From NCBI GenBank assembly GCA_947446575.1, contig CANFHC010000014.1:1-64000 (forward strand): a stretch of 64,000 nt of DNA. Direction: 5' to 3'. Under the pieces are notes generated by a model, which was not told where the DNA came from, made no database searches, and saw only the letters and a program-made list of their open reading frames with translations. Made by a program: the position numbers and the translations under genes. Source of the DNA: Bacteriovoracaceae bacterium (GTDB lineage Bacteria > Bdellovibrionota > Bacteriovoracia > Bacteriovoracales > Bacteriovoracaceae). Shown one piece after another: positions 1-64,000 of this stretch (within the stretch, counting starts at the first letter, position 1; each line of letters starts with the position of its first letter).

Positions 1-147
1 CGCAAGCCCTGCAGCATCGTCTGCGGCCTTAACGATTCTAGATCCAGATGACAACTTACCTAATGTAGATGCCTGTTCAGTGTTGTTAGCTCCAAGTGTG
101 CGTTGAGCAGCAAGAGAAGTAACGTTCGTGTTGATACGTAAACCCAT
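1..147 (-). CDS. fliC: Flagellin, N-terminal part (cut by window edge)
   Basis: Only the first 49 codons are inside the window. The translated start MGLRINTNVTSLAAQ, followed by a LGKLSSGSRI stretch and ADDAAGLA, is the conserved D0/D1 N-terminal signature of bacterial flagellin, the exported subunit of the flagellar filament. The ATG at 145-147 is preceded by a strong ribosome-binding site (GGGAGGA on the minus strand, 152-158). A sigma-28-like promoter lies upstream at 285-312. The rest of the gene is outside the window, so paralogue number and length cannot be judged. The family call is secure. The symbol is the generic one. Confidence 0.93.
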   Translation of the reverse strand, partial: MGLRINTNVTSLAAQRTLGANNTEQASTLGKLSSGSRIVKAADDAAGLA

Positions 148-463
148 GAGATCCTCCCTGTAGATTTCGGTCTTCCCTCCTTGGTTTTGAGTGTATCAAC
201 TAGTGATAAATCTCAACGAGCTTCATGCTCAACAGAAATTTGGTATTCAAAGCGTCGTCACCATGACTCGGCCGTTATGCAAAGTTTTCGGCTCAAACTT
301 TTGCAAGCTTTAGAAAAAAATAAAAATATTTTCAAGATTATGGCCGACAAAATCAGTTCCAATTCAACATTTCAATAAAATTAAGAAAACATTAAAATAA
401 TAAGAAAGTGGAAAGAAAAGGCTCATTTCAAAAGGGAAAACGGACGAAAAGTCTTATAGAGAT
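148..463. other. 316-nt divergent intergenic region between flagellin and chemotaxis operon
   Basis: No convincing gene is present. The region separates the minus-strand flagellin gene from the plus-strand operon starting at 464. It contains the flagellin ribosome-binding site, the candidate sigma-28 promoter listed separately, and an A-rich stretch (about 315-460) that should hold the promoter of the rightward operon. I could not pick out a convincing -35/-10 pair for that operon. A 65-codon open frame (181-378) has no ribosome-binding site and no recognisable product. Confidence 0.7.
285..312 (-). promoter_or_regulatory. Sigma-28 (FliA)-like promoter of flagellin
   Basis: Read on the minus strand, TAAAGCTT (305-312) is followed by 12 nt and then GCCGAAAA (285-292). 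The enterobacterial sigma-28 consensus is TAAAGTTT-N11-GCCGATAA, so each half matches 7 of 8 and the spacer is one base long. Transcription would start near 278, giving a leader of about 130 nt to the flagellin ATG. The location upstream of flagellin makes the call reasonable, but the spacer is not ideal. Confidence 0.5.
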
Positions 464-3196
464 ATGGAAAATAAAAAACAACTTGTCATCGTTCCCCCAA
501 TGTCTGAACCTCTTCAAAAATTAAATGAGGTTTTGACTACTATTGCGACCGACGAAAACATTGAGATTTCACTTATTACTGACAACAAAGAATTAACACA
601 ATTCTTAGGTTCAGCAGGACAGTGCTTACTCGCCTTCTCCAATGCCAAGCTCTGTGCCACTTTTTTGCAAGAAAATAGATTCGTACTCGCTAAAACTCAC
701 TCCAAAGTTATTTTATTCACACCAAAAGAAATTCCTGCAAAGACTTTGGCTAAATTTACAAAAATCGGTTTAACAGAAGCTATATTAGAAACTTTTCCAC
801 CTAAAACTTTGCTCTACAAAGTAAAACTTCTTTTACGCTCAATTAAAACGACTACCGTTACACAAGAAGACAAAGATCAAGTTATTAAAAGTATGCTTGA
901 TACAAAAGATACACAAAATTCGAAAGAAGAATTAAAAGTAGAAAGCAAAGAAGAAGAAGCTTCTGTTAATTATATGGCAGAAGAAAGAGCAAAATTTAAA
1001 AAATCAACGGATGAAAGTTCTATTGATTATGGTGAAAATTTAAAAGGAAAAAATGCTACTCAAGAAGATGCCATAGAAACTCATTGGAAATCTAAGCGCA
1101 AAACAGATGACTCTAATCCAGATCTAATAGAAAATGACGCCACTAAAATAGAAGACGATCCTAGTAGTATTGATATGTATTACCGTGGAAAAAGAAAAAC
1201 GCAAAATGAAGAACTTCTACCAGCAGAAGATATTTATGCAAAGAAGCCTTCTAATATCCAAGCAGAAGAAGAAGTTGAAGAAAAAAAACGTCCCTTAAAT
1301 ATTGAATTAGACTTGATTCCAGGAAAAAAAGAAAAAAACAAATATCTTGAAGAAGAAGAGGAAGGCTATTCCCTTAAAACTTCTAAAAACTTAGATCTTA
1401 TCGATGGAGTTGATGAACCAATTCGACCAAAATTCGTTGAAGAAGAAAATGAAGAAGAATCCAAGAAAAAGGAACTAGATGAACTCGAAGCTCTCTTTGA
1501 AGCCGCTAAAAAACGCCAGGCTGAGGCTTCTGAAGATATAGGCGGTCACTACAAAGGTAAAATCGCTAAAGTTGAAGAAGAAGAAGAACCAGAAATCACT
1601 GAATCAAAAGAATATGATAACTCTGATCTTTCTGAAAAAGAAAAATCTGTTGAGCTCGATTTAATTGCGGGTGATGACGATTCTAAAAAAAGACAATTTG
1701 AAGAAGAAGAACAAGAAGAGAAAAAAAGCAAAGGCTTTAAAGAAGAAATAAATTCTAATATGACTGGCGAAGAAGGGCAAGTCGATAAACTGAATACTCG
1801 TATGATCAGCGAGCTTGGTGAAGATAGTTCAAAAAAAATTCGTACTAAAGAAATTTATAATCGCGATACATCTTATGATCAAGATGAAGAGACAAAAGAT
1901 AATGAAAGAGAATCAAAAAAAGAGGCCCTGACTGATGAAGAGAAAAACGATCCGTTTCTTAAGAAAAAAGAATTAGAAAAAGCTCAGGAGCAGACTAAAG
2001 AAAAGAATATTGACCTAGATCTTCTCCCTGGTGCTAAAGAAGATAAAGATAAAATTCAAAATGAAAATGAGAATAAAGAAGATCGTGCAAAATCAACAAA
2101 TCTCAAATTAGTTGAGGGAGATAGCGCCGATTCCAAAACCAAATCAGAAGAAGAAGATGACGGAATAGAATTCAAAAAATTGGATAATACCAATTTAAAT
2201 CTGGAGAAAGGTTCAGACAAAAAATCTTCAGGCGGAAAAGTAGACAAAATTGATACTTTTTATAGAAGTGGCGAAAGCAAGAAAAAAGAACACAATTGGG
2301 ACAACCTAGATGAAAAGCGTAACGTAGAGCTCGCGTTAGAAAAAGGGGCAAAAAGAGAAGACTTGACTGCTCAAAAGGCACAGAAAAAAGATAATGGCGA
2401 AGTCACAATTGATTACCGAAAGTTAAAAGAAGAATTCGAGGCCATATCCCGCGGTGATGGAGAAACAGGTGTTGATGGCGTTAGTGGCAATGGCCTAAAA
2501 AGAAATGCTAATGATGATGAAGACAGAAGTTTCAAAGTTGTAGAACTCGATGCTCGCGGTTTCGATTTTAGTATTGAAATAATCAATCTACTCTATCAAA
2601 AAGATACAAAGCCTCTTGAATTTTATAAAATTATCTCTGATGAACTCATTTCTAGATATAAAGGGTTCTCCGTTTTTTACACTTTTAAAAATAGTGACAA
2701 AAAACATATTGAATCTTTTAACACGTTCACCCAGTCAAATCATTCCGATTTAACTGTAGAATTAAAAGACTGGTGGCAAAATCACAAGGAAGAAAGTGCA
2801 CTCTTCCAAGATTATTATTCTAAATCCATGACTACTTGGATATGCCGTGAACTAAAAAAAGATAATAGCGAAAACCATTGGGAAGATATCGAACTACCGA
2901 CTTGGGCGATAAATGAACTGACTAATAAAAAAGTAGAACTTGTTTTTCCTTATTATGATGGCGTAGATCGTATGGGCGTTGCCTTTTTACTTTTCCCTAA
3001 TGGCCTAAATCCAAAGCAAGAAAAAAGCATCGAAGTGACTCTGGAGCTCGCTAGAACATTACAACTTGATACAATTCAAAGAAAGAGTGCTCCGAATGAG
3101 CGCAGAGAAGAAAATGCAGTGAGTGAAGCCGTTCCGGAAAAGAAAAAAATATTAAGTATGTTCTCCGGAATGTTTAAAGGAAAAAAGGCAGGTTGA
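464..3196 (+). CDS. Large acidic/lysine-rich repeat protein with N-terminal receiver-like and C-terminal GAF-like domains
   Basis: First gene of a five-gene rightward operon with cheY and cheX; function unknown. Residues 1-130 have the alternating strand/helix look of a response-regulator-like fold but lack the acidic pocket and phospho-Asp, so probably a pseudo-receiver. Residues 150-680 are extremely rich in E, K, D and S and are probably disordered. They contain seven copies of a short motif of the form N-[ILV]-x-L-x-L-x-x-G (residues 279-287, 309-315, 395-403, 515-523, 545-552, 576-583, 620-628) and several Y-[RK]-x-G-K segments. Residues 690-870 look globular, perhaps GAF-like. There is no signal peptide or membrane segment, so it should be cytoplasmic. 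The repeats suggest a scaffold that binds several partner copies (inference). Its stop lies 3 nt before the next start. Confidence 0.75.
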   Translation: MENKKQLVIVPPMSEPLQKLNEVLTTIATDENIEISLITDNKELTQFLGSAGQCLLAFSNAKLCATFLQENRFVLAKTHSKVILFTPKEIPAKTLAKFTKIGLTEAILETFPPKTLLYKVKLLLRSIKTTTVTQEDKDQVIKSMLDTKDTQNSKEELKVESKEEEASVNYMAEERAKFKKSTDESSIDYGENLKGKNATQEDAIETHWKSKRKTDDSNPDLIENDATKIEDDPSSIDMYYRGKRKTQNEELLPAEDIYAKKPSNIQAEEEVEEKKRPLNIELDLIPGKKEKNKYLEEEEEGYSLKTSKNLDLIDGVDEPIRPKFVEEENEEESKKKELDELEALFEAAKKRQAEASEDIGGHYKGKIAKVEEEEEPEITESKEYDNSDLSEKEKSVELDLIAGDDDSKKRQFEEEEQEEKKSKGFKEEINSNMTGEEGQVDKLNTRMISELGEDSSKKIRTKEIYNRDTSYDQDEETKDNERESKKEALTDEEKNDPFLKKKELEKAQEQTKEKNIDLDLLPGAKEDKDKIQNENENKEDRAKSTNLKLVEGDSADSKTKSEEEDDGIEFKKLDNTNLNLEKGSDKKSSGGKVDKIDTFYRSGESKKKEHNWDNLDEKRNVELALEKGAKREDLTAQKAQKKDNGEVTIDYRKLKEEFEAISRGDGETGVDGVSGNGLKRNANDDEDRSFKVVELDARGFDFSIEIINLLYQKDTKPLEFYKIISDELISRYKGFSVFYTFKNSDKKHIESFNTFTQSNHSDLTVELKDWWQNHKEESALFQDYYSKSMTTWICRELKKDNSENHWEDIELPTWAINELTNKKVELVFPYYDGVDRMGVAFLLFPNGLNPKQEKSIEVTLELARTLQLDTIQRKSAPNERREENAVSEAVPEKKKILSMFSGMFKGKKAG
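1298..2347 (+). repeat. Region encoding seven copies of an N-x-x-L-D-L-x-x-G motif
   Basis: Within the 910-aa protein this segment encodes seven degenerate copies of a 7-9 residue hydrophobic motif, for example NIELDLIPG, SVELDLIAG, NIDLDLLPG and NVELALEKG. They are separated by 22-112 residues of charged, GAA/AAA-rich linker. Spacing is irregular and the nucleotide sequence differs between copies, so this is an old protein-level repeat rather than a recent tandem DNA duplication. Confidence 0.8.
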
Positions 3197-3199
3197 TGA

Positions 3200-4243
3200 A
3201 TGAAAACTGAGTATGACTTTTTCATTATCGATCGTGACCATTTGAAAGGTAAAAGAACATTTCCTTTTCAACTTTATGTCTTTAATCCAATCCATAAAAA
3301 ATACAGTATGTTTTTAAATGGAAATCGCCCTATGACACGTGAATTAGAAACATTCATGGATTTTATGTTAGAACGTGGCGGAAAAATTGCGATCCTTAAA
3401 AAACAACGTCGTACTTTTTTAACTGCTCAAGAATTTCACGAATCAGAAATACCCTCTTTGGCGACTCGTGAATTGCATGAGCTGGAAAAAGAGCGAATCA
3501 TGAATCTCAAATTAAAAGAAATGTACGATGAAAAAAATGGAGCATTTTCTTTTCAAAGTGAATTTGAAAAGGCTTGTGAGACAGATAATTTTGAAAAAAT
3601 TATTGAATTCGCCAGAGTCGAAATTATAACTTTTAGTGTTACTCAATCTCAAACTGTTTCATTGGCATTGGAAATGGCTAAAAAATATTTAGACAAAGAT
3701 ACTTTTGTTAATCGAATCGTAGCAACATCTTATTTATTTGCAAAAACATGCAATATAAATGATCAGGCAGCACTTGCTGATATTGTTTGCGGTGCCTTTC
3801 TCCTTCACTTAGGTTATACGCAATTACCTCTTTCAATGGTACGAACTCCCACAATGAGTCTTTTTGATAAAGATAAAAAACTTTTTGAAAAACATACGAT
3901 ATTGGGCAACCATTTAATCAAAAAAAGTGGGATCGAAATCTCTGAACGCGCTAAAAAAATTATTCTCGATCACCACGAGCGCGTACTAGGTAATGGTTAC
4001 CCCTCAATGAAATATAGTGAGTCTATAGAGCAGCTTTCGCTGATTGTTGGAAGTATCACTCACCTATTCGAGTATTCTTCAGGTAAAATTAATGGAACTA
4101 AAACTCCAATGAAGTCTATAATCATAAGTATGAAAAATAAAACCTTCACACCAGGATTAGAGTTAGACTTTGGAGAAAAAGTTTTTAGTAGTTTAGTTAC
4201 TTTAATAAATACCGATAAAATTGAAGAAAAAAAAGCAGCATAA
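3200..4243 (+). CDS. Degenerate HD-GYP/HDOD-like protein
   Basis: 347 aa, second gene of the chemotaxis operon, 3 nt after its neighbour. The C-terminal half (about 140-300) aligns by eye to the HD-GYP family of cyclic-di-GMP phosphodiesterases: LLHLGYTQLP occupies the place of the LLHDIGK motif, EKHTILG the second histidine motif, and DHHERVLGNGYP the HHE...GYP motif. The HD aspartate is missing (His203-Leu204), GK has become GY, and the usual downstream VADxxDA is replaced by VGSITHLF. Metal-dependent catalysis therefore looks lost or altered. The N-terminal 90 residues form a separate small domain. A likely role is as a c-di-GMP sensor or protein-interaction module in chemotactic signalling (inference). 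Confidence 0.7.
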   Translation: MKTEYDFFIIDRDHLKGKRTFPFQLYVFNPIHKKYSMFLNGNRPMTRELETFMDFMLERGGKIAILKKQRRTFLTAQEFHESEIPSLATRELHELEKERIMNLKLKEMYDEKNGAFSFQSEFEKACETDNFEKIIEFARVEIITFSVTQSQTVSLALEMAKKYLDKDTFVNRIVATSYLFAKTCNINDQAALADIVCGAFLLHLGYTQLPLSMVRTPTMSLFDKDKKLFEKHTILGNHLIKKSGIEISERAKKIILDHHERVLGNGYPSMKYSESIEQLSLIVGSITHLFEYSSGKINGTKTPMKSIIISMKNKTFTPGLELDFGEKVFSSLVTLINTDKIEEKKAA

Positions 4244-4281
4244 TTATATACCCGAACTAAGAAATTTATAGGAGTCTCTTC

Positions 4282-4677
4282 ATGGCCTTAAAAGCAGATA
4301 TTAAAATTCTAGTCGTAGATGATATGTCGACAATGAGAAAGATTATTAAAAACATGCTTTCTCAAATTGGATTTACTAATATAAGTGAAGCTGATGATGG
4401 TGCAACAGCATGGCCAATGATAGAAAGCGCAATTAAAGAAGGAAGACCATATGAATTTATTGTTTCCGACTGGAACATGCCACAGCTATCTGGTCTTGAT
4501 CTATTAAAAAATGTCCGTGCGACTCCAGGACTTGAAAAACTTCCATTCCTCATGATTACCGCAGAAGCTGAACAAGGAAACGTAGTCATAGCTGTAAAAG
4601 CTGGAGTGAGTAACTTTATTGTTAAGCCATTCTCTGCACAAGTATTAAAAGAAAAAATTGATAGAATTTTTAAATAA
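4282..4677 (+). CDS. cheY: CheY chemotaxis response regulator
   Basis: 131-aa single-domain receiver. All key residues are present: the acidic pair Asp13-Asp14 in VVDDMS, the phosphoacceptor Asp63 in VSDWNMP, Thr93 in MITAEA and Lys115 in VKPF. The MRKIIKNML helix and the SDWNMP segment are typical of CheY that binds the flagellar switch. A strong ribosome-binding site (AGGAG) precedes the ATG. It is the third gene of the operon, directly followed by an HPt-like protein and a CheX-type phosphatase, which fits phosphorylation control of swimming direction. Which kinase feeds it cannot be told from this window. Confidence 0.95.
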   Translation: MALKADIKILVVDDMSTMRKIIKNMLSQIGFTNISEADDGATAWPMIESAIKEGRPYEFIVSDWNMPQLSGLDLLKNVRATPGLEKLPFLMITAEAEQGNVVIAVKAGVSNFIVKPFSAQVLKEKIDRIFK

Positions 4678-4687
4678 AAAATAAAAT

Positions 4688-5191
4688 ATGAGTATTCTAA
4701 ACGATCCTTCAATGAAGGAAATTGTCGAAGATTTTTGCCAAGAGGCTGATTCTCTTTTTAACTTTCTAGAGAAATCCTTGGAACTGCTTGAAGAAAACCC
4801 AGTTAACTCAAAAGAGTTGGAAAAATTTGGACAAATAATTGACCGAATTATGGGAGCAGCAAAATCTATCGGTGCCACTGAAATAGCCACTTTTTGTGAG
4901 TTAGGAAAAGTCATTGGCTATAAATCGTCTCAAATAAAAGATGTTCGATTAATCGAAGTGGTTGTCGCTGTACTTTTTGATTCGCTTCATATGCTGAGAA
5001 AAATGAATCAATCCCTCCGTGAAGGTTCTGATAAATCCATGAATAAGCTAAATACAAAAGCATTTGTGACTAGGCTTAACTGGTTATCAGAAAAATTTAA
5101 GGATATTGAAAGAGCATCTTGCGCTATTGATGCAAACGCAACTCTTTCTCAAACCTCTATTGATGAATTAATGAAAAGTCTTGGACTTTAA
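4688..5191 (+). CDS. Histidine-less HPt-like protein with CheZ-like CheY-binding tail
   Basis: 167-aa all-helical protein between cheY (10 nt upstream) and cheX (11 nt downstream). Residues 51-63 (IDRIMGAAKSIGA) line up with the phosphotransfer signature (RHTLKGSAGNLGA), but the histidine is replaced by Asp52 and the lysine by Met55, so it cannot accept phosphate in the usual way. The last 15 residues, LSQTSIDELMKSLGL, closely resemble the C-terminal CheY-binding helix of E. coli CheZ, which ends VDDLLDSLGF. The same kind of motif opens FliM. The CheZ catalytic glutamine motif is not visible. I infer an adaptor or sink that binds CheY-P, perhaps presenting it to CheX. The family name is uncertain. 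Confidence 0.65.
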   Translation: MSILNDPSMKEIVEDFCQEADSLFNFLEKSLELLEENPVNSKELEKFGQIIDRIMGAAKSIGATEIATFCELGKVIGYKSSQIKDVRLIEVVVAVLFDSLHMLRKMNQSLREGSDKSMNKLNTKAFVTRLNWLSEKFKDIERASCAIDANATLSQTSIDELMKSLGL

Positions 5192-5202
5192 TTGGAGAAT
5201 TT

Positions 5203-5712
5203 ATGAGCAGCGATACACACTTTATAGAATTTTCTAAACCGTTTATCGATGCCGCAAAAAACGTTTTCGAAACGATGGTCTTTACTAAACTCGATACCCA
5301 AAAACCATCAATAAAAAATGATACTGTCTCTAGAGGTGACATATCTGCCGTCTTAGGTCTATCGGGTGATATAGATAAAAATGGCTCGAAATGCGTTTAT
5401 AAGGCAATGCTTGTTATTTCTTTTCCCTACGAAACATACTTTAAAGTTGCAAGTGCTATGCTTGGAGAAGCCTACACTTCTTATGTACCAGACATTCACG
5501 ATCTAGGTGGTGAAATTGTCAATATGATCATGGGAAATGCCAAGAGAGATCTAAAAACTATGGGCTATACTTCTAATATGGCCATCCCATCAATGGTTGA
5601 AGGAAAGTGCCACTCTATAAAGTATCCATTAGGAACTCACGTCGTGCTTATTCCGTTCGAATCAATCCATGGCGCACTCTTTATGGAGATCTGTTATTCT
5701 GAAGCAGAATAA
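5203..5712 (+). CDS. cheX: CheX/CheC-family CheY-P phosphatase
   Basis: 169 aa, last gene of the chemotaxis operon. The segment LGGEIVNMIMGNAKRDL contains the CheX/CheC/FliY catalytic pair as ExxN (Glu104 and Asn107) followed by the conserved glycine. Members of this family dephosphorylate CheY-P, resetting the motor signal. A single ExxN motif and this length fit CheX better than the two-motif CheC. The ribosome-binding site is TGGAG. The stop codon TAA (5710-5712) directly abuts the stop of the convergent gene at 5713. Confidence 0.85.
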   Translation: MSSDTHFIEFSKPFIDAAKNVFETMVFTKLDTQKPSIKNDTVSRGDISAVLGLSGDIDKNGSKCVYKAMLVISFPYETYFKVASAMLGEAYTSYVPDIHDLGGEIVNMIMGNAKRDLKTMGYTSNMAIPSMVEGKCHSIKYPLGTHVVLIPFESIHGALFMEICYSEAE

Positions 5713-6864
5713 TTATCGAAACTCTTTAAAAGGTAAGTCACTACGTCCTCGCCATTCGTTTAATGTAATTTCTAAATGATCAAAGCGGTGAAGTTGTCCT
5801 TCATTTTTTTCTTTTACATCTACGCGAGCGAATGTGAGTTTTGCACCATTAAAGTTTTTTCCAAAATCTAAATTGTACATTTTGGTCCACGTTCCAGTAT
5901 TGATAAAAATTGAGCCATCATCATATTCTCTAAAGATAGGGTCATGAGTGTGCCCAACAATTAGTGCTTTTATATTTTCATCACTAGTAACATATTCTTC
6001 TGTTAATGCTTCGTAGTTTTGAAAAAGGTGAATTTCATTTTTTACACTGGTTAAAACTTCACCTAATTTTTTATTTTGCTTAAAAATCATGACGAATCTA
6101 ACCATCATAAAATAATAAAAATTGGCAAAAATAAAACGAACCGTATAAAGTGGATCGTAAATAATTCCATTAATAATAAATTTATTCACTGGACGAACGG
6201 AATTGATATAGTCTCTTCCCTCTTTGAATTTATTTATTACGCGAGTGACATAATAAGATCCCCATGGAGGAATAAAGTATTTGTTATGGTTAATGTCTGT
6301 CGCAATACAAGTTTTTACGCTGTATTGATGGGCCAGTTCATATTCATGCCCATGTCTTAAGACTATCCCATCTTCTGGAATATAAACTGTTTCGTCATTC
6401 AAGAGAATACGAAACTTAAAACGGTCATTTTCAGGAAATTGTAAAATGAGGTAATCTCTAAGGCTTTCAAAAACTAACTCGGCATCATGGTTTCCGATAA
6501 TATAAACTAATCGATTGTTAGGATAAGTGAGAAAATCTTTTAAGGACTCGATAACACCCGAATGGGCATCAAGAATCATTTTTAATTTATCAAGGGCAGC
6601 ATGCTCACTCCAAAATTCATCATCAAAATACTTTACGTACGGAACGGCAAGTAAATCAAAAAAATCGCCATTTATAATAAGCTCCACTTCTCGATCAAGG
6701 TAATGACCGCTGGAGTGGTATTCGATAAATTCAATTAATTCTTTATCGTAATGAAAATCTTCTAAAAAGTTTTTTCTATTATTTACGCTTAAACCTGCAC
6801 TTAAGTGAAGATCAGAAATAACTATGATGGTCTTTTCAATATTATTTTTTTGGAGGAATTTCAT
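5713..6864 (-). CDS. Calcineurin-like metallophosphoesterase (LpxH-like fold)
   Basis: About 383 aa from the ATG at 6864; a TTG at 6882 would add six residues. It carries the complete binuclear metal motif series: VISDLHLS (D-x-H), INGDFFD (GD), IIGNHDAE (GNHD), LRHGHEYE (GH) and VGHTHDP (GHTH). The fold is shared with UDP-2,3-diacylglucosamine pyrophosphatase (LpxH), but this protein is much longer and has a middle insertion (about 190-260) with aromatic, possibly membrane-associated helices. The substrate is unknown. The start overlaps the end of the upstream gene (6842-7213), suggesting translational coupling. Confidence 0.85.
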   Translation of the reverse strand: MKFLQKNNIEKTIIVISDLHLSAGLSVNNRKNFLEDFHYDKELIEFIEYHSSGHYLDREVELIINGDFFDLLAVPYVKYFDDEFWSEHAALDKLKMILDAHSGVIESLKDFLTYPNNRLVYIIGNHDAELVFESLRDYLILQFPENDRFKFRILLNDETVYIPEDGIVLRHGHEYELAHQYSVKTCIATDINHNKYFIPPWGSYYVTRVINKFKEGRDYINSVRPVNKFIINGIIYDPLYTVRFIFANFYYFMMVRFVMIFKQNKKLGEVLTSVKNEIHLFQNYEALTEEYVTSDENIKALIVGHTHDPIFREYDDGSIFINTGTWTKMYNLDFGKNFNGAKLTFARVDVKEKNEGQLHRFDHLEITLNEWRGRSDLPFKEFR

Positions 6865-7213
6865 AGATTTTATTTCCAACAATGAGTTCTACTTCTTGAA
6901 ATGCGGGACTTAAAGGAATGAAGTGCAAGACATCACCTTTTTTAATATTTACTAAAACTTTTAGATATTTATCAGATTCAATAGAAGTGTAGCCCCCAAC
7001 AACTTTATTGTTAATGACAACTTTCCCAATGAGCCTAGTTAGCGTTTTATTCTCTATGATAACTTCCATTGGTGTTTTGTATTTTTCAGGAGATAAAACT
7101 CTAAAGCGATCATCATAGGCCGTTACCAAAAATCCATTCAGGGATTCAATAGCATGGGCTGAAATTGATAAAAATGATAAGCTAAAAAATAGAATTTTAA
7201 GAAGGAATTTCAT
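6842..7213 (-). CDS. Small secreted protein of unknown function
   Basis: 123 aa with a clear signal peptide (MKFLLKILFFSLSFLSISAHA), so periplasmic or exported. The mature part is rich in beta-strand-forming segments (GYTSIESDKYLKVLVNIKKGDVLHF) and contains no cysteine. I do not recognise a family. Its 3' end overlaps the start of the metallophosphoesterase gene by 23 nt, so the two are very likely co-transcribed. An AT-only inverted repeat (7212-7237) spans its start codon. Confidence 0.7.
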   Translation of the reverse strand: MKFLLKILFFSLSFLSISAHAIESLNGFLVTAYDDRFRVLSPEKYKTPMEVIIENKTLTRLIGKVVINNKVVGGYTSIESDKYLKVLVNIKKGDVLHFIPLSPAFQEVELIVGNKIYEIPPKK

Positions 7214-7323
7214 AAATTTATTTTAACAGAAATTTATAATTCTTACAGAGACTCTTTTTTTACCAGAAAAAACAAAATACCCGATCTTAACGATCGCCTT
7301 AAAGGGAGACACTTAAAACCTAC

Positions 7324-7350
7324 TAAGGTCTAAACTTTTTAAGCCGATAT
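7324..7350 (+). promoter_or_regulatory. Sigma-28-like promoter immediately before the metallopeptidase gene
   Basis: TAAGGTCT (7324-7331), an 11-nt spacer and GCCGATAT (7343-7350) match the sigma-28 consensus TAAAGTTT-N11-GCCGATAA at 13 of 16 positions with ideal spacing. The expected transcription start (7-8 nt after the -10) falls on or next to the ATG at 7358. This would give a leaderless mRNA and would explain why no ribosome-binding site is visible. Confidence 0.5.
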
Positions 7351-7357
7351 GTTATGT

Positions 7358-7882
7358 ATGTTTGATTTTTTAAAAAGACGTTCACATTTTAAAGGCAATT
7401 CGCTAAAAGAAGAATTTAAAAAATCTTTCTTAACAGATAAAAACCATCACTGGATAAATGAAAATAAAATCACTAGAAGAAGTATTGAAATTTTGCTTGA
7501 TTCTCTTAATGTTAAGCAAATTGAATTTTTTATTAAACATCCAACATTTATGATCCCATGCCAGGCGCACCTTAGCTGTGCTATTGGCAAGACAGGAAAC
7601 CATCATTTGATATTGGTTTTTCCAGAACTCATTCAGCTCTTAAAATCTGCAAGTGCCTTCCATGCGATTGCTATCTTAGCTCATGAAATGGGGCATATTT
7701 ATCATCAGCACACAGAACAAAAAATAGACACTCTTACTGCTCAAATAGAAGCCGACCAATTTGCTTTTGACTTAGGTTTTGGAGAAGAACTTCAAGAAGT
7801 TTTACTCGATCATGTCCATTCAGTTGACTGCCGCGTTCGTATTTCCCGCTTAACATCTGCACTTATTACGCAAAAAAAATGA
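7358..7882 (+). CDS. M48-like zinc metallopeptidase (HExxH), cytoplasmic
   Basis: 174 aa from the ATG at 7358; an in-frame ATG at 7349 would add MLC but lies inside a sigma-28-like -10 element. Counting from 7349, the zinc motif HEMGH is at residues 112-116 in ILAHEMGHIYHQH, and the likely third ligand Glu134 is in IEADQFAFDLG. This spacing is typical of gluzincins of the M48/M56 type. There is no signal peptide or transmembrane helix, unlike HtpX or the outer-membrane BepA group, so this is a minimal soluble member. No ribosome-binding site precedes either start. Its stop is 1 nt from the convergent cupin gene. Substrate unknown. Confidence 0.8.
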   Translation: MFDFLKRRSHFKGNSLKEEFKKSFLTDKNHHWINENKITRRSIEILLDSLNVKQIEFFIKHPTFMIPCQAHLSCAIGKTGNHHLILVFPELIQLLKSASAFHAIAILAHEMGHIYHQHTEQKIDTLTAQIEADQFAFDLGFGEELQEVLLDHVHSVDCRVRISRLTSALITQKK

Positions 7883-7883
7883 C

Positions 7884-8747
7884 TTATTCGTTGCGATTCC
7901 AGCCTAAATTAAATGGAAATAAAGAATAACGTAAGAAAAAATGGAGTGACAGTTTTAGAGAATCAATCACTTTGGAATGATTCATGTCCGAGGGGCTGAA
8001 ACCCAATTTTCTTAAAATCTGATTAATCTTGTATATTCTTCTTGCGTTGAAATCTTCATCCGTCATATGAGTCACAGAAAAAGAAATAGAAAATTCATCC
8101 GCTCCGTTCTCTACCATATGTGGTGCAGTATAAGGAAAATAAATACCATCTCCGGGATTGATTTCAAATTTTTCAGCCTTATCCATTTTGCTTTCACTAT
8201 AGAGAGTTTTCTTTAATCCATGTACCCCATGGAAATATTCGTTTTCTTCCTGAGAAACAATATCACGGTCGAGAGCATCCCAAAGCCAAAATGTTTTTTT
8301 TCCTTTGATATGAAAGTAAGTAGCAGCTTCTTGGTCGCGGTGATACGGAGTAACTCCACCAGGAGAAGTGATAAAAACCCATGCTTGGCGATTTCTTAAA
8401 TTCGATTGTTTCTTGTTAACGTCACCTTCAATTTCATCCAAAAGAGCATTAACAAAAGGTGCATAGATCGGATCTTTTTGCACATCCATTATAAAAACAA
8501 AAGATCCTGAGGTTGAGATATTCTCAAGTGAATCTTCAAGGGAAAATCCTGTAGGACGTTCATGAACAACGGTATCTAAACTTTGAGTACGTGGCAAATT
8601 TGCACTATGGAAACGAACAGTCGGATGCCTTAGTGCAAGTTTTTTTAATTCATCAAATTGCAACAAAGGATGAGACATCAAATTATGCTTGAATGCCTGT
8701 CTTAAAGCAGGATCGAAATTATCTCTATCTCTTTTTAGAAAAGACAT
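7884..8747 (-). CDS. JmjC/cupin-8-like Fe(II)/2-oxoglutarate oxygenase
   Basis: 287 aa. The metal facial triad is visible: His136-x-Asp138 in TPYHRDQEA and His210 in TAPHMVENG, with the intervening KGKKTFWLWD and EINPGDGIYFP typical of cupin-like JmjC hydroxylases. It is the last gene of the minus-strand operon that carries the NRPS-PKS genes, 17 nt after the acyltransferase. The start has a GAGGTTGG ribosome-binding site. Known relatives hydroxylate amino-acid side chains in peptides, proteins or natural-product intermediates. Given the context, a tailoring hydroxylase acting on the assembly-line product is a reasonable inference but is not proven. Confidence 0.8.
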   Translation of the reverse strand: MSFLKRDRDNFDPALRQAFKHNLMSHPLLQFDELKKLALRHPTVRFHSANLPRTQSLDTVVHERPTGFSLEDSLENISTSGSFVFIMDVQKDPIYAPFVNALLDEIEGDVNKKQSNLRNRQAWVFITSPGGVTPYHRDQEAATYFHIKGKKTFWLWDALDRDIVSQEENEYFHGVHGLKKTLYSESKMDKAEKFEINPGDGIYFPYTAPHMVENGADEFSISFSVTHMTDEDFNARRIYKINQILRKLGFSPSDMNHSKVIDSLKLSLHFFLRYSLFPFNLGWNRNE

Positions 8748-8764
8748 ACCAACCTCAGTAAATA

Positions 8765-9466
8765 TTAGACAAATGTTTTTACAACTTTTGCAGGATTTCC
8801 GGCCAGGATTGAATTAGCTGCATATTGCCCTTTTAAAACGACTGCTCCTGTTGCCACTATGGTGTTATCACCAATCTGGGCACCTTTTAAAATAGAAACA
8901 TTGGCCCCAAGCCAAACATTATTTCCAATATTTATTTCTTCACTCGGAAAATCAAAATGAAAGATTATAGTCGCTGGCTTTTCTTGAAATGCTGGGAAAA
9001 AATTTAAAGACATACTATCAACTTGTGCCGCTCGTTCTTCTGGATTTACAGGATGTGAATCAAAATCTTGAATAAAAACATTCCAACTTGTCAGAAAGTT
9101 TTTACCAATACTAATTTTATTTCTACATGAAATGCGGGCATCACCTATTATTGAATTTTCTCCCACGGAGAGCTCACCAGTACCAAAAACCTCCAGACGA
9201 GCATTTTCATAAACTACTGAATTCTTACCGAGGAAAATCTTTGCATCTGGTTCAGCGATTAATGTTTTTAGTGCCTGAATACGAACATTTTTCTCTATGT
9301 GATATTGAGATTTATTATTAATAAAAATTTTTCTTAAATAATACGTTTGAAAAAATAAATAAGTTTGACGAAAATACGCCCACAACTGAGTTGGACGCCC
9401 AAAAACAACGGAGATAATTTTAGCAAAAAGACTTTTTTTCATATAACCATATTTTGGCATAAACAC
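8765..9466 (-). CDS. Left-handed beta-helix (hexapeptide) O-acyltransferase
   Basis: Up to 233 aa; the start could be the GTG at 9466 or ATGs at 9460 or 9442, none with a good ribosome-binding site. The second half shows hexapeptide repeats (INIGNNVWLGANVSILKGAQIGDN, then TIVATGAVVLKG) ending in the ILAGNPAKVV signature of the maltose/galactoside acetyltransferase (LacA/CysE-like) family. Such enzymes move acetyl groups from acetyl-CoA to sugars or amines in the cytoplasm. It lies between the secreted glycosidase-like gene and the oxygenase in the NRPS operon. It could modify either the polysaccharide or the peptide product. Confidence 0.85.
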   Translation of the reverse strand: MFMPKYGYMKKSLFAKIISVVFGRPTQLWAYFRQTYLFFQTYYLRKIFINNKSQYHIEKNVRIQALKTLIAEPDAKIFLGKNSVVYENARLEVFGTGELSVGENSIIGDARISCRNKISIGKNFLTSWNVFIQDFDSHPVNPEERAAQVDSMSLNFFPAFQEKPATIIFHFDFPSEEINIGNNVWLGANVSILKGAQIGDNTIVATGAVVLKGQYAANSILAGNPAKVVKTFV

Positions 9467-9489
9467 TTAAAATGAAAAGAGACTATTAC

Positions 9490-12400
9490 TTATTTATAGA
9501 GATTAAGGAGGAAAGAATCGAGATTGGAATTAAAGCTCACAAAATCTTGATTTTTCTCTTTAAGAATTAGAGATGCTGTGAAGCTAAATCTCATGTCTTT
9601 CGATAAGTTATCCAAAAATCTCTTCGCAACATTGGCCCTAGGGGTTTTTCCATTTGCTATTTCTTCAATTAGCATCAATTTTCTAAAAGTCGTTAATCCA
9701 TCTCTTGCTAATAAGAATCGTATAGTAGGATGAATGCTTCCATCAACTGATGGGTAAAATGTCACAACATCAGACTCGCGCCCATCAAAATCGAGATAAG
9801 GATAATTATTAAATCCAATGCTATTCCATTCTAGATAATGATCTAACCCCTCTTTACGGGCCATGTATAATCCAGGTCCCATAAGAAATCTTGGATCGTC
9901 AAGTGCGCCTTGAGCACCGTTATACATCCCCCACTTCTTTTTATGGGATTTTATATTATCGATATTATTTTTAAAAAGATTAGAAAAGAATCCGTAATCA
10001 AAAAGTGAATTTAATTTATCTAAGGAATTATTATTTTCTTTAAAAGAGCCGAATCCACCAAGAGACATAGAGGGAAAATATTTTTTTAATTTATTTCCAA
10101 AGGCTAAATCAGTTTCTACTTTGTCTGAATATCCAGATGCCTCATCACTAAAGAAATAAACAACTTCAGAATAAGGTTTTAGCAATTTACCCAACTGTAA
10201 AAAATAGTCTTCTTCGGTCATACCTGGAGGAATTGACTTAATAAGCGCGTCTGGAAATTGACCTCCGTAACTAAAAAATGGACCAGTTAGATTATAATAC
10301 TTTGCCAAATTTAAAATCTCATCTAACTCTGATGTTTCAAGCTGAATTTTTCCGCTGGCAATTTTAAGTTGTACTTCTGGAAGTCCACTAAAAGTCGTAA
10401 ATCCGGCCTTAACTATTTCTTGAAGGACTAAATTCCGATTTTTCCTACGTAATTCTTTGTAACCTGCTCCGCTATAATAGGAATACGGTAGACTATCTAG
10501 TCCCATAAAACCCACAGGAAACTTAACTTTTGGAAGCTCATAAGGAAGAATTTCAATTGTTACTGGAAAAATGACTTTTTGATCGTGAATTGAAGCTTCT
10601 ATGTCTAAATGATAAATCCCTGCTGTTAGCTCATGAGCATTCTCAACTTGAGTCCAAAGATATTTGGATTCATTTTTTTCTAAAAGTACTTGATTTTGAG
10701 CAATTGGGTAAAGAAATTTCCCACCTAAGAAATATGTTTCATGATTCAATCCAGGCGAAACATATTGATTCATGACTTCTTGAATTGTAAAGACTGACTT
10801 TTTTATAACTTCATTTTTGCTATTTTTCAAATCTCCAATTTTAAGATTAAGAGTGCTTGAGTATAGCAAGGGATTAACTTGAAGAAGTAATGAACTCACT
10901 TCATTTCTACCTAACTGAAAATGAAGTTTATTGGAGAGAATTTTTTTTATCTCTCCAACAGGAAGTTTAGCGTCTGAATCAACAACATTAATCTCTAGCT
11001 TATTAGTAGGTGAAATTTTCTTTTTATCGGACAGTGCTCTAGAGAACCAACTAAACTCTAATTTGTTTCGAGCATCAAAACTTTTTTGAAATTCTATACC
11101 TATTTTATTATCTTTAAGATTCCAAAAAAGAAGTGTATTTAAAGAAATAGCTGATGGATCTCCTGAAAATTCGAATTCAATTACCCCATTTATAACTGTA
11201 ACCACTTTTTCAATAGGCTTAAATATTTTCGCATAATAAAGGTCATATGGGTTATCACTTTTAGTAGCTCGTACCGTTTCGAAGCGAAGTAAATCTGCTA
11301 AAAATTCACGTCCAGAATTTCTAGTTTCTTTATAAATTGGATGCCCATTAACAAAAACAGTGCGATCTTTATAAAAGGGAACGTCCCAAAACCCCAGTTG
11401 ATCTAAGATCAAGCTAATTTGATACTTTCCATTTGGCACATTGACTTTGAATTTCCCTCCGAGTAATCCGATAGTATAGCGTAAATTTTCACTAGCATAT
11501 TTTGAATCTTCAACGCGCCAAAATTTTGGATTAACAAATCCATACCCTCTTTGTTTATTGTATATTGTTTGAGTTGTTACAAAATTAAAATTCGTAGGAA
11601 TTGATTTTTCAGAAGTAAAATCAAATGCCCAAACAGATTTAGGCACTTGAGTAACTGCTGACTGAACTAAGTCAACATTATCAATAAAGAATGATTTATT
11701 AGAATATTTACTTTCGTTTTCATTACCCACAATCATAAAAATTCGTGTTATTTTTTTGAGATCAAGTCTTCTGTAGACTTTGACAGACCCACGTTCTCCC
11801 ACGTATTGATTTAACGAAAGACTTAAATGATTCCAACCTGGACCTAATGATTCATTATGATTTAGCTGAGACCAGTAATTTGTAGTTTGCTCATCCGCTA
11901 AAGTGAAATTAAAAGAGATGGTGTCTTCGAAAGGATTAAATACATCAAATTCAATTCTATCAAAGGTGGACCAATCTTTATTTTTTACATCATCTAAAGA
12001 AAAATTTAAGTATTTATGTGCCATGAAAGTACCAATCCCATTATTTTTTACATCTTTGGTAACTTTAAATGGATGACCAGATTCAACACTATCAAAATGG
12101 AATAAATGAACCCTCTGAGCTTGTTTGGGAGAAACTTTCTTTTTTTCAGGAAAGTCGGTTTTTGCTATTGCCGGAGGAGGGGAAATCAATACACTGGATG
12201 ATTTTTTTACCATCGGTGTTATTTCAAATGAACTAACTATAATTTTTCCTGGTGATTTAAGACGATACCAAATAGTCATTTCTGTATTTTTAACTGCTAC
12301 AGAAAATTCAATCTCTCTTTTGCCAAAATTACCGTACAGATCAGTGAAAACCATTTTTGTTCCAAAACCTGCATCGTAAAAATTCCAGAAAGAATAACCA

Positions 12401-12675
12401 TCAACTCCTTTTTGAACATCTAAGGCAGCAACTTTGCTTTTTATTTTATAATATCCAGGTTTCAAATCATGGAAGGTAATATAAGCCGTCTCAGACTCTC
12501 CAAAGTCAGTACTCAAAAAAAAAGGACGGAAAGCATCTTTTGGTTGTGAATTATCATTTAAAAATTGCCCAACCCCCTCTCCATAAAAACTAAATGAATT
12601 AGCGAATGTTTTTGAGATAATCAAAAAATAAAAAGATAAGAAAATATAAGAGCAAATAGTTAGATTATTTTTCAA
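9490..12675 (-). CDS. Secreted multidomain glycoside hydrolase-like protein (GH123/DUF4091-like)
   Basis: 1061 aa with an N-terminal signal segment (about 1-26). Residues 30-155 and 190-340 look like beta-sandwich carbohydrate-binding domains, the second CBM11-like. Residues 365-505 resemble a malectin/CBM35-type module. Residues 700-1010 resemble the GH123/DUF4091 barrel, with the adjacent Asp844-Glu845 in FFSDEASG at the place of the catalytic pair and a RFLLARDGLTTFRKL segment near the end. This suggests an exported enzyme acting on amino-sugar polysaccharide (inference). It starts with TTG, which overlaps the NRPS stop (TTGA), so translation is coupled to the NRPS. A polysaccharide-cleaving or sensing role next to an exopolysaccharide locus is plausible. 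Confidence 0.65.
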   Translation of the reverse strand: MKNNLTICSYIFLSFYFLIISKTFANSFSFYGEGVGQFLNDNSQPKDAFRPFFLSTDFGESETAYITFHDLKPGYYKIKSKVAALDVQKGVDGYSFWNFYDAGFGTKMVFTDLYGNFGKREIEFSVAVKNTEMTIWYRLKSPGKIIVSSFEITPMVKKSSSVLISPPPAIAKTDFPEKKKVSPKQAQRVHLFHFDSVESGHPFKVTKDVKNNGIGTFMAHKYLNFSLDDVKNKDWSTFDRIEFDVFNPFEDTISFNFTLADEQTTNYWSQLNHNESLGPGWNHLSLSLNQYVGERGSVKVYRRLDLKKITRIFMIVGNENESKYSNKSFFIDNVDLVQSAVTQVPKSVWAFDFTSEKSIPTNFNFVTTQTIYNKQRGYGFVNPKFWRVEDSKYASENLRYTIGLLGGKFKVNVPNGKYQISLILDQLGFWDVPFYKDRTVFVNGHPIYKETRNSGREFLADLLRFETVRATKSDNPYDLYYAKIFKPIEKVVTVINGVIEFEFSGDPSAISLNTLLFWNLKDNKIGIEFQKSFDARNKLEFSWFSRALSDKKKISPTNKLEINVVDSDAKLPVGEIKKILSNKLHFQLGRNEVSSLLLQVNPLLYSSTLNLKIGDLKNSKNEVIKKSVFTIQEVMNQYVSPGLNHETYFLGGKFLYPIAQNQVLLEKNESKYLWTQVENAHELTAGIYHLDIEASIHDQKVIFPVTIEILPYELPKVKFPVGFMGLDSLPYSYYSGAGYKELRRKNRNLVLQEIVKAGFTTFSGLPEVQLKIASGKIQLETSELDEILNLAKYYNLTGPFFSYGGQFPDALIKSIPPGMTEEDYFLQLGKLLKPYSEVVYFFSDEASGYSDKVETDLAFGNKLKKYFPSMSLGGFGSFKENNNSLDKLNSLFDYGFFSNLFKNNIDNIKSHKKKWGMYNGAQGALDDPRFLMGPGLYMARKEGLDHYLEWNSIGFNNYPYLDFDGRESDVVTFYPSVDGSIHPTIRFLLARDGLTTFRKLMLIEEIANGKTPRANVAKRFLDNLSKDMRFSFTASLILKEKNQDFVSFNSNLDSFLLNLYK

Positions 12676-15600
12676 ACTATTTTCCCTAAAACCTTTACCA
12701 ACTCAGGGCTTTCAATAAAGGCATCATGCGTACTATTGATTTCGAAAATTTTTATATTCCCATCTATAATGTCTGACCAGCCCATGTGAGGATCAGAATA
12801 CCAACCAGTCTCAATTATTTTAGATCTTATAAGATAAATATCTCCCTCGAATTTTTTGGGATTATAATTCCAAATAGCTTTATAATTTTGCTGTTCGATA
12901 TCGTAAAGAAGCACGGAAAGCGGTATCTTTAAACCAAAATTGCGATAGAGCTTTACTAAAATAAAATTAATTTTTGATTTAAATCTATTTTTAAGCCCTT
13001 TTAGTATTCTCTTGTGAAAAGGTTGTCTACTTTGCTTCTTGTAAGATTTTAAATCAAAATTTGGACCAAAAGTATCAAACATAATTATTTTTTCAACTCC
13101 ATCACCGTTTTCAATAATTCTTCTAGCAACTTCAAGTGCGATTAATCCCCCCATAGAGCCACCTGCAAGTAAATAGGGCCCTTCTGGTTGAGCAAGTTTT
13201 AATTCTCGATAATAGAATAACGCCATCTCTTCAATTGAACGTAGAGGTAAACTTTCACCATCTAACCCTACTGATTGAAAGGCAAGTAGCGGACGTTCTG
13301 ATTTCATTGCCGGAACAATCGAAACATAATTTAAGATATTACCGCCTACTGCATGAAAACAGTAGAAGGGATTTTTTGAACCCTTATTACTAATTGCCAC
13401 AAGGGATTTAAACACTTGATCTGCAGACGGTATTAAATTAATCGATGCCAACTGTCGTAATGATGGATTTATTTTTTCATTTACTGCTTGGTAAAAACTA
13501 TCCAAATCATGAGCTTCGATTAACAATGATAATTGAAGTGTTATATTAAATTCCTGAGCAAGCTTCGAATAAAATTCAACTGCTAATAAAGAATTTCCTC
13601 CGATATCAAAAAAATTATCACTATCACTGACTTGATCAACTCTCAAAAGGTCTTTTATAATTTGATAAAGTCGTCTTTTGGTTTGTGATATTGGGGATTG
13701 CGTCGTTTCCGATTTTTTTATTTTAGCAGTCTTTTCTTGGGCAAATATATCTGGAAGTGATAATTTATCAATTTTCCCATTTAAAGTTTTAGGAATATTG
13801 TTTAAATGAACAAAATTCGAAGGAACCATATAAGCAGAAAGATTTTTTGAAAGTTTTGCTCTCATATCTTTTTCTTCTATCAAGTTAGCATCAATACTTG
13901 AGTAATAGGCAACTAACCTTTGATCGCCTGCTTTTGATTCAAGAATTTTCACAGCAGACTCGTTTATTCCACTAATTTTTTGAAGCTGAGATTCAATCTC
14001 TCCAAGTTCAATTCTAAATCCACGTAATTTTACTTGCCCATCATTTCGTCCTAAACAGATCAATTCACCTTGAGCATTAAAGCGTGCGAAATCGCCGGTC
14101 GCATAGATGATCTCATTTGAGTTCAGTGGATTTTTGATAAAACGCTCTGAAGTTAAATCAGATCTATTCAAATATCCAAGGGCAACTCCTTTTCCACCAA
14201 TAAACAATTGCCCTTTAACCCCAATAGGTGTTCGATTTAAATGTTCATCTAGAATGTAAATTGTCGTATTGCCAATTGGAGTTCCAATTGTAATTGATTG
14301 ATCTTTGTGAGTCAGTTTCTTCATTGTTGACCAAACGGTTGTTTCAGTTGGTCCATACATATTCCAAACATCTAAGCACAATGGAAGAAGCTTGTGCATT
14401 AAATCCCGTGGAAATGGTTCTCCTCCACATAATGCTTTAAAATATTGGTGGCCACGAAAACCAGCTGCCAAAAGCAATCTCCATGTTGTAGGAGTTGCTT
14501 GCATTAAAGTAATATTCTGAGTCTGTATTATATTATTTAAAGCTGATCCATCAACGAGTTCTTTAGAATTTGCAATATAAACACTGGCACCGGTCATTAG
14601 AGGTAAAAAAAGCTCTAAGACGGATATATCAAAGCTTAAAGTTGTCACTGCAAGGAGCCTATCACTCAGAGAGCATAAAGTTTTATTTTTCATTGATTGC
14701 AAAAAATTACTTAAAGCTAATTGGGGAATCGAGACACCTTTAGGAAGACCTGTACTACCTGAAGTATAAATGACATATGCAATTGATTCCGGCGAGAAAT
14801 CTTTGGAAAACTGTAACTCGTCTTTTGGATGCGAGAGCATTTCATTAATATCAAACAGATTCTGAACTTTATTAAATCGATTAAAATTATTATTTTCTAG
14901 AACTAGAAAGTTAATTTTTGAATTTTCAATCATATAATTCAATCGCTCATCAGGAAAACTAGGATCGAGTGGAACATAGCCTGCTCCACATTTAAAAATA
15001 CCCAAAATGGATGGTAATAAATTAAGATCGCGGTTCAATGAAACACCAACCAAGTCACCGCCCTTTACTCCTAATTGTTTTAATGAATTCGCAACTTTAT
15101 TGGAAAGTTTATCAAGCTGATTATAACTCAGAGATCCTGCTTCCGTAATAACAGCAACGTTATTCGGAAATAGCCTTGCATTATCTTTAAAGATTTCTAC
15201 GAAAACTCTTTCATCTAATTCAAGATCTGTTTGATTCCATTGTTTTAACAGGTTTTTGTGTTTAGATGGAAGAAGAGGTGCATTGTTCAAGTTTATATTA
15301 GCTGAAGTGGATAAACTTTCTAAAATGAAAATAAAAGACTCTAAGAATCGCTCAACCGTAATATCCAAAAATAAATCTTTTCTAAATTCAAAGGCTCCTT
15401 CAATTTTGCTTCCACTGGTCTTGATCCATAAATCTAAATCGGTATGAGTAGATGATTTATCAACATTAATTTGACTGTAGTGATTTTCTCCTAAGTGTGC
15501 CCTACGATTGTTGACATCTTGATAAGAAAAAAATGTTTGAAATATGGGGGTACGGGTTCTGTCTTTAGTAGAACTGACTTTATTCAAAACTATTTGGAAT

Positions 15601-18296
15601 GGAATTATTTGATTTTCAAATGCTTCTAAACAAGTAGTCGCCACTTGATTTAAATTATAAATAAAGGATTGATCATGATCAATAACTGTTCTTAAAGCGA
15701 CTGTGTTTACAAAATAGCCGATAGTGTTCATTACTTCAGGATGTACCCTACCTCTTACTGGAGCTCCAACGATGATATCATCTTTGTTCCCATCTTCTTT
15801 GGAGTAACGAGAGAGAGTAATCTTAAATGCTGTTAAAAAAACATTAAATAAAGAAGTGCCATTTGCTCTTGCAAATAGTCTTATTTCATCAAGCAAATGT
15901 TCATTCAAAGTAAAAGGAATTGTACCACCAACATGTGACATCTCTGCTGGTCGAGAAAAATCCAAAGGCAATTCCAAAAAAGGAAGAGGACAATGCAATT
16001 TTTGTTTCCAATACTCAAGCTCATGATCGAGTTTCTTTTCTTCAATTTGCTTTTTTAGCCACGAAGTATAATCTAAATAACTAATCCCTGGTTTAGAAAA
16101 TTGAGGATAAGTGTTTGAAGAAAATGCCGAATAAGCTAAGTTCAATTCTTCAAAGAATATATCAAAGCTCCAGCCATCCCAAATTGCGTGATGAAAAAGA
16201 AAAAAGAGAACGTAGTCCTCTTCACTAAGTTTATAGACTGTTGCCTTAAAAAGTGGTGATGTACTTTTATTAAAAACAAGCGCTGCATCTGAATTTAAGA
16301 TTTTAACGATCGATTCTTCATTTGCTTCTATGATATTAAGTTTTATCTTTTCATTCTTATCTACGTTGTCTACTTTTTGGTATGGCACTCCGTTTTCTAC
16401 TTGAAAATAAGTTCGAAATGCTTCATGTCGATTTTTTAAGACATTCAAGGCTAATTCAAGAGAATGAATATCAATTTTTGCTCTAAATCTTAAAGCCGCA
16501 GGCAAATTATGCATCGTCGTTGATGGAAACATTTCTTCTAAGTACCAAATTTGCATTTGAGAATTACTGACTTTTTCTGAAATTAGGTTTTGTATTTCTA
16601 TTGGCGAAAATGTACTTGTTTTACTAATCGACTTATTTATCTCCGAAACCTTTTGTGCCATTAGAATAATATTTGGATTTTCAAAAACATCTTTCATGCT
16701 AAAAGGTTTAGAAAAATCTTTTTCTATTTTACTCGCTAATTCAAGAGCCAAAAGAGAATGCCCTCCGATGGAAAAAAAGTTATCAGTTTCGGTTATATTG
16801 TCGTTAAGAAGAATCTCAGACCATATTTTACTGACGAGCCTTTCTGTTTCAAAATTGCGTGAAAGAAATGAATCTACTTTTTCAGATGTTTCAGGGATTT
16901 TAATATCTATCGGTAAATGAATATATAGATCAGTCATTGATGAAATTATTGTATTTGGATTTTCACAAAAGATGCCAAGGAGTTCTAGATATGAATTAAA
17001 CCAACTAAGAATCGTATTTTTACGAAATGCCCCTTCATTGAATTGACATTCTAAAACCAAAGAATCTTGGCAAGAAGCTGCATTGATAAACATATCAAAA
17101 TTTTCATATTCACGAGGGATCGTATTATAATAAGCATCTAGATTTTGAAATCTCAACCCCTGGTCTGGTGCTTGTTGATCAATATTAAAAACAATATTCA
17201 ATAGTGGCAATTCCCCCGGAATTCTTTTAATATTTTGCAGGTCTTTGACTAAAGTTCCATAAGTATAGAACTGATGATCAAAGGCATCCAGCATCTTAGA
17301 TCTAACAACAGTTAAGTAATCTTTAATGGATTTATGGGATTCTATCTGAGCCCTCAATGGTAATAAATTTACCATGTGCCCAACTAATTCATTTTGATCA
17401 ATCGCCGGTTGAGTAGCAGAAGATACCCCCAAAACAACATCATTATTTTTAGTTAATTTGCTTATAAATATATTAAAAACAGCAATAAGGGATCCATATA
17501 GAGAAGATCCATTTTGAGCACTAACTTTTTTTAACTTCGCAACGAGTGATTCCGGTATGACAACGTCTACTCTTTTACTTTTAAAGGTTCTAAAGTTTCC
17601 TCTTGGATAGTCTGTAGGAAATCGAGTCCCTGCAAGGGGCATTTTGAATTCATTTAACCAATAGGCCCGGTGATCTCTATTGATTCCATCTTGTAGTAAA
17701 TTAATTGAGAATTCAGAAAATTGCAGAGGAATGCCTAAATTTACTGAAGTTCCATTGATTTCTTTATTATAGAAAAAACCTAGATCGTGAAACAAAATCG
17801 AATAAGACCAGCCATCACAAATAATGTGGTGAGTGCTTAAAATAAAAATAAATTCTGAATCCGATTTTTTAATTAACGTTGAACGAACCAATGGACCAAA
17901 CTCTAAATCATACTTGGCTGTTACTTCTTTTTTCTTTATAGCTTCGTAATCAAAAGAGTAAGAATTGGATTGGCTTAAATCTATAAATGCAATATCTGCT
18001 TGCGAATATTCTTTTACAAATACTTTCTTTCCATCATTGCTAAATACAGATCTTAAAGCATCATGACGACCTATCAACTTCCCAAAAGCTATATTTAATG
18101 CTGAATAATCAACATGCCCTTTAAAATTTATTTCAATCGATTCGTTATAGCAAAGAGTAGCGTCACTATCCATTTTAAGAGTTGACCATATTTCTTTTTG
18201 TGCTTCAGTAGCAGGCACAACCAAATCAATTGCTCCTAATCTAAAAGGATCATAATTAAAAACTCGTTTTAAATGGGCGTTGCCTTTATTGTCCAT
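12672..18296 (-). CDS. Non-ribosomal peptide synthetase, C-T-C-A-T-TE
   Basis: 1874 aa. Domains: condensation C1 (25-455, HHIICDG at 156), carrier T1 (485-550, Ser514 in IGGHSLL), condensation C2 (575-1000, HHAIWDG at 702), adenylation (1030-1515, YTSGSTGLPKG and MYGPTETT), carrier T2 (1540-1605, Ser1569 in IGGNSLL) and type I thioesterase (1640-1874; Ser1714 in GGSMGG, Asp1741, His1857). The specificity residues read D-I-L-Q-L-G-M-V-W, a glycine-type code. T1 has no adenylation domain of its own. The gene starts 3 nt after the PKS stop with no separate ribosome-binding site, and its stop overlaps the next gene. It should accept the beta-amino acyl chain from the upstream hybrid protein and release the product by hydrolysis or cyclisation. 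Confidence 0.95.
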   Translation of the reverse strand: MDNKGNAHLKRVFNYDPFRLGAIDLVVPATEAQKEIWSTLKMDSDATLCYNESIEINFKGHVDYSALNIAFGKLIGRHDALRSVFSNDGKKVFVKEYSQADIAFIDLSQSNSYSFDYEAIKKKEVTAKYDLEFGPLVRSTLIKKSDSEFIFILSTHHIICDGWSYSILFHDLGFFYNKEINGTSVNLGIPLQFSEFSINLLQDGINRDHRAYWLNEFKMPLAGTRFPTDYPRGNFRTFKSKRVDVVIPESLVAKLKKVSAQNGSSLYGSLIAVFNIFISKLTKNNDVVLGVSSATQPAIDQNELVGHMVNLLPLRAQIESHKSIKDYLTVVRSKMLDAFDHQFYTYGTLVKDLQNIKRIPGELPLLNIVFNIDQQAPDQGLRFQNLDAYYNTIPREYENFDMFINAASCQDSLVLECQFNEGAFRKNTILSWFNSYLELLGIFCENPNTIISSMTDLYIHLPIDIKIPETSEKVDSFLSRNFETERLVSKIWSEILLNDNITETDNFFSIGGHSLLALELASKIEKDFSKPFSMKDVFENPNIILMAQKVSEINKSISKTSTFSPIEIQNLISEKVSNSQMQIWYLEEMFPSTTMHNLPAALRFRAKIDIHSLELALNVLKNRHEAFRTYFQVENGVPYQKVDNVDKNEKIKLNIIEANEESIVKILNSDAALVFNKSTSPLFKATVYKLSEEDYVLFFLFHHAIWDGWSFDIFFEELNLAYSAFSSNTYPQFSKPGISYLDYTSWLKKQIEEKKLDHELEYWKQKLHCPLPFLELPLDFSRPAEMSHVGGTIPFTLNEHLLDEIRLFARANGTSLFNVFLTAFKITLSRYSKEDGNKDDIIVGAPVRGRVHPEVMNTIGYFVNTVALRTVIDHDQSFIYNLNQVATTCLEAFENQIIPFQIVLNKVSSTKDRTRTPIFQTFFSYQDVNNRRAHLGENHYSQINVDKSSTHTDLDLWIKTSGSKIEGAFEFRKDLFLDITVERFLESFIFILESLSTSANINLNNAPLLPSKHKNLLKQWNQTDLELDERVFVEIFKDNARLFPNNVAVITEAGSLSYNQLDKLSNKVANSLKQLGVKGGDLVGVSLNRDLNLLPSILGIFKCGAGYVPLDPSFPDERLNYMIENSKINFLVLENNNFNRFNKVQNLFDINEMLSHPKDELQFSKDFSPESIAYVIYTSGSTGLPKGVSIPQLALSNFLQSMKNKTLCSLSDRLLAVTTLSFDISVLELFLPLMTGASVYIANSKELVDGSALNNIIQTQNITLMQATPTTWRLLLAAGFRGHQYFKALCGGEPFPRDLMHKLLPLCLDVWNMYGPTETTVWSTMKKLTHKDQSITIGTPIGNTTIYILDEHLNRTPIGVKGQLFIGGKGVALGYLNRSDLTSERFIKNPLNSNEIIYATGDFARFNAQGELICLGRNDGQVKLRGFRIELGEIESQLQKISGINESAVKILESKAGDQRLVAYYSSIDANLIEEKDMRAKLSKNLSAYMVPSNFVHLNNIPKTLNGKIDKLSLPDIFAQEKTAKIKKSETTQSPISQTKRRLYQIIKDLLRVDQVSDSDNFFDIGGNSLLAVEFYSKLAQEFNITLQLSLLIEAHDLDSFYQAVNEKINPSLRQLASINLIPSADQVFKSLVAISNKGSKNPFYCFHAVGGNILNYVSIVPAMKSERPLLAFQSVGLDGESLPLRSIEEMALFYYRELKLAQPEGPYLLAGGSMGGLIALEVARRIIENGDGVEKIIMFDTFGPNFDLKSYKKQSRQPFHKRILKGLKNRFKSKINFILVKLYRNFGLKIPLSVLLYDIEQQNYKAIWNYNPKKFEGDIYLIRSKIIETGWYSDPHMGWSDIIDGNIKIFEINSTHDAFIESPELVKVLGKIV

Positions 18297-18299
18297 TAT

Positions 18300-21200
18300 T
18301 TATTTTGCCTTAATTTGAAAATATTGACCGGGATTATTTTCATCTTCTATGAACCAAGCTGGATTGCCATTTTCATCTTTTCCAATTCTCGCTTGAGTCA
18401 TTGGAGGACCCTTTTTATTTAAAATCTCTGCATTGATGTCAAAATCAATTGTAGAGACTCGTTTAAATATTCCAATCTCTTCCATCATTTGTACTGATTT
18501 TTTAAAAGAAGATATTACTTGCTCTAAATCTTCTTTTGTATGAGCTAAGTTTACAAACCAAGGAAAACCATCATAAACGTGAATTCCGTTATACCTTAAG
18601 GCTGCAAAAAAGAGATCTCCACTAGGAAGATCTTCTTTCCATTTGGGCTTCATTAAAGATCCGAAATTATCTACCTTTAACGGAATATTATGAGTTGATA
18701 AAATCCCATTGATTTCATCAACAAAATCTTGCGCTCTAATATTTAAATCTTGCAATAATGGTATTCCGCCTTCTTTAAGAATCTCCAGCGCTCCAAGAGC
18801 AGCTGCTAGAGCAAGAGGATGACGAACAAAAGTACCAGCAAAATAGGTTACACCAACAGAAGGAGTTGAATTATCTCCATATTGCCAATGACCACCATCT
18901 AAAGCATCCATATATTCAGTCTTTCCAGATATCACTCCAATTGGCATTCCCCCACCAAGAATTTTTCCATAAGTACAAAGATCAGCTCTAATATCAAAAT
19001 AGCCTTGAGCACCAGCAGGGTGAACTCTAAAACCAGTAATGATCTCATCAAATATTAAACAAGTCTCTGACTCCGACGTGATCCGTCTTACTTCTTTTAA
19101 AAATTCTTTAGGATGAAAATCACTACGACGGCTTTGAACGGGTTCAACTAAAACTGCGGCTACAGTAATCGCGTGCTCTCTGATAAATTCTAGTGACTCA
19201 TCAGTCCCATAATCTAGTACAATCATGTTAGTTACTGACTCGTTATTTATTCCTGGGGCAGCTGGATAGGAAGTCATATTTTTTGATCCACGCAAAATAA
19301 CTTCGTCGTTAATCCCGTGATATGAACCACTAAAGACTATAATTTTTTCCCTTCCTGTTACTGTACGTGCAATTCTCATGGCCCCAAGTACTGCTTCTGA
19401 TCCAGTATTGCAAAATGCCGTTCTTTCATTTCCAGTTAGCTCATTAATTAATTTACTCACTTCACTCACAAGAGGGTGTTGCGGACCTAGCTCAAAACCT
19501 TCTTCAATTTGTTTTTGGACATACTTTTTTATACGCTCATTACCATTACCAAAAAAATTAGATCCAAATCCACACGTCATATCGATGTAGCGATTATTAT
19601 CAATATCCCATAAGGTTTGAAGATAAGATTTTTTAACAACTATCGGGTAAACGAACTCTTTGCTCTCTGGTTTAAATCCTGTCACAACCCTAGGATCGGC
19701 ATGATTTTTTCGATTATCTTGAGCGAACTTTTTTGAGCCCTTCGTTTTGTCGTTATAATTTTTTTGGAAATCATTTATTCTCTTTTGCGTCTCTTCATCA
19801 ACCTTCATAGTTTTCTCAAGAATAATTTTTGCTTGTGCACCAAATGTTTCTTTAGATTTTTTAATATCTATACCACTTATAGGCGTTTTAACATTGGGCA
19901 GTGCTTGAATTCTGCTGGTTTCACTTGATAAAATACTTGATGAGGATGGCGCTCCAGATAACAGCGCTAACTGATTGGCCATTATCTCTAATTGTTTTTT
20001 AATAATGTCATCTAGCTGAGTTGACGGAGTCTGACTTTGAAAATCTGCTTTTTGCAGAGACATAGGTTTAGAAGATGCAGATTGAATAAATTCTATTTTT
20101 TGAATAGGTCTATCTTCTGCTAATTTGCGAGATACAATAGGAGTATTCAAAGGCATTTCAATTGCCTTAGTTTCTGTAGGCAAAAGCGCTTCAAGATGTA
20201 TTGCAAGCTTTTCTATTGAGGAATAATTTTCCAAGAGCTGTCTAAAAGTAATATTAACTTTCATGTCCTTTTTTAACTTTATCGAGACTTGAGTTAAAAA
20301 CAATGAGTCCATACCCATTTCTAAAAATGAAGTTGTTTTATCAAAACTTCCAACATCAATACCAGAGGCACTTTCAAATATTTTTATTAATCGCGCTTCT
20401 AAATTAATTAAGTCAGAATTACTCATAATTGCATCCTTTATCCTATTACTGACTAACCAATGATGATTTTTTTCAAAAATATATGTAGGAGCCTTTACCC
20501 GCACTCTAGCTTCTTCTGGATACATATCAAATTCGTGTTCACTATTGATTCCCAATATCCAAAGAGCTCCCAACGCCTTCTTGAATGAATATTCTTCTAA
20601 AATAAAATCATTAGAGAGCAGCGTTAAAACTTTTGAAATATTTTTTAAATTAATTAATTCTTTCTTAATTAAATTAGCAGTTGTATTGTTCGTCCCAACT
20701 TCTAAGTAAACACAGGCTGTTATTTCTCTTTGAAGTGATTCAATCGCGCTCACAAAATTAACGGTTGCGCGTATATGATTGGCCCAATATTCTGGAGTTA
20801 ATAAACTTGCAGCAGTTGCTTTATTTACTGATGAAATTATTTTGATTTTTGGTTCTTGAAAATTTATTGTCTTCAAGACATCTAGATACTCTTCAATAAT
20901 TGGGTCCATCATTCTGGAATGGAACGCATGTGATGTTTTTAATTCGATTGAAGCTATTGCTTGATCTTCTAAGTATTTTTTATACCTTGCTAATTCATCG
21001 ACATTACCTGAAACAACAACCGATTTTTGTCCGTTGACTGCTGCAATATCTAACGAGAAATTAAGCAGATGTTTTTCAACTTCAAAAATATTGCTAGAGA
21101 CAGAGAGCATCTTTCCTTTTGGCAGTCGGCTAATTAATTCGGCCCTTTTAGTAATGGCCATAGCCGCTTCTTCAAGAGTAAACACACCTGCAATCGTGGC

Positions 21201-24200
21201 CGCTGCAAACTCTCCAATACTATGCCCGATTAAAGCCGTTGGCATATACCCCAAAGTCATCAACATTTTTGCCAAAGAATACTCGAGTGCAAAAATCGCC
21301 GGCTGAGAATAATAAGTATTGGCTAGAAGTTCATCTGAATTATCAGAAAAAATGATTTCTTTTAAATCATAGGGCAAAAAATTATTTATGGTTTGAGTAG
21401 TTAAATCAAAAATTGATCTAAAAATTAGATTTGTATCATAAAGACCAAGCCCCATTTTACCATATTGCGAACCTTGACCTGGAAATGTAAAAATTAAATT
21501 TTCAAAAAGTGTCTTATTGTCAGAATTTTTTTCTTCGACAAAATATTTTTGAGCAAAAATTAGTTCATCTTTATTCTTAATAACCAGTGCCGCTTTGTAC
21601 TTAAAAGGCTTCCGGCCAACGTCTAGAGTAAATGCAATTTTTTCAAATTGAGTAGATTCAGATTTAGATAAAAAATGCACAAGATTTTCTTTCATTAACG
21701 AAAGCTGTTTTTCGGTTTTAGCTGAAACTTTAAAAATCTTATAAACATCAATATTTTCGAATGATTCTATTTCATCATTCTTAAATTCTTCCAAAATAAG
21801 GTGAGCATTAGTTCCTCCTACTCCAAAAGAAGAGACTGCTGCTCTTCGATTCTCAGCGGATTCTCTTTTTTTAAATTCTAAGTTTTCATTGGTTACAATA
21901 AAAGGTGTTTCATTAAAATTAATCAGTGGATTTGCGATTTTAAAATGCGCTGTCCCTGGAATAATTCCTTTGTTTAAAATAAGCACCGTTTTAATAAAAC
22001 TAGTAACACCTGAAGCTGCCGTCAAATGACCAAGATTCGATTTTACTGAACTTAATACACAATAATTATTTTTTAATGTTCTTAATTTAAATGCTTTTGT
22101 GAGTGCATCTACTTCAATTGGATCTCCAATTGGAGTGGCAGTACCATGAGCTTCAACAAACCCAATGGTCTCGGGGTGAATCCCCCCATCTATTTGAGCT
22201 TTGATTATTGCATCCATTTGTCCATCAACCGATGGAGCAGTAAAGCTCATTTTATTGGCCCCATCGTTATTGAGTCCAACTCCTTTAACAATTGCAAGTA
22301 TAGTGTCTTGGTCTTTTATCGCATCTTCTAAACGCTTTAATACAACTACTCCGGCACCATCTGAAAAAACCGTTCCAGATGCCTCCGAATCAAATGGACG
22401 GCAAGCTCCATCACTTGATAGAATCCCACCTTCGATAAAAAGATGCCCAGTTTTTGGCGCACCTGAAATCGAGATGCCACCAGCTAAGGCCATATCACAA
22501 CTTCGACTTCGCAATTTTAAACACGCCTCAATGATTGCAACTAAAGATGTTGAACACCCTGTATGAATAGAAAGTGCTGGTCCTTTTAAATTTAATTTAT
22601 AAGCAATTCTCGTTGCAATATAATCTTTTTCTAAACCAAGCATGACATTGAACTCACCCAAATCCTGAATTTTATCTGGATGTTCATCAACGAGCTTTGA
22701 ATATTTTGAGTTCCCCATTCCCGCAAAAATACCAATACTATGCTCAGTATTTTCTGGATTGTATCCTGCGAGCTCGAGTGCTTCATAACAAATTTCTAAA
22801 AACTTTCTTTGCTGAGGGTCCATTAATTCTGCTTCACGAGGAGTCATGCCAAAAAACTTGTGATCAAACGTTGCTTGTTCAGGAAACTCTCCTTCAAAGA
22901 ACACATAGTTTGAATCATTTTTAGCTTCTTTTAAAACATATGAATTTACATTCTCTTTATGAAAAGAAGTTAATTCATTTTTTCGTTGGACTAAATTTTC
23001 CCATAATTCATCAATTGAACTAGCTCCTGGAAATCGGCCGGTCATTCCAATAACTGCAATATCATGAGAGTCATTTGCATTTAGTTTTCTGGAAAAATCA
23101 TACTGTTTTTTAGCAGATTGATTCTTCAACTCTAAGTTTTGGCATAATGTTTTTATTGTTGGGTATTGAAAAATTTCAGCAATTGAAATTGGTTGCTGTA
23201 ACTCTTGATTGAGTTCAACTAAGATTTTTATGGCCATTAAGGACGTTCCCCCTAGGTCAAAAAAATTATCTTCAATTCCAATTTTATCTATAATCAAAAA
23301 CTTTTTCCAAAATTTATGAAGAGTTTTTTCTAGATCTGACTGTGGAGCAACGTATTCATTAGCAAGCTCAGGACGAGCACTACTTGGAGCTGGAAGATTT
23401 TTATAATCCACTTTGCCTGATGGTGTTAATGGAAAATCAGCGATATTTATAAATAATCCAGGAATCATATAATCTGGAAGTATCGCTTTTAAGCTAGATC
23501 TTAATTTTTTAAAATCAACTTCTTCAGTCTTTTTAAAATAAGCACAAAGATATGCTTCCCGCTCATTTGATTTAATGGCTTTTACGACTGAAGCCTTTCC
23601 TTTTAATAATTTTTGAATGGCCACTTCAATTTCACCAATTTCAATTCGATACCCACGAATTTTAACCTGAGTATCGATACGACCAAGGCATTCTATATTT
23701 CCTTCAGTGCAAATCCTTACTAGATCACCTGTTTTATAAATGCGACCGAGCTTAAAGTGCTCGATAAATCGCTCTTTGGTTAAATCTTCCGCATGTAAAT
23801 ATCCTAAAGCCAGGGCCGCTCCTTTTATATAGAGCTCTCCTTCATCGTGAATTTTTGTAGGTTTTAACTCTTTGTCTAAAATATGACATTCAACATTGGT
23901 AATAGCGCGCCCAATGCTTGGTAAATCAGGAAACGATTTAGGATCTCCTTCCAATTTTAAACTGGTCACTACGTGGGTTTCAGTCGGTCCATAATGATTG
24001 AATAGTTTTATTTTATCTAAATGACATAAAAAACTTCTAATTGCAGGGGTAATTTTTAATTGTTCACCAGCTGTTGTAATTTCTTTTAATGATTTGGGAA
24101 TTAATTTAAATTTTACGGCAACTTCTGCAAGATGATTCAAGGCCACATACGGTAGATAGAGTCTATTAACTTTTTTATCAATAATTAAATTTAATAATTT

Positions 24201-24869
24201 AATCGTATCAAGTCGCTCATCTTCAGACAGGAGTACTAATTTTCCTCCCAGAGTTAGGGTAGAGAAAATTTCTTGAAAATGCACATCAAAACTAATCGGT
24301 GTAAATTGCAAAGTGATGGACTCTGCTGCTAGCGATGTTTCTTTATTTTGCCATTCAATTAAATTGACGAGTGCCGATTGGGCCATAGCTACCCCTTTAG
24401 GAGTACCCGTCGATCCACTGGTATAAATAACATAGCCGAGTTTTGAATTGGTACAATCAATACTCGGATTTTTATGACTAAATTTTCTTAAATCAAGAGA
24501 CTCAAAAATTGTGAGTTTGTCTTGATGATCACAATTAAAAATTGATTTGATTGAATCCTCAATCAGAACGATTTTTGTTTTAGATTGAGTGAGCATAAAA
24601 TTTAATCGCGATGAAGGATACTCTGGATCTAGAGGTAAATAACCTGCTCCCGCTTTTAAAATTCCTAATATCACAGCAATTAAATTTTCAGATCTTTTAA
24701 AACAAACTCCGACGATATCGCCAGGTTTCACTCCGCTACCAACAAGAAAATGAGCTATTTGATTGGCCTTTATATTTAATTGCTCATACGTGAGAACGCG
24801 ATCATTCATCACAAGAGCAACTCTTGCTGAATATTTCAAAACACTTTGATTAAAGAGATTGATTAACAA
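18300..24869 (-). CDS. Hybrid NRPS-PKS-aminotransferase, A-T-KS-AT-ACP-AMT
   Basis: 2189 aa. Domains: adenylation (10-490; YTSGSTGTPKG, NHYGPTET), carrier T (512-575; Ser544), ketosynthase (601-1028; Cys772, His908, His948), acyltransferase (1125-1410; Ser1217 in GHSIG, HAFH at 1314 indicating malonyl-CoA), ACP (1486-1560; Ser1522), a disordered linker, and a class III PLP aminotransferase (about 1700-2125; Asp1941, Lys1969). The C-terminal ARIGKDENGNPAWFI stretch resembles the tail after aminotransferase domains of iturin/mycosubtilin-type enzymes. The A-domain code reads D-V-Q-Y-T-A-H-V-V, close to proline codes. No ketoreductase is present, so the beta-keto group is free for transamination. 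The start is TTG, supported by GGAG 8-9 nt upstream. Confidence 0.95.
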   Translation of the reverse strand: MLINLFNQSVLKYSARVALVMNDRVLTYEQLNIKANQIAHFLVGSGVKPGDIVGVCFKRSENLIAVILGILKAGAGYLPLDPEYPSSRLNFMLTQSKTKIVLIEDSIKSIFNCDHQDKLTIFESLDLRKFSHKNPSIDCTNSKLGYVIYTSGSTGTPKGVAMAQSALVNLIEWQNKETSLAAESITLQFTPISFDVHFQEIFSTLTLGGKLVLLSEDERLDTIKLLNLIIDKKVNRLYLPYVALNHLAEVAVKFKLIPKSLKEITTAGEQLKITPAIRSFLCHLDKIKLFNHYGPTETHVVTSLKLEGDPKSFPDLPSIGRAITNVECHILDKELKPTKIHDEGELYIKGAALALGYLHAEDLTKERFIEHFKLGRIYKTGDLVRICTEGNIECLGRIDTQVKIRGYRIEIGEIEVAIQKLLKGKASVVKAIKSNEREAYLCAYFKKTEEVDFKKLRSSLKAILPDYMIPGLFINIADFPLTPSGKVDYKNLPAPSSARPELANEYVAPQSDLEKTLHKFWKKFLIIDKIGIEDNFFDLGGTSLMAIKILVELNQELQQPISIAEIFQYPTIKTLCQNLELKNQSAKKQYDFSRKLNANDSHDIAVIGMTGRFPGASSIDELWENLVQRKNELTSFHKENVNSYVLKEAKNDSNYVFFEGEFPEQATFDHKFFGMTPREAELMDPQQRKFLEICYEALELAGYNPENTEHSIGIFAGMGNSKYSKLVDEHPDKIQDLGEFNVMLGLEKDYIATRIAYKLNLKGPALSIHTGCSTSLVAIIEACLKLRSRSCDMALAGGISISGAPKTGHLFIEGGILSSDGACRPFDSEASGTVFSDGAGVVVLKRLEDAIKDQDTILAIVKGVGLNNDGANKMSFTAPSVDGQMDAIIKAQIDGGIHPETIGFVEAHGTATPIGDPIEVDALTKAFKLRTLKNNYCVLSSVKSNLGHLTAASGVTSFIKTVLILNKGIIPGTAHFKIANPLINFNETPFIVTNENLEFKKRESAENRRAAVSSFGVGGTNAHLILEEFKNDEIESFENIDVYKIFKVSAKTEKQLSLMKENLVHFLSKSESTQFEKIAFTLDVGRKPFKYKAALVIKNKDELIFAQKYFVEEKNSDNKTLFENLIFTFPGQGSQYGKMGLGLYDTNLIFRSIFDLTTQTINNFLPYDLKEIIFSDNSDELLANTYYSQPAIFALEYSLAKMLMTLGYMPTALIGHSIGEFAAATIAGVFTLEEAAMAITKRAELISRLPKGKMLSVSSNIFEVEKHLLNFSLDIAAVNGQKSVVVSGNVDELARYKKYLEDQAIASIELKTSHAFHSRMMDPIIEEYLDVLKTINFQEPKIKIISSVNKATAASLLTPEYWANHIRATVNFVSAIESLQREITACVYLEVGTNNTTANLIKKELINLKNISKVLTLLSNDFILEEYSFKKALGALWILGINSEHEFDMYPEEARVRVKAPTYIFEKNHHWLVSNRIKDAIMSNSDLINLEARLIKIFESASGIDVGSFDKTTSFLEMGMDSLFLTQVSIKLKKDMKVNITFRQLLENYSSIEKLAIHLEALLPTETKAIEMPLNTPIVSRKLAEDRPIQKIEFIQSASSKPMSLQKADFQSQTPSTQLDDIIKKQLEIMANQLALLSGAPSSSSILSSETSRIQALPNVKTPISGIDIKKSKETFGAQAKIILEKTMKVDEETQKRINDFQKNYNDKTKGSKKFAQDNRKNHADPRVVTGFKPESKEFVYPIVVKKSYLQTLWDIDNNRYIDMTCGFGSNFFGNGNERIKKYVQKQIEEGFELGPQHPLVSEVSKLINELTGNERTAFCNTGSEAVLGAMRIARTVTGREKIIVFSGSYHGINDEVILRGSKNMTSYPAAPGINNESVTNMIVLDYGTDESLEFIREHAITVAAVLVEPVQSRRSDFHPKEFLKEVRRITSESETCLIFDEIITGFRVHPAGAQGYFDIRADLCTYGKILGGGMPIGVISGKTEYMDALDGGHWQYGDNSTPSVGVTYFAGTFVRHPLALAAALGALEILKEGGIPLLQDLNIRAQDFVDEINGILSTHNIPLKVDNFGSLMKPKWKEDLPSGDLFFAALRYNGIHVYDGFPWFVNLAHTKEDLEQVISSFKKSVQMMEEIGIFKRVSTIDFDINAEILNKKGPPMTQARIGKDENGNPAWFIEDENNPGQYFQIKAK

Positions 24870-24887
24870 AATATCTCCACGCTAAAA

Positions 24888-24912
24888 TTAAAGTAAGTTA
24901 TAGCTACTTTAA
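24888..24912 (-). promoter_or_regulatory. Inverted repeat in the leader of the hybrid PKS gene
   Basis: Perfect 8-bp arms TTAAAGTA (24888-24895) and TACTTTAA (24905-24912) flank a 9-nt loop, just upstream of the GGAG ribosome-binding site of the 24869 TTG start. It could be an operator or a weak RNA stem. The arms are AT-rich, so chance is possible. Confidence 0.35.
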
Positions 24913-24936
24913 ATTTTAAGAACTTATCTAGTGGAC

Positions 24937-24963
24937 TTATCGGATAGTTGTGTAAAAAGCTTC
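24937..24963 (-). promoter_or_regulatory. Possible sigma-28-like promoter of the PKS-NRPS genes
   Basis: On the minus strand GAAGCTTT (24956-24963), an 11-nt spacer and TCCGATAA (24937-24944) match the sigma-28 consensus at 12 of 16 positions, with 7 of 8 in the -10. Transcription would begin near 24930, about 60 nt before the TTG start. It lies in the only sizeable gap (171 nt) within the operon. The -35 half is weak. Confidence 0.33.
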
Positions 24964-24981
24964 AGTTTTAAGCTCAATTAA

Positions 24982-25005
24982 TTTTATCATATCTCTTTGA
25001 TAAAA
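24982..25005 (-). terminator. Stem-loop after the phosphopantetheinyl transferase gene
   Basis: Perfect 8-bp arms TTTTATCA (24982-24989) and TGATAAAA (24998-25005) with an 8-nt loop, 36 nt after the stop of the transferase gene. The stem is AT-rich and not followed by a run of T, so it may be a weak or partial terminator, or a protein-binding site between the two transcription segments. Confidence 0.3.
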
Positions 25006-25040
25006 CGATAAAGGCACCATTATTTTTAAGTAAATAATGT

Positions 25041-25721
25041 TTAAACAATCTCAAGAATGGTTAAAAGAGACCCCTCAAAGAGGGCAAAGCGACCTTCAAA
25101 AGAATTGCGGTTTTGGGGACCAAATTCACTATTTAATGATTTTGTAAGAAAGATTTTAAAAGTTTGATTTTTAAAATCTATTTCCGAAACATAGGCATAA
25201 TCAAAGCCGAAAAATTTTTTTACTTCTGGGTACAGCGCTTTGTACAAGCTTTCTTTAGCGGAAAATATAAAAGTGAGAAGTTCCTCTGCACTAAAATGAG
25301 TATGTTCTTTTAAATCATTTGCAGTCAGTATATGCCTAGCAAGCTCTATCTTTGTTCGCCCTAATAATTCAATATCTAAACCTAAGCATCGCACTTTTGT
25401 TTTATCAGCAATGGCGGCACAAACATATTCATTGCTATGAGAAATAGACCCAATTAAATCAGGTGGCCAATTAGGGGTACGGTCGTCGTTTGAATTGAGA
25501 GAGAGTAATTCGGTCCCATTAAAAATTTGAACTGCTTTGTAGGCACAATAACGACCAAGAAGGTATTCATTTTTTCTTTTTGGATGATACTTTTCGGTTG
25601 ATGGAGAAATAAGGAGCTTTGAAATAATCGATTGAATTTCAGGACTCACAAATTCATCTCTTTTAACTATGAAAAAAGTTGAATTTGTAAAGTATTGAGT
25701 GAGTTCTGAAATATTATTCAT
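25041..25721 (-). CDS. Sfp/EntD-type 4'-phosphopantetheinyl transferase
   Basis: 226 aa. It shows the family motifs in order: a KRKNEYLLGRYCAYKA region, GSISHSNEYV, the magnesium-binding CLGLDIELLG, and FSAKESLYKALYPEVKKFFGF. It transfers the phosphopantetheine arm from coenzyme A to carrier domains, so it is the natural activator of the four carrier domains encoded just downstream. Length and motifs fit the EntD subgroup. It begins 5 nt after the Wza-like exporter stop, so the two share a transcript. A 171-nt gap then separates it from the hybrid synthase. Confidence 0.93.
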   Translation of the reverse strand: MNNISELTQYFTNSTFFIVKRDEFVSPEIQSIISKLLISPSTEKYHPKRKNEYLLGRYCAYKAVQIFNGTELLSLNSNDDRTPNWPPDLIGSISHSNEYVCAAIADKTKVRCLGLDIELLGRTKIELARHILTANDLKEHTHFSAEELLTFIFSAKESLYKALYPEVKKFFGFDYAYVSEIDFKNQTFKIFLTKSLNSEFGPQNRNSFEGRFALFEGSLLTILEIV

Positions 25722-25726
25722 ATTTT

Positions 25727-26749
25727 TTAAAGAGCAATTATAGCTAAGGCAATACTAGAAAAAATTCCTGCAATATGTCCTAGTCGCTCTAGCCAAATAT
25801 CTGATTCCTTTCTCACCTGTGTGTTCATATAAATTGTATCATTTGGCATAATCGCTGGAATCGTTTCAGGCTGATCAAAAGCGAATTCGATTTTCTTCAC
25901 TCCCTCTTTAGTATTTCTAAAAACAAAACATTCTGTATACCCTAGGGCCGAAATTGTTCCGCCAGATTTTTCAATAAAATAATAAAGACTGGCATTTTTT
26001 TGATAAAGGACTTTCCCTGGTTTTATCACTCCACCGATGATCGTAACAAAAGGAATCTCTTGCGTTTTTCCTGCTAAACTATCGAGCTTAGAAATAAATA
26101 GACTGTCTCCACCAAGCCATCTAATTTTATCAGCTGCGGAATTTGATTCGAAATATTTATTCAAAAGAACTTTATATTCATAGGTTTGTTGTTTTAAACC
26201 AGCAGTAAAATAATCTACCGACACATCACCTTGCACTCCACCAGCAGCATCAACAACAAGATCTAATGTGTCAGACTGTTTTACAAGATAGCGACCAGGT
26301 TTTTTAACTAAACCTCGCACCTCTACCCAATATTCTTTTTTTGCGATGGTGAAGTTAACCCCATCAACACCTTTTTGGAAAAATTTTCGATAAGACTTTA
26401 AAACTTGTTCTTTAACTTCAGCAAATGTCTTGTCAGTAATATTGATATTAACATCGTATGGTAATTGCAAATTTCCGTTAAAATCTGATCTAAAAATACC
26501 ACTTAAACGGCTATCGCTTGGATGAGAAATTTGAAAAGAAAATCCCGGTGCTACATAATTTGGAATTTTTGAGAGGTCAGGAATTTCTTTGTCTATACCT
26601 GAATCAGTTTCACTTTTATTTTTACTTTCAGCTTCCATACTTTGCTTAATTTGATCTGTATATTTAGGATAATCCTTTAATGAATGATTGGTGGAACAAC
26701 CTGATAAAAATATCAAAGCAATTAACGAAAAAAATCTTAAATTATTCAC
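25727..26749 (-). CDS. Wza-like outer-membrane polysaccharide export lipoprotein
   Basis: 340 aa. The lipoprotein signal LIALIFLSGCSTN has a lipobox cysteine. A poly-export domain (about 65-155) is followed by SLBB-type beta-grasp domains (EVRGLVKKPGRYLV, then TIIGGVIKPGKVLY). A C-terminal hydrophobic helix (LERLGHIAGIFSSIALAIIAL) matches the outer-membrane-spanning helix of Wza. It should form the outer-membrane exit pore for the polysaccharide made by the neighbouring Wzx/Wzy genes. It is the first gene of the leftward operon that continues into the PPTase and NRPS-PKS genes and is divergent from the glycosyltransferase at 26846. Confidence 0.9.
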   Translation of the reverse strand: MNNLRFFSLIALIFLSGCSTNHSLKDYPKYTDQIKQSMEAESKNKSETDSGIDKEIPDLSKIPNYVAPGFSFQISHPSDSRLSGIFRSDFNGNLQLPYDVNINITDKTFAEVKEQVLKSYRKFFQKGVDGVNFTIAKKEYWVEVRGLVKKPGRYLVKQSDTLDLVVDAAGGVQGDVSVDYFTAGLKQQTYEYKVLLNKYFESNSAADKIRWLGGDSLFISKLDSLAGKTQEIPFVTIIGGVIKPGKVLYQKNASLYYFIEKSGGTISALGYTECFVFRNTKEGVKKIEFAFDQPETIPAIMPNDTIYMNTQVRKESDIWLERLGHIAGIFSSIALAIIAL

Positions 26750-26845
26750 TCAAAGCTCCTATTCGCAGTATAATTACTATATTGTAATCACTTTTTTAGA
26801 ATTTGAAAGAATACTTTACTCTTTAAAGGATAGCGAAAGCTCAAT

Positions 26846-27949
26846 ATGAAGATCATGCACGTCACACAATTTTTGGGTATCGGTGGTTTAGAAAAAATTA
26901 TCTACCATATCATTCTGGAGCAAATGTCGCAAGGCCATGAGGTTTCTCTTTATGTTTATGATCACGACCAAGAATGGGTGTCATTTTTTAAAAAAAGTGG
27001 TATAAATGTCATTACTCCCCCAATGAAAAAGCCTGGATACGATTTTCATTTAATTCCAACAATGAATAAAGATCTCTGCAGTGCAGATGTCATCCACACT
27101 CATGATTTAAATCCTCTTATGTATCTTTTTCCAATTTTCTTTTTCAAGAAGTGCTTTTTGATTAACCATCCCCGTTTAGTTCACACAACTCATGGTCTTG
27201 GTCATGTTGAGCGATTCCCTCGTTATCGAATTTTCGAAAAATACATTGTTCCAATAGCTGACAAAATCATTGGAGTAAGTGAGAAAATTGGGAACTTCTA
27301 CAAAGAAGACCTCAAAATAAATCCACGGAAAATTAAAGTTATCGATAATGGAATTGCTATATATAAAGGGGTGATTAATCCTGAAGTTAGACGCCAGCAA
27401 AAAATTTGGTTATGTAACCGTCATAAAATGGACCCAAACCGTCCACTAATCCTTTCACTTTCGCGAATACTTCCATTAAAGGATCAACGCTTTTTAATCG
27501 AGGCGATAAAAAAACGCCCCGACTATCAACTCATTGTCGTTGGGCCTCCAAGTGATCAAGCTTATTATGATCTTTTAAAAGAAAAAGAAGATTCAAATAT
27601 TGTTCTCGTTGGTTCACAAGAACTAGTAAGTGAATATAACCTAGGAGCAGATCTTTATGTAAGTGCATCTACTCACGAGGGAATTCCAGTCGCTGTCCTA
27701 GAGGCCATGGCCGTAGAGACACCTTGTGTTGTGAGCGGAATACCAGGACATATGACTCTCAATCAATTTGGCAATTATGTCGCAGTATTTCCTCTCAATG
27801 ATCAAAATAAATTTTTAGAACTTTGTGATTTGCTCTTAACGGAGAAAGAAAATGCACAATCAATTGCTCAAAAAGCTCGTGGCATTGTCGTTGCTCATTA
27901 CAGCGTAAAAAAAATGGTAGACCTATACATGAAGGAATACAGTAAATGA
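26846..27949 (+). CDS. Glycosyltransferase family 4 (GT-B)
   Basis: 367 aa. The N-terminal VTQFLGIGGLEKII glycine-rich loop and the C-terminal LSRILPLKDQRFLIEAI and EGIPVAVLEAM (EX7E motif) are typical of GT4 retaining glycosyltransferases that add sugars from nucleotide donors on the cytoplasmic face. It is the first gene of a three-gene rightward run and overlaps the flippase by 4 nt (ATGA). Sugar specificity cannot be read from the sequence. It should act in building the exopolysaccharide repeat unit. Confidence 0.9.
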   Translation: MKIMHVTQFLGIGGLEKIIYHIILEQMSQGHEVSLYVYDHDQEWVSFFKKSGINVITPPMKKPGYDFHLIPTMNKDLCSADVIHTHDLNPLMYLFPIFFFKKCFLINHPRLVHTTHGLGHVERFPRYRIFEKYIVPIADKIIGVSEKIGNFYKEDLKINPRKIKVIDNGIAIYKGVINPEVRRQQKIWLCNRHKMDPNRPLILSLSRILPLKDQRFLIEAIKKRPDYQLIVVGPPSDQAYYDLLKEKEDSNIVLVGSQELVSEYNLGADLYVSASTHEGIPVAVLEAMAVETPCVVSGIPGHMTLNQFGNYVAVFPLNDQNKFLELCDLLLTEKENAQSIAQKARGIVVAHYSVKKMVDLYMKEYSK

Positions 27950-29385
27950 TCAATTTAAATAAATTAAAAGTTGGTCACTGGCCGGTTTTTCTAATTAGCT
28001 TACTCTCAGCTATTCTCAATCTTTTTCTCCCCATCATTCTGGTTCGATTAATTAGCCCAGAAGAAATTGGGATTTATAAATTATTTTTTCTATATGCTCA
28101 GTCTATTATTTTTATTTCACTGGCAGGTGGTCCTCTATACAGCGTCTATTATTTAGTTGGTAAAAAAAATGACAGCAATAAATATCTGGAACAAGCCTGG
28201 ATTTTAAATTTTGCAGTCAGTACAATTTGTGCATTAATTGGTTTTATTTTCCTGAAGCAAATCTCTCTTATCATTTCAATTTCTGAAAAATACACTATCC
28301 TTCTTTTATTATCGGCCATTACATCTGCACCTGGAGGATTTTATGGTGAGTATTTAATTGCAAAAGGTAAAAGAATCAGTGGAAGCATATTTAATTCGGG
28401 ATTTGAAATATTAAAAGCTTTAGTTATTGTTGGTGCTGTCTATTTTACCCGAGACATCCATGTAGCCTTCTGGGGCTTTACAATTTTATTTATTATTAAA
28501 CTCATTATGGCGATAACTTTCTCAATAAAAGAAAAAATTATTACCTTCAGTTTTGATCGTGAAAAAATGCGTGAAGTTATTAAATACTGTGCACCTATTT
28601 CTATTGCAGGGGCAATGAGTTTTATTGTTGAAAAAATAGATATGATTATTCTTTCTGCAAGGCTCGATCCCATTCATTTTGCTTTCTACTCTATGGGATG
28701 TCTTGTCGTTCCTCCCTTACTCTTATTAGAAATGTCAGTGCAAAAAGTTCTTATACCCAGTTTATCAAAAGCATTTCATGAGAATAATTTTGAAGAAATG
28801 AGAATCAGCTATCGTCAGGCCCAAAGTGATATTTCCTATATTATGATTCCCGCTTTATTTGGACTAATGATTTTTAATCGCCCCATCATTGAAATTCTTT
28901 TCACTGATAAATATATGGACTCAGCTCATTATTTGCGACTTTATGCTTTTACTTATCTGACTTACATCATTCCCCATGATTCTATCCCTAGAGCAACTGG
29001 AAATACCGCATGGATTTTAAAAATGTACTGCATTCTAACTCCTATTTCAATTTTAGTTGTTTCATACTGTGCCAGCCATTATGGTGCTCCTGGGGCTTTG
29101 ATCTCATCAGTCATTTTTATGTTTTTCCCAAAAATACCTGGTCTCATTTTTTCTGCTCAAATTACGAAAAGCACAGTTCATCAATTAATTGCATGGAGGG
29201 CGCACCTCTTTTACACTTCTGTGAATGTAGTTTTGCTAACTTTTTGCTATCTCCTAAAACCTCTTTTTGAATCTGAAAAAATGTGGTTTCTTATTTTAGG
29301 ACCAATATATGCAGTCATCTATTTAGGAGTAGTAAATTTAATAAAGCATTTAAAAAATAAAAGAGAATTTAATCATGGCATCTAA
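27946..29385 (+). CDS. Wzx-type polysaccharide flippase
   Basis: 479 aa integral membrane protein with about 12-14 predicted hydrophobic helices and a basic loop pattern typical of the MOP/polysaccharide transporter family. The N-terminal NLFLPIILVRLISPEEIGIYKLF segment is characteristic of Wzx-like proteins. It would flip the undecaprenyl-linked repeat unit to the periplasm. It overlaps the upstream glycosyltransferase by 4 nt and the downstream one by 11 nt, indicating tight translational coupling. Confidence 0.88.
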   Translation: MINLNKLKVGHWPVFLISLLSAILNLFLPIILVRLISPEEIGIYKLFFLYAQSIIFISLAGGPLYSVYYLVGKKNDSNKYLEQAWILNFAVSTICALIGFIFLKQISLIISISEKYTILLLLSAITSAPGGFYGEYLIAKGKRISGSIFNSGFEILKALVIVGAVYFTRDIHVAFWGFTILFIIKLIMAITFSIKEKIITFSFDREKMREVIKYCAPISIAGAMSFIVEKIDMIILSARLDPIHFAFYSMGCLVVPPLLLLEMSVQKVLIPSLSKAFHENNFEEMRISYRQAQSDISYIMIPALFGLMIFNRPIIEILFTDKYMDSAHYLRLYAFTYLTYIIPHDSIPRATGNTAWILKMYCILTPISILVVSYCASHYGAPGALISSVIFMFFPKIPGLIFSAQITKSTVHQLIAWRAHLFYTSVNVVLLTFCYLLKPLFESEKMWFLILGPIYAVIYLGVVNLIKHLKNKREFNHGI

Positions 29386-30499
29386 CTTAAATTATAGACC
29401 CGTTATTGTTTTTGCTCCTAGTGTATTGGCCGGAGCTGAAAAAGTTGTTATAACGGGCACCGAAGCGCTTTTTGCATTAGGCTTAGATCCTCACCTAATA
29501 GTTATTCAAGAAACAAGGCTTCCCAAACTGGCCCAGAACTTTATAAATGAATTCTCACCTGCAATTAAAATTACAATCCTCGAATCGAAAAAAGCCCTCG
29601 ATTTCGAATTAATATCAAAAATTAAAACTTTACTAAAAGCTGAAGATAAACAAATTATTCTTCACACTCATGGATTCAAGGCATTAGTGACATGCAAATT
29701 AATTAGTCTTCCCTTTTTGCAAGTCCACACTCATCATGGCAATACTTCGCATACCTTTAAAGTCAAAATATATGAATGGCTAGCCGACCAGGCCATGAAG
29801 CGCTGTGATCATGTTTTTGCTGTCTCAAAGGCCATGCAGCAGCAGCTCTATAAAAGTCTATCACCATATAAAAAGATATCTGTTGTAGAAAATATGTTAT
29901 CGTTTAAAAACTCGCATGAAATCAGAAATTACAGAGTGGATAAAAAAATTAAGTCTGAAAATCAAAAAATTAATTTTATTTTCATTGGCCGTTTAAGTCC
30001 AGAAAAAGGATTACTTCCTTTTTTAAAAAATATCTCAAGATTAACAATTAAAGATAAAATTTCATTAACAGTTCTAGGTGATGGACCAGAAATGTTATCT
30101 GCCAAAGAATACGTACTCACTCCTGAATTTAATTGCGAAATCAATTTTTTGGGTTTTGTTTCTAACCCTAGTGACTATTTAAAAGATGCAGATATATTAG
30201 TTCTTCCAAGTTTTACAGAAGGGCTACCCATGACATTGATTGAATCATTGTGCTCCGGTATTCCCGTCATTGCTAATGATGTAGGGGCCATAAAGAGTTT
30301 ACTGCATCACAACCAAAATGGATTTTTAACTAGCAATAATGATTTTTCCGAATGGGAAAAAGCCATTAAATCTTGTCTAGAGAATTTAAATCGTTGGCAA
30401 GAATTCACCATGGACCACGCGCAAGAGTTGACCGAAAATTACAGTGCTCAAAATTGGGGAATAAAAACAAAGTTCATTTATGAAAAGCTTATTTCGTAG
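29375..30499 (+). CDS. Glycosyltransferase family 4 (GT-B)
   Basis: 374 aa. Features: the N-terminal SVLAGAEKVVITGTEAL loop, FIGRLSPEKGLLPFL, LGDGPEM, and EGLPMTLIESLCSGIPVIANDVG containing the EX7E motif. Acts in polysaccharide repeat-unit assembly; donor and acceptor unknown. It starts inside the 3' end of the flippase gene. Its 3' end overlaps the 3' end of the convergent gene at 30489 by 11 nt. Confidence 0.9.
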   Translation: MASNLNYRPVIVFAPSVLAGAEKVVITGTEALFALGLDPHLIVIQETRLPKLAQNFINEFSPAIKITILESKKALDFELISKIKTLLKAEDKQIILHTHGFKALVTCKLISLPFLQVHTHHGNTSHTFKVKIYEWLADQAMKRCDHVFAVSKAMQQQLYKSLSPYKKISVVENMLSFKNSHEIRNYRVDKKIKSENQKINFIFIGRLSPEKGLLPFLKNISRLTIKDKISLTVLGDGPEMLSAKEYVLTPEFNCEINFLGFVSNPSDYLKDADILVLPSFTEGLPMTLIESLCSGIPVIANDVGAIKSLLHHNQNGFLTSNNDFSEWEKAIKSCLENLNRWQEFTMDHAQELTENYSAQNWGIKTKFIYEKLIS

Positions 30500-31415
30500 A
30501 ATGTGACCTGGTCAATTTAGTTAATACTTGCTCCCCATTTAACTCAACCGGTCCAAGACTTTTATAAATTTCATTGATTTTTTTTGAACAAATTTTTTTA
30601 AAAATAAATCTCATCGCCACTGCAGGTATAGACAAAAACAGATAACTCATATTTTTCTGACCAAGAATTTTTCTCTTAATTAGATCCAACTTGGATACTT
30701 CTTTATCTCTATGATCACCAAGCACCAAGGTCATTTGCTCATTTTGCCAACGAATGCGAGCTAGGTATCTAAGATAATCTTTGATAGGTGGTGGCTCGTA
30801 AAAATTCTTAGTTTTAGACATAAAAAATTCACTAGGCTCTATTAAGCGCTCTAAAAAATAATCTTCTCCTGTTATCCCTTGGGGAATTCCAGTTAAATTG
30901 CGTTTTGATAATTTTTCTTTTAATTTTTCTCTTTTAACAGCATACATACCTCCTGAAAGAAACTCATGTTTGAGAGGCAATTGCATAAATCCAGTAAAAA
31001 GACATTCAATGGAAGTTACATTCAAAAGAGGAAATAATCTCGTACTAACGATGATTCTCCTTTCATCAACCTCAAAGTCTTCAATCAGCTTTATAATTGC
31101 ATTTGATTCAGGAACGACATCACCATCACAAAAAATGACAATATCACTTATTTGTTCATTAAAAGCAGTATTCCAAGCATTAATTTTAGAAGGAATTTTA
31201 ATTTCTACGCTCTGAATATTTTGATTAAAAATCCCTAGTTCCAATACTTTTTCATGAGTTTTATCTGTACATCCGTTGGCGTAAACTTTTATTGAATATT
31301 CGAGATTTTTTTTTGAATTAATTAACGCTTTGATAGTTCGCTCTATGTAGCGCTCTTCATTATGAGCCAGAATACAAATTGAAAAACTCAATGGTTTTTT
31401 TGATTTTAACTCCAT
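30489..31415 (-). CDS. Glycosyltransferase family 2 (GT-A)
   Basis: About 308 aa from the ATG at 31415, chosen because AGAGAAA precedes it and it reduces overlap with the upstream gene to 10 nt; a longer frame begins at 31448. The opening SFSICILAHNEERYIERTI and the IVIFCDGDVVPE segment with a DGD metal motif identify a GT2 family nucleotide-sugar transferase. There is no clear transmembrane segment. It belongs to the leftward wzz-wzy-GT operon (35857 to 30489). Confidence 0.85.
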   Translation of the reverse strand: MELKSKKPLSFSICILAHNEERYIERTIKALINSKKNLEYSIKVYANGCTDKTHEKVLELGIFNQNIQSVEIKIPSKINAWNTAFNEQISDIVIFCDGDVVPESNAIIKLIEDFEVDERRIIVSTRLFPLLNVTSIECLFTGFMQLPLKHEFLSGGMYAVKREKLKEKLSKRNLTGIPQGITGEDYFLERLIEPSEFFMSKTKNFYEPPPIKDYLRYLARIRWQNEQMTLVLGDHRDKEVSKLDLIKRKILGQKNMSYLFLSIPAVAMRFIFKKICSKKINEIYKSLGPVELNGEQVLTKLTRSHSTK

Positions 31416-32611
31416 GAAATTTTCTCTGGTTCTTTGAGTGCATTCCAACCTTTAAAAATCCAAAGACCTGATAAATATGCCATGAACAATCGCTGCATAT
31501 AATTAGATTTTCTTATCATAAATACAACTGCTGCTAAAAATAATATCTCCACTAATATTTTTGAAAAAGATTGATGGGCTAAAAAATCAGAAAGTATACT
31601 AGAGCTAGAGAGAATTAACATTACCCCTATGCCAACACATGTTGCCCAATAAGCCCAAAATGATTTAAAAACCAAACGCAATGAAATCCAAGAAGTGAGA
31701 CTAAAAAATTTAAAACGAGGTAAAATTAAAATTTTTATAATCTGCAAATTCCCAATGAGTATCCGTTTTCTCCTTTTTAATTCAATTCTTACATCCGATA
31801 CAACTCCAATATCTCGAACCCATGCAACTTGATTAATATCAGCAAAATAATAAATTTTATTTTGTGGATCATCTAGACGCAACGTTAGAGGAATGGCGAC
31901 ATCATCATTAAACCAATGAGTGTCCCCTAACAAAGCTATTGCTCGTATTAACGCTTCTCTTTTATAAAACACACTTAATCCATGAACCATAATCGATCCA
32001 CCGCCTAAGTTTTCTATCGTTCGAATAAATTGTTCTAATCTCCAGTAAATGGTCTCTAGAGCACGAGCATTAACGGGTAAATACGAAGGTGCCACACAAA
32101 TTAAATCATTTTTTCGAAGTAAGGATTCAACACGGAAAAGCAGATCACTATTCCAAATAGAACCACAATCCGTCAAAGAAACCCAATCCGCACTACTTAG
32201 TTCAATCAATTGTTTAAGAATAAACCATTTTCCTCTAGCTCCATTATTTTCAAAATATCTCACTTCCAATTTTGCACTTTTTTTAAAATCTAAAACTCGA
32301 TTTAACGTTTGATCAGTACAATGATCAAGACCAACAAAAGCGCTAACAACCATATTTGAATTATTTTTTTTCAAAACTTTCAAACATTCTTCAAAACTCT
32401 TTAGTGTTGGAATTATTGTGACCTCTTCATTAAAGGCCGCTATTAAAATTTCAAAACTAATCGGCTTTTCATTTTTTAATTCTATAGATTTTTTTGAGCA
32501 AATTAATTTTTTAAGACTTCCAAAAATGAACGAAATAAACATAGATCCAAACAAAGTCCAGCAAAAACCTAATATTCCGATACTAAGAAGAATGACTCCT
32601 AAATGATTCAT
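31406..32611 (-). CDS. Membrane-anchored glycosyltransferase family 2
   Basis: 401 aa. One N-terminal membrane helix (about 5-30) is followed by a GT2 catalytic region (ISFEILIAAFNEEVTIIPTL, then SLTDCGS at the DxD position, with the second acidic residue replaced by Gly). Two or three C-terminal helices follow (about 310-385). The architecture is like polysaccharide synthases of the BcsA/IcaA/HAS type but shorter. The overlap with the upstream polymerase gene is 4 nt (ATGA). The altered DxD motif makes metal use uncertain. Confidence 0.8.
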   Translation of the reverse strand: MNHLGVILLSIGILGFCWTLFGSMFISFIFGSLKKLICSKKSIELKNEKPISFEILIAAFNEEVTIIPTLKSFEECLKVLKKNNSNMVVSAFVGLDHCTDQTLNRVLDFKKSAKLEVRYFENNGARGKWFILKQLIELSSADWVSLTDCGSIWNSDLLFRVESLLRKNDLICVAPSYLPVNARALETIYWRLEQFIRTIENLGGGSIMVHGLSVFYKREALIRAIALLGDTHWFNDDVAIPLTLRLDDPQNKIYYFADINQVAWVRDIGVVSDVRIELKRRKRILIGNLQIIKILILPRFKFFSLTSWISLRLVFKSFWAYWATCVGIGVMLILSSSSILSDFLAHQSFSKILVEILFLAAVVFMIRKSNYMQRLFMAYLSGLWIFKGWNALKEPEKISWS

Positions 32612-34035
32612 GCTAATGCCTTCTGTTTATTCTCGTAAAACTGACCATGTGCTATCGTTAAACCAATTAAGACATAAGGATAAAGCATATATGTATGTGA
32701 AAGAAATGTTATTGCTGTACCGTAAGCTGCAATTGCTAATATATATTCGGGATGATCATCTTTTAACCTCCAAGCTGTCCTGATGGTAATTAACCAAATT
32801 CCCAAAAAAAGCACAAAACCTACAAAGCCCGTTTCAGCTAAGGCTAAAAGCCAAGTAGAATGGATTGTTTTTTTCGATCCTTCCGTTCCTACATTTCCAT
32901 TGGCATATTGATTCAAATTATCTATGTATCCTGCGTACCCAACTCCAAAAAGTGGATTCCTTACGGCCATGTTAATTCCGGCTTTCCAAAAAATTATTCT
33001 ATTTTTAGTTGATCCTTCCACATCATCAGATTTTCTTTCAATACTGGAAAGAGCACCGTAAGTAATGAATGCACCAATAATTAAAAGTATGAAGGCAATT
33101 TTTTTATTTTTTGCTTTTAACCAATACCAAATCATAGCGTATGCACCAAGGCCAAGTGTCGCTCCGCGAGATTTCGCTTTCCATATAAGAACGAAGTAGA
33201 AAATATAAACTCCAAAACTTAAAATATTTTTGATATAACTATTTTTTACTTCGTTAAAATATGAAATAGTAAATGGGATGGCGAGAATTAAAATAGCAGC
33301 AATATCATTGGCATTTTCAATTAATCCAACACCTGTCATACGGTCTATCGAATCTCCAGCACCTAATTGTTCTATGATGTAAATTTTGTAAAAGGATATA
33401 ACTGTTTTTTCTGTAATTGCCAAAAACAAGGCTACTTTAATCGGTAATATAGACTCTTTTCTATCGACAACATTTACGATTAGAAAATAAATAATGACAT
33501 CTTTCATTAACACATCTGAAAAATCATTGAGCTTAATAGGAGATGATCCTGCCATTATTATACTTAAAAATGCCCAAACAGCAAAAAAAAGCATAGAAGC
33601 AGAAGATATATTCCATTGAAAATAAAATTTCTTTCTAAATATTCGATGAGCTATAAAGCTTAAAATACAAAGAATTGAAATATCCCGAAGCATAGACAGC
33701 ATTAATTCATTTTTATAATATTCCCAAGGCCTTGAGATAAGTAAAAAAGTAAAAAAACCTACCGCGTATTTTGGATCAAAAATGGATAATGTGATTAATA
33801 ATGAAAATGAAAAAGCTAAAAATATAGCGACAGCACCCCATTCATTAATCAAATAAATATAAGTTCCGAAAAATAATCCAATCAAAATTGGACCGACTAA
33901 TTTCATGGAAACGTAATTAAGCTTTTCATACGAGTCTGAAGCAATATCTCTCCAGACATAATAAATATAGGATAGACAAAGAAATGAAATAATAAACTGA
34001 TGTAATATGAATAAAAAATTATCGGCAATCAGCAT
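32608..34035 (-). CDS. O-antigen ligase/polymerase-like protein (Wzy/WaaL family)
   Basis: 475 aa with about 10-12 membrane helices. A large periplasmic loop (about 335-400) contains FWKAGINMAVRNPLFGVGYAGY and IHSTWLLALAETGFVG, the conserved pattern of the Wzy_C family. It would polymerise flipped repeat units in the periplasm, which suits its place next to the chain-length protein, 20 nt upstream. A ligase role cannot be excluded from sequence alone. Confidence 0.87.
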   Translation of the reverse strand: MLIADNFLFILHQFIISFLCLSYIYYVWRDIASDSYEKLNYVSMKLVGPILIGLFFGTYIYLINEWGAVAIFLAFSFSLLITLSIFDPKYAVGFFTFLLISRPWEYYKNELMLSMLRDISILCILSFIAHRIFRKKFYFQWNISSASMLFFAVWAFLSIIMAGSSPIKLNDFSDVLMKDVIIYFLIVNVVDRKESILPIKVALFLAITEKTVISFYKIYIIEQLGAGDSIDRMTGVGLIENANDIAAILILAIPFTISYFNEVKNSYIKNILSFGVYIFYFVLIWKAKSRGATLGLGAYAMIWYWLKAKNKKIAFILLIIGAFITYGALSSIERKSDDVEGSTKNRIIFWKAGINMAVRNPLFGVGYAGYIDNLNQYANGNVGTEGSKKTIHSTWLLALAETGFVGFVLFLGIWLITIRTAWRLKDDHPEYILAIAAYGTAITFLSHTYMLYPYVLIGLTIAHGQFYENKQKALA

Positions 34036-34055
34036 TCTGTTAATTCCGTATTAAA

Positions 34056-35282
34056 TTACTCGTTACTTGAGCCATTATATTCTATTTTATAATTGGCACT
34101 TTTATCTTCAATCACCAAAATTTTATTACTCATTAAATCAGCTTCGTTGATGTTCGGAAGTTTTCCAAAAAAATTACCTCTGAAGTCTTCTGCCATTTTT
34201 TTAGCATTTTCAATTGGGGCGGCATTTAAAATTTCTTTATATAAAATATAAATAAAACAGAACACTAAACCTAGAACTAATCCAAGGCTTGCAAATAAGC
34301 GCTTCTTAGGAAAAAGTGGTGATGTTGGAAACTGAGGAGACTCAGTAATACCAATATAACTAGAAACGCTTTCTCGCTCAATATCAAGGGCAATGTTGAT
34401 ATTGTTAAAATTTGAATAGAGTTTAGATGTAATACTCTTAGACGTTTCTTTGTCGTTAGACATTAATACTGGGGAGTAAACTTTTCCACTACCTTTACCA
34501 ATTTCTTTGTCACTATCATTTTCTTCATCTGTTGTTGCCTTTCCGCCAATTTCTTTTAGATACTCTAAGATTGTCGCTTTCTTTTGTTCTAACTTCACAA
34601 TACTTGGATGATTAGAATTAAATTGTAATTTAAGAGACCCTATATCTTGTCTAATTTTAGCAAGCTCGGCTAAAAGGACAGTAGGGTTTTTTGTAGTCAG
34701 CGGACTGCCATGTTCAGAATCTGAAAATTGTTTTGTAACATTCGCTGATTCAAGCTTCTTTAAAATTGTCTGTTGTGCTAACTCAATCGTAGAAATGCGT
34801 GTGTTGATAAAATGGTTTCTTACAGTCTCAAGAACTTTTTTAGATACCGCTAATGCTTTAGCAGGGTCACCATGGATAAAAGAAATATGGAATGTATTTC
34901 CTCCGCCAGAATACAATTCAAAACGATCGCGAAGCATCGCCCTTTCTTGCGCTAATTGATATTCCGTCAAAGTTTTTGAATAAATATTAAAAGAATTTCC
35001 TATGTCATCAATGAATTTATCATTCATTACTTCTTTAACCATTGCCGCCACTGTTTGAGTCATCTCGGGTGATGAACTAATTCCAGGAACGATGTCAGAG
35101 ATAAGTGCATTATAAAAATACTTAGGATAAATATTTAATTCAAATTCAGACTTAAAACTTTTGGGTAAAATAAAGCTCAACTCAATAAAACACATTACAG
35201 TAACACCAATGATGATAAAAATTGGTTTTATGTAACGTTTAATGAGTTGAATAAAATCTTTTATATAAATTTTTTCTTTCAT
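34056..35282 (-). CDS. Wzz/Wzc-type chain-length determinant protein
   Basis: 408 aa. Two membrane helices (about 18-38 and 330-350) flank a long periplasmic coiled-coil region. The proline-rich SPQFPTSPLFPKKRLF before the second helix is the classic Wzz motif. NSNHPSIVKLEQKKA is the conserved segment seen in GumC/Wzc-type proteins. There is no fused kinase domain; the separate ATPase gene lies 5 nt upstream. It controls polymer length with Wzy. The C-terminal cytoplasmic tail of about 55 residues is the probable contact with the kinase-like partner. Confidence 0.9.
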   Translation of the reverse strand: MKEKIYIKDFIQLIKRYIKPIFIIIGVTVMCFIELSFILPKSFKSEFELNIYPKYFYNALISDIVPGISSSPEMTQTVAAMVKEVMNDKFIDDIGNSFNIYSKTLTEYQLAQERAMLRDRFELYSGGGNTFHISFIHGDPAKALAVSKKVLETVRNHFINTRISTIELAQQTILKKLESANVTKQFSDSEHGSPLTTKNPTVLLAELAKIRQDIGSLKLQFNSNHPSIVKLEQKKATILEYLKEIGGKATTDEENDSDKEIGKGSGKVYSPVLMSNDKETSKSITSKLYSNFNNINIALDIERESVSSYIGITESPQFPTSPLFPKKRLFASLGLVLGLVFCFIYILYKEILNAAPIENAKKMAEDFRGNFFGKLPNINEADLMSNKILVIEDKSANYKIEYNGSSNE

Positions 35283-35287
35283 AATCT

Positions 35288-35857
35288 TTATTTGTTTAAA
35301 ACAATTCCTATTAAATGTTTTCTATCAAGCGAAAGTTCTTTTTGAATTTTGTTTGTTGATTTTTTAGATTCACTTTGAATGATTAAATTTGAATCCGTAT
35401 TAACTCGTAAAAGTGCATCTTCGGGATTTCCTGAATTAAAGCTATCAACGATGACCAAATCATATTTCCCTGTGTAATTGGCGACTAATGAGTTTAAAAA
35501 TGGCCCATCGAATGAAACCTTAGACCAATCAAGATCTAGGTCTTTAATTCTGAAAATAGAAAAAGGAAATGGGTGTGAGCAGACCATACCATCGGCTGAT
35601 TTATAATCGCCTAAGTATTTGCTAAGTAATGGGTCACCTTGAGGATTGAGATCAATGAGCAATACTTCAAAATTATAGACTTCTTTTAATCCTCTAGCAA
35701 TCAGCATTGAAAGTGTAGTTTTTCCTTCAGAGCGATGTTCGCTTACGACAGAAAGAGAACGCATTTTTTTAGTCACATGTTGGAAATGAATTTTTTGCAG
35801 AATCGATGAAACTGGATCTACTTCCCAAATGGAAATATCGTTTTGTTGATTGGTCAT
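35288..35857 (-). CDS. CpsD/CapB-like polysaccharide ATPase, short form without tyrosine tail
   Basis: 189 aa of the MinD/BY-kinase fold: Walker A-like EHRSEGKTTL, Walker A' VLLIDLNPQGDP, and Walker B LVIVDSFNSG. It lacks the C-terminal tyrosine cluster usual in bacterial tyrosine kinases and is shorter than the usual 220-240 aa. It may therefore be a non-autophosphorylating partner of the Wzz protein. It is first in the leftward operon; its promoter should lie in 35858-36000, but I saw no clear match. Confidence 0.8.
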   Translation of the reverse strand: MTNQQNDISIWEVDPVSSILQKIHFQHVTKKMRSLSVVSEHRSEGKTTLSMLIARGLKEVYNFEVLLIDLNPQGDPLLSKYLGDYKSADGMVCSHPFPFSIFRIKDLDLDWSKVSFDGPFLNSLVANYTGKYDLVIVDSFNSGNPEDALLRVNTDSNLIIQSESKKSTNKIQKELSLDRKHLIGIVLNK

Positions 35858-36020
35858 AAAACTCTATACCCTATTCTAAATTTTTATAAACTACTCTATC
35901 AGGGCATGAACCTTAATTCCTAGCTTATATGTAAAAATGTATATGCCATTTTATTTTATCAGATAAATGAAAAATAAATATTTTTTTAAGAAGTTTAAGT
36001 GATTCGTAGATCATTTTGAT

Positions 36021-36059
36021 AATATAAGAAAAGCCCTATTAAGGGGCTTTTCTTATATT
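36021..36059 (-). terminator. Strong stem-loop terminator
   Basis: A perfect 16-bp inverted repeat: AATATAAGAAAAGCCC (36021-36036) pairs with GGGCTTTTCTTATATT (36044-36059) around a 7-nt loop. On the minus strand the GC core is followed by TTTTCTTATATT. It sits 25 nt after the stop of the secreted-protein gene at 36084 and separates that operon from the leftward polysaccharide operon. Confidence 0.85.
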
Positions 36060-36083
36060 AATTTAAAACTAATATTCAATTAA

Positions 36084-37370
36084 TTATTTTGAAGATATTT
36101 CTAGCACTTTAGATTGAAGAGCATTTAAAAATTGACCTCGGAACTCTGGTCCATTTTCCATGCTAACGATTGCTAAAGTTAATTTTCTTTCATTGTTATA
36201 ATCTACAAGTGAAAGAACACCTTTACTTGAGTTAAGAGAAACTTTTGAAAAAGAAATCATAGCATTGTCAGAAAAAAGAGCAGCTTCTACGACTGTTCTA
36301 TCTTCAGTGCGTTTTCTGATCACTAAGTTCATATCGTAGTTCCCTACTTTAACTTTATATGATCCCATTAATTGCTCAAGAGCTAAACCTTTTACAGTTT
36401 CTAGAGCGTATACAGAAACATTGGAAGTAATCAAAGTTCCATGAAAAGACATAACACCATATCTAGCTGTAGAAAAAACACCCTTAATTGTGTTTGTTTC
36501 TCGATTTAAATCAAATTTAAAGAATGGATTAGCTGCATCTTGGTTATTGTTATATGTATCCATATTGCTAAAAAGTGTATTTCCGAGCATAGCAGCAGAG
36601 GTAAATGACATTTTTACGATTCTTGACTGACTTGCTACGAAATTAACAATAAGTTGATCACGAGAGTTCGATTCCATAACAACCACTTTATCAATTCCAA
36701 GAGACTTAGCAGCTTCTGCATTATCAAAAGTTAAAGCGAAAATTCCTTCATGACCCGGACGCATTGCTGTTTCTTTTACAGTTACTGTGCCGATCATTTG
36801 AACTGCAGTATTGTAAAGGTAGCTCTCGTCTCCGATTGATCTTGAGTATTCTTTTGCGACTTCAAGGAAACGAATTAAGCTTTCCATTTCCGTTAAAGAA
36901 GAAAGGCCTGCAATTTTGGCATTTAAAGTTGTTAATAAACCATAACGTCCACCAATAGTTCCTTGGTTTTTATAAAGTTTAACCAGGAAAGATGAATCAA
37001 TTGGTGCAACTTTTACGAATTCAATTGAAACGTCATCTTGAAAAGTTTTAATTGCTCTAAAAGACCATTGATCATTTGTATCAAGTTTTTCGTAAAGAGA
37101 AACCAAATCTCCTAATTTAGAATAAAGATTTTTAATTACTAATTCAGTAGAATTTGCTTTTAGCTCTTCTCTTAAGAACATTGCGAATTCTCCGCGAACG
37201 TCCATACTTAATCCAGAAACGATAGTTTTAATTTCTTCGTTACAGATTAAAGTTTTTGAAGATGCCAAACAAGCTTCAATATTCTTAATAGCTGGATCTA
37301 GAGCTGGGTTATAAGCTTGAGCGCAAAAGCTACTTAAAGCTAAAGAGAGAGTTAAGATCATTTTTTTCAT
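36084..37370 (-). CDS. Secreted protein of unknown function
   Basis: 428 aa with a signal peptide (MKKMILTLSLALSSFCAQA). The first 200 residues are mainly helical. The remainder is beta-rich (ALFSDNAMISFSKVSL and similar alternating strands), suggesting a helical N-terminal part and a lipocalin- or barrel-like C-terminal part. I recognise no family. It has a good ribosome-binding site (AGAGGT), lies 18 nt after the TolC-like gene and is followed by a strong terminator, so it is the last gene of an operon of secreted/outer-membrane proteins. Confidence 0.75.
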   Translation of the reverse strand: MKKMILTLSLALSSFCAQAYNPALDPAIKNIEACLASSKTLICNEEIKTIVSGLSMDVRGEFAMFLREELKANSTELVIKNLYSKLGDLVSLYEKLDTNDQWSFRAIKTFQDDVSIEFVKVAPIDSSFLVKLYKNQGTIGGRYGLLTTLNAKIAGLSSLTEMESLIRFLEVAKEYSRSIGDESYLYNTAVQMIGTVTVKETAMRPGHEGIFALTFDNAEAAKSLGIDKVVVMESNSRDQLIVNFVASQSRIVKMSFTSAAMLGNTLFSNMDTYNNNQDAANPFFKFDLNRETNTIKGVFSTARYGVMSFHGTLITSNVSVYALETVKGLALEQLMGSYKVKVGNYDMNLVIRKRTEDRTVVEAALFSDNAMISFSKVSLNSSKGVLSLVDYNNERKLTLAIVSMENGPEFRGQFLNALQSKVLEISSK

Positions 37371-37388
37371 ATATACCTCTATTTAATT

Positions 37389-38912
37389 TTATAATTTAAA
37401 TTGAATCTCTAATTCGTGACCGTTGTTTAATACGATTCTCGCTGTACCTGAAAAATGCTCAGGTGATGCATCTCCCTTAGTAAACATTGCGCGAAAATCT
37501 TTTGTATCTTTTGTAGAAGTTTGATCAGGGAAAGCATTCTCATTAAATACGTACACGACCTTACGAACAATTGTATTGCGGTCTGATTCAACAGCGAGAG
37601 TAAAAGAGTTTGAGTAATCTTTCGCTCTAACGACCATGAAATCACTTTCAGAAATGTCATACAAAGGTGACATCTCAATTTGCTTTTGAGCGCTGTCGTC
37701 TGAAGTTTTATAAACAAAATTGAAATTTGCAGCTTTTGAAAAATCATCAAAGGCTGACCATGCAGCGTAATGAGCAACTACTTTATTTCTGAAATCACGA
37801 ATAGCAGAGATTGAAGTTTCAACCGCTGCGTCTGTCGTAGCATTTCCTACTGAGTACAACTTATAATAATCTTCAGATAGTCCGATTGATTGGTTGTAAA
37901 TTGAATTATAATTTCCAGAAATCGTAAGTGCAGACTCTAAGTTTTTCTCGCTCATTAAAACTGAGTTTTCCACTTTTAATTTTGTACTAGCTTCTTGATC
38001 GAAAGCAATATCTGCATTAACTTTTGCTTCTCTTACGCGAGCTTTATAAGAAAAATTAAAACCAGAAAAAGAAAGAATTGACCATTCTACTGATTTCACA
38101 TTTTGATCAGCTGCATGGTGAATATTAATTGCTCTTTTATATTCGTTGCTATTGATTAAAGCGAAATTTTCTAATTTATCTAGATTAAGTCCATCTAAAA
38201 AAGAAGCTTTTAGTTTTGTATCGAATTGAGCAAGTTTTAAATCAACCGCTGGTGCCATTGATAAAAGTGTTTTAAGTGCTGCAAGTTCTTCTACGTACAA
38301 GTTATAGATATCAATTTTTTCCATTTTTAAAGAAATGATTGATGTCTTTAAATCGTTCACTCGAGATGCTGAATTTGGAGTTTTTTCCAAAGAAGACTGT
38401 TGAAACATTAGAATAGCTAATTCTTGATCAATTGATTTTAAAATTACTTCGTGCGTAAGAACATCATAATACAAGTGAGAAAGTTCATTCGTAAGAGCTA
38501 GCTTAGCTTCATAAGAATTATAAAGTGCTGCTTTTTCCATGTATTTATTTGAAGATACATTAAAAATTTTCGTAGGAATTGAAAGAACTGCCTCTAAAGC
38601 TATTGGTGCCCAAAGGTAAGTCACTCCAAGAGCGATTCCTAGAACTTGACCAGAGGTAATCGGGTTAAAGGCTGCTCTAGCGATCGAAACATTTTTCTTA
38701 GCGATCAAATAATTTTGAAACGCGATTTCGATATCTGTATTTCTATCATTAGCGACTGACTTCATAGCTTCAAGACTGTTGCGTCCATCAGAAGCAACTA
38801 GAGATGACTCTAGGTTAGATCTAAGACCAGAAATTGGACTTTCATTATCAGCTAAAACAATTGTGTTCCAGCTTAAAGCGACAATGAGAATGGATTTGAA
38901 TATTACTTTCAT
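37389..38912 (-). CDS. TolC-like outer-membrane coiled-coil protein with extra C-terminal domain
   Basis: About 507 aa from the ATG at 38912, which has a TGAGGT ribosome-binding site 7 nt upstream; a frame from 38924 is less likely. A signal peptide is followed by long amphipathic helices in two halves (about 40-230 and 250-390), as in TolC-family channels, with a strand segment WSILSFSGFNFSYKARVREAKV between them. Residues 400-507 form an additional beta-rich domain not found in TolC. It is a paralogue of the next gene upstream, 7 nt before the longer frame. No periplasmic adaptor or pump is encoded nearby, so the substrate and even channel function are uncertain. Confidence 0.68.
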   Translation of the reverse strand: MKVIFKSILIVALSWNTIVLADNESPISGLRSNLESSLVASDGRNSLEAMKSVANDRNTDIEIAFQNYLIAKKNVSIARAAFNPITSGQVLGIALGVTYLWAPIALEAVLSIPTKIFNVSSNKYMEKAALYNSYEAKLALTNELSHLYYDVLTHEVILKSIDQELAILMFQQSSLEKTPNSASRVNDLKTSIISLKMEKIDIYNLYVEELAALKTLLSMAPAVDLKLAQFDTKLKASFLDGLNLDKLENFALINSNEYKRAINIHHAADQNVKSVEWSILSFSGFNFSYKARVREAKVNADIAFDQEASTKLKVENSVLMSEKNLESALTISGNYNSIYNQSIGLSEDYYKLYSVGNATTDAAVETSISAIRDFRNKVVAHYAAWSAFDDFSKAANFNFVYKTSDDSAQKQIEMSPLYDISESDFMVVRAKDYSNSFTLAVESDRNTIVRKVVYVFNENAFPDQTSTKDTKDFRAMFTKGDASPEHFSGTARIVLNNGHELEIQFKL

Positions 38913-38931
38913 TTTATACCTCATTTACTCA

Positions 38932-40077
38932 TTATGCTTTTGGAATTTCGTTAGTGATCATGTTTGTACCAAGAATTCTTTTTAGTTTAATAAATTTGAA
39001 TTCAAGTTCGTAATCTAATCTTCTTGAATCTCTTTCAGAATTAAGAAGTGAAAGTTCTGCTTTTTTAACGGTGATTAAAGTAGCTAGTTGGTCATTGTTA
39101 TTAGCTAAAGCTTGTGCATAGTTATCTTTTGCCATTTGAAGAAGTTGGTTTTGGTAAACCACTTTTTCTTGAAGTTTCGAAATCTCAACATACATTGCAG
39201 CAACTTGATTTTTTAGTTCAATTGTTGATTTTGTTTTTTGTAACTGAAGTTTTGTCACTTCTGTTTTTGCGATAGAAACTCTTGCGAAGTAATCAAATCC
39301 TACACCGTTCCAAGAAATCCAAGAAACAGCTACACCTGTTTTTGTATTCTTGGCAGCTGCAATCAACCAATCATATTGCTCAATCTCTTTAGAGTTATTA
39401 ACTGCAATATTCATCGCTTCGTTAGTATCAACTGGGAAAGACAAGGTTCCGTTATAAAGATTTTCTAATATAAGGTCGAATTCTGAAAGATTGTTTACTT
39501 GAAGAATAAGTTTAAGAGCATATTCATCAGTTTTTAAAATTTCATTAGCGTTTACTAAGTTTGATTGTGCAGCAACTAAATCTCTTTGAACTGAGTAATA
39601 TTCGTCGAACTTGATAGAACCAAGATCGTAAGCTTCCTGAGATCTATCAGCGATAACTTTTTTAATCGCTAATTCTGAAGTTAGACTTGAAACAGTTTCT
39701 TTATGAAATTGAAACATGAAATATGTTTTTTCTAAGTCTTCTAAAAGGTTCTTTTTAACAATTGTTCGATTGATGTTAGCTGCTTCTGCTAAGTCTTTAG
39801 CTGCCTTCGCATCGAAAAATCTTGTTGGTTCAGGAATAACAGATCTCAAAATTGTATATTGATAATTTGCAATCAACATATCAATTGTCAGAGTTGGAAG
39901 AAGTTGAAGAGCTTTAACTCTTGCATGTTCCTCTACTGATACATAATTCTGGTAAGCAATAGCAACATTGATGTTGTCATTGACCAACTGAGTTTTCGCT
40001 GATGAAAGATTAAACTCTTCAGCAAGTACATTAAATGATAACAATCCTAAAATAACAAAACCCAAAAGTTTCTTCAT
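38932..40077 (-). CDS. TolC-family outer-membrane protein
   Basis: 381 aa with signal peptide (MKKLLGFVILGLLSFNVLAEE). It has the two-fold helical repeat of TolC: long helices at about 95-185 and 265-375 and a strand pair near 240 (SWISWNGVGFDYFARVSIAK). The segment SQEAYDLGSIKFDEYYSVQRDLVAAQSNL is typical of the outer-membrane efflux family. It is shorter than most family members (about 420-500 aa). TGGAG precedes the ATG. It is followed 7-19 nt later by a second TolC-like gene, and its product may form a mixed trimer with it (inference). Confidence 0.75.
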   Translation of the reverse strand: MKKLLGFVILGLLSFNVLAEEFNLSSAKTQLVNDNINVAIAYQNYVSVEEHARVKALQLLPTLTIDMLIANYQYTILRSVIPEPTRFFDAKAAKDLAEAANINRTIVKKNLLEDLEKTYFMFQFHKETVSSLTSELAIKKVIADRSQEAYDLGSIKFDEYYSVQRDLVAAQSNLVNANEILKTDEYALKLILQVNNLSEFDLILENLYNGTLSFPVDTNEAMNIAVNNSKEIEQYDWLIAAAKNTKTGVAVSWISWNGVGFDYFARVSIAKTEVTKLQLQKTKSTIELKNQVAAMYVEISKLQEKVVYQNQLLQMAKDNYAQALANNNDQLATLITVKKAELSLLNSERDSRRLDYELEFKFIKLKRILGTNMITNEIPKA

Positions 40078-40156
40078 ATCGACTCCATTTTTATATATGC
40101 AATGTTATATCACGCCTATATCTAGTTCTTATTCTCAGTTCGCTAGTGTGTAATTT

Positions 40157-43100
40157 TTACTCAGAAATTCCCCACCAAATACCGCTATTTTTTCCAATGC
40201 TAACCAAACTACCCGCCTTTACCGTTGATGCCATAAAGGCTTGTTGCCACCGCTCATTTAACAAATCCCCTTTATTTAACCAAGAATAAAGAGAGAATTC
40301 CGGAATTAATTCTTCATTAAGAGAAAATTGATTTTTTGAAATATTAGAAAGCAGAACTGCCCCCCCCATATTCCAAAAATCTCCATAACTTGTATCGAAT
40401 CTATAGGTTAAAACCTCAGCACTCCCTACTTGAACGTTCGAAAAATCATTTGGTGAAGTCAGGGCCTTAGGAAGGAAAACTTTAGTTTGATCTTTTAAAA
40501 TAACAAAGACTCCATTTACATCGTTGCTAAAATATAATCCTAAGCTATTTATATAAGTTGGATTTCCTGTAGAATTTAGTGACGAAATTTTTATTTCAGT
40601 CCCCCATTCCATAAATTTATTTCTTAAATTCTGATCCCACTGCGATCCCTTAGATTGAATGAAGTAAACTTTTCCATCCAAGGCAGTTGCCCCAATAAAG
40701 TTATTATCTAATCTTGTTACTTTAGGAGTTAAGGAACCAAAATCAACAGCAAAGAGCTCTGGGAAATCGTCGTTTATTTTATTGCTGATAAAAGCTTTGC
40801 CCAATGAGATGTTTGACCACTTAACTTCATATGGACCGCTTATTCCTAAATCTAGAACATCCCATGCACTCGTCTCCAAATTAACTCGTATTGGGTAATG
40901 AAGTCCCCAGTCTTGGTCTTTGTAATCAACAAAGACTTGTGGATAAGAATAAGAAAGAATATTCATCTTGTTCATATCTTTAAACTGATCATTCAGCGGA
41001 AGCGTAAATTCGAAAATTTTGTTTTTTTCAATATCAGCGAATGTAATTGTTGATTTATTTTGAACCATTGAAAGAAGAGGCCCCAACTTCATACTTTTCC
41101 CAGAGTATTTATTGATGAGCTCAATAGAACCATTTTTAATTCTAAAAACAATAATTGTATTTGAGAGAACTTTTTTAAAAATTCCAAATCCATTATCTTC
41201 GAAATACGAAATTCGTCTATTTTTAAAATCAGCTAGAATATTTGAGGGATCTTGAAGGTCATAAAAAGCAAGGGTATTACTTGTTACTTTTCCCTCTCTA
41301 ATAGTTCCAGCAGAATCTGAAATAAGAAAAATAGAACCATCTTCAGAAAGAGCAATTCTAGCATCTTTTGGTGATTCAAAAAGAGTGAAGCCGGTATTAA
41401 GATTAACTAATTTTCTCTCGTCTAATAAGGCCAATGCATTTTTTGAAATGCGAACAGTTTCAAAATATGGAAGCTTATAGGCCTTGCGCCCATCGAGATT
41501 TCCCCATCTTCTTGCGAAATTTGCTCGCGGGTCTGAATGAAAAAAGGGAATCGTATCAAACCAGGCAGCCAGAGTCTTGTTCGTTGATCCTAAGTTTAAA
41601 ACTTTTGCTCCTAAATAACTTAATCCTGTTTTACAATTAACGTCCCCTAAAACATTGCAGTAAGAACTCACATCAACAAAAAGTTTATTTAAGTCTGCAT
41701 CGATTTGGTATGTATTTCCTTCGAGCCACTTTTCATTTTTGGGAAAACAATCTGCTCCACATGGAGTATTGAGTTGAGCGAGAACTTCATTTCGTTTTAG
41801 GAGTAATGTTTCCGCTTTACTGAGCCATGCACTCAAAGCCTTCGTCGAATCTAGTCCCCATCTTTCTGCTGGAGATAAATTGGGATCGACTGAAGTAAAC
41901 TTATGTTCAAAAAGATATCTAATATTTGATAAACTAATTTCTATCCCATGAACTATGATTTTTGTATTTCTTAATTGATTAATCCAAAAATCAAAAAGTC
42001 CTGGTGAAATAGCTTCAAACTCATTTACTAAAATATCAAGTTCAGTGAATTTTTTTAAAAGTTTTTCATCGCGATTAACAGTTGACCAATTTTTATATCC
42101 ATCACTATTAGGAGGGCACGCATTATTTTTACAAGCTATTGCACCTTGATTGACAACATCAATGCGCAAGTTGGCGTAGTTCGAAATTTCTTTTGCTCCA
42201 GCTGCTACTAATTTTACGGGATCGTAACTTTCTTTAACTCTGGAAAGTACAAAAGAAATAAATGCGGGATAACTCTCTCTTAATTTTAAATCGTATTGCT
42301 CAACTGAATAACGAGAATGTGCTTCCGGTGCTTGTAAGATCCATTTAGAATTTTTTAAGACCGGCCATCTGAAAGCTAAAATTTCTTTTGATAAATGAGT
42401 AGGCCACTCTTGATCGACAAAAGTTTCACGAACAAGTGCTCTTACTGCTCTTGGAGTAGTAGACGCCAGGGTATAAAAAGGAAGTTCTGTCACTTCATCG
42501 AAATGAGTTTCGTTGATAATTTTGGCGTGCCCTGATCCATGATTTTGAGTGATGATATATGAACCAGCTAAAAGACCTGTGCGGTCAATACGAACTGGAT
42601 AACCATCGTTAACAACGGTATGACTACTTGTCAGATCCATGATGTAGTTTAAGGCAGTTAAAAAAAGTTCATCTTCATACCAGTTCGCTGAAGTCTCTAA
42701 CTTATGCCATTTGCGAAACATAGAAAAATTTCCAAAAAGCTCACCTGTGTCGGCCAAAGTATTAGCAACTGGAAGATAATTAATACGTGAAAAAATCCAT
42801 CTAAATCCAACTAAAGCATCAGCGCAGTCGGTTGGTAATCTGAATTTTTGAAAAAAATCCTCATGCACATTACTCTGCAACCATTGGGCATATTTTAATT
42901 CCCAATCATCACTCCATTGATTTTTAGTCTCCCAGATGACATGGTTATTACGGCCACCAAAAAAACCTTTATCTGTTTCGGTAATTTTTCGATGAGAAGT
43001 TTGAGCTGCCCATAGATCAAGAGATCTTACTTTTTTAAAATGAATTTGATTTATTGATTGATGAGCAGAATCAATATTTTTATAAAGAGTTGTTTCAATA

Positions 43101-43318
43101 CGTTCCTGGTACTCGCCTTTTACTTGAAAATATTTTTTTAGAGTTACTCCATTATTTGCATTTTCGACAGCTAGAAAAGTGCGAGTCTTTAAATTCTGAT
43201 TAACCCATAGCTCACCAGCTATGCTTAAGTTGCATAGGAGGAACATACTCCATAGGATTAGGAATGATAGCTTCAAATTTGCCTCAAAAAGTGGATGTGC
43301 TCTATATAATAACTTCAA
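40157..43318 (-). CDS. Large secreted NlpC/P60-like cysteine-peptidase-like protein
   Basis: 1053 aa, starting at TTG (43318) without a clear ribosome-binding site. A hydrophobic signal segment (about 15-34) ends in SIAG. Residues 135-300 contain LPTDCADALVGFRW (Cys165) and NHGSGHAKIIN (His264), the Cys/His order of papain-like NlpC/P60 or CHAP peptidases. The preceding W-x-D-D-W-E-L-x-Y pattern is shared with the protein at 59506. Residues 600-1000 are beta-rich repeats that could form a propeller. It may act on peptidoglycan or prey protein outside the cytoplasm (inference). It is probably the first gene of the operon with the TolC-like genes, 79 nt upstream of them. Confidence 0.65.
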   Translation of the reverse strand: MKLLYRAHPLFEANLKLSFLILWSMFLLCNLSIAGELWVNQNLKTRTFLAVENANNGVTLKKYFQVKGEYQERIETTLYKNIDSAHQSINQIHFKKVRSLDLWAAQTSHRKITETDKGFFGGRNNHVIWETKNQWSDDWELKYAQWLQSNVHEDFFQKFRLPTDCADALVGFRWIFSRINYLPVANTLADTGELFGNFSMFRKWHKLETSANWYEDELFLTALNYIMDLTSSHTVVNDGYPVRIDRTGLLAGSYIITQNHGSGHAKIINETHFDEVTELPFYTLASTTPRAVRALVRETFVDQEWPTHLSKEILAFRWPVLKNSKWILQAPEAHSRYSVEQYDLKLRESYPAFISFVLSRVKESYDPVKLVAAGAKEISNYANLRIDVVNQGAIACKNNACPPNSDGYKNWSTVNRDEKLLKKFTELDILVNEFEAISPGLFDFWINQLRNTKIIVHGIEISLSNIRYLFEHKFTSVDPNLSPAERWGLDSTKALSAWLSKAETLLLKRNEVLAQLNTPCGADCFPKNEKWLEGNTYQIDADLNKLFVDVSSYCNVLGDVNCKTGLSYLGAKVLNLGSTNKTLAAWFDTIPFFHSDPRANFARRWGNLDGRKAYKLPYFETVRISKNALALLDERKLVNLNTGFTLFESPKDARIALSEDGSIFLISDSAGTIREGKVTSNTLAFYDLQDPSNILADFKNRRISYFEDNGFGIFKKVLSNTIIVFRIKNGSIELINKYSGKSMKLGPLLSMVQNKSTITFADIEKNKIFEFTLPLNDQFKDMNKMNILSYSYPQVFVDYKDQDWGLHYPIRVNLETSAWDVLDLGISGPYEVKWSNISLGKAFISNKINDDFPELFAVDFGSLTPKVTRLDNNFIGATALDGKVYFIQSKGSQWDQNLRNKFMEWGTEIKISSLNSTGNPTYINSLGLYFSNDVNGVFVILKDQTKVFLPKALTSPNDFSNVQVGSAEVLTYRFDTSYGDFWNMGGAVLLSNISKNQFSLNEELIPEFSLYSWLNKGDLLNERWQQAFMASTVKAGSLVSIGKNSGIWWGISE

Positions 43319-43393
43319 ATGTTTAATTTTGAATTGACGAGAAGGCCAGTTAGTCTGTAAAAATTGCCTAGTCCCAAATTTAGGAAATAGTAT

Positions 43394-44656
43394 ATGAACT
43401 TTAATAAATTTATTCTCTTTTTTACTTTCTGCCTTAGTTTAACTAGAACAGCAAGCGCTGATATTGTTTTAGCAAAAAAAGATATTTGGGTAGCGATTTC
43501 TCCAAAGATAATGACAGCAATCATTAAAAGTAAGTTACAAGTTTTTAATCCAGAAAAAATCATTAAAGGCACTAACGAAAATTTTTATAAGGTTAAGGAA
43601 GAAGATTTACTAAGTTTAGGACGATTCATCCATCATGCATTTAAAAGATGTGGTGGTTTCAGAGTTTTAAGCTCCCCTCCACCAATTCCACCAGATCAAT
43701 TGGCATTTAGCTTAGTTCCAAAAAGTATACCGAGTGTCGACCATGGAGAATTCTGGCCAAATGAACTCGATAAATTAATCGATGCTGCTTATACAATCGA
43801 GCGCCATGATGAAGTTAATGATTGGTTCAATAATATTTCTGAATCTCATATGAACGCTATGATTACATCTCTTAGTAATTATCATACTCGCTACTACAAT
43901 ACTCCAGATGGCATAAATGCTCTTAAATGGATTGGCAGTGAGTGGGAAAGATTAACAAGCATTAGAAATGATATGCATGTGGAGTATTTCAAACATAACT
44001 CGTTCGAGCAACCATCAATTATTTTAACGATTGATGGATCTGACCCTATTAAGAAAAATCAAATTATGATTTTAGGTGGTCATGGTGATTCAATAAACTG
44101 TGATGACCGAGAAGCGAGTTTACGAGCTCCCGGGGCCGATGATAATGCTGCAGGTATTGCGCTCATGTCTGACGTTATCAAAATTATGGTCGAAAAAAAT
44201 TATCGCCCAAAACATACAATACAATTTATTGCTTATGCTGCTGAAGAAGTTGGCTTAAGAGGTTCAGGGGAACTAGCTAAACTTTATCACCAACAACAAA
44301 AACGAGTTATTGGTGTAATGCAATTTGATGGTGTTAACTTTTCGGGTCCATCATACACGATGGCGCTTTTCGCAGACGGAACAAGTCCAGCTCAAGATGA
44401 TTTCGTGGCGAGATTAGTCGACGAGTATGTGAAAGTTTCATGGGCCTGGGAGAAGTGTGGTTACGCTTGTTCAGATAATTTCTCATGGCATATGGAAGGA
44501 TACCGCGCAAGTTTTCCAGCAGAAGCAATTAACCCAGAACAAGATCCATTTATCCACACCGCCAATGATACTTTTGAGAAATCAAACTTTTCATCGAACC
44601 ATGCTACTAATATTGAAAAATTAGCAATCGCTTATTTATTGGAACTTGATAAGTAG
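43394..44656 (+). CDS. Secreted M28-family zinc aminopeptidase
   Basis: 420 aa with signal peptide (about 1-22). The co-catalytic two-zinc site is complete: His230 (GGHGDS), Asp249 (GADDNAAG), Glu284-Glu285 (AAEEVGLRGS), Asp312 (QFDG) and His388 (FIHTANDT). The pro-region contains GRFIHHAFKRCGGF, as in the propeptide of Vibrio/Aeromonas leucyl aminopeptidases. It should release N-terminal amino acids from peptides outside the cell or in the periplasm. It is divergent from the large peptidase-like gene at 43318, with only 75 nt between them. Confidence 0.92.
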   Translation: MNFNKFILFFTFCLSLTRTASADIVLAKKDIWVAISPKIMTAIIKSKLQVFNPEKIIKGTNENFYKVKEEDLLSLGRFIHHAFKRCGGFRVLSSPPPIPPDQLAFSLVPKSIPSVDHGEFWPNELDKLIDAAYTIERHDEVNDWFNNISESHMNAMITSLSNYHTRYYNTPDGINALKWIGSEWERLTSIRNDMHVEYFKHNSFEQPSIILTIDGSDPIKKNQIMILGGHGDSINCDDREASLRAPGADDNAAGIALMSDVIKIMVEKNYRPKHTIQFIAYAAEEVGLRGSGELAKLYHQQQKRVIGVMQFDGVNFSGPSYTMALFADGTSPAQDDFVARLVDEYVKVSWAWEKCGYACSDNFSWHMEGYRASFPAEAINPEQDPFIHTANDTFEKSNFSSNHATNIEKLAIAYLLELDK

Positions 44657-44659
44657 CTT

Positions 44660-45925
44660 TTAATCATTAATAGCGGCACTTAAAAGGGCATCTCCAGGTA
44701 AATTCAGGCTGTCTTCAAAAGTTTGATGAGGAGAAACCCCAATCCCTTCTATTAGCTCTTTATTGCCCTGCCAGGTCACGCAAGTGGGAAGATTAATAGA
44801 ATAAGTTGTTTTAGGTATATCAAAAAAGACAGGCTCTCCTGCTCCACCATGAGTTTTGGTTCCCCAAAGTTTCGCTCTTGTTAAATTTTTAAATCCCGCG
44901 GCCAGTCCTTCGCAGGAAGAAAAACAGCCAGCAGAGATGAGAACACTTAGTTTATTTTCATAAAATGTATGTTTGGGTTTCAAAGACGTATCAATATAAT
45001 CAATTCCTTTTGGTCCCCATAATTTAAATTTAAAAGGCAATAGATGCATGATCTTTTCAAGTTTTCCCGGCTGATTAACATTTAAATATTGATAATGATA
45101 AATAGGAGCTGCATTTTTAATAAAGGCATTAAGAGCGTACATTAATTCTTTATCATCCCCGCCATTATTTTCTCGCAAATCTATAATAATCTTATCTTGA
45201 GCACTTATCCTTTCCGCCATTTTATCCCACTCTGAAATAAAATTTTTAGTCAGGTCTAATCTATTATTATCACACCAAAGTGTTTTTATAATAATCTGAA
45301 AAGTCTTAGGATTAAGTCTTTTGCCTTCGACACATTTATCTATTGAACGATCAATTAATTGGGAAATTACTTGAGATGAAAAAACCACTCCTTTCGTATT
45401 TTTGTATTTGAGGGAGTAATGATTCAATAATTTGTTTGAAGTAAGTAATCGACTAGTTCTGAATCTTCTTCCCCATGGGCTTGAAGCATAAACTTCCCTT
45501 TCATTCAGGGAAAGCCATCGTGAAAAAGGCATGCCATCCACTTCCAAAATTTCATACTTGCCTTCGGGGATTTTAGGAATGCATGAATTCTCACACTCTT
45601 TTATAAAAAAGGTTCCTGGAACCATTTTGAGATCAGAATGTTTAGAGGGGGCTGCCAGTTTATTTTTTAAGTGGACATGGCCATCATTTATTTGATTTAA
45701 GAAAAGAGAAATATCGTGTTCGTTTTCTGAAGATAATGAGTGAGTCTTAAAATAGGTTTCTAATTGTTGAATAACTTCTCTTTTATGAGGTTCGTTATTT
45801 ACATAGAGGTTAGCGTATTGATTCTTTAAAAGAGAAATTAAGAGCTCTTCTGGTTTTTGGCAGGCAGTAAATAAAAAAACCAACCCTAAAAGTAATAGAT
45901 TTATTTTGTAATCTTTAAGTCCCAT
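44660..45925 (-). CDS. S41-family peptidase lipoprotein
   Basis: 421 aa. The signal peptide has a lipobox (VFLFTACQKP), so it is membrane-anchored. The C-terminal half matches the S41 (C-terminal processing/tricorn-like) core: KIIIDLRENNGGDDKELMYA, then VLISAGCFSSCEGLAAGFKN with the catalytic serine region, then LWGTKTHGGAGEP. No PDZ domain is obvious. The extra cysteines around the active serine are unusual. Its stop is 3 nt from the convergent aminopeptidase stop. Confidence 0.82.
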   Translation of the reverse strand: MGLKDYKINLLLLGLVFLFTACQKPEELLISLLKNQYANLYVNNEPHKREVIQQLETYFKTHSLSSENEHDISLFLNQINDGHVHLKNKLAAPSKHSDLKMVPGTFFIKECENSCIPKIPEGKYEILEVDGMPFSRWLSLNEREVYASSPWGRRFRTSRLLTSNKLLNHYSLKYKNTKGVVFSSQVISQLIDRSIDKCVEGKRLNPKTFQIIIKTLWCDNNRLDLTKNFISEWDKMAERISAQDKIIIDLRENNGGDDKELMYALNAFIKNAAPIYHYQYLNVNQPGKLEKIMHLLPFKFKLWGPKGIDYIDTSLKPKHTFYENKLSVLISAGCFSSCEGLAAGFKNLTRAKLWGTKTHGGAGEPVFFDIPKTTYSINLPTCVTWQGNKELIEGIGVSPHQTFEDSLNLPGDALLSAAIND

Positions 45926-45973
45926 ACGGCAATATTAACTTAATAAGCATGCTATTTGGCAGCTTTTTTTAAA

Positions 45974-46654
45974 TTATTGATTTTTGTGGAACGTGAGCAT
46001 TTTTAAGGCAGTGTAATAACAGATCAAGAAATGAAACAGTAATGATTCTTGGCGCTCAATGTAATAAAGATCGTACTCTAATTTTTCGTGAGCTTTCGCA
46101 TCGTAAGGAAGACAAATTTGAGCGAGTCCAGTTATACCCGGTTTTACTAAATTTCTCTGATTATAATCTAAAATTTCTTTTTCAAAAACTTCTACGAATT
46201 CAGGTCTTTCAGGGCGAGGACCAACAAACGACATATCACCTGAGAGAACGTTGAATAATTGAGGAAGCTCATCTAAGTGACTTGCTCTTAAAAATTTTCC
46301 TAAGACAGTTACACGAGGATCGTTTTTAACAGAAAACATTGGACCAGATTTCGCTTCAGCGTCTTCTACCATTGATCTGAATTTATAAACTTTGAAGAGT
46401 TTGCCATTTTTTCCAACTCTTGTTTGAGAGTAAAAAACTTTTCCTCCAGTAGTCACTTTAATTGCTAATGCAATTATTGTCATAATCGATCCAAATAATA
46501 AAAGAAGCGTGATCGCCAAAAGCGTATCAAGAGCAGATAGTGATTTTTCACCAATCGTCACTTTCTTAAAAAGCTTGCTCTCCGTAAAAAAGAACGAAGA
46601 CATGTTAAATTGGGTAATTTTTAATCCATTTGAGCTAGCGGCTAAGTGATTCAT
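45974..46654 (-). CDS. Undecaprenyl-phosphate sugar phosphotransferase (WcaJ/PglC-type)
   Basis: 226 aa. One membrane helix (about 42-66) is followed by the bacterial sugar transferase core: VYKFRSMVEDAEAKSG, DELPQLFNVLSGDMSFVGPRPERPEF and KPGITGLAQ. It catalyses the first membrane step, transferring a sugar-1-phosphate from a UDP-sugar to undecaprenyl phosphate, and so starts the repeat unit for the Wzx/Wzy pathway encoded at 26.8-35.9 kb. It lacks the four extra N-terminal helices of WcaJ, so it is nearer PglC in size. AGGAAG precedes the ATG. It lies 151 nt downstream of galE. Confidence 0.92.
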   Translation of the reverse strand: MNHLAASSNGLKITQFNMSSFFFTESKLFKKVTIGEKSLSALDTLLAITLLLLFGSIMTIIALAIKVTTGGKVFYSQTRVGKNGKLFKVYKFRSMVEDAEAKSGPMFSVKNDPRVTVLGKFLRASHLDELPQLFNVLSGDMSFVGPRPERPEFVEVFEKEILDYNQRNLVKPGITGLAQICLPYDAKAHEKLEYDLYYIERQESLLFHFLICYYTALKMLTFHKNQ

Positions 46655-46805
46655 AAGAACTTCCTCAATTTAAAAAAGCCTAGTGCCTTTTATCGTGTAC
46701 CTTCAAAAACTTCAACTAGAATAATCAGTTGCTAAAATATATTAATGCTTATACAAAAACTCTTTACTTCATTGGAAAACTAACAAAATAATAATTAAAT
46801 ATTTA

Positions 46806-47780
46806 TTATGTTTTTAATTTTTTTTCCCATTCAATGGCCGATTTTACAATGTAAGAGAGGTCATCATAGCGAGGTGACCATCCGAGAACAGTCTTAATTT
46901 TCTGAGCCTTTGAAATTAAATTGATCGCGTCTCCGGCCCTTCTTGGAGAAATACTTACATTGAGCTTTTTCTCAGAAATACGTTCAACTTCATCTAGAAC
47001 TTGCTTCACAGAAAAACCATGGCCATAGCCACAATTTAAAATCTGCGATTTTTTTTCATTTGCTAAGTAGTTGAGAGCATCAAGATGCGCTTGGGCCAAA
47101 TCATCCACGTGAATATAATCACGAATACAAGTTCCATCAGGTGTTGGGTAATCATCTCCAAAAATGGACATTCCTTCTCTTTTACCCGCGACAACTTCTG
47201 CAGCTGTTTTTAATAAATGCGTGGCCCTAGGAGTTGACTGGCCAATGAGTCCTGTTCCACTAGCACCAGCTACGTTAAAATACCTAAGAGCTACATAAGA
47301 GAAGTCATGAGCGTTTGATACATCTTCTAGCATCCACTCTGTCATAAGTTTTGAGCGGCCGTAAGGATTAATGGGATTCGTTCGTGTCTCTTCTGAAGCA
47401 ATACCACTTTCAGGTAATCCATAAACAGCAGCGGTTGATGAAAATATAAATTTTTTCGTTCCATATTTAAGACATGTTTTTATAAGCTTAAAAGTATTTT
47501 CAGTATTATTTTGATAATACAAAGTAGGATTTGTGACACTTTCTGGAACAACAATACTTCCAGCAAAATTTAATACAGCATCGATCTTGTTAGTCGAAAA
47601 TATTTTATCGAGCAATTCTTGATCACCAAGATCGCCCACAATTAATTCTCCATGCAGGATATTTTCACGTCGACCAGTCGAGAGGTTATCGAGGATTATA
47701 ATATCAGTCGATACTTTTCCCAATAAGCTAATGACATGTGAGCCAATATAGCCAGCTCCGCCCGTTACTAAAATCTTCAT
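46806..47780 (-). CDS. galE: UDP-glucose 4-epimerase
   Basis: About 324 aa from the ATG at 47780, which has AAGGAAA upstream; a frame from 47795 is less likely. The NAD-binding ILVTGGAGYIGSH, the catalytic pair FSSTAAVYG and YGRSK, and RYFNVAGA are diagnostic of the short-chain epimerase GalE. It interconverts UDP-glucose and UDP-galactose (and sometimes the N-acetyl forms), feeding precursors to the polysaccharide glycosyltransferases and the initiating transferase just downstream. Confidence 0.93.
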   Translation of the reverse strand: MKILVTGGAGYIGSHVISLLGKVSTDIIILDNLSTGRRENILHGELIVGDLGDQELLDKIFSTNKIDAVLNFAGSIVVPESVTNPTLYYQNNTENTFKLIKTCLKYGTKKFIFSSTAAVYGLPESGIASEETRTNPINPYGRSKLMTEWMLEDVSNAHDFSYVALRYFNVAGASGTGLIGQSTPRATHLLKTAAEVVAGKREGMSIFGDDYPTPDGTCIRDYIHVDDLAQAHLDALNYLANEKKSQILNCGYGHGFSVKQVLDEVERISEKKLNVSISPRRAGDAINLISKAQKIKTVLGWSPRYDDLSYIVKSAIEWEKKLKT

Positions 47781-47888
47781 AAAGGTTTCCTTCATTTTTT
47801 TGTAATAGTAACTTTAAATTGTTCGGAATTTTTAAGAGTTGAAAAAATTACATGGTGATTTTTTGATTTTGAATAGCAAAATTTGCAA

Positions 47889-47909
47889 GGCAGTGCCTAT
47901 AACACTGCC
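47889..47909 (-). terminator. Stem-loop after the small basic-protein gene
   Basis: GGCAGTG (47889-47895) pairs with CACTGCC (47903-47909) around a 7-nt loop, 12 nt beyond the stop at 47922. There is no T-run, so termination strength is uncertain. Confidence 0.55.
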
Positions 47910-47921
47910 CTCTAAGACTTT

Positions 47922-48155
47922 TTAAGCAGGAAGAATACCACACTTAGACCCTTTGTCTTTATTAGGTCTAAAACGGCTATTTAACTCAGCGATGAGCCAG
48001 CTAGGAGTTATATGCTTATGAAGAAAAATAATCTTCCCATCACGCTCAGTCTCTTCATGAATCACTTTTAAATCTTCAATGACGGCGTCATCATGGTGAA
48101 GGGGCTCGTGCTTTTTTTTCATCTTCTTTTTTATATGTTTCATAATATTTTTCAT
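47922..48155 (-). CDS. Small His/Lys-rich protein of unknown function
   Basis: 77 aa from the ATG at 48155, which has AAGAGGT 8 nt upstream; a longer in-frame start at 48185 lacks this support. The N-terminal 25 residues are very basic with several histidines (KHIKKKMKKKHEPLHHDD). The rest contains WLIAELNSRFRPNKDKG and one cysteine near the end. It has no signal peptide or domain that I recognise. It is flanked by its own hairpin and appears monocistronic between uvrB and galE. Metal or nucleic-acid binding is possible but speculative. Confidence 0.6.
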   Translation of the reverse strand: MKNIMKHIKKKMKKKHEPLHHDDAVIEDLKVIHEETERDGKIIFLHKHITPSWLIAELNSRFRPNKDKGSKCGILPA

Positions 48156-48265
48156 TGTTGCACCTCTTAGTCTAAAAAAGAGCAATCCTCATGCCAAAAT
48201 TAAGTTATGAAAAATATTTGCAGGACTTATATGTGTGAGACTATTTGGGGCTAATTGGGATTACT

Positions 48266-50305
48266 CTATAGTAAAATTCTTAGGTCAGTTACTGATTTTA
48301 TTTCATCGCGGATTTTAGCAGCATCTTCAAAACGCAAGTCGCGTGATGCTTCTTTCATTATTTTTTTTAACTCTTCTATTCGTTTATCTAAGCTTTCTGC
48401 AGTTAAATGCTCGGTTGAAACTTTCTTCTTATCGCCTTTACCTTTTTTAGCTCCACGTAAAGTTTCAATGACACCTCCACTAACACTTTTTTTAATAGTG
48501 GTTGGAGTGATGCCGTTTAACTTGTTATGTTCTTCCTGAATTTTTCTCCTGCGTTCTGTTTCACTTATCGCGCGGGCCATACTCTTGGTTGTTTTATAAG
48601 CGTATAAAATTACTTTTCCTTCAGAGTTACGAGCGGCCCGTCCCATAGTTTGAATCAACGATCGTTCAGAACGCAAGAAGCCTTCTTTGTCGGCATCTAA
48701 AATTCCCACGAGAGAGACTTCAGGAATATCTAATCCCTCTCGCAAAAGGTTGATACCAACGAGTACATCAAATTCTCCAAGGCGCAGGTCGCGGATAATT
48801 TCCATGCGCTCAAGCGTATCAATATCAGAATGCAAGTACCGAACTCTGAGTCCACTAGAAGCAAAATATTTGGTGAGCTCTTCGGCGAGTTTTTTTGTTA
48901 GAGTTGTCACTAAAACGCGTGCACCTTTTTTAATGACATTACGGGCCTCTTTGAGCAGATCATCAACTTGAGTTTCAGCACTGCGAATTTCAATGACTGG
49001 ATCTAGTAAACCCGTTGGACGAATAATCTGTTCGACATACTCTCCATTAGTTTTTTCTAATTCATAATTTCCAGGAGTCGCAGAAACATACATCGTTAAA
49101 TCTTGGCGCTCCTCGAATTCTTCAAACTTCAGTGGACGGTTATCAAGCGCTGATGGAAGGCGGAATCCATAATTCACTAGATTTTCTTTTCTCGCTCTAT
49201 CTCCGCGGTACATGCCTCCGGCCTGAGAGACCGTGATGTGAGATTCATCGATGATCATTAAAAAATCGCGGTCAAAATAATCAATCAGTGTTGGTGGCGG
49301 GTCGCCAGGATTCGCTCCCGTTAAGTGCCTTGAGTAGTTTTCAATGCCTGAACAAAAACCTAATTCTTCCATCATCTCGATGTCATAAAGGGTTCGCTGT
49401 TCTATGCGTTGGCGCTCAAGAAGTTTATCTTCTTTGATAAATTCCCCAATGCGAGAGCGCAGCTCAATTTTGATAGCTTCAATTGCTGATTTCATGCGAT
49501 CTGCACTTACAACATAATGGGACTTGGGATAAATGGTTTCTTTTTTCAAACTCTCAATTATTTTTCCGCGCAAAGGATCGACAATGGAAATCGAATCCAC
49601 TTCATCGCCAAAAAATTCTACGCGTACAACATTGCTTTCTTCGTGAGCTGGAAAAACTTCAACGATATCTCCACGCACACGAAAACAACCGCGAGAAAAA
49701 TCAATATCATTACGCTCGTACTGAATGGCGACGAGAGTTTTTAGGAAATCATCGCGATCGAGAGTCTCACCGACTTCGATGCTGGCCTTCATAGAAGAGT
49801 ATTCTTCTTTAGACCCGATACCATAAATACATGAAACAGAAGCGACCACGATGACATCATCACGCTCTATAAGACTGCGAGTAGCGCTGTGGCGGAGTTT
49901 TTCAATTTCATCATTAACGGCAGAATCTTTTTCTATATAGGTATCAGTCCCGGCCACATAAGCCTCGGGTTGATAGTAATCATAGTAGGAAACAAAATAT
50001 TCGACGGCGTTATTGGGAAAAAACTCTTTGAATTCTGCGTACAACTGTGCCGCAAGAGTTTTATTATGGGCCATGACTAAAGTTTTTTTACCTAAAGACT
50101 GTATGACGTTAGCCATAGTAAAAGTTTTACCAGAGCCAGTTACCCCTAAGAGCGTTTGCTTTTTTTTCCCCTCGTTAAAACCCGCTATAAGTTCGGCGAT
50201 TGCGCGAGGCTGATCCCCCGCTGGAGGAAAGGGATTAACAAGATTAAAAACAGCATTTGCTGCCGTTTTTTTTTGTGGTTTTTTGGGCGATTTGTCTTTA
50301 TTCAT
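48266..50305 (-). CDS. uvrB: Excinuclease ABC subunit B
   Basis: 679 aa, the usual length. Walker [13 protein letters not shown], the damage-binding beta-hairpin region ([11 protein letters not shown]), helicase motifs [13 protein letters not shown] and MGRAARN, and a C-terminal UVR domain ([29 protein letters not shown] split across its helices) are all present. It recognises DNA lesions with UvrA and loads UvrC in nucleotide excision repair. A lysine-rich N-terminal extension of about 22 residues precedes the conserved [13 protein letters not shown]. It is divergent from lysA with 26 nt between starts. Confidence 0.98.
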
Positions 50306-50331
50306 ATAATTTAAAAGTCTAGGATTACTCC

Positions 50332-51555
50332 ATGAAAAATATACTCCCGAGCCCGTTGCAATACAAAAAAAATAAACTTACCTTTGATGGCATAGCCTTA
50401 GACAAAATCGCCCAAAAGCACGCCACTCCCTTTTACTTATATAGCAAAAAGACCTTAGATTTTTATTATAAAAGCTTTTACAGCAACGCTCTAAAGCACG
50501 GCATCCCCGAGCCTCTAGTGTGTTATGCGGTTAAGGCCAATGGAAATTTAGAAATCTTAAAAAGATTAAAAACTCTTGGAAGTGGTGCAGACGTTGTGTC
50601 TGTTGGGGAGCTTAAAAAAGCCCTGAAAGCAGGAATAACTCCTGACAAGATAGTTTTTTCGGGAGTTGCTAAATCAGAAGCTGAAATACGTTATGCACTC
50701 AAGTGTGGAAAAACTGGAATTTACTCTTTTAACGTAGAATCGATCGAAGAGTTAGAATTGATCAATCAAATAGCTAAACAAGAAAAGAAAAAAGCACGCG
50801 TAGCTTTTAGACTTAATCCTCAAGTAAACGCTAAAACTCATAAACATATCTCTACTGGAAATAAAACGCATAAATTTGGATTATTAAAATCTGATATTTC
50901 CGAAGCGTTATCCGTTAAAGAATTTTGGACTCATACAAATCTAGTGGGACTCTCAATTCATATTGGCAGTCAGCTCACAGATATGAAAGCAACTGTTGCG
51001 GCCATAAAAGAGCTTTCTAATCTTGCTCTTACAATTGATCACCCTTTAGAATTTTTAGATGTTGGAGGTGGACTTGGAATCGATTATACCGATGAAGAAC
51101 GCACAAAGCTTGCGTCTATCGATTATTATATGAAAATTGTGAGTGATGCTCTTCAACAATTTTATTATTCAAAAGTTGATAATTGTCCGCGCATTGTTTT
51201 TGAACCAGGAAGAATTCTTGTGGGAAAAATGGGCGTCTTAGTTTCGCGTGTCGTACGTACGAAAACTTCAGATAATTGCCACTTTACAATTATCGATGCT
51301 GGAATGAATGATTTAATCAGACCTGCTCTTTATGAAGCTCATCACGAAGTATTGCCTGAAACAAAGTCTTCGAAAATGATTACAACTGATATCGTGGGTC
51401 CAATTTGTGAAACCAGTGATTGTTTTGGTTCAAAAAGAAAATTGCCTAGCATGAAAACTGGGGATCTTTTGGTTATTGATAATGCTGGAGCTTATGGACA
51501 TACAATGGCCTCTCGCTATAATGAGCGAGAAATTGCATCAGAAGTCCTCCTATGA
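50332..51555 (+). CDS. lysA: Diaminopimelate decarboxylase
   Basis: 407 aa, full length. The PLP lysine is Lys68 in CYAVKANGN. The fold-III decarboxylase motifs follow: the SIHIGSQ segment, [20 protein letters not shown] and CETSDCFG with the active-site cysteine. It converts meso-diaminopimelate to lysine, the last step of lysine biosynthesis. It overlaps the next gene by 4 nt (ATGA), indicating translational coupling. Confidence 0.96.
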
Positions 51556-52493
51556 TTTTCAATCGAGTTGTATTTTTATTAATTTTGATCTTTTGCCTAT
51601 CACCTTGGGGCTCAGGGGCCATCGCTTTAGCTTTGGGCCTTGGTTTAAGCTTAACAATTAAAAATCCTTTTATAACTTACACAAAAAAATACACTTCACA
51701 GCTTTTGCAATACTCCGTTGTCGGCTTGGGTGCTGGCATGAATTTAAAAGTTATCGCTGCCGTGGGGATCGCAGGTATTGGCTACACAGTCATGGGAATT
51801 AGTTTTGCTTTTCTCATAGGATTTTTGCTTACAAAATTTTTAAAAACAAATTTTTATGTCTCAACCCTAATTACTGCCGGGACGGCCATTTGTGGAGGAT
51901 CTGCAATCGCAGCAATCGCTCCCGTGATAAATGCGAGCGAAGAAGATATTTCGGTTTCACTCGCTGCTGTTTTTATATTAAATGCTGTTGCTCTTTTTAT
52001 TTTTCCTCCAATCGGACACTTTTTATCCATGACTCAACACCAGTTTGGACTTTGGTCGGCACTAGCGATTCATGATACGAGTTCAGTTGTAGGAGCGGGA
52101 TTGAGTTATGGAGCTGAAGCTCTCTCTGTGGCAACAACTATTAAGTTAGCTCGGGCGCTTTGGATTATTCCAGTATCTTTTTTTATTGCCATTTACATGA
52201 GTAAACAAATGACGCAAACAAGTTCAAAAAAAGCAAAGCGTCCGTGGTTTATTTTAGGGTTTCTTTTTATGGCGGCCCTTGTGACCTGGATTCCACAAGC
52301 TCAGAGTTCAGGCTTACTCATTTCAAGTATCGCTAAGAAATTTTTGGTCGTTACACTTTTTTTTATTGGTAGTGGACTCTCTATTAAGTCACTTAAAATA
52401 GTTGGCGCAAAACCTCTCGTTCTCGCTTTCAGTCTCTGGGTTATTGTAGCGAGCACAACTCTACTCGCTATTAAATTGAATCTCATTTATTAA
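51552..52493 (+). CDS. YeiH family (UPF0324) putative membrane transporter
   Basis: 313 aa with about 9-10 membrane helices. The segments VVGLGAGMNLKVIAAVG, GTAICGGSAIAAIAPV and IHDTSSVVGAGLSYG are conserved in the YeiH/UPF0324 family of predicted sulfate or organic-anion exporters. Substrate not established. It is translationally coupled to lysA, so an amino-acid-related substrate might be considered, but this is speculation. Its stop interlocks with the convergent nitroreductase stop in a shared TTAA. Confidence 0.85.
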   Translation: MIFNRVVFLLILIFCLSPWGSGAIALALGLGLSLTIKNPFITYTKKYTSQLLQYSVVGLGAGMNLKVIAAVGIAGIGYTVMGISFAFLIGFLLTKFLKTNFYVSTLITAGTAICGGSAIAAIAPVINASEEDISVSLAAVFILNAVALFIFPPIGHFLSMTQHQFGLWSALAIHDTSSVVGAGLSYGAEALSVATTIKLARALWIIPVSFFIAIYMSKQMTQTSSKKAKRPWFILGFLFMAALVTWIPQAQSSGLLISSIAKKFLVVTLFFIGSGLSIKSLKIVGAKPLVLAFSLWVIVASTTLLAIKLNLIY

Positions 52494-53284
52494 AGAGTTT
52501 TTAGAAATTGCTCACGGGGAAAACGAACTCGTGGACCATACAATCCTCCATCTGCTCTTTTGCCTGCTCCCACAATCATCACAACTTTGGCACTTCTTGA
52601 TAATCCCATCGCATCTTTGACTTTGCATGAATCATATCCTTCCATCGGACATGTATCATAGCCGTGAGAGCGAAAGGCCAGCATGAGATTTTCGCTGGCG
52701 AGCGCGCATGATTTAATCGACCAGAGCGCAAGTCCTATTGAGCTGATAGGTTCACGAGGAACAACTTTAAACATTCCAACGACTGTATTAAAAAGCCATT
52801 TAAATGGAGTGAGTGAATTTAAAAATCCCACTGTATAAACAAAGGGTGCGAGCTTTGAGTAATAAACTAGAGCTGACTTAGGGGTTTCAACTGGCATAGT
52901 TTTAAAATACTCCAGCATCTGTTTGCAGTGAGCGCGCCAATGAGTGGGTTGAGCAACACAAACAATAAGCTCAGCTGCCGTTGCGGCCGCAGGTTGAGAA
53001 AAACAAGCATGAACAATATCTTTTTTAATGGAGTCTGTTTTTATGCGATAAAATTCCCACGTTTGTAAATTAGACGAATTTGGGGCCAGAAGCGCCATCT
53101 CTAAACAATCATCCACAATTACATCTGGAATTTGTTCAGTTGTAAATTTTCGCACAGATCTTCGGGCCTTGACTAATTCGCGGAAGGCATCAGGATTGTA
53201 ATAATCAGCACCCTCTTTTTGGAATTGATCATTTCCAGTAAAACTTCCATTCATTTCTGTGAAGACATTTTTTTTATCTGACAT
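52490..53284 (-). CDS. Nitroreductase-family flavoprotein
   Basis: 264 aa. The conserved N-terminal KARRSVRKFTTEQIPDVIVDDCLEMALLAPNSSNLQTWEF is the FMN-binding signature of NfsB/FRP-type nitroreductases. The C-terminal KVVMIVGAGKRADGGLYGPRVRFP completes the fold. It likely reduces nitro or quinone compounds with NAD(P)H; the natural substrate is unknown. An insertion of about 40 residues in the middle (LEYFKTMPVETPK to PFKWLFN) is longer than usual. It follows cysS by 1 nt, so the two are co-transcribed. Confidence 0.9.
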   Translation of the reverse strand: MSDKKNVFTEMNGSFTGNDQFQKEGADYYNPDAFRELVKARRSVRKFTTEQIPDVIVDDCLEMALLAPNSSNLQTWEFYRIKTDSIKKDIVHACFSQPAAATAAELIVCVAQPTHWRAHCKQMLEYFKTMPVETPKSALVYYSKLAPFVYTVGFLNSLTPFKWLFNTVVGMFKVVPREPISSIGLALWSIKSCALASENLMLAFRSHGYDTCPMEGYDSCKVKDAMGLSRSAKVVMIVGAGKRADGGLYGPRVRFPREQFLKTL

Positions 53285-53285
53285 T

Positions 53286-54743
53286 TTATTTATAACTCCA
53301 AGTTACACTTCCATCTGGATTGTCTTTAACCACAACTCCTAATTCTGTAAGTCGATTTCTGATTTCATCAGAGCGTCCCCAGTTTTTAGTCGCGCGCGCT
53401 TGTGTTCTTTCAACTAATAATTTTTCAATCTCAGCTTCGTTATTTCCTGAAACACCAGTCAGGTTTTTTCTGGCAAGATTAATTTCTGCGAGAATCTTTT
53501 TTGGATTGTCGTGCACTAGACCTGTGGCAAGCTTCACAAGCTCCACGCAAGCGTTTACGGCCTTAATATAATCGCTAGAGACACCAAGCTTTTCTAGGCG
53601 ATTAAAATCTTTAATCACTCCAAAAAAAACTCCCAGCGCTCCGGGAACATTAAAGTCATTAGCAAGTTCATTTTTAATGGCCTCAATACTTTTATTTACT
53701 TTTTCAACTTCGTTAGCATCATTTACCGCTTGCGGTTTCACGGCTTCTAGACTCGCCGTGAATTCATGAATGCGTTCAACTTCTCCAATCCCTTTTGTGA
53801 TCGCTTCATCCGTCCAATCAAGTTTTGATCTATAGTGAACTGATAAAAGAATTTGGCGAAGTACGTGCCCAGAATAATTTTTTACGAAATCACGAATAGT
53901 CACTACGTTTCCAAGCGACTTACTCATTTTTTCCGAACCAAAATTTAAAAATTCATTATGGGCCCAGTTATGGCAAAACGGACAGCCGTTAGCGGCCTCT
54001 GATTGCGCGATTTCATTTTCATGATGAGGAAAAATTAAATCCACTCCACCGTGGTGAAGATCAATCGTTTTTCCTAAATGTTTTTTTGCCATTGCAGAAC
54101 ATTCAATATGCCATCCGGGGCGACCTTTCCCCCAAGGAGAATCCCAACTCCAACCTTCTTCAGGCTTAGCAGGTTTCCACAAAACGAAATCAGATGGATT
54201 TTTTTTATTAGCATCACTCTCCACTCGAATTCCGTGTTGAAGAGAATCGAGTTGAACTTTTGAGAGTTTTCCGTAATCTTTGAACATGGGAACATTATAG
54301 AGAACTTCAAAACTTTCATTTTCTTTTGGAACTGTATACCCGTAACCGTTTTTAATGAGGTCTTCAATCATCGAAATAATTTCAGGCATAGTCTCACTAA
54401 CTGTCGGCATTACACTCGCTGGCAACATTCCTAAATAATCATAGTCCACTAAACATTCACGGATAAATTCATCTGCATGCTCTTTTGGATGAATGCCACG
54501 AACGCGCGCAGCCTCTAGGATTTTATCGTCAACATCAGTAAAGTTTCGAACAAATTTTACGTTGTAGCCTAATGCCTTTAATGATCGATGAAAGAGATCG
54601 GCCACAACAGCAGCACGAGCGTTTCCCACGTGCAAAAAATTATAAGTGGTTGGTCCACAACTATAAAATTTTACTTCATTAGGCGAGATTGGTTTGAAAG
54701 TTTCTTTTTGTCTGGTGAGATTGTTAAAAAGTTTGATTTCCAT
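53286..54743 (-). CDS. cysS: Cysteinyl-tRNA synthetase
   Basis: About 485 aa from the ATG at 54743 (MEIKLFNN); an upstream in-frame TTG at 54755 is less likely. The HIGH-type motif HVGNARAAV follows the zinc-ligand cysteine in YSCGPTTYNF. Other zinc ligands lie in WHIECSAMA and FPHHENEIAQSE, and KMSKSLGN is the KMSKS loop. It attaches cysteine to tRNA(Cys). A stem-loop (54760-54792) lies between carD and this gene and may regulate it. Confidence 0.97.
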   Translation of the reverse strand: MEIKLFNNLTRQKETFKPISPNEVKFYSCGPTTYNFLHVGNARAAVVADLFHRSLKALGYNVKFVRNFTDVDDKILEAARVRGIHPKEHADEFIRECLVDYDYLGMLPASVMPTVSETMPEIISMIEDLIKNGYGYTVPKENESFEVLYNVPMFKDYGKLSKVQLDSLQHGIRVESDANKKNPSDFVLWKPAKPEEGWSWDSPWGKGRPGWHIECSAMAKKHLGKTIDLHHGGVDLIFPHHENEIAQSEAANGCPFCHNWAHNEFLNFGSEKMSKSLGNVVTIRDFVKNYSGHVLRQILLSVHYRSKLDWTDEAITKGIGEVERIHEFTASLEAVKPQAVNDANEVEKVNKSIEAIKNELANDFNVPGALGVFFGVIKDFNRLEKLGVSSDYIKAVNACVELVKLATGLVHDNPKKILAEINLARKNLTGVSGNNEAEIEKLLVERTQARATKNWGRSDEIRNRLTELGVVVKDNPDGSVTWSYK

Positions 54744-54759
54744 GAATATTCCCAAAGCG

Positions 54760-54792
54760 TGTTAGACCAAAACGATAGTTTCTAGTCTAACA
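54760..54792 (-). promoter_or_regulatory. Inverted repeat/hairpin between carD and cysS
   Basis: Perfect 8-bp arms TGTTAGAC (54760-54767) and GTCTAACA (54785-54792) enclose 17 nt that can form a small inner AAAC/GTTT stem. It begins 8 nt after the carD stop and ends 17 nt before the cysS ATG. There is no T-run, so it is more likely an attenuator, processing site or operator than a simple terminator. Confidence 0.5.
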
Positions 54793-54799
54793 TAATAAG

Positions 54800-55273
54800 C
54801 TATTGGAAATAAGAGTTAATTTTTTCGTTGATGGTATTTTTATCGATCTTGTTTGTTAAAGAAAACTCTTGCGCCAAAAGCTCACGGCACTGATCGAGCA
54901 TTTTCTTTTCACCAAAACTAAGCGCTTTTTTATCTTTTAAAAGAAATAACTGACGAAGAACTTCTGCGATTTCAACAACTGATCCCGTTTTAATTTTTGC
55001 TGAATACTCTCTATAGCGACGATTCCAAGTTGAGTTATCGACCTTAACGTCGTGGTCTGTAAGGAGCTTGTAGACGATTTCGACTTCTTCATCGCCCACT
55101 AGACCGCGAATACCTGTTTCGCTATCAGTTGGAACCATGACCGTCATACCATTTGCTAGAATTTTAATGATATAAAAAGTCTTGGTTTGTGCACCCATTT
55201 CTCTTTCTTCAATGTCACAAATCTGACCGACACCGTGGCCGGGACAAACTGCATAATCGCCGATTGAAAACAT
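54800..55273 (-). CDS. CarD/CdnL-family transcription regulator
   Basis: 157 aa. The N-terminal Tudor-like RNA-polymerase-interaction domain (FSIGDYAVCPGHGVGQICDIEERE) and the C-terminal helical DNA-contact domain (WNRRYREYSAKIKTGSVVEIAEVLRQL) are typical of CarD/CdnL. These proteins bind the RNA polymerase beta subunit and stabilise open promoter complexes, especially at rRNA promoters. A strong ribosome-binding site (GGAGGT) precedes the ATG. Confidence 0.95.
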   Translation of the reverse strand: MFSIGDYAVCPGHGVGQICDIEEREMGAQTKTFYIIKILANGMTVMVPTDSETGIRGLVGDEEVEIVYKLLTDHDVKVDNSTWNRRYREYSAKIKTGSVVEIAEVLRQLFLLKDKKALSFGEKKMLDQCRELLAQEFSLTNKIDKNTINEKINSYFQ

Positions 55274-55376
55274 TTAGACCTCCAAAAACTTTTACTACGG
55301 CTCACTATAACGCATTAGTTCGTGAGGCTCAATGAACCCTGTAATTTCTACATATCTAGCTTAAATTTAAAAGATT

Positions 55377-55793
55377 TTAGGGTAAGAGCTCGCCCATTCT
55401 ACCCGTTAAGGCCTCAATGGCAACAGAAGTCTTCATCCAAAAAAATTCAAAGACTAATCCATTATCCTGCCCAGTTGAATGCACAGTGTGTGCCCATGAA
55501 TCCGGCAGATCGTTTTTCTCTATAGAATAGTAGTGACGGTGGTTCGTTTCAGGGCGATCTTTCCTCTGATAATAGGTCTCTCCTAATTTTTTCGTGATAT
55601 CCGATGGTGTAAAAACAAGCCCCGACTCTTCATAAATTTCGCGTAAAAGTGCCTCAACTAAATCTTCGCCTGGGTCAACTGTCCCCCCGATGACTTGGGT
55701 TTCGGCTTCGGGAAAATCACGGTGACTGAAGACGAGAACTTCGGAGTTATTGTGGCGGAGGATGTATATGAGGACTTTGGTTTTGGTGATCAT
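55377..55793 (-). CDS. NUDIX hydrolase
   Basis: 138 aa. The Nudix box is intact: GGTVDPGEDLVEALLREIYEESGL matches GX5EX7REUXEEXGU (given here across its two halves). It hydrolyses a nucleoside diphosphate linked to another moiety; the opening KTKVLIYILRHNNSEVLVFSH is typical of MutT-like or dATP/dihydroneopterin-type members. Substrate not predictable. No strong ribosome-binding site. It lies just beyond the ndk terminator. Confidence 0.9.
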   Translation of the reverse strand: MITKTKVLIYILRHNNSEVLVFSHRDFPEAETQVIGGTVDPGEDLVEALLREIYEESGLVFTPSDITKKLGETYYQRKDRPETNHRHYYSIEKNDLPDSWAHTVHSTGQDNGLVFEFFWMKTSVAIEALTGRMGELLP

Positions 55794-55805
55794 AGTAAAA
55801 ATAAA

Positions 55806-55827
55806 AAGGCCCAGTGAACTGGGCCTT
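55806..55827 (-). terminator. Rho-independent terminator of the sucC-sucD-ndk unit
   Basis: AAGGCCCAG (55806-55814) pairs with CTGGGCCTT (55819-55827) around a 4-nt loop. On the minus strand it is followed by TTTATTTTT. It lies 29 nt after the ndk stop at 55857 and is a textbook intrinsic terminator. Confidence 0.92.
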
Positions 55828-55856
55828 CTTTTATAATTTGAAAAATAGTTTAAAAA

Positions 55857-56279
55857 CTAGTAACGAGCAAGAACATCATTCTTATCGAAGAAGTAATTGA
55901 TCTCTCTGTCTGCAGCTGCTTGAGAATCAGATCCATGAACAGCATTGGCTTCGATAGATTTTGCATAAAGTTTACGAAGAGTTCCTTCTTCAGCGTTCGC
56001 AGGATTTGTTGCTCCCATGAGTTTACGGTTTTTTTCTACAGCGTTTTCACCTTCAAGAACCATAAGAACTACTGGTCCTTCAGTCATGAAACCAACAAGA
56101 GAACCAAAAAATGGTCTTTCTTTGTGTTCGATATAAAATCCTTCTGCTTTTTCTTTAGATAAGTGAGTAAGTTTTAGAGCAGAGATGCGTAGGCCTTCTT
56201 TTTCGAAACGAGCGATGATGTTTCCGATGTTGTTGTCGCTCACTGCATTTGGCTTAATGATTGAAAATGTTCTTTCCAT
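55857..56279 (-). CDS. ndk: Nucleoside diphosphate kinase
   Basis: 140 aa, usual length. It starts with [12 protein letters not shown] and carries the active-site histidine in NAVHGSDSQ, plus [19 protein letters not shown]. It balances nucleoside triphosphate pools using a phospho-histidine intermediate. It lies 38 nt downstream of sucD, where the ADP/GDP-forming succinyl-CoA step makes nucleoside triphosphate, and has an AAGGAG ribosome-binding site. Confidence 0.97.
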
Positions 56280-56317
56280 TTGTATTTCTCCTTTTAAGAA
56301 ACTGATTAATTTTTTAA

Positions 56318-57217
56318 CTACTTATTTCTGATAGTAATATTTTTTGCTTTCATCGCTTCTTCAAGTTTTGAAGCAAGATCAGCTGGTGACTTCGCCACAG
56401 TGATACCACATTCTTCTAAAACTTTAAACTTCGCTGCAGCTGTATCGTCTTCTCCAGAGATTAGCGCACCTGCGTGCCCCATTCTCTTTCCTTTTGGAGC
56501 TGCTGCTCCTGCGATAAATCCTACAACTGGTTTTTTCATGTTCTTTTGAATCCATCTCGCTGCATCTGTTTCAGCAGAGCCTCCGATTTCTCCTATCATG
56601 ATAACTCCATCAGTGTCCGGATCTTTATTGAACATATCTAAAACGTCGATAAAGTTTGTGCCGTTAACTGGGTCACCACCTATTCCAACACAAGTTGATT
56701 GGCCTATGCCGCGAGCTGTTAATTGTCCAACAGCTTCGTAAGTTAGAGTTCCAGAACGAGAGATAATCCCGATTCTTCCAGGAAGGTGAATATGCCCTGG
56801 CATAATTCCGATTTTACATTGTCCTGGAGTGATAACTCCTGGACAGTTAGGACCTATTAGGCGGCACTCAGGTGAGCGAGCAAGAGCTCCTTTAACTTTA
56901 ACCATATCTAAAATAGGAATCCCTTCAGTGATACAGATGATGATAGGAAGTTTTGCATCGATACATTCAAGAATTGCGTCAGCTGCGAATGGAGGTGGAA
57001 CAAAAACCATTGCGGCATTTGCTTGTGTCGTTTTTATTGCTTCTTTAACAGTATTATAAACCGGCCATCCTTCATGAACAGTTCCACCTTTACCAGGAGT
57101 CACACCACCGACAACATTTGTGCCGTATTCTTGTGATTGTTTCGTGTGGAAAGTTCCTTGTTTACCAGTGATACCGATAGTAATTAAACGTGTATTTTTA
57201 TCAATCATGATAGACAT
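56318..57217 (-). CDS. sucD: Succinyl-CoA synthetase alpha subunit
   Basis: 299 aa. CoA-binding [30 protein letters not shown] and the phospho-histidine His248 in [11 protein letters not shown] are present. With the beta subunit it interconverts succinyl-CoA and succinate with NTP formation in the TCA cycle. The start has GGGAG 8 nt upstream. It lies 3 nt after sucC, as usual. Confidence 0.98.
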
Positions 57218-57220
57218 TGA

Positions 57221-58387
57221 TTACGCTCCCTTTGCTGCGGCAACGACTTTTTTAGCAGCGTCACCTAAATCAGATGCTGCAGTAATAGCAAGACCAGATT
57301 CATTTAAGATTTTTTTACCAAGCTCAACGTTTGTTCCTTCAAGACGAACCACTAGAGGTACGCTTAGAGAAACCGCTTTCGCTGCTGCAATTACACCTTC
57401 AGCAATAATGTCACACTTCATGATTCCACCGAAGATATTAACAAGGATTGCTTTTACATTAGGATCAGAAAGAATGATTCTAAAAGCTTGCTCTACAGCT
57501 TCTTTCGTAGCTCCCCCGCCCACGTCTAAAAAGTTAGCAGCGTTTCCACCGTGAAGTTGAATAATGTCTAGTGTAGACATCGCAAGCCCTGCTCCGTTTA
57601 CAAGACACCCGATATTTCCATCAAGTTCAATGTATGAAAGACCATATTTTGAAGCTTCAACTTCTTTTGCTGATTCTTCAGTAAGGTCTCTGTATGCTGC
57701 AATTTCTGGATGTCTAAAAAGTGCGTTTTCATCAAAGTTTAATTTCGCATCAAGAGCGATCATTTGATTGTCAGCTGTTAATACAAGAGGGTTAATCTCT
57801 GCGATTGAACAATCTGAATCAGTGTAAAGTTTGTAGAGACCTTTATAAAAAGCGTCTGCTTCTTTTGCTTGAACAGCATCTAGGCCTAAAGCATTTGATA
57901 GAAGTCTTCCGATGTATGGTTGGTATCCAGTTGATGGATCAACTGCAACTTTGATAATAGCATCTGGATTTTTGTGAGCGATCTCTTCGATTTCTACTCC
58001 ACCTTCTTTTGATGCCATAAAAGTAATTTTAGAATTATTTCTGTCGAGAACGATCCCTAAGTAAAATTCACTAGCGATGTTACAGCCTTCTTCGATAAGA
58101 AGTGTGTTAACTTTTTTTCCTTCTGGACCCGTTTGGTGAGTAACAAGTGTTGAGTGAAGAATGTCTGTTGCATAATTACGAACTTCGTCTAATGACTTAG
58201 CAAGCTTTACACCACCAGCTTTACCTCTACCACCAGCGTGAATTTGTGCTTTAACAACCCAAATTTTTCCGCCAAGCTTTTCAGCCCCTTTTACTGCCTC
58301 TTCCACAGTTTTTGCGACTTCACCTTTTAAAACTTTAATACCAAATTTGCGCATCAAATCTTTTGCTTGATACTCATGGACGTTCAT
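57221..58387 (-). CDS. sucC: Succinyl-CoA synthetase beta subunit
   Basis: 388 aa with the start [17 protein letters not shown], an ATP-grasp nucleotide-binding region ([20 protein letters not shown]) and the C-terminal [18 protein letters not shown] characteristic of SucC. First gene of sucC-sucD-ndk. A strong GAGGAG ribosome-binding site follows a CGAAGCTTCG palindrome (58398-58407). Confidence 0.98.
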
Positions 58388-58556
58388 AGAATCTCCTCGA
58401 AGCTTCGTTATGCGATATAATCATGTTGTGAGACGTTGATCATAGTAATAGTGCAGATGAAGATCCAAAAGGAACAACGCCCAATTCCTTGCTAAATAAA
58501 CGCAAAAATAATTAAATATTAACCATGTTTAGCCTCTCTAACTTTATAGGTGACCT

Positions 58557-59432
58557 ATGCAAAGCAAAAAATATTACTCTCTTGAACCTGCGCGCTTCAA
58601 GCTTGATGGTGGTGCAATGTTTGGAATTATTCCAAAACCCCTCTGGCACAAAGTTCATCCGGCCGATGAAATGAACCGCATCGAGCTTGCCTTGCGTTTG
58701 GTTTTGATAGTGACTGATACCAAAAAAATTCTTATTGATACAGGAATCGGCGATTATCACGGTGAAAAGTTTGATCAACGCTTTGCTGTAGTCGGCGGTC
58801 AGTCTCCATTGGAGAAATCCCTAGAATCCATAGGAATTTCCCCTTCCGAAATTACGGATTTAGTTATTTCTCATCTGCACTTTGATCACGTTGGTGGAAT
58901 CGGAAAGTTAGTTAATGGAGTAATGGAGCCAGTATTAAAAAAGGCTCAAGTGCATCTGCATAAAAAACATTATGAGTACTCTCTCGCACCCACAGAGCGC
59001 GATACGGGCTCTTTTCACATTGAATATTTTAAACCGATTATCAAATGGTACGAAGAGCATAAACAAATTCATTGGGTCGATGGAATGGAGGGTGTCTTAA
59101 TGCCAGAGCTAAATTTTAAATGCTCAATGGGCCACACACCTTTTTTGCTTCATGCCTACGATGATAAATTCATTTATATGGCCGATCTTATTCCTACAAG
59201 CAATCACGTCAGCATTCCTTGGGTTATGGGTTATGATATTTCCCCTGGAGTCACGACAGTTGATAAAAAAAATTTCCTACAATTTATAAATGAAAAAAAT
59301 CTCGTGATGATCTTCGAACATGATCCGCAATTCTATGGAAGTACGGTGAAAAAAACTGAAAAGAATGAGTATGTTTGCGGCGAAAAATTAGCGTACGTTC
59401 CTACTCCTGCGTATTCCATTTTATCATTATAA
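58557..59432 (+). CDS. Metallo-beta-lactamase-fold hydrolase
   Basis: 291 aa. The zinc motif HxHxDH is complete as ISHLHFDHVGG (His106, His108, Asp110, His111). A later GHTPFLLHAY and a YMADLIP segment supply the remaining ligands. There is no signal peptide. Similar proteins include quorum-quenching lactonases and many uncharacterised hydrolases, so the substrate is open. The ribosome-binding site is TAGGTGA. Confidence 0.9.
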   Translation: MQSKKYYSLEPARFKLDGGAMFGIIPKPLWHKVHPADEMNRIELALRLVLIVTDTKKILIDTGIGDYHGEKFDQRFAVVGGQSPLEKSLESIGISPSEITDLVISHLHFDHVGGIGKLVNGVMEPVLKKAQVHLHKKHYEYSLAPTERDTGSFHIEYFKPIIKWYEEHKQIHWVDGMEGVLMPELNFKCSMGHTPFLLHAYDDKFIYMADLIPTSNHVSIPWVMGYDISPGVTTVDKKNFLQFINEKNLVMIFEHDPQFYGSTVKKTEKNEYVCGEKLAYVPTPAYSILSL

Positions 59433-59469
59433 TATAAGCGTATTAGTTTTCTTTGATCACTTTATGAAA

Positions 59470-59501
59470 ATATTCCTTAGTGGACTCTAACTAAGGAATA
59501 T
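59470..59501 (+). promoter_or_regulatory. Perfect stem-loop that buries the ribosome-binding site of the 59506 gene
   Basis: ATATTCCTTAG (59470-59480) and CTAAGGAATAT (59491-59501) are exact 11-bp complements around a 10-nt loop. The ribosome-binding sequence AAGGA (59493-59497) lies inside the right arm, 8 nt before the ATG at 59506. If the stem is transcribed, it would hide the ribosome-binding site, giving translation controlled by temperature, a ligand, an RNA or a protein. It could instead be a DNA operator. Confidence 0.6.
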
Positions 59502-59505
59502 AGTC

Positions 59506-61056
59506 ATGCGAATATTTATAATACTAATCTTGTGCTTGATCTTAATGAATTCTTCATATGCTGCCGAAAAAAAATTGCGCTGGAAAATCACAAATCCCAC
59601 GTGGACTGAAGATTTTGAGCTCCAGTATCAAAACTTTATTCATACCATGGGTGTGGCCCGAAAAAATAATGCCTGTCACACGACCGATCAATGCCTAAGA
59701 AGCAATCTTGCCAATCCTCTCTATGCTGCAAAAAATCCAGCGGGCTTACAAAGTATTTTTTCTGACTGCGCGGACTTACCTTATGTTTTAAGAGCGTATT
59801 TTGCTTGGATGAATGATTTGCCATTCACCTTTCCTACCGATCTAGTGGAGGCAAAAAGTTTTACCAGAAATAAATCTGATATTCGCTATAGCCGATATGG
59901 AAATATTATTACCCAAAAAAGAATCATTCGCTCTGGCGATAATATTAATTCTGTTTTAGAAGATGTCGTCAATAGTACCTCAACAGCAAGCTTCAGAACG
60001 AATGTGACAAAATATGATTCGGGAAATCTTTTTCGCGACACTTATCCTACCAACATAAATCGCAATGCGATTACTCCAGGTACCATTGTTTATGATCCCA
60101 ATGGACATGTAGCTGTAGTATACGAAATCACCAAGACGGGGCAAATTCATTTAATCGACGCGCATCCGGATAATTCGTTAACGACCATTACCTATGGTGA
60201 AAAATTCGCGCGAACTGGAGTGAAAACCGCTGGAGGATTTTCCAACTTCCGGCCTTTTTCTTATGAAAATGGAAATGTAACTCCTAAAAGAAATTCTGAA
60301 CTTCCTAACTTCTCCCTTATTCAATATCAAAAAGATCCCTACATCTATAAGGGCGAAATCGTCAGCTTCTATGAATATGTACGTCTGGTGATGGCCGATG
60401 GTGATATTATTTTTAATCCAGTTTCTGAATTAAAAGATTATATGAATGAATTATGCCTAGACATAAAATACCGCGAAGATGCTGTCAATATCGCTCTTAA
60501 AAATAAAATTGATCAACAGTCTCACCCTTATCTACTACCGGCCAATATTTATGGTTCAGATGGAGATTGGGAAGCCTATGCCACTCCAGCAAGAGACGCA
60601 CGATTTAAAGCAAGTTTACGTGAGGTAAAAAAATACTTAACAAAAGTTTTTGAAGGACAAATTGATCGAAGTATAAAAATTAATTATCAAGGCGATGATT
60701 TAAAAACCCAGTTGCGAGAAGTGTATTTAACTATCACTCGCTCTTGCAGCATTCATCCAACAACAAATCTCACAATGAATTTAGATGATGTTCTTCAGAA
60801 TATACTTGCTCTTTCTTTTGATCCTTATCACTGTGCAAGTTTGCGTTGGGGAATAATCGGAGACCAAAACTGTCAGAGTTCTACTAATAAAAATAAATGG
60901 TATTACGCTGAACAAGGACTACGCAACCGAGTGGATCGAGATTATTCGATTAAAACAGATTTTAGTGTAGACGATCTTCCCAATGCTCCAGCTTCACAGG
61001 TAGAAAAACCTGACTTAAGCCTAGATCAATTGTTAGAAATACCGAGGGAGAATTAA
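59506..61056 (+). CDS. Secreted NlpC/P60-like cysteine-peptidase-like protein
   Basis: 516 aa with signal peptide (MRIFIILILCLILMNSSYAA). Residues 80-225 contain FSDCADLPYVLRAYFAW (Cys88), PNGHVAVVYEI (His201) and LIDAHPDN, the Cys-His-polar order of papain-like NlpC/P60 enzymes, which often cleave peptidoglycan. The preceding WTEDFELQY and the DCAD motif are shared with the 1053-aa protein at 40157, so the two are paralogues. The C-terminal 290 residues are mixed helix/strand with several cysteines (CSIHP, YHCASL, NCQSS). Translation may be controlled by the hairpin at 59470-59501. Substrate and activity unproven. Confidence 0.68.
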   Translation: MRIFIILILCLILMNSSYAAEKKLRWKITNPTWTEDFELQYQNFIHTMGVARKNNACHTTDQCLRSNLANPLYAAKNPAGLQSIFSDCADLPYVLRAYFAWMNDLPFTFPTDLVEAKSFTRNKSDIRYSRYGNIITQKRIIRSGDNINSVLEDVVNSTSTASFRTNVTKYDSGNLFRDTYPTNINRNAITPGTIVYDPNGHVAVVYEITKTGQIHLIDAHPDNSLTTITYGEKFARTGVKTAGGFSNFRPFSYENGNVTPKRNSELPNFSLIQYQKDPYIYKGEIVSFYEYVRLVMADGDIIFNPVSELKDYMNELCLDIKYREDAVNIALKNKIDQQSHPYLLPANIYGSDGDWEAYATPARDARFKASLREVKKYLTKVFEGQIDRSIKINYQGDDLKTQLREVYLTITRSCSIHPTTNLTMNLDDVLQNILALSFDPYHCASLRWGIIGDQNCQSSTNKNKWYYAEQGLRNRVDRDYSIKTDFSVDDLPNAPASQVEKPDLSLDQLLEIPREN

Positions 61057-61057
61057 G

Positions 61058-62524
61058 TTATTTAGAAATTTTTGAAATCTGCTCATCGAGCTTTTTAATA
61101 TTCAAATCAATTTGCAATTTGATAGAGCGCGCTCTTTTATCAAATTCACTTCTGAGGTCTAATTTATCTTTGTCGGTGAGCTTTTTAAATTTTTGAGTCT
61201 TAGTAATCATGTCAGAGGCCATCTCGCCGATTTGTTTTCCTAGCAGCACTTGTTCACGATAAGGGGCAACTACATTAGTTTTTTCGAGTTCACCAAACAT
61301 AGGATCGCGAGCAAGCTCCGAAGCTTTGACGACTAGGGCCTGCAATAAGGGAGAAATTTCTTTAATAAATTTTCCTTCAAAAGAAGCCATTGCTTTGCCA
61401 GTTTTGGCCTTCTCTAATTCCATTAAATAATTTTGTGAAGTGGCATTTAAGAGAGATTCAAAAGTTCTGATGCGCTCAAGTTTGTCTTGAAAGGGTTTTA
61501 ACATCTCACTTACAATAGAGGCCCCATATTCGTCCATTTTTTTCTCAAATTCTCTCGGTGTCCCAGGATAAATAAGAGTGGTGCCATCAAAGCTATAAGA
61601 CTTATTCAAAGAGCTAAAAAATTTAAAAGTACTAAGCTTTTTAAAATGGCGATTGATGAAATGAGTTTCTCTTCCTTCCACATGTACTTGATATTCACCA
61701 GGCAAAAATTTCGAACCTTCCGTTAAAAACATGCGAGTGAATTTTCCGATGTGATTTTTAAGCTCACCTTTAACAGTAAGAACGACATTTTCTGTTCCTA
61801 ATACACGCTTAGGAATAGAAGTCAGTTTTATGACGGTGTTTATTTCACCTGATTTATTTGTGCTGGCCCATAGATTTAGGCTATCCAAAGAAAGTGCCAT
61901 ATCCACTTCGAAATTAGGAGTGTTTTTTGTCGCAGTCATTTCCAACTTTTCTAAGTATACCGGCATAATGCCTTTTATGCGCATTTGAATACCAGCGTCT
62001 TTTTCATTGGTCACAAACCAAGCAACAATCATCATAAAAAGAGCAGCCGTTAATGCCAAAAAATATTTCGAAAGCTGAGATTTTTTTTGAGCTTGCTGAA
62101 AACGGATCTTGTTAACTCCCGTGGGATCAATAATTGCGTCTAATGGGATGGGCGGCGGAAGATCATCGTCAAAGAGTGTATCGTCTTGCGCCTCAATGGG
62201 GGCCTTAGGTAAAGTAGGAATATGTGGCAATGGCGGTGGTGAGGCTTCATCTTTAATTGGTTTGGCCGGTTTTGCTACTGGTATTTTTGGCATGGGCTTA
62301 GGAAGCTCAATTTCAGTTTTTGCTGAAATCGTTTTTGCGAGTTCCGGATGAAATAAAAAAGTAAAAGTCCCAACTTTAGAAATGGGCTCCCACTTCTGCG
62401 TTCCTTCTTTCCAGACAAGAGTTGAAGCTATTATTTCTTTGGTTTGATAAAACTCGGCCATCTCTTCAACACTGAAGGGGCCGAGGTGATGCGTGCCTTT
62501 AAATACAAACCATTCTTTATTCAT
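61058..62524 (-). CDS. GYF_2-domain single-pass membrane protein
   Basis: 488 aa. Residues 1-60 (EWFVFKGTHHLGPFSVEEMAEFY, then WKEGTQKWEPI) match the bacterial GYF_2 domain, which binds proline-rich peptides. Residues 70-140 are themselves proline-rich (SPPPLPHIPTLPKAP, DDLPPPIPLDAI) and could be its ligand, in the same chain or in another. A membrane helix lies at about 150-170, and the remaining 315 residues should be periplasmic and end in a coiled coil (KLQIDLNIKKLDEQISKI). No enzymatic motif. Its stop is 1 nt from the convergent 61056 stop. Confidence 0.78.
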   Translation of the reverse strand: MNKEWFVFKGTHHLGPFSVEEMAEFYQTKEIIASTLVWKEGTQKWEPISKVGTFTFLFHPELAKTISAKTEIELPKPMPKIPVAKPAKPIKDEASPPPLPHIPTLPKAPIEAQDDTLFDDDLPPPIPLDAIIDPTGVNKIRFQQAQKKSQLSKYFLALTAALFMMIVAWFVTNEKDAGIQMRIKGIMPVYLEKLEMTATKNTPNFEVDMALSLDSLNLWASTNKSGEINTVIKLTSIPKRVLGTENVVLTVKGELKNHIGKFTRMFLTEGSKFLPGEYQVHVEGRETHFINRHFKKLSTFKFFSSLNKSYSFDGTTLIYPGTPREFEKKMDEYGASIVSEMLKPFQDKLERIRTFESLLNATSQNYLMELEKAKTGKAMASFEGKFIKEISPLLQALVVKASELARDPMFGELEKTNVVAPYREQVLLGKQIGEMASDMITKTQKFKKLTDKDKLDLRSEFDKRARSIKLQIDLNIKKLDEQISKISK

Positions 62525-62584
62525 TTAATAAAATAATGATATACTGACTTCATCGTTTTGAGCAAACCATAAAAGGATTTTCTT

Positions 62585-63505
62585 ATGCAAAACCGGACAG
62601 CCGCAGCTAGAGACCTAGAAAGAATTATCAACAATCGAACTGAAGTGCAGTCGGCGGATATCCTCTTTCTTAAATTCTCGTCTGATATAGGCACAATTAG
62701 AAATGCCGGTCGTCGTGGATCACTCTATGCTCCAGAGGCCATTTTATCGGTTGTCAAGAAGCTTGCTTGCCACAATCTTTCAAAGTGGTCCGATGTCGAA
62801 CTGGCCAATCCAGCGCTTGAATCTGAAAATTTTGAAGAAGCTCAAGTTAAGCTTTCTGCTCACATTCAAAAAATATTAACTGAACAAAAGCGAGCGCAAA
62901 AATTTATTTATCTTGGTGGCGGTCACGATTATATCTATCCCACTGTTAAGGCCATTAATCACAGTTCGAAAAAATGTGTGATTATTAACCTCGATGCTCA
63001 CCTCGACACCAGAACAGATAAAGAAGCCAACTCCGGAACTCCCTTCCGCCAAATTGCCCGTGAATTTGAAGGAGAGGTCGAAATTGTTCAATTGGGGATT
63101 CACGATTTTGCCAATTCCATCACGACGATGAGCAATTTAGAAAAAGGAAAAGAAATTGTTGCGACTTATGAAGATGTGCGCTTTGGTTCCAAAGATTTTA
63201 CTGAAACAGAAAAATTCTTAGAAAGGGTCATCCCCTTTCAAAAAGATACAACTTATATTTTTTCACTCGATGCTGATGTCATGGAAGCTGGAATCATGGA
63301 AGGCGTTAGTGCCGTCAATCACCGAGGATTGCCCTACGATTTTATCGAAGATGTATTGCTTTATGCTATTGATAAACTTCACTGCCAGCATTTTGGAATT
63401 TTTGAATACAATCCAGTCTACGATAATCTCTCGCAAAAAGGTGCTCGCACCCTTGCAGCCCTTATTTATCAAATAATGGATGAGAGAACTTTATTAATTG
63501 ATTAA
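62585..63505 (+). CDS. Ureohydrolase (arginase/agmatinase/formimidoylglutamase family)
   Basis: 306 aa. All manganese ligands are visible: His114 (GGGHD), Asp137-x-His139-x-Asp141 (NLDAHLDTR) and Asp229-x-Asp231 (SLDADVMEAG). The GVSAVNHRGLP segment follows, as in HutG and agmatinases. It would hydrolyse a guanidino or formimino group. The substrate cannot be assigned; the short N-terminus and the LDADVM segment lean towards formimidoylglutamase. AAGGA precedes the ATG. Confidence 0.9.
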   Translation: MQNRTAAARDLERIINNRTEVQSADILFLKFSSDIGTIRNAGRRGSLYAPEAILSVVKKLACHNLSKWSDVELANPALESENFEEAQVKLSAHIQKILTEQKRAQKFIYLGGGHDYIYPTVKAINHSSKKCVIINLDAHLDTRTDKEANSGTPFRQIAREFEGEVEIVQLGIHDFANSITTMSNLEKGKEIVATYEDVRFGSKDFTETEKFLERVIPFQKDTTYIFSLDADVMEAGIMEGVSAVNHRGLPYDFIEDVLLYAIDKLHCQHFGIFEYNPVYDNLSQKGARTLAALIYQIMDERTLLID

Positions 63506-63533
63506 AGAATTTATGAGCGAAGACGAATTATAA

Positions 63534-64000
63534 TCAATCAGTTTCTGTCGCACCTAAAATATCTGCTGCTCGCCAGTTAGGAAGATCTTCAATAAGACCC
63601 GCAAGAAGAAAATCAAACTTCTGTTGTGCCTTTGCATGGCGAGAAAAATCGGAAACACCATCTGCAGTCGCGCGCCACTGACTCGATTGAGCGAGTCGAC
63701 CTCTTAGAGCGGCCGTGAATAAATCAATCCAGGTCGGAGCGGTAAAAGTAAAATTCAGAGAGATCGCGTCACTCATCGCCTCTGTAGAATGCCAGCTTCC
63801 TCTAGGAACAAATAAAAGAGATCCGGCCTTCAATTCTATTGGATTAATATCTGTTGGCATGCATTCAGGCATAGGAGTTTCTAAATAACTCTCTAATTCA
63901 GGATCGCAAGGCAATCCCATCGTGTGCCTGGTCATGGGATTGGCCACATGTAAATTAGGAGCAATCCACCATCTTTTTGTTCCTGATATTTGTAAAACAA
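63534..64000 (-). CDS. Cupin-4/JmjC-like oxygenase (5' end outside window)
   Basis: The frame stays open to the window edge: codons above the internal GTG at 63947 read VLQISGTKRWWIAPNLHVANP, so the start lies beyond 64000. The QxxGxKRW segment and the SLLFVPRGSWHSTEAM/AISLNFTF part (third metal ligand His in SWH) match the Cupin_4 family, which includes the ribosomal-protein arginine hydroxylase RoxA (YcfD). The first two metal ligands would be outside the window. It is only distantly like the cupin at 7884. Confidence 0.82.
   Translation of the reverse strand, partial: VLQISGTKRWWIAPNLHVANPMTRHTMGLPCDPELESYLETPMPECMPTDINPIELKAGSLLFVPRGSWHSTEAMSDAISLNFTFTAPTWIDLFTAALRGRLAQSSQWRATADGVSDFSRHAKAQQKFDFLLAGLIEDLPNWRAADILGATETD

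Follow-up and report, generated by a model that had tools for sequence, protein, structure and literature searches.

Two adjacent genes in the first 64 kb of a contig from a Bacteriovoracaceae bacterium, which has a marine predator among its relatives (this whole stretch, with a GC content of ~35%, is referred to here as the window) encode an NRPS-PKS assembly line, which raises the question of what the line makes and what its product serves. A preliminary description framed the pair as a compact, stand-alone peptide cluster. That frame is not the best one, because the pair lies in a conserved exopolysaccharide (EPS) locus, a setting that had been missed, because its NRPS half very probably contributes a Gly-Gly unit, and because full-length homologues occur in other phyla. 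With a probability of roughly 0.55, we propose from the sequence that the line is a working part of the EPS locus and makes a short diamino peptide, most likely as a substituent of the polysaccharide.

Domain organization and predicted substrates of the synthase

Protein 1 matches the Pfam families AMP-binding, PP-binding (twice), ketoacyl-synt (N- and C-terminal parts), Acyl_transf_1 and Aminotran_3, and protein 2 matches Condensation (twice), PP-binding (twice), AMP-binding and Thioesterase. Domain alignment confirmed order and boundaries in both proteins, giving A-T-KS-AT-ACP-AMT and C-T-C-A-T-TE on the minus strand as first described (Table 1). The stop codon of protein 1 is separated from the start of protein 2 by a few bases, and the two condensation domains of protein 2 are the only ones in the whole 3.39 Mb genome. 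The core catalytic residues reported earlier are borne out by a motif check: the KS carries GCSTSL, EAHGTAT and KSNLGH, the AT carries GHSIGE and the malonyl signature HAFH, the three T domains carry GGxSL and the ACP GMDSL, the AMT carries TYGKILGGG with its PLP lysine intact, the condensation domains carry HHIICDG and HHAIWDG, and the TE carries GGSMGG with a C-terminal THD. No ketoreductase was matched in either protein by Pfam or motif check, also in keeping with the earlier account.

Table 1. Features of the synthase pair and of the surrounding genes in the window.
Feature	Coordinates	Strand	Basis
GH123-like, probably exported hydrolase; start overlaps protein 2 end	9490..12675	-	Profile search
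Synthase protein 2 (1874 aa), C-T-C-A-T-TE	12672..18296	-	ORF list, Pfam, motifs
Thioesterase domain	12675..13391	-	Pfam, motifs
A2 adenylation domain, predicted glycine	13737..15206	-	Pocket alignment
C1-T2 module without A domain	16617..18236	-	Pfam, domain alignment
Synthase protein 1 (2189 aa), A-T-KS-AT-ACP-AMT	18300..24869	-	ORF list, Pfam, motifs
AMT, class III PLP aminotransferase; closest solved structure mycosubtilin MycA AMT (6kfm)	18450..19799	-	Pfam, structure-database match, motif
ACP	20130..20384	-	Domain alignment, motif
AT domain, malonyl type	20430..21509	-	Pfam, motifs
KS domain	21780..23063	-	Pfam, motifs
A1 adenylation domain, predicted proline	23370..24869	-	Pocket alignment; best pocket matches TycB1, GrsB1
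4'-Phosphopantetheinyl transferase (PPTase)	25041..25721	-	Pfam; adjoins synthase in most relatives
SLBB / Wza-like polysaccharide export protein	25727..26749	-	Homology
GT4 glycosyltransferase	26846..27949	+	Homology
Wzx-type flippase	27946..29385	+	Homology
GT4 glycosyltransferase	29375..30499	+	Homology
Wzy-type polymerase / O-antigen ligase family	32608..34035	-	Homology
Wzz-like (GNVR) chain-length protein	34056..35282	-	Weak Pfam match; conserved by position
M28 aminopeptidase (LapA-like)	43394..44656	+	Homology
Initiating sugar-phosphate transferase (EPS_sugtrans family)	45974..46654	-	Homology

Adenylation codes were read by alignment to GrsA, using as anchor a GrsA sequence whose numbering was confirmed at D235 and K517. 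The A1 code, DVQYTAHVVK, fits the proline pattern DVQ(L/F/Y)xAHVV, and the pocket segment has only two matches below 1e-20 in the PDB, TycB1 and GrsB1, both of them proline-activating domains. A1 is thus an amino-acid-type adenylation domain and not a fatty-acid-loading (FAAL) domain placed before the KS. It is improbable, in our judgement, that A1 loads another substrate or that the line is inactive, so that the product is no proline-derived compound. The codes are predictions; seven of nine pocket residues equal those of aligned TycB1, with position 299 being Thr here and Ile there, and some relatives carry the starter codes DPLFNGQIVK, DPMSNAQVVK or DFWNIGGIFK. Against this, the catalytic motifs are intact and the starter code is of the proline type in 17 of 22 relatives.

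The A2 code, DILQLGMVWK, fits the glycine pattern DILQLG(L/M)(I/V)WK, and its best pocket match in the PDB is 5u89 (aligned pocket DILQLGLIW), followed by 4zxh; these are the glycine modules of DhbF and AB3403. Though their adenylation pockets resemble those of the window, DhbF, AB3403, TycB1 and GrsB1 belong to siderophore, cyclic-peptide or other pathways, unlike the line described here. The code DILQLGM(V/I)WK is found in 24 of 25 A2 domains of the Bdellovibrionota. The first C-T module of protein 2 has no A domain, an absence conserved across the family. In a relative from another family (G358) the order is C-A-T-C-A-T and both A domains, included in the 24, read DILQLGMVWK, while in two further genomes (G333 and G040) it is C-A-T-C-T. 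Since the relative with two A domains has the same code in both, the A-less C1-T2 module is probably also loaded with glycine, and most simply one A domain for glycine would serve both carriers, giving X-Gly-Gly. Two genomes of the window's family also hold separate small NRPSs, one a T-C-A-T-TE protein adjoining a Wzx-like gene (G003, L105:3417-7544) and one a T-C-A protein adjoining an SLBB gene (G022, L091:10667-14314); read by eye, their pocket segments have the same glycine-type residues.

These assignments suggest a route in which A1 would load proline onto T1 and KS-AT-ACP would extend the prolyl unit by one malonate. The beta-ketone would be kept, as there is no ketoreductase, and the AMT would turn it into a beta-amine, yielding a beta,gamma-diamino acid, the 3-amino-3-(pyrrolidin-2-yl)propanoyl unit. 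Protein 2 would then add two glycines, with T2 and T3 both charged by its one glycine A domain, before the TE releases the chain; the predicted product is 3-amino-3-(pyrrolidin-2-yl)propanoyl-Gly-Gly, which as the free acid would have the formula C11H20N4O4 and, protonated, an m/z of 273.156. The order of events put forward in the preliminary description, from amino-acid starter through malonyl extension and beta-amination to NRPS transfer and TE release, stands as a prediction supported by the proline code, the HAFH motif and the MycA-type AMT, but it lacked the EPS locus, the Gly-Gly and the homologues in other phyla.

The KS-AT-ACP-AMT logic is shared with the mycosubtilin, iturin and bacillomycin synthases (MycA, BamA); the AMT is 44% identical to that of BamA, and its best PDB match is the MycA AMT. 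Those systems start from a fatty acid, whereas the line here begins with an A-T pair in cis whose code is that for proline. Statine- and dolaproine-type units arise by extension of an amino acid with a malonate-type unit to a gamma-amino acid, in which a ketoreductase gives a beta-hydroxyl; the logic is the same in the window's line, with the difference that a beta-amine, formed by the AMT, is predicted.

Exopolysaccharide genes around the synthase and their co-occurrence in the family

The synthase pair lies inside an EPS locus, with the PPTase and SLBB genes upstream, the GH123-like gene downstream, and genes for Wzx, Wzy, a Wzz-like protein, glycosyltransferases and the initiating sugar transferase around them. 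The GH123-like protein has a profile match to 5fqe (E 1.5e-4) and is itself below the Pfam cut-offs; GH123_cat is matched in 6 of 14 members, and the adjacent Asp-Glu pair D844-E845, of the kind expected in a GH123 catalytic domain, is invariant. Downstream of its gene, at 7884-9466, are a cupin/JmjC-like protein, which recurs in the genus, and a hexapeptide acyltransferase, also found in G007 and G358. The interval 36084-43318, conserved with the EPS locus, encodes a 1053-aa protein without a Pfam match, a 428-aa protein whose start is signal-like, and two TolC-like outer membrane proteins; no partner pump of the inner membrane was recognised. Relatives of the LapA-like M28 aminopeptidase directly adjoin the synthase in Halobacteriovorax MAGs and are found close to it in G040 (L025, L034), and a maturation or self-protection role for this enzyme is possible.

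One identical draw of 125 family genomes was surveyed for both synthase and EPS genes. Homologues of Wzy and of SLBB were found in one and the same set of 23 genomes; 21 genomes have both synthase and EPS locus, one has the synthase only (G093), two have EPS only (G005, G013) and 101 have neither, such that 21 of the 22 synthase-bearing genomes carry the EPS locus. G034, G141 and the FAAL-type G094, G099 and G102 were not counted as this synthase type. The genome-level association (Fisher 1.5e-20) is inflated by shared descent, and that at the level of genera (nine with both, one with the synthase only, none with EPS only and 38 with neither; Fisher 6e-9) is less so. Chance co-occurrence is ruled out by this contingency table, drawn from a single set of genomes.

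Physical linkage, taken as at least two EPS genes within ~18 kb, is found at 19 of 23 family synthase loci, a count that partly reflects shared descent. The order SLBB-PPTase-protein 1-protein 2-GH123-like is found again in genomes that have a protein 1 of 41-59% identity, with the PPTase or GH123-like gene sometimes absent. Co-occurrence extends to genomes in which the two are unlinked (G007, G020, G074). In G007 the EPS locus is 48-81% identical gene by gene and the PPTase gene is followed directly by the GH123-like gene, the synthase being on another contig, and in Halobacteriovorax MAGs the EPS locus lies ~50-85 kb from the synthase. These arrangements suggest that the synthase can move as an accessory and tends to accompany EPS genes. 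It is also found away from them in G040, G195, Spirosoma and Variovorax WDL1, and largely so in G093; as each occurs without the other, neither strictly needs its partner.

Homologues in other phyla and the iturin-type clade

A tblastn search of plasmids returned full-length homologues at 35-41% identity. Those of V. paradoxus, Aliiroseovarius, Rhodobacter, Rhizobium CCGE531, SL42, AB2/73 and jaguaris, Ensifer canadensis and Loktanella are part of EPS clusters that also hold genes for export, sugar transfer, a flippase or a kinase, and a PPTase is encoded nearby; the rhizobial and Loktanella relatives are from cultured strains. The rhizobial, Rhodobacterales and Variovorax lines share with the window the amino-acid-type starter A domain, the KS-AT-ACP-AMT order and the EPS setting, and in most of them a glycine-type A domain and an A-less last module. 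They differ in that their starter codes are not of the proline type, their genes are split differently and the glycine module precedes the A-less one: in rhizobia, Loktanella, Rhodobacter and Variovorax a C-A-T module is followed by an A-less C-T module. The rhizobial and Loktanella lines, whose last module is A-less, have the glycine-type code DILQLGMIWK. Aliiroseovarius departs from this pattern in having only one C-A-T-TE and a different code.

The homologues of Spirosoma and Variovorax WDL1 are not in EPS clusters, and copper-handling genes lie close to them (L107, L108). A product with a vicinal diamine and two glycine amides could bind Cu(II), but we consider a role as a chelator of copper or another metal very unlikely, as neither copper genes nor genes for metal uptake were recognised adjoining the window's synthase and both of these loci are plasmid-borne, a setting in which copper genes occur often.

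In a midpoint-rooted KS+AMT tree, the plasmid homologues group with the window's line. A second clade (clade I, of the FAAL/iturin type) contains BamA, Nostoc, Planktothrix, Burkholderia and seven Bdellovibrionota lines without an A-T pair; the separation of the A-T-starter lines from this clade upholds the distinction drawn earlier between an amino-acid and a fatty-acid starter, and the genomic context differs also. EPS linkage was found at 29 of 36 A-T-starter loci (G333, cut by its contig end, was left out) and at 0 of 10 clade I loci (Fisher 5e-6), where the seven Bdellovibrionota controls, compared with the window's own EPS proteins alone, and Burkholderia were scored by similarity to known EPS proteins of this study, a procedure that unrelated EPS genes could escape. 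This second KS-AT-AMT synthase family occurs in other Bdellovibrionota without EPS genes at L114, L115, L117, L119, L120, L122 and L124. In three lines without a classical TE domain (L034, L073, L078; genomes G040, G333 and G358) the synthase is followed by alpha/beta hydrolases similar to the exosortase-A-associated types 1 and 2; as their scores are below the curated cut-offs and the PEP-CTERM/EpsH paper makes no mention of these hydrolases (PMC1569441), this resemblance is only a lead.

A proposed role for the product

The repeated siting of the synthase in EPS gene sets of several bacterial groups suggests that its product decorates the coat or works with it. The main rival to a polysaccharide substituent is a free small diamino tripeptide, hydrolysed off by the TE and secreted, whether to act as an antibiotic, to signal or to inhibit an enzyme, and merely co-regulated with EPS, for example in biofilm growth or predation. 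This would account for a domain order that makes up a full assembly line of the classical kind with a terminal TE, for the distance between synthase and EPS genes in Halobacteriovorax, G040 and G195, and for the M28 aminopeptidase beside some synthases. We nevertheless regard it as rather unlikely, as no dedicated small-molecule exporter was recognised adjoining the synthase and as distant lineages repeatedly have it linked to genes for Wzx, export and sugar transfer.

If the peptide is instead a substituent, the chain would end, by TE-mediated or separate acyl transfer, as a short cationic group on the polysaccharide that the neighbouring Wzx/Wzy system exports. This attachment is the weakest step of the proposal, because no dedicated peptide-to-sugar transferase was identified and because some EPS loci lack the synthase. 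Extracellular polysaccharides bearing short peptides have a precedent in the sheaths of Sphaerotilus and Leptothrix, where the peptide is Gly-Cys and so differs from the one predicted here.

No description of such a system was found in the literature searched on adenylation codes, on NRPS in Halobacteriovorax and Bdellovibrionota, and on NRPS-PKS lines inside EPS clusters. A 2021 survey notes for Bdellovibrionota only the presence of NRPS, polyketide and saccharide clusters (PMC8067016).

More tentatively, and at somewhat less than even odds, the line may belong to a cross-phylum class of NRPS-PKS systems dedicated to exported polysaccharides, in which a beta-amino acyl-Gly-Gly (with a varying starter and nearly constant Gly-Gly) would be transferred to the sugars ahead of their export by Wzx/Wzy, so that the polysaccharide becomes peptide-decorated and cationic. 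What is new is an assembly line in a class repeatedly sited in polysaccharide loci across phyla, with a real chance that this is a new use of NRPS-PKS enzymes. Beta,gamma-diamino acids are familiar mainly from synthetic chemistry, and the synthase, if the proposal is true, would offer an enzymatic route to them, as well as a genetic handle on peptide-decorated polysaccharides. In Bdellovibrionota, rhizobia, Rhodobacterales and Variovorax, giant natural-product enzymes would then serve the building of the coat and not only the production of secreted metabolites.
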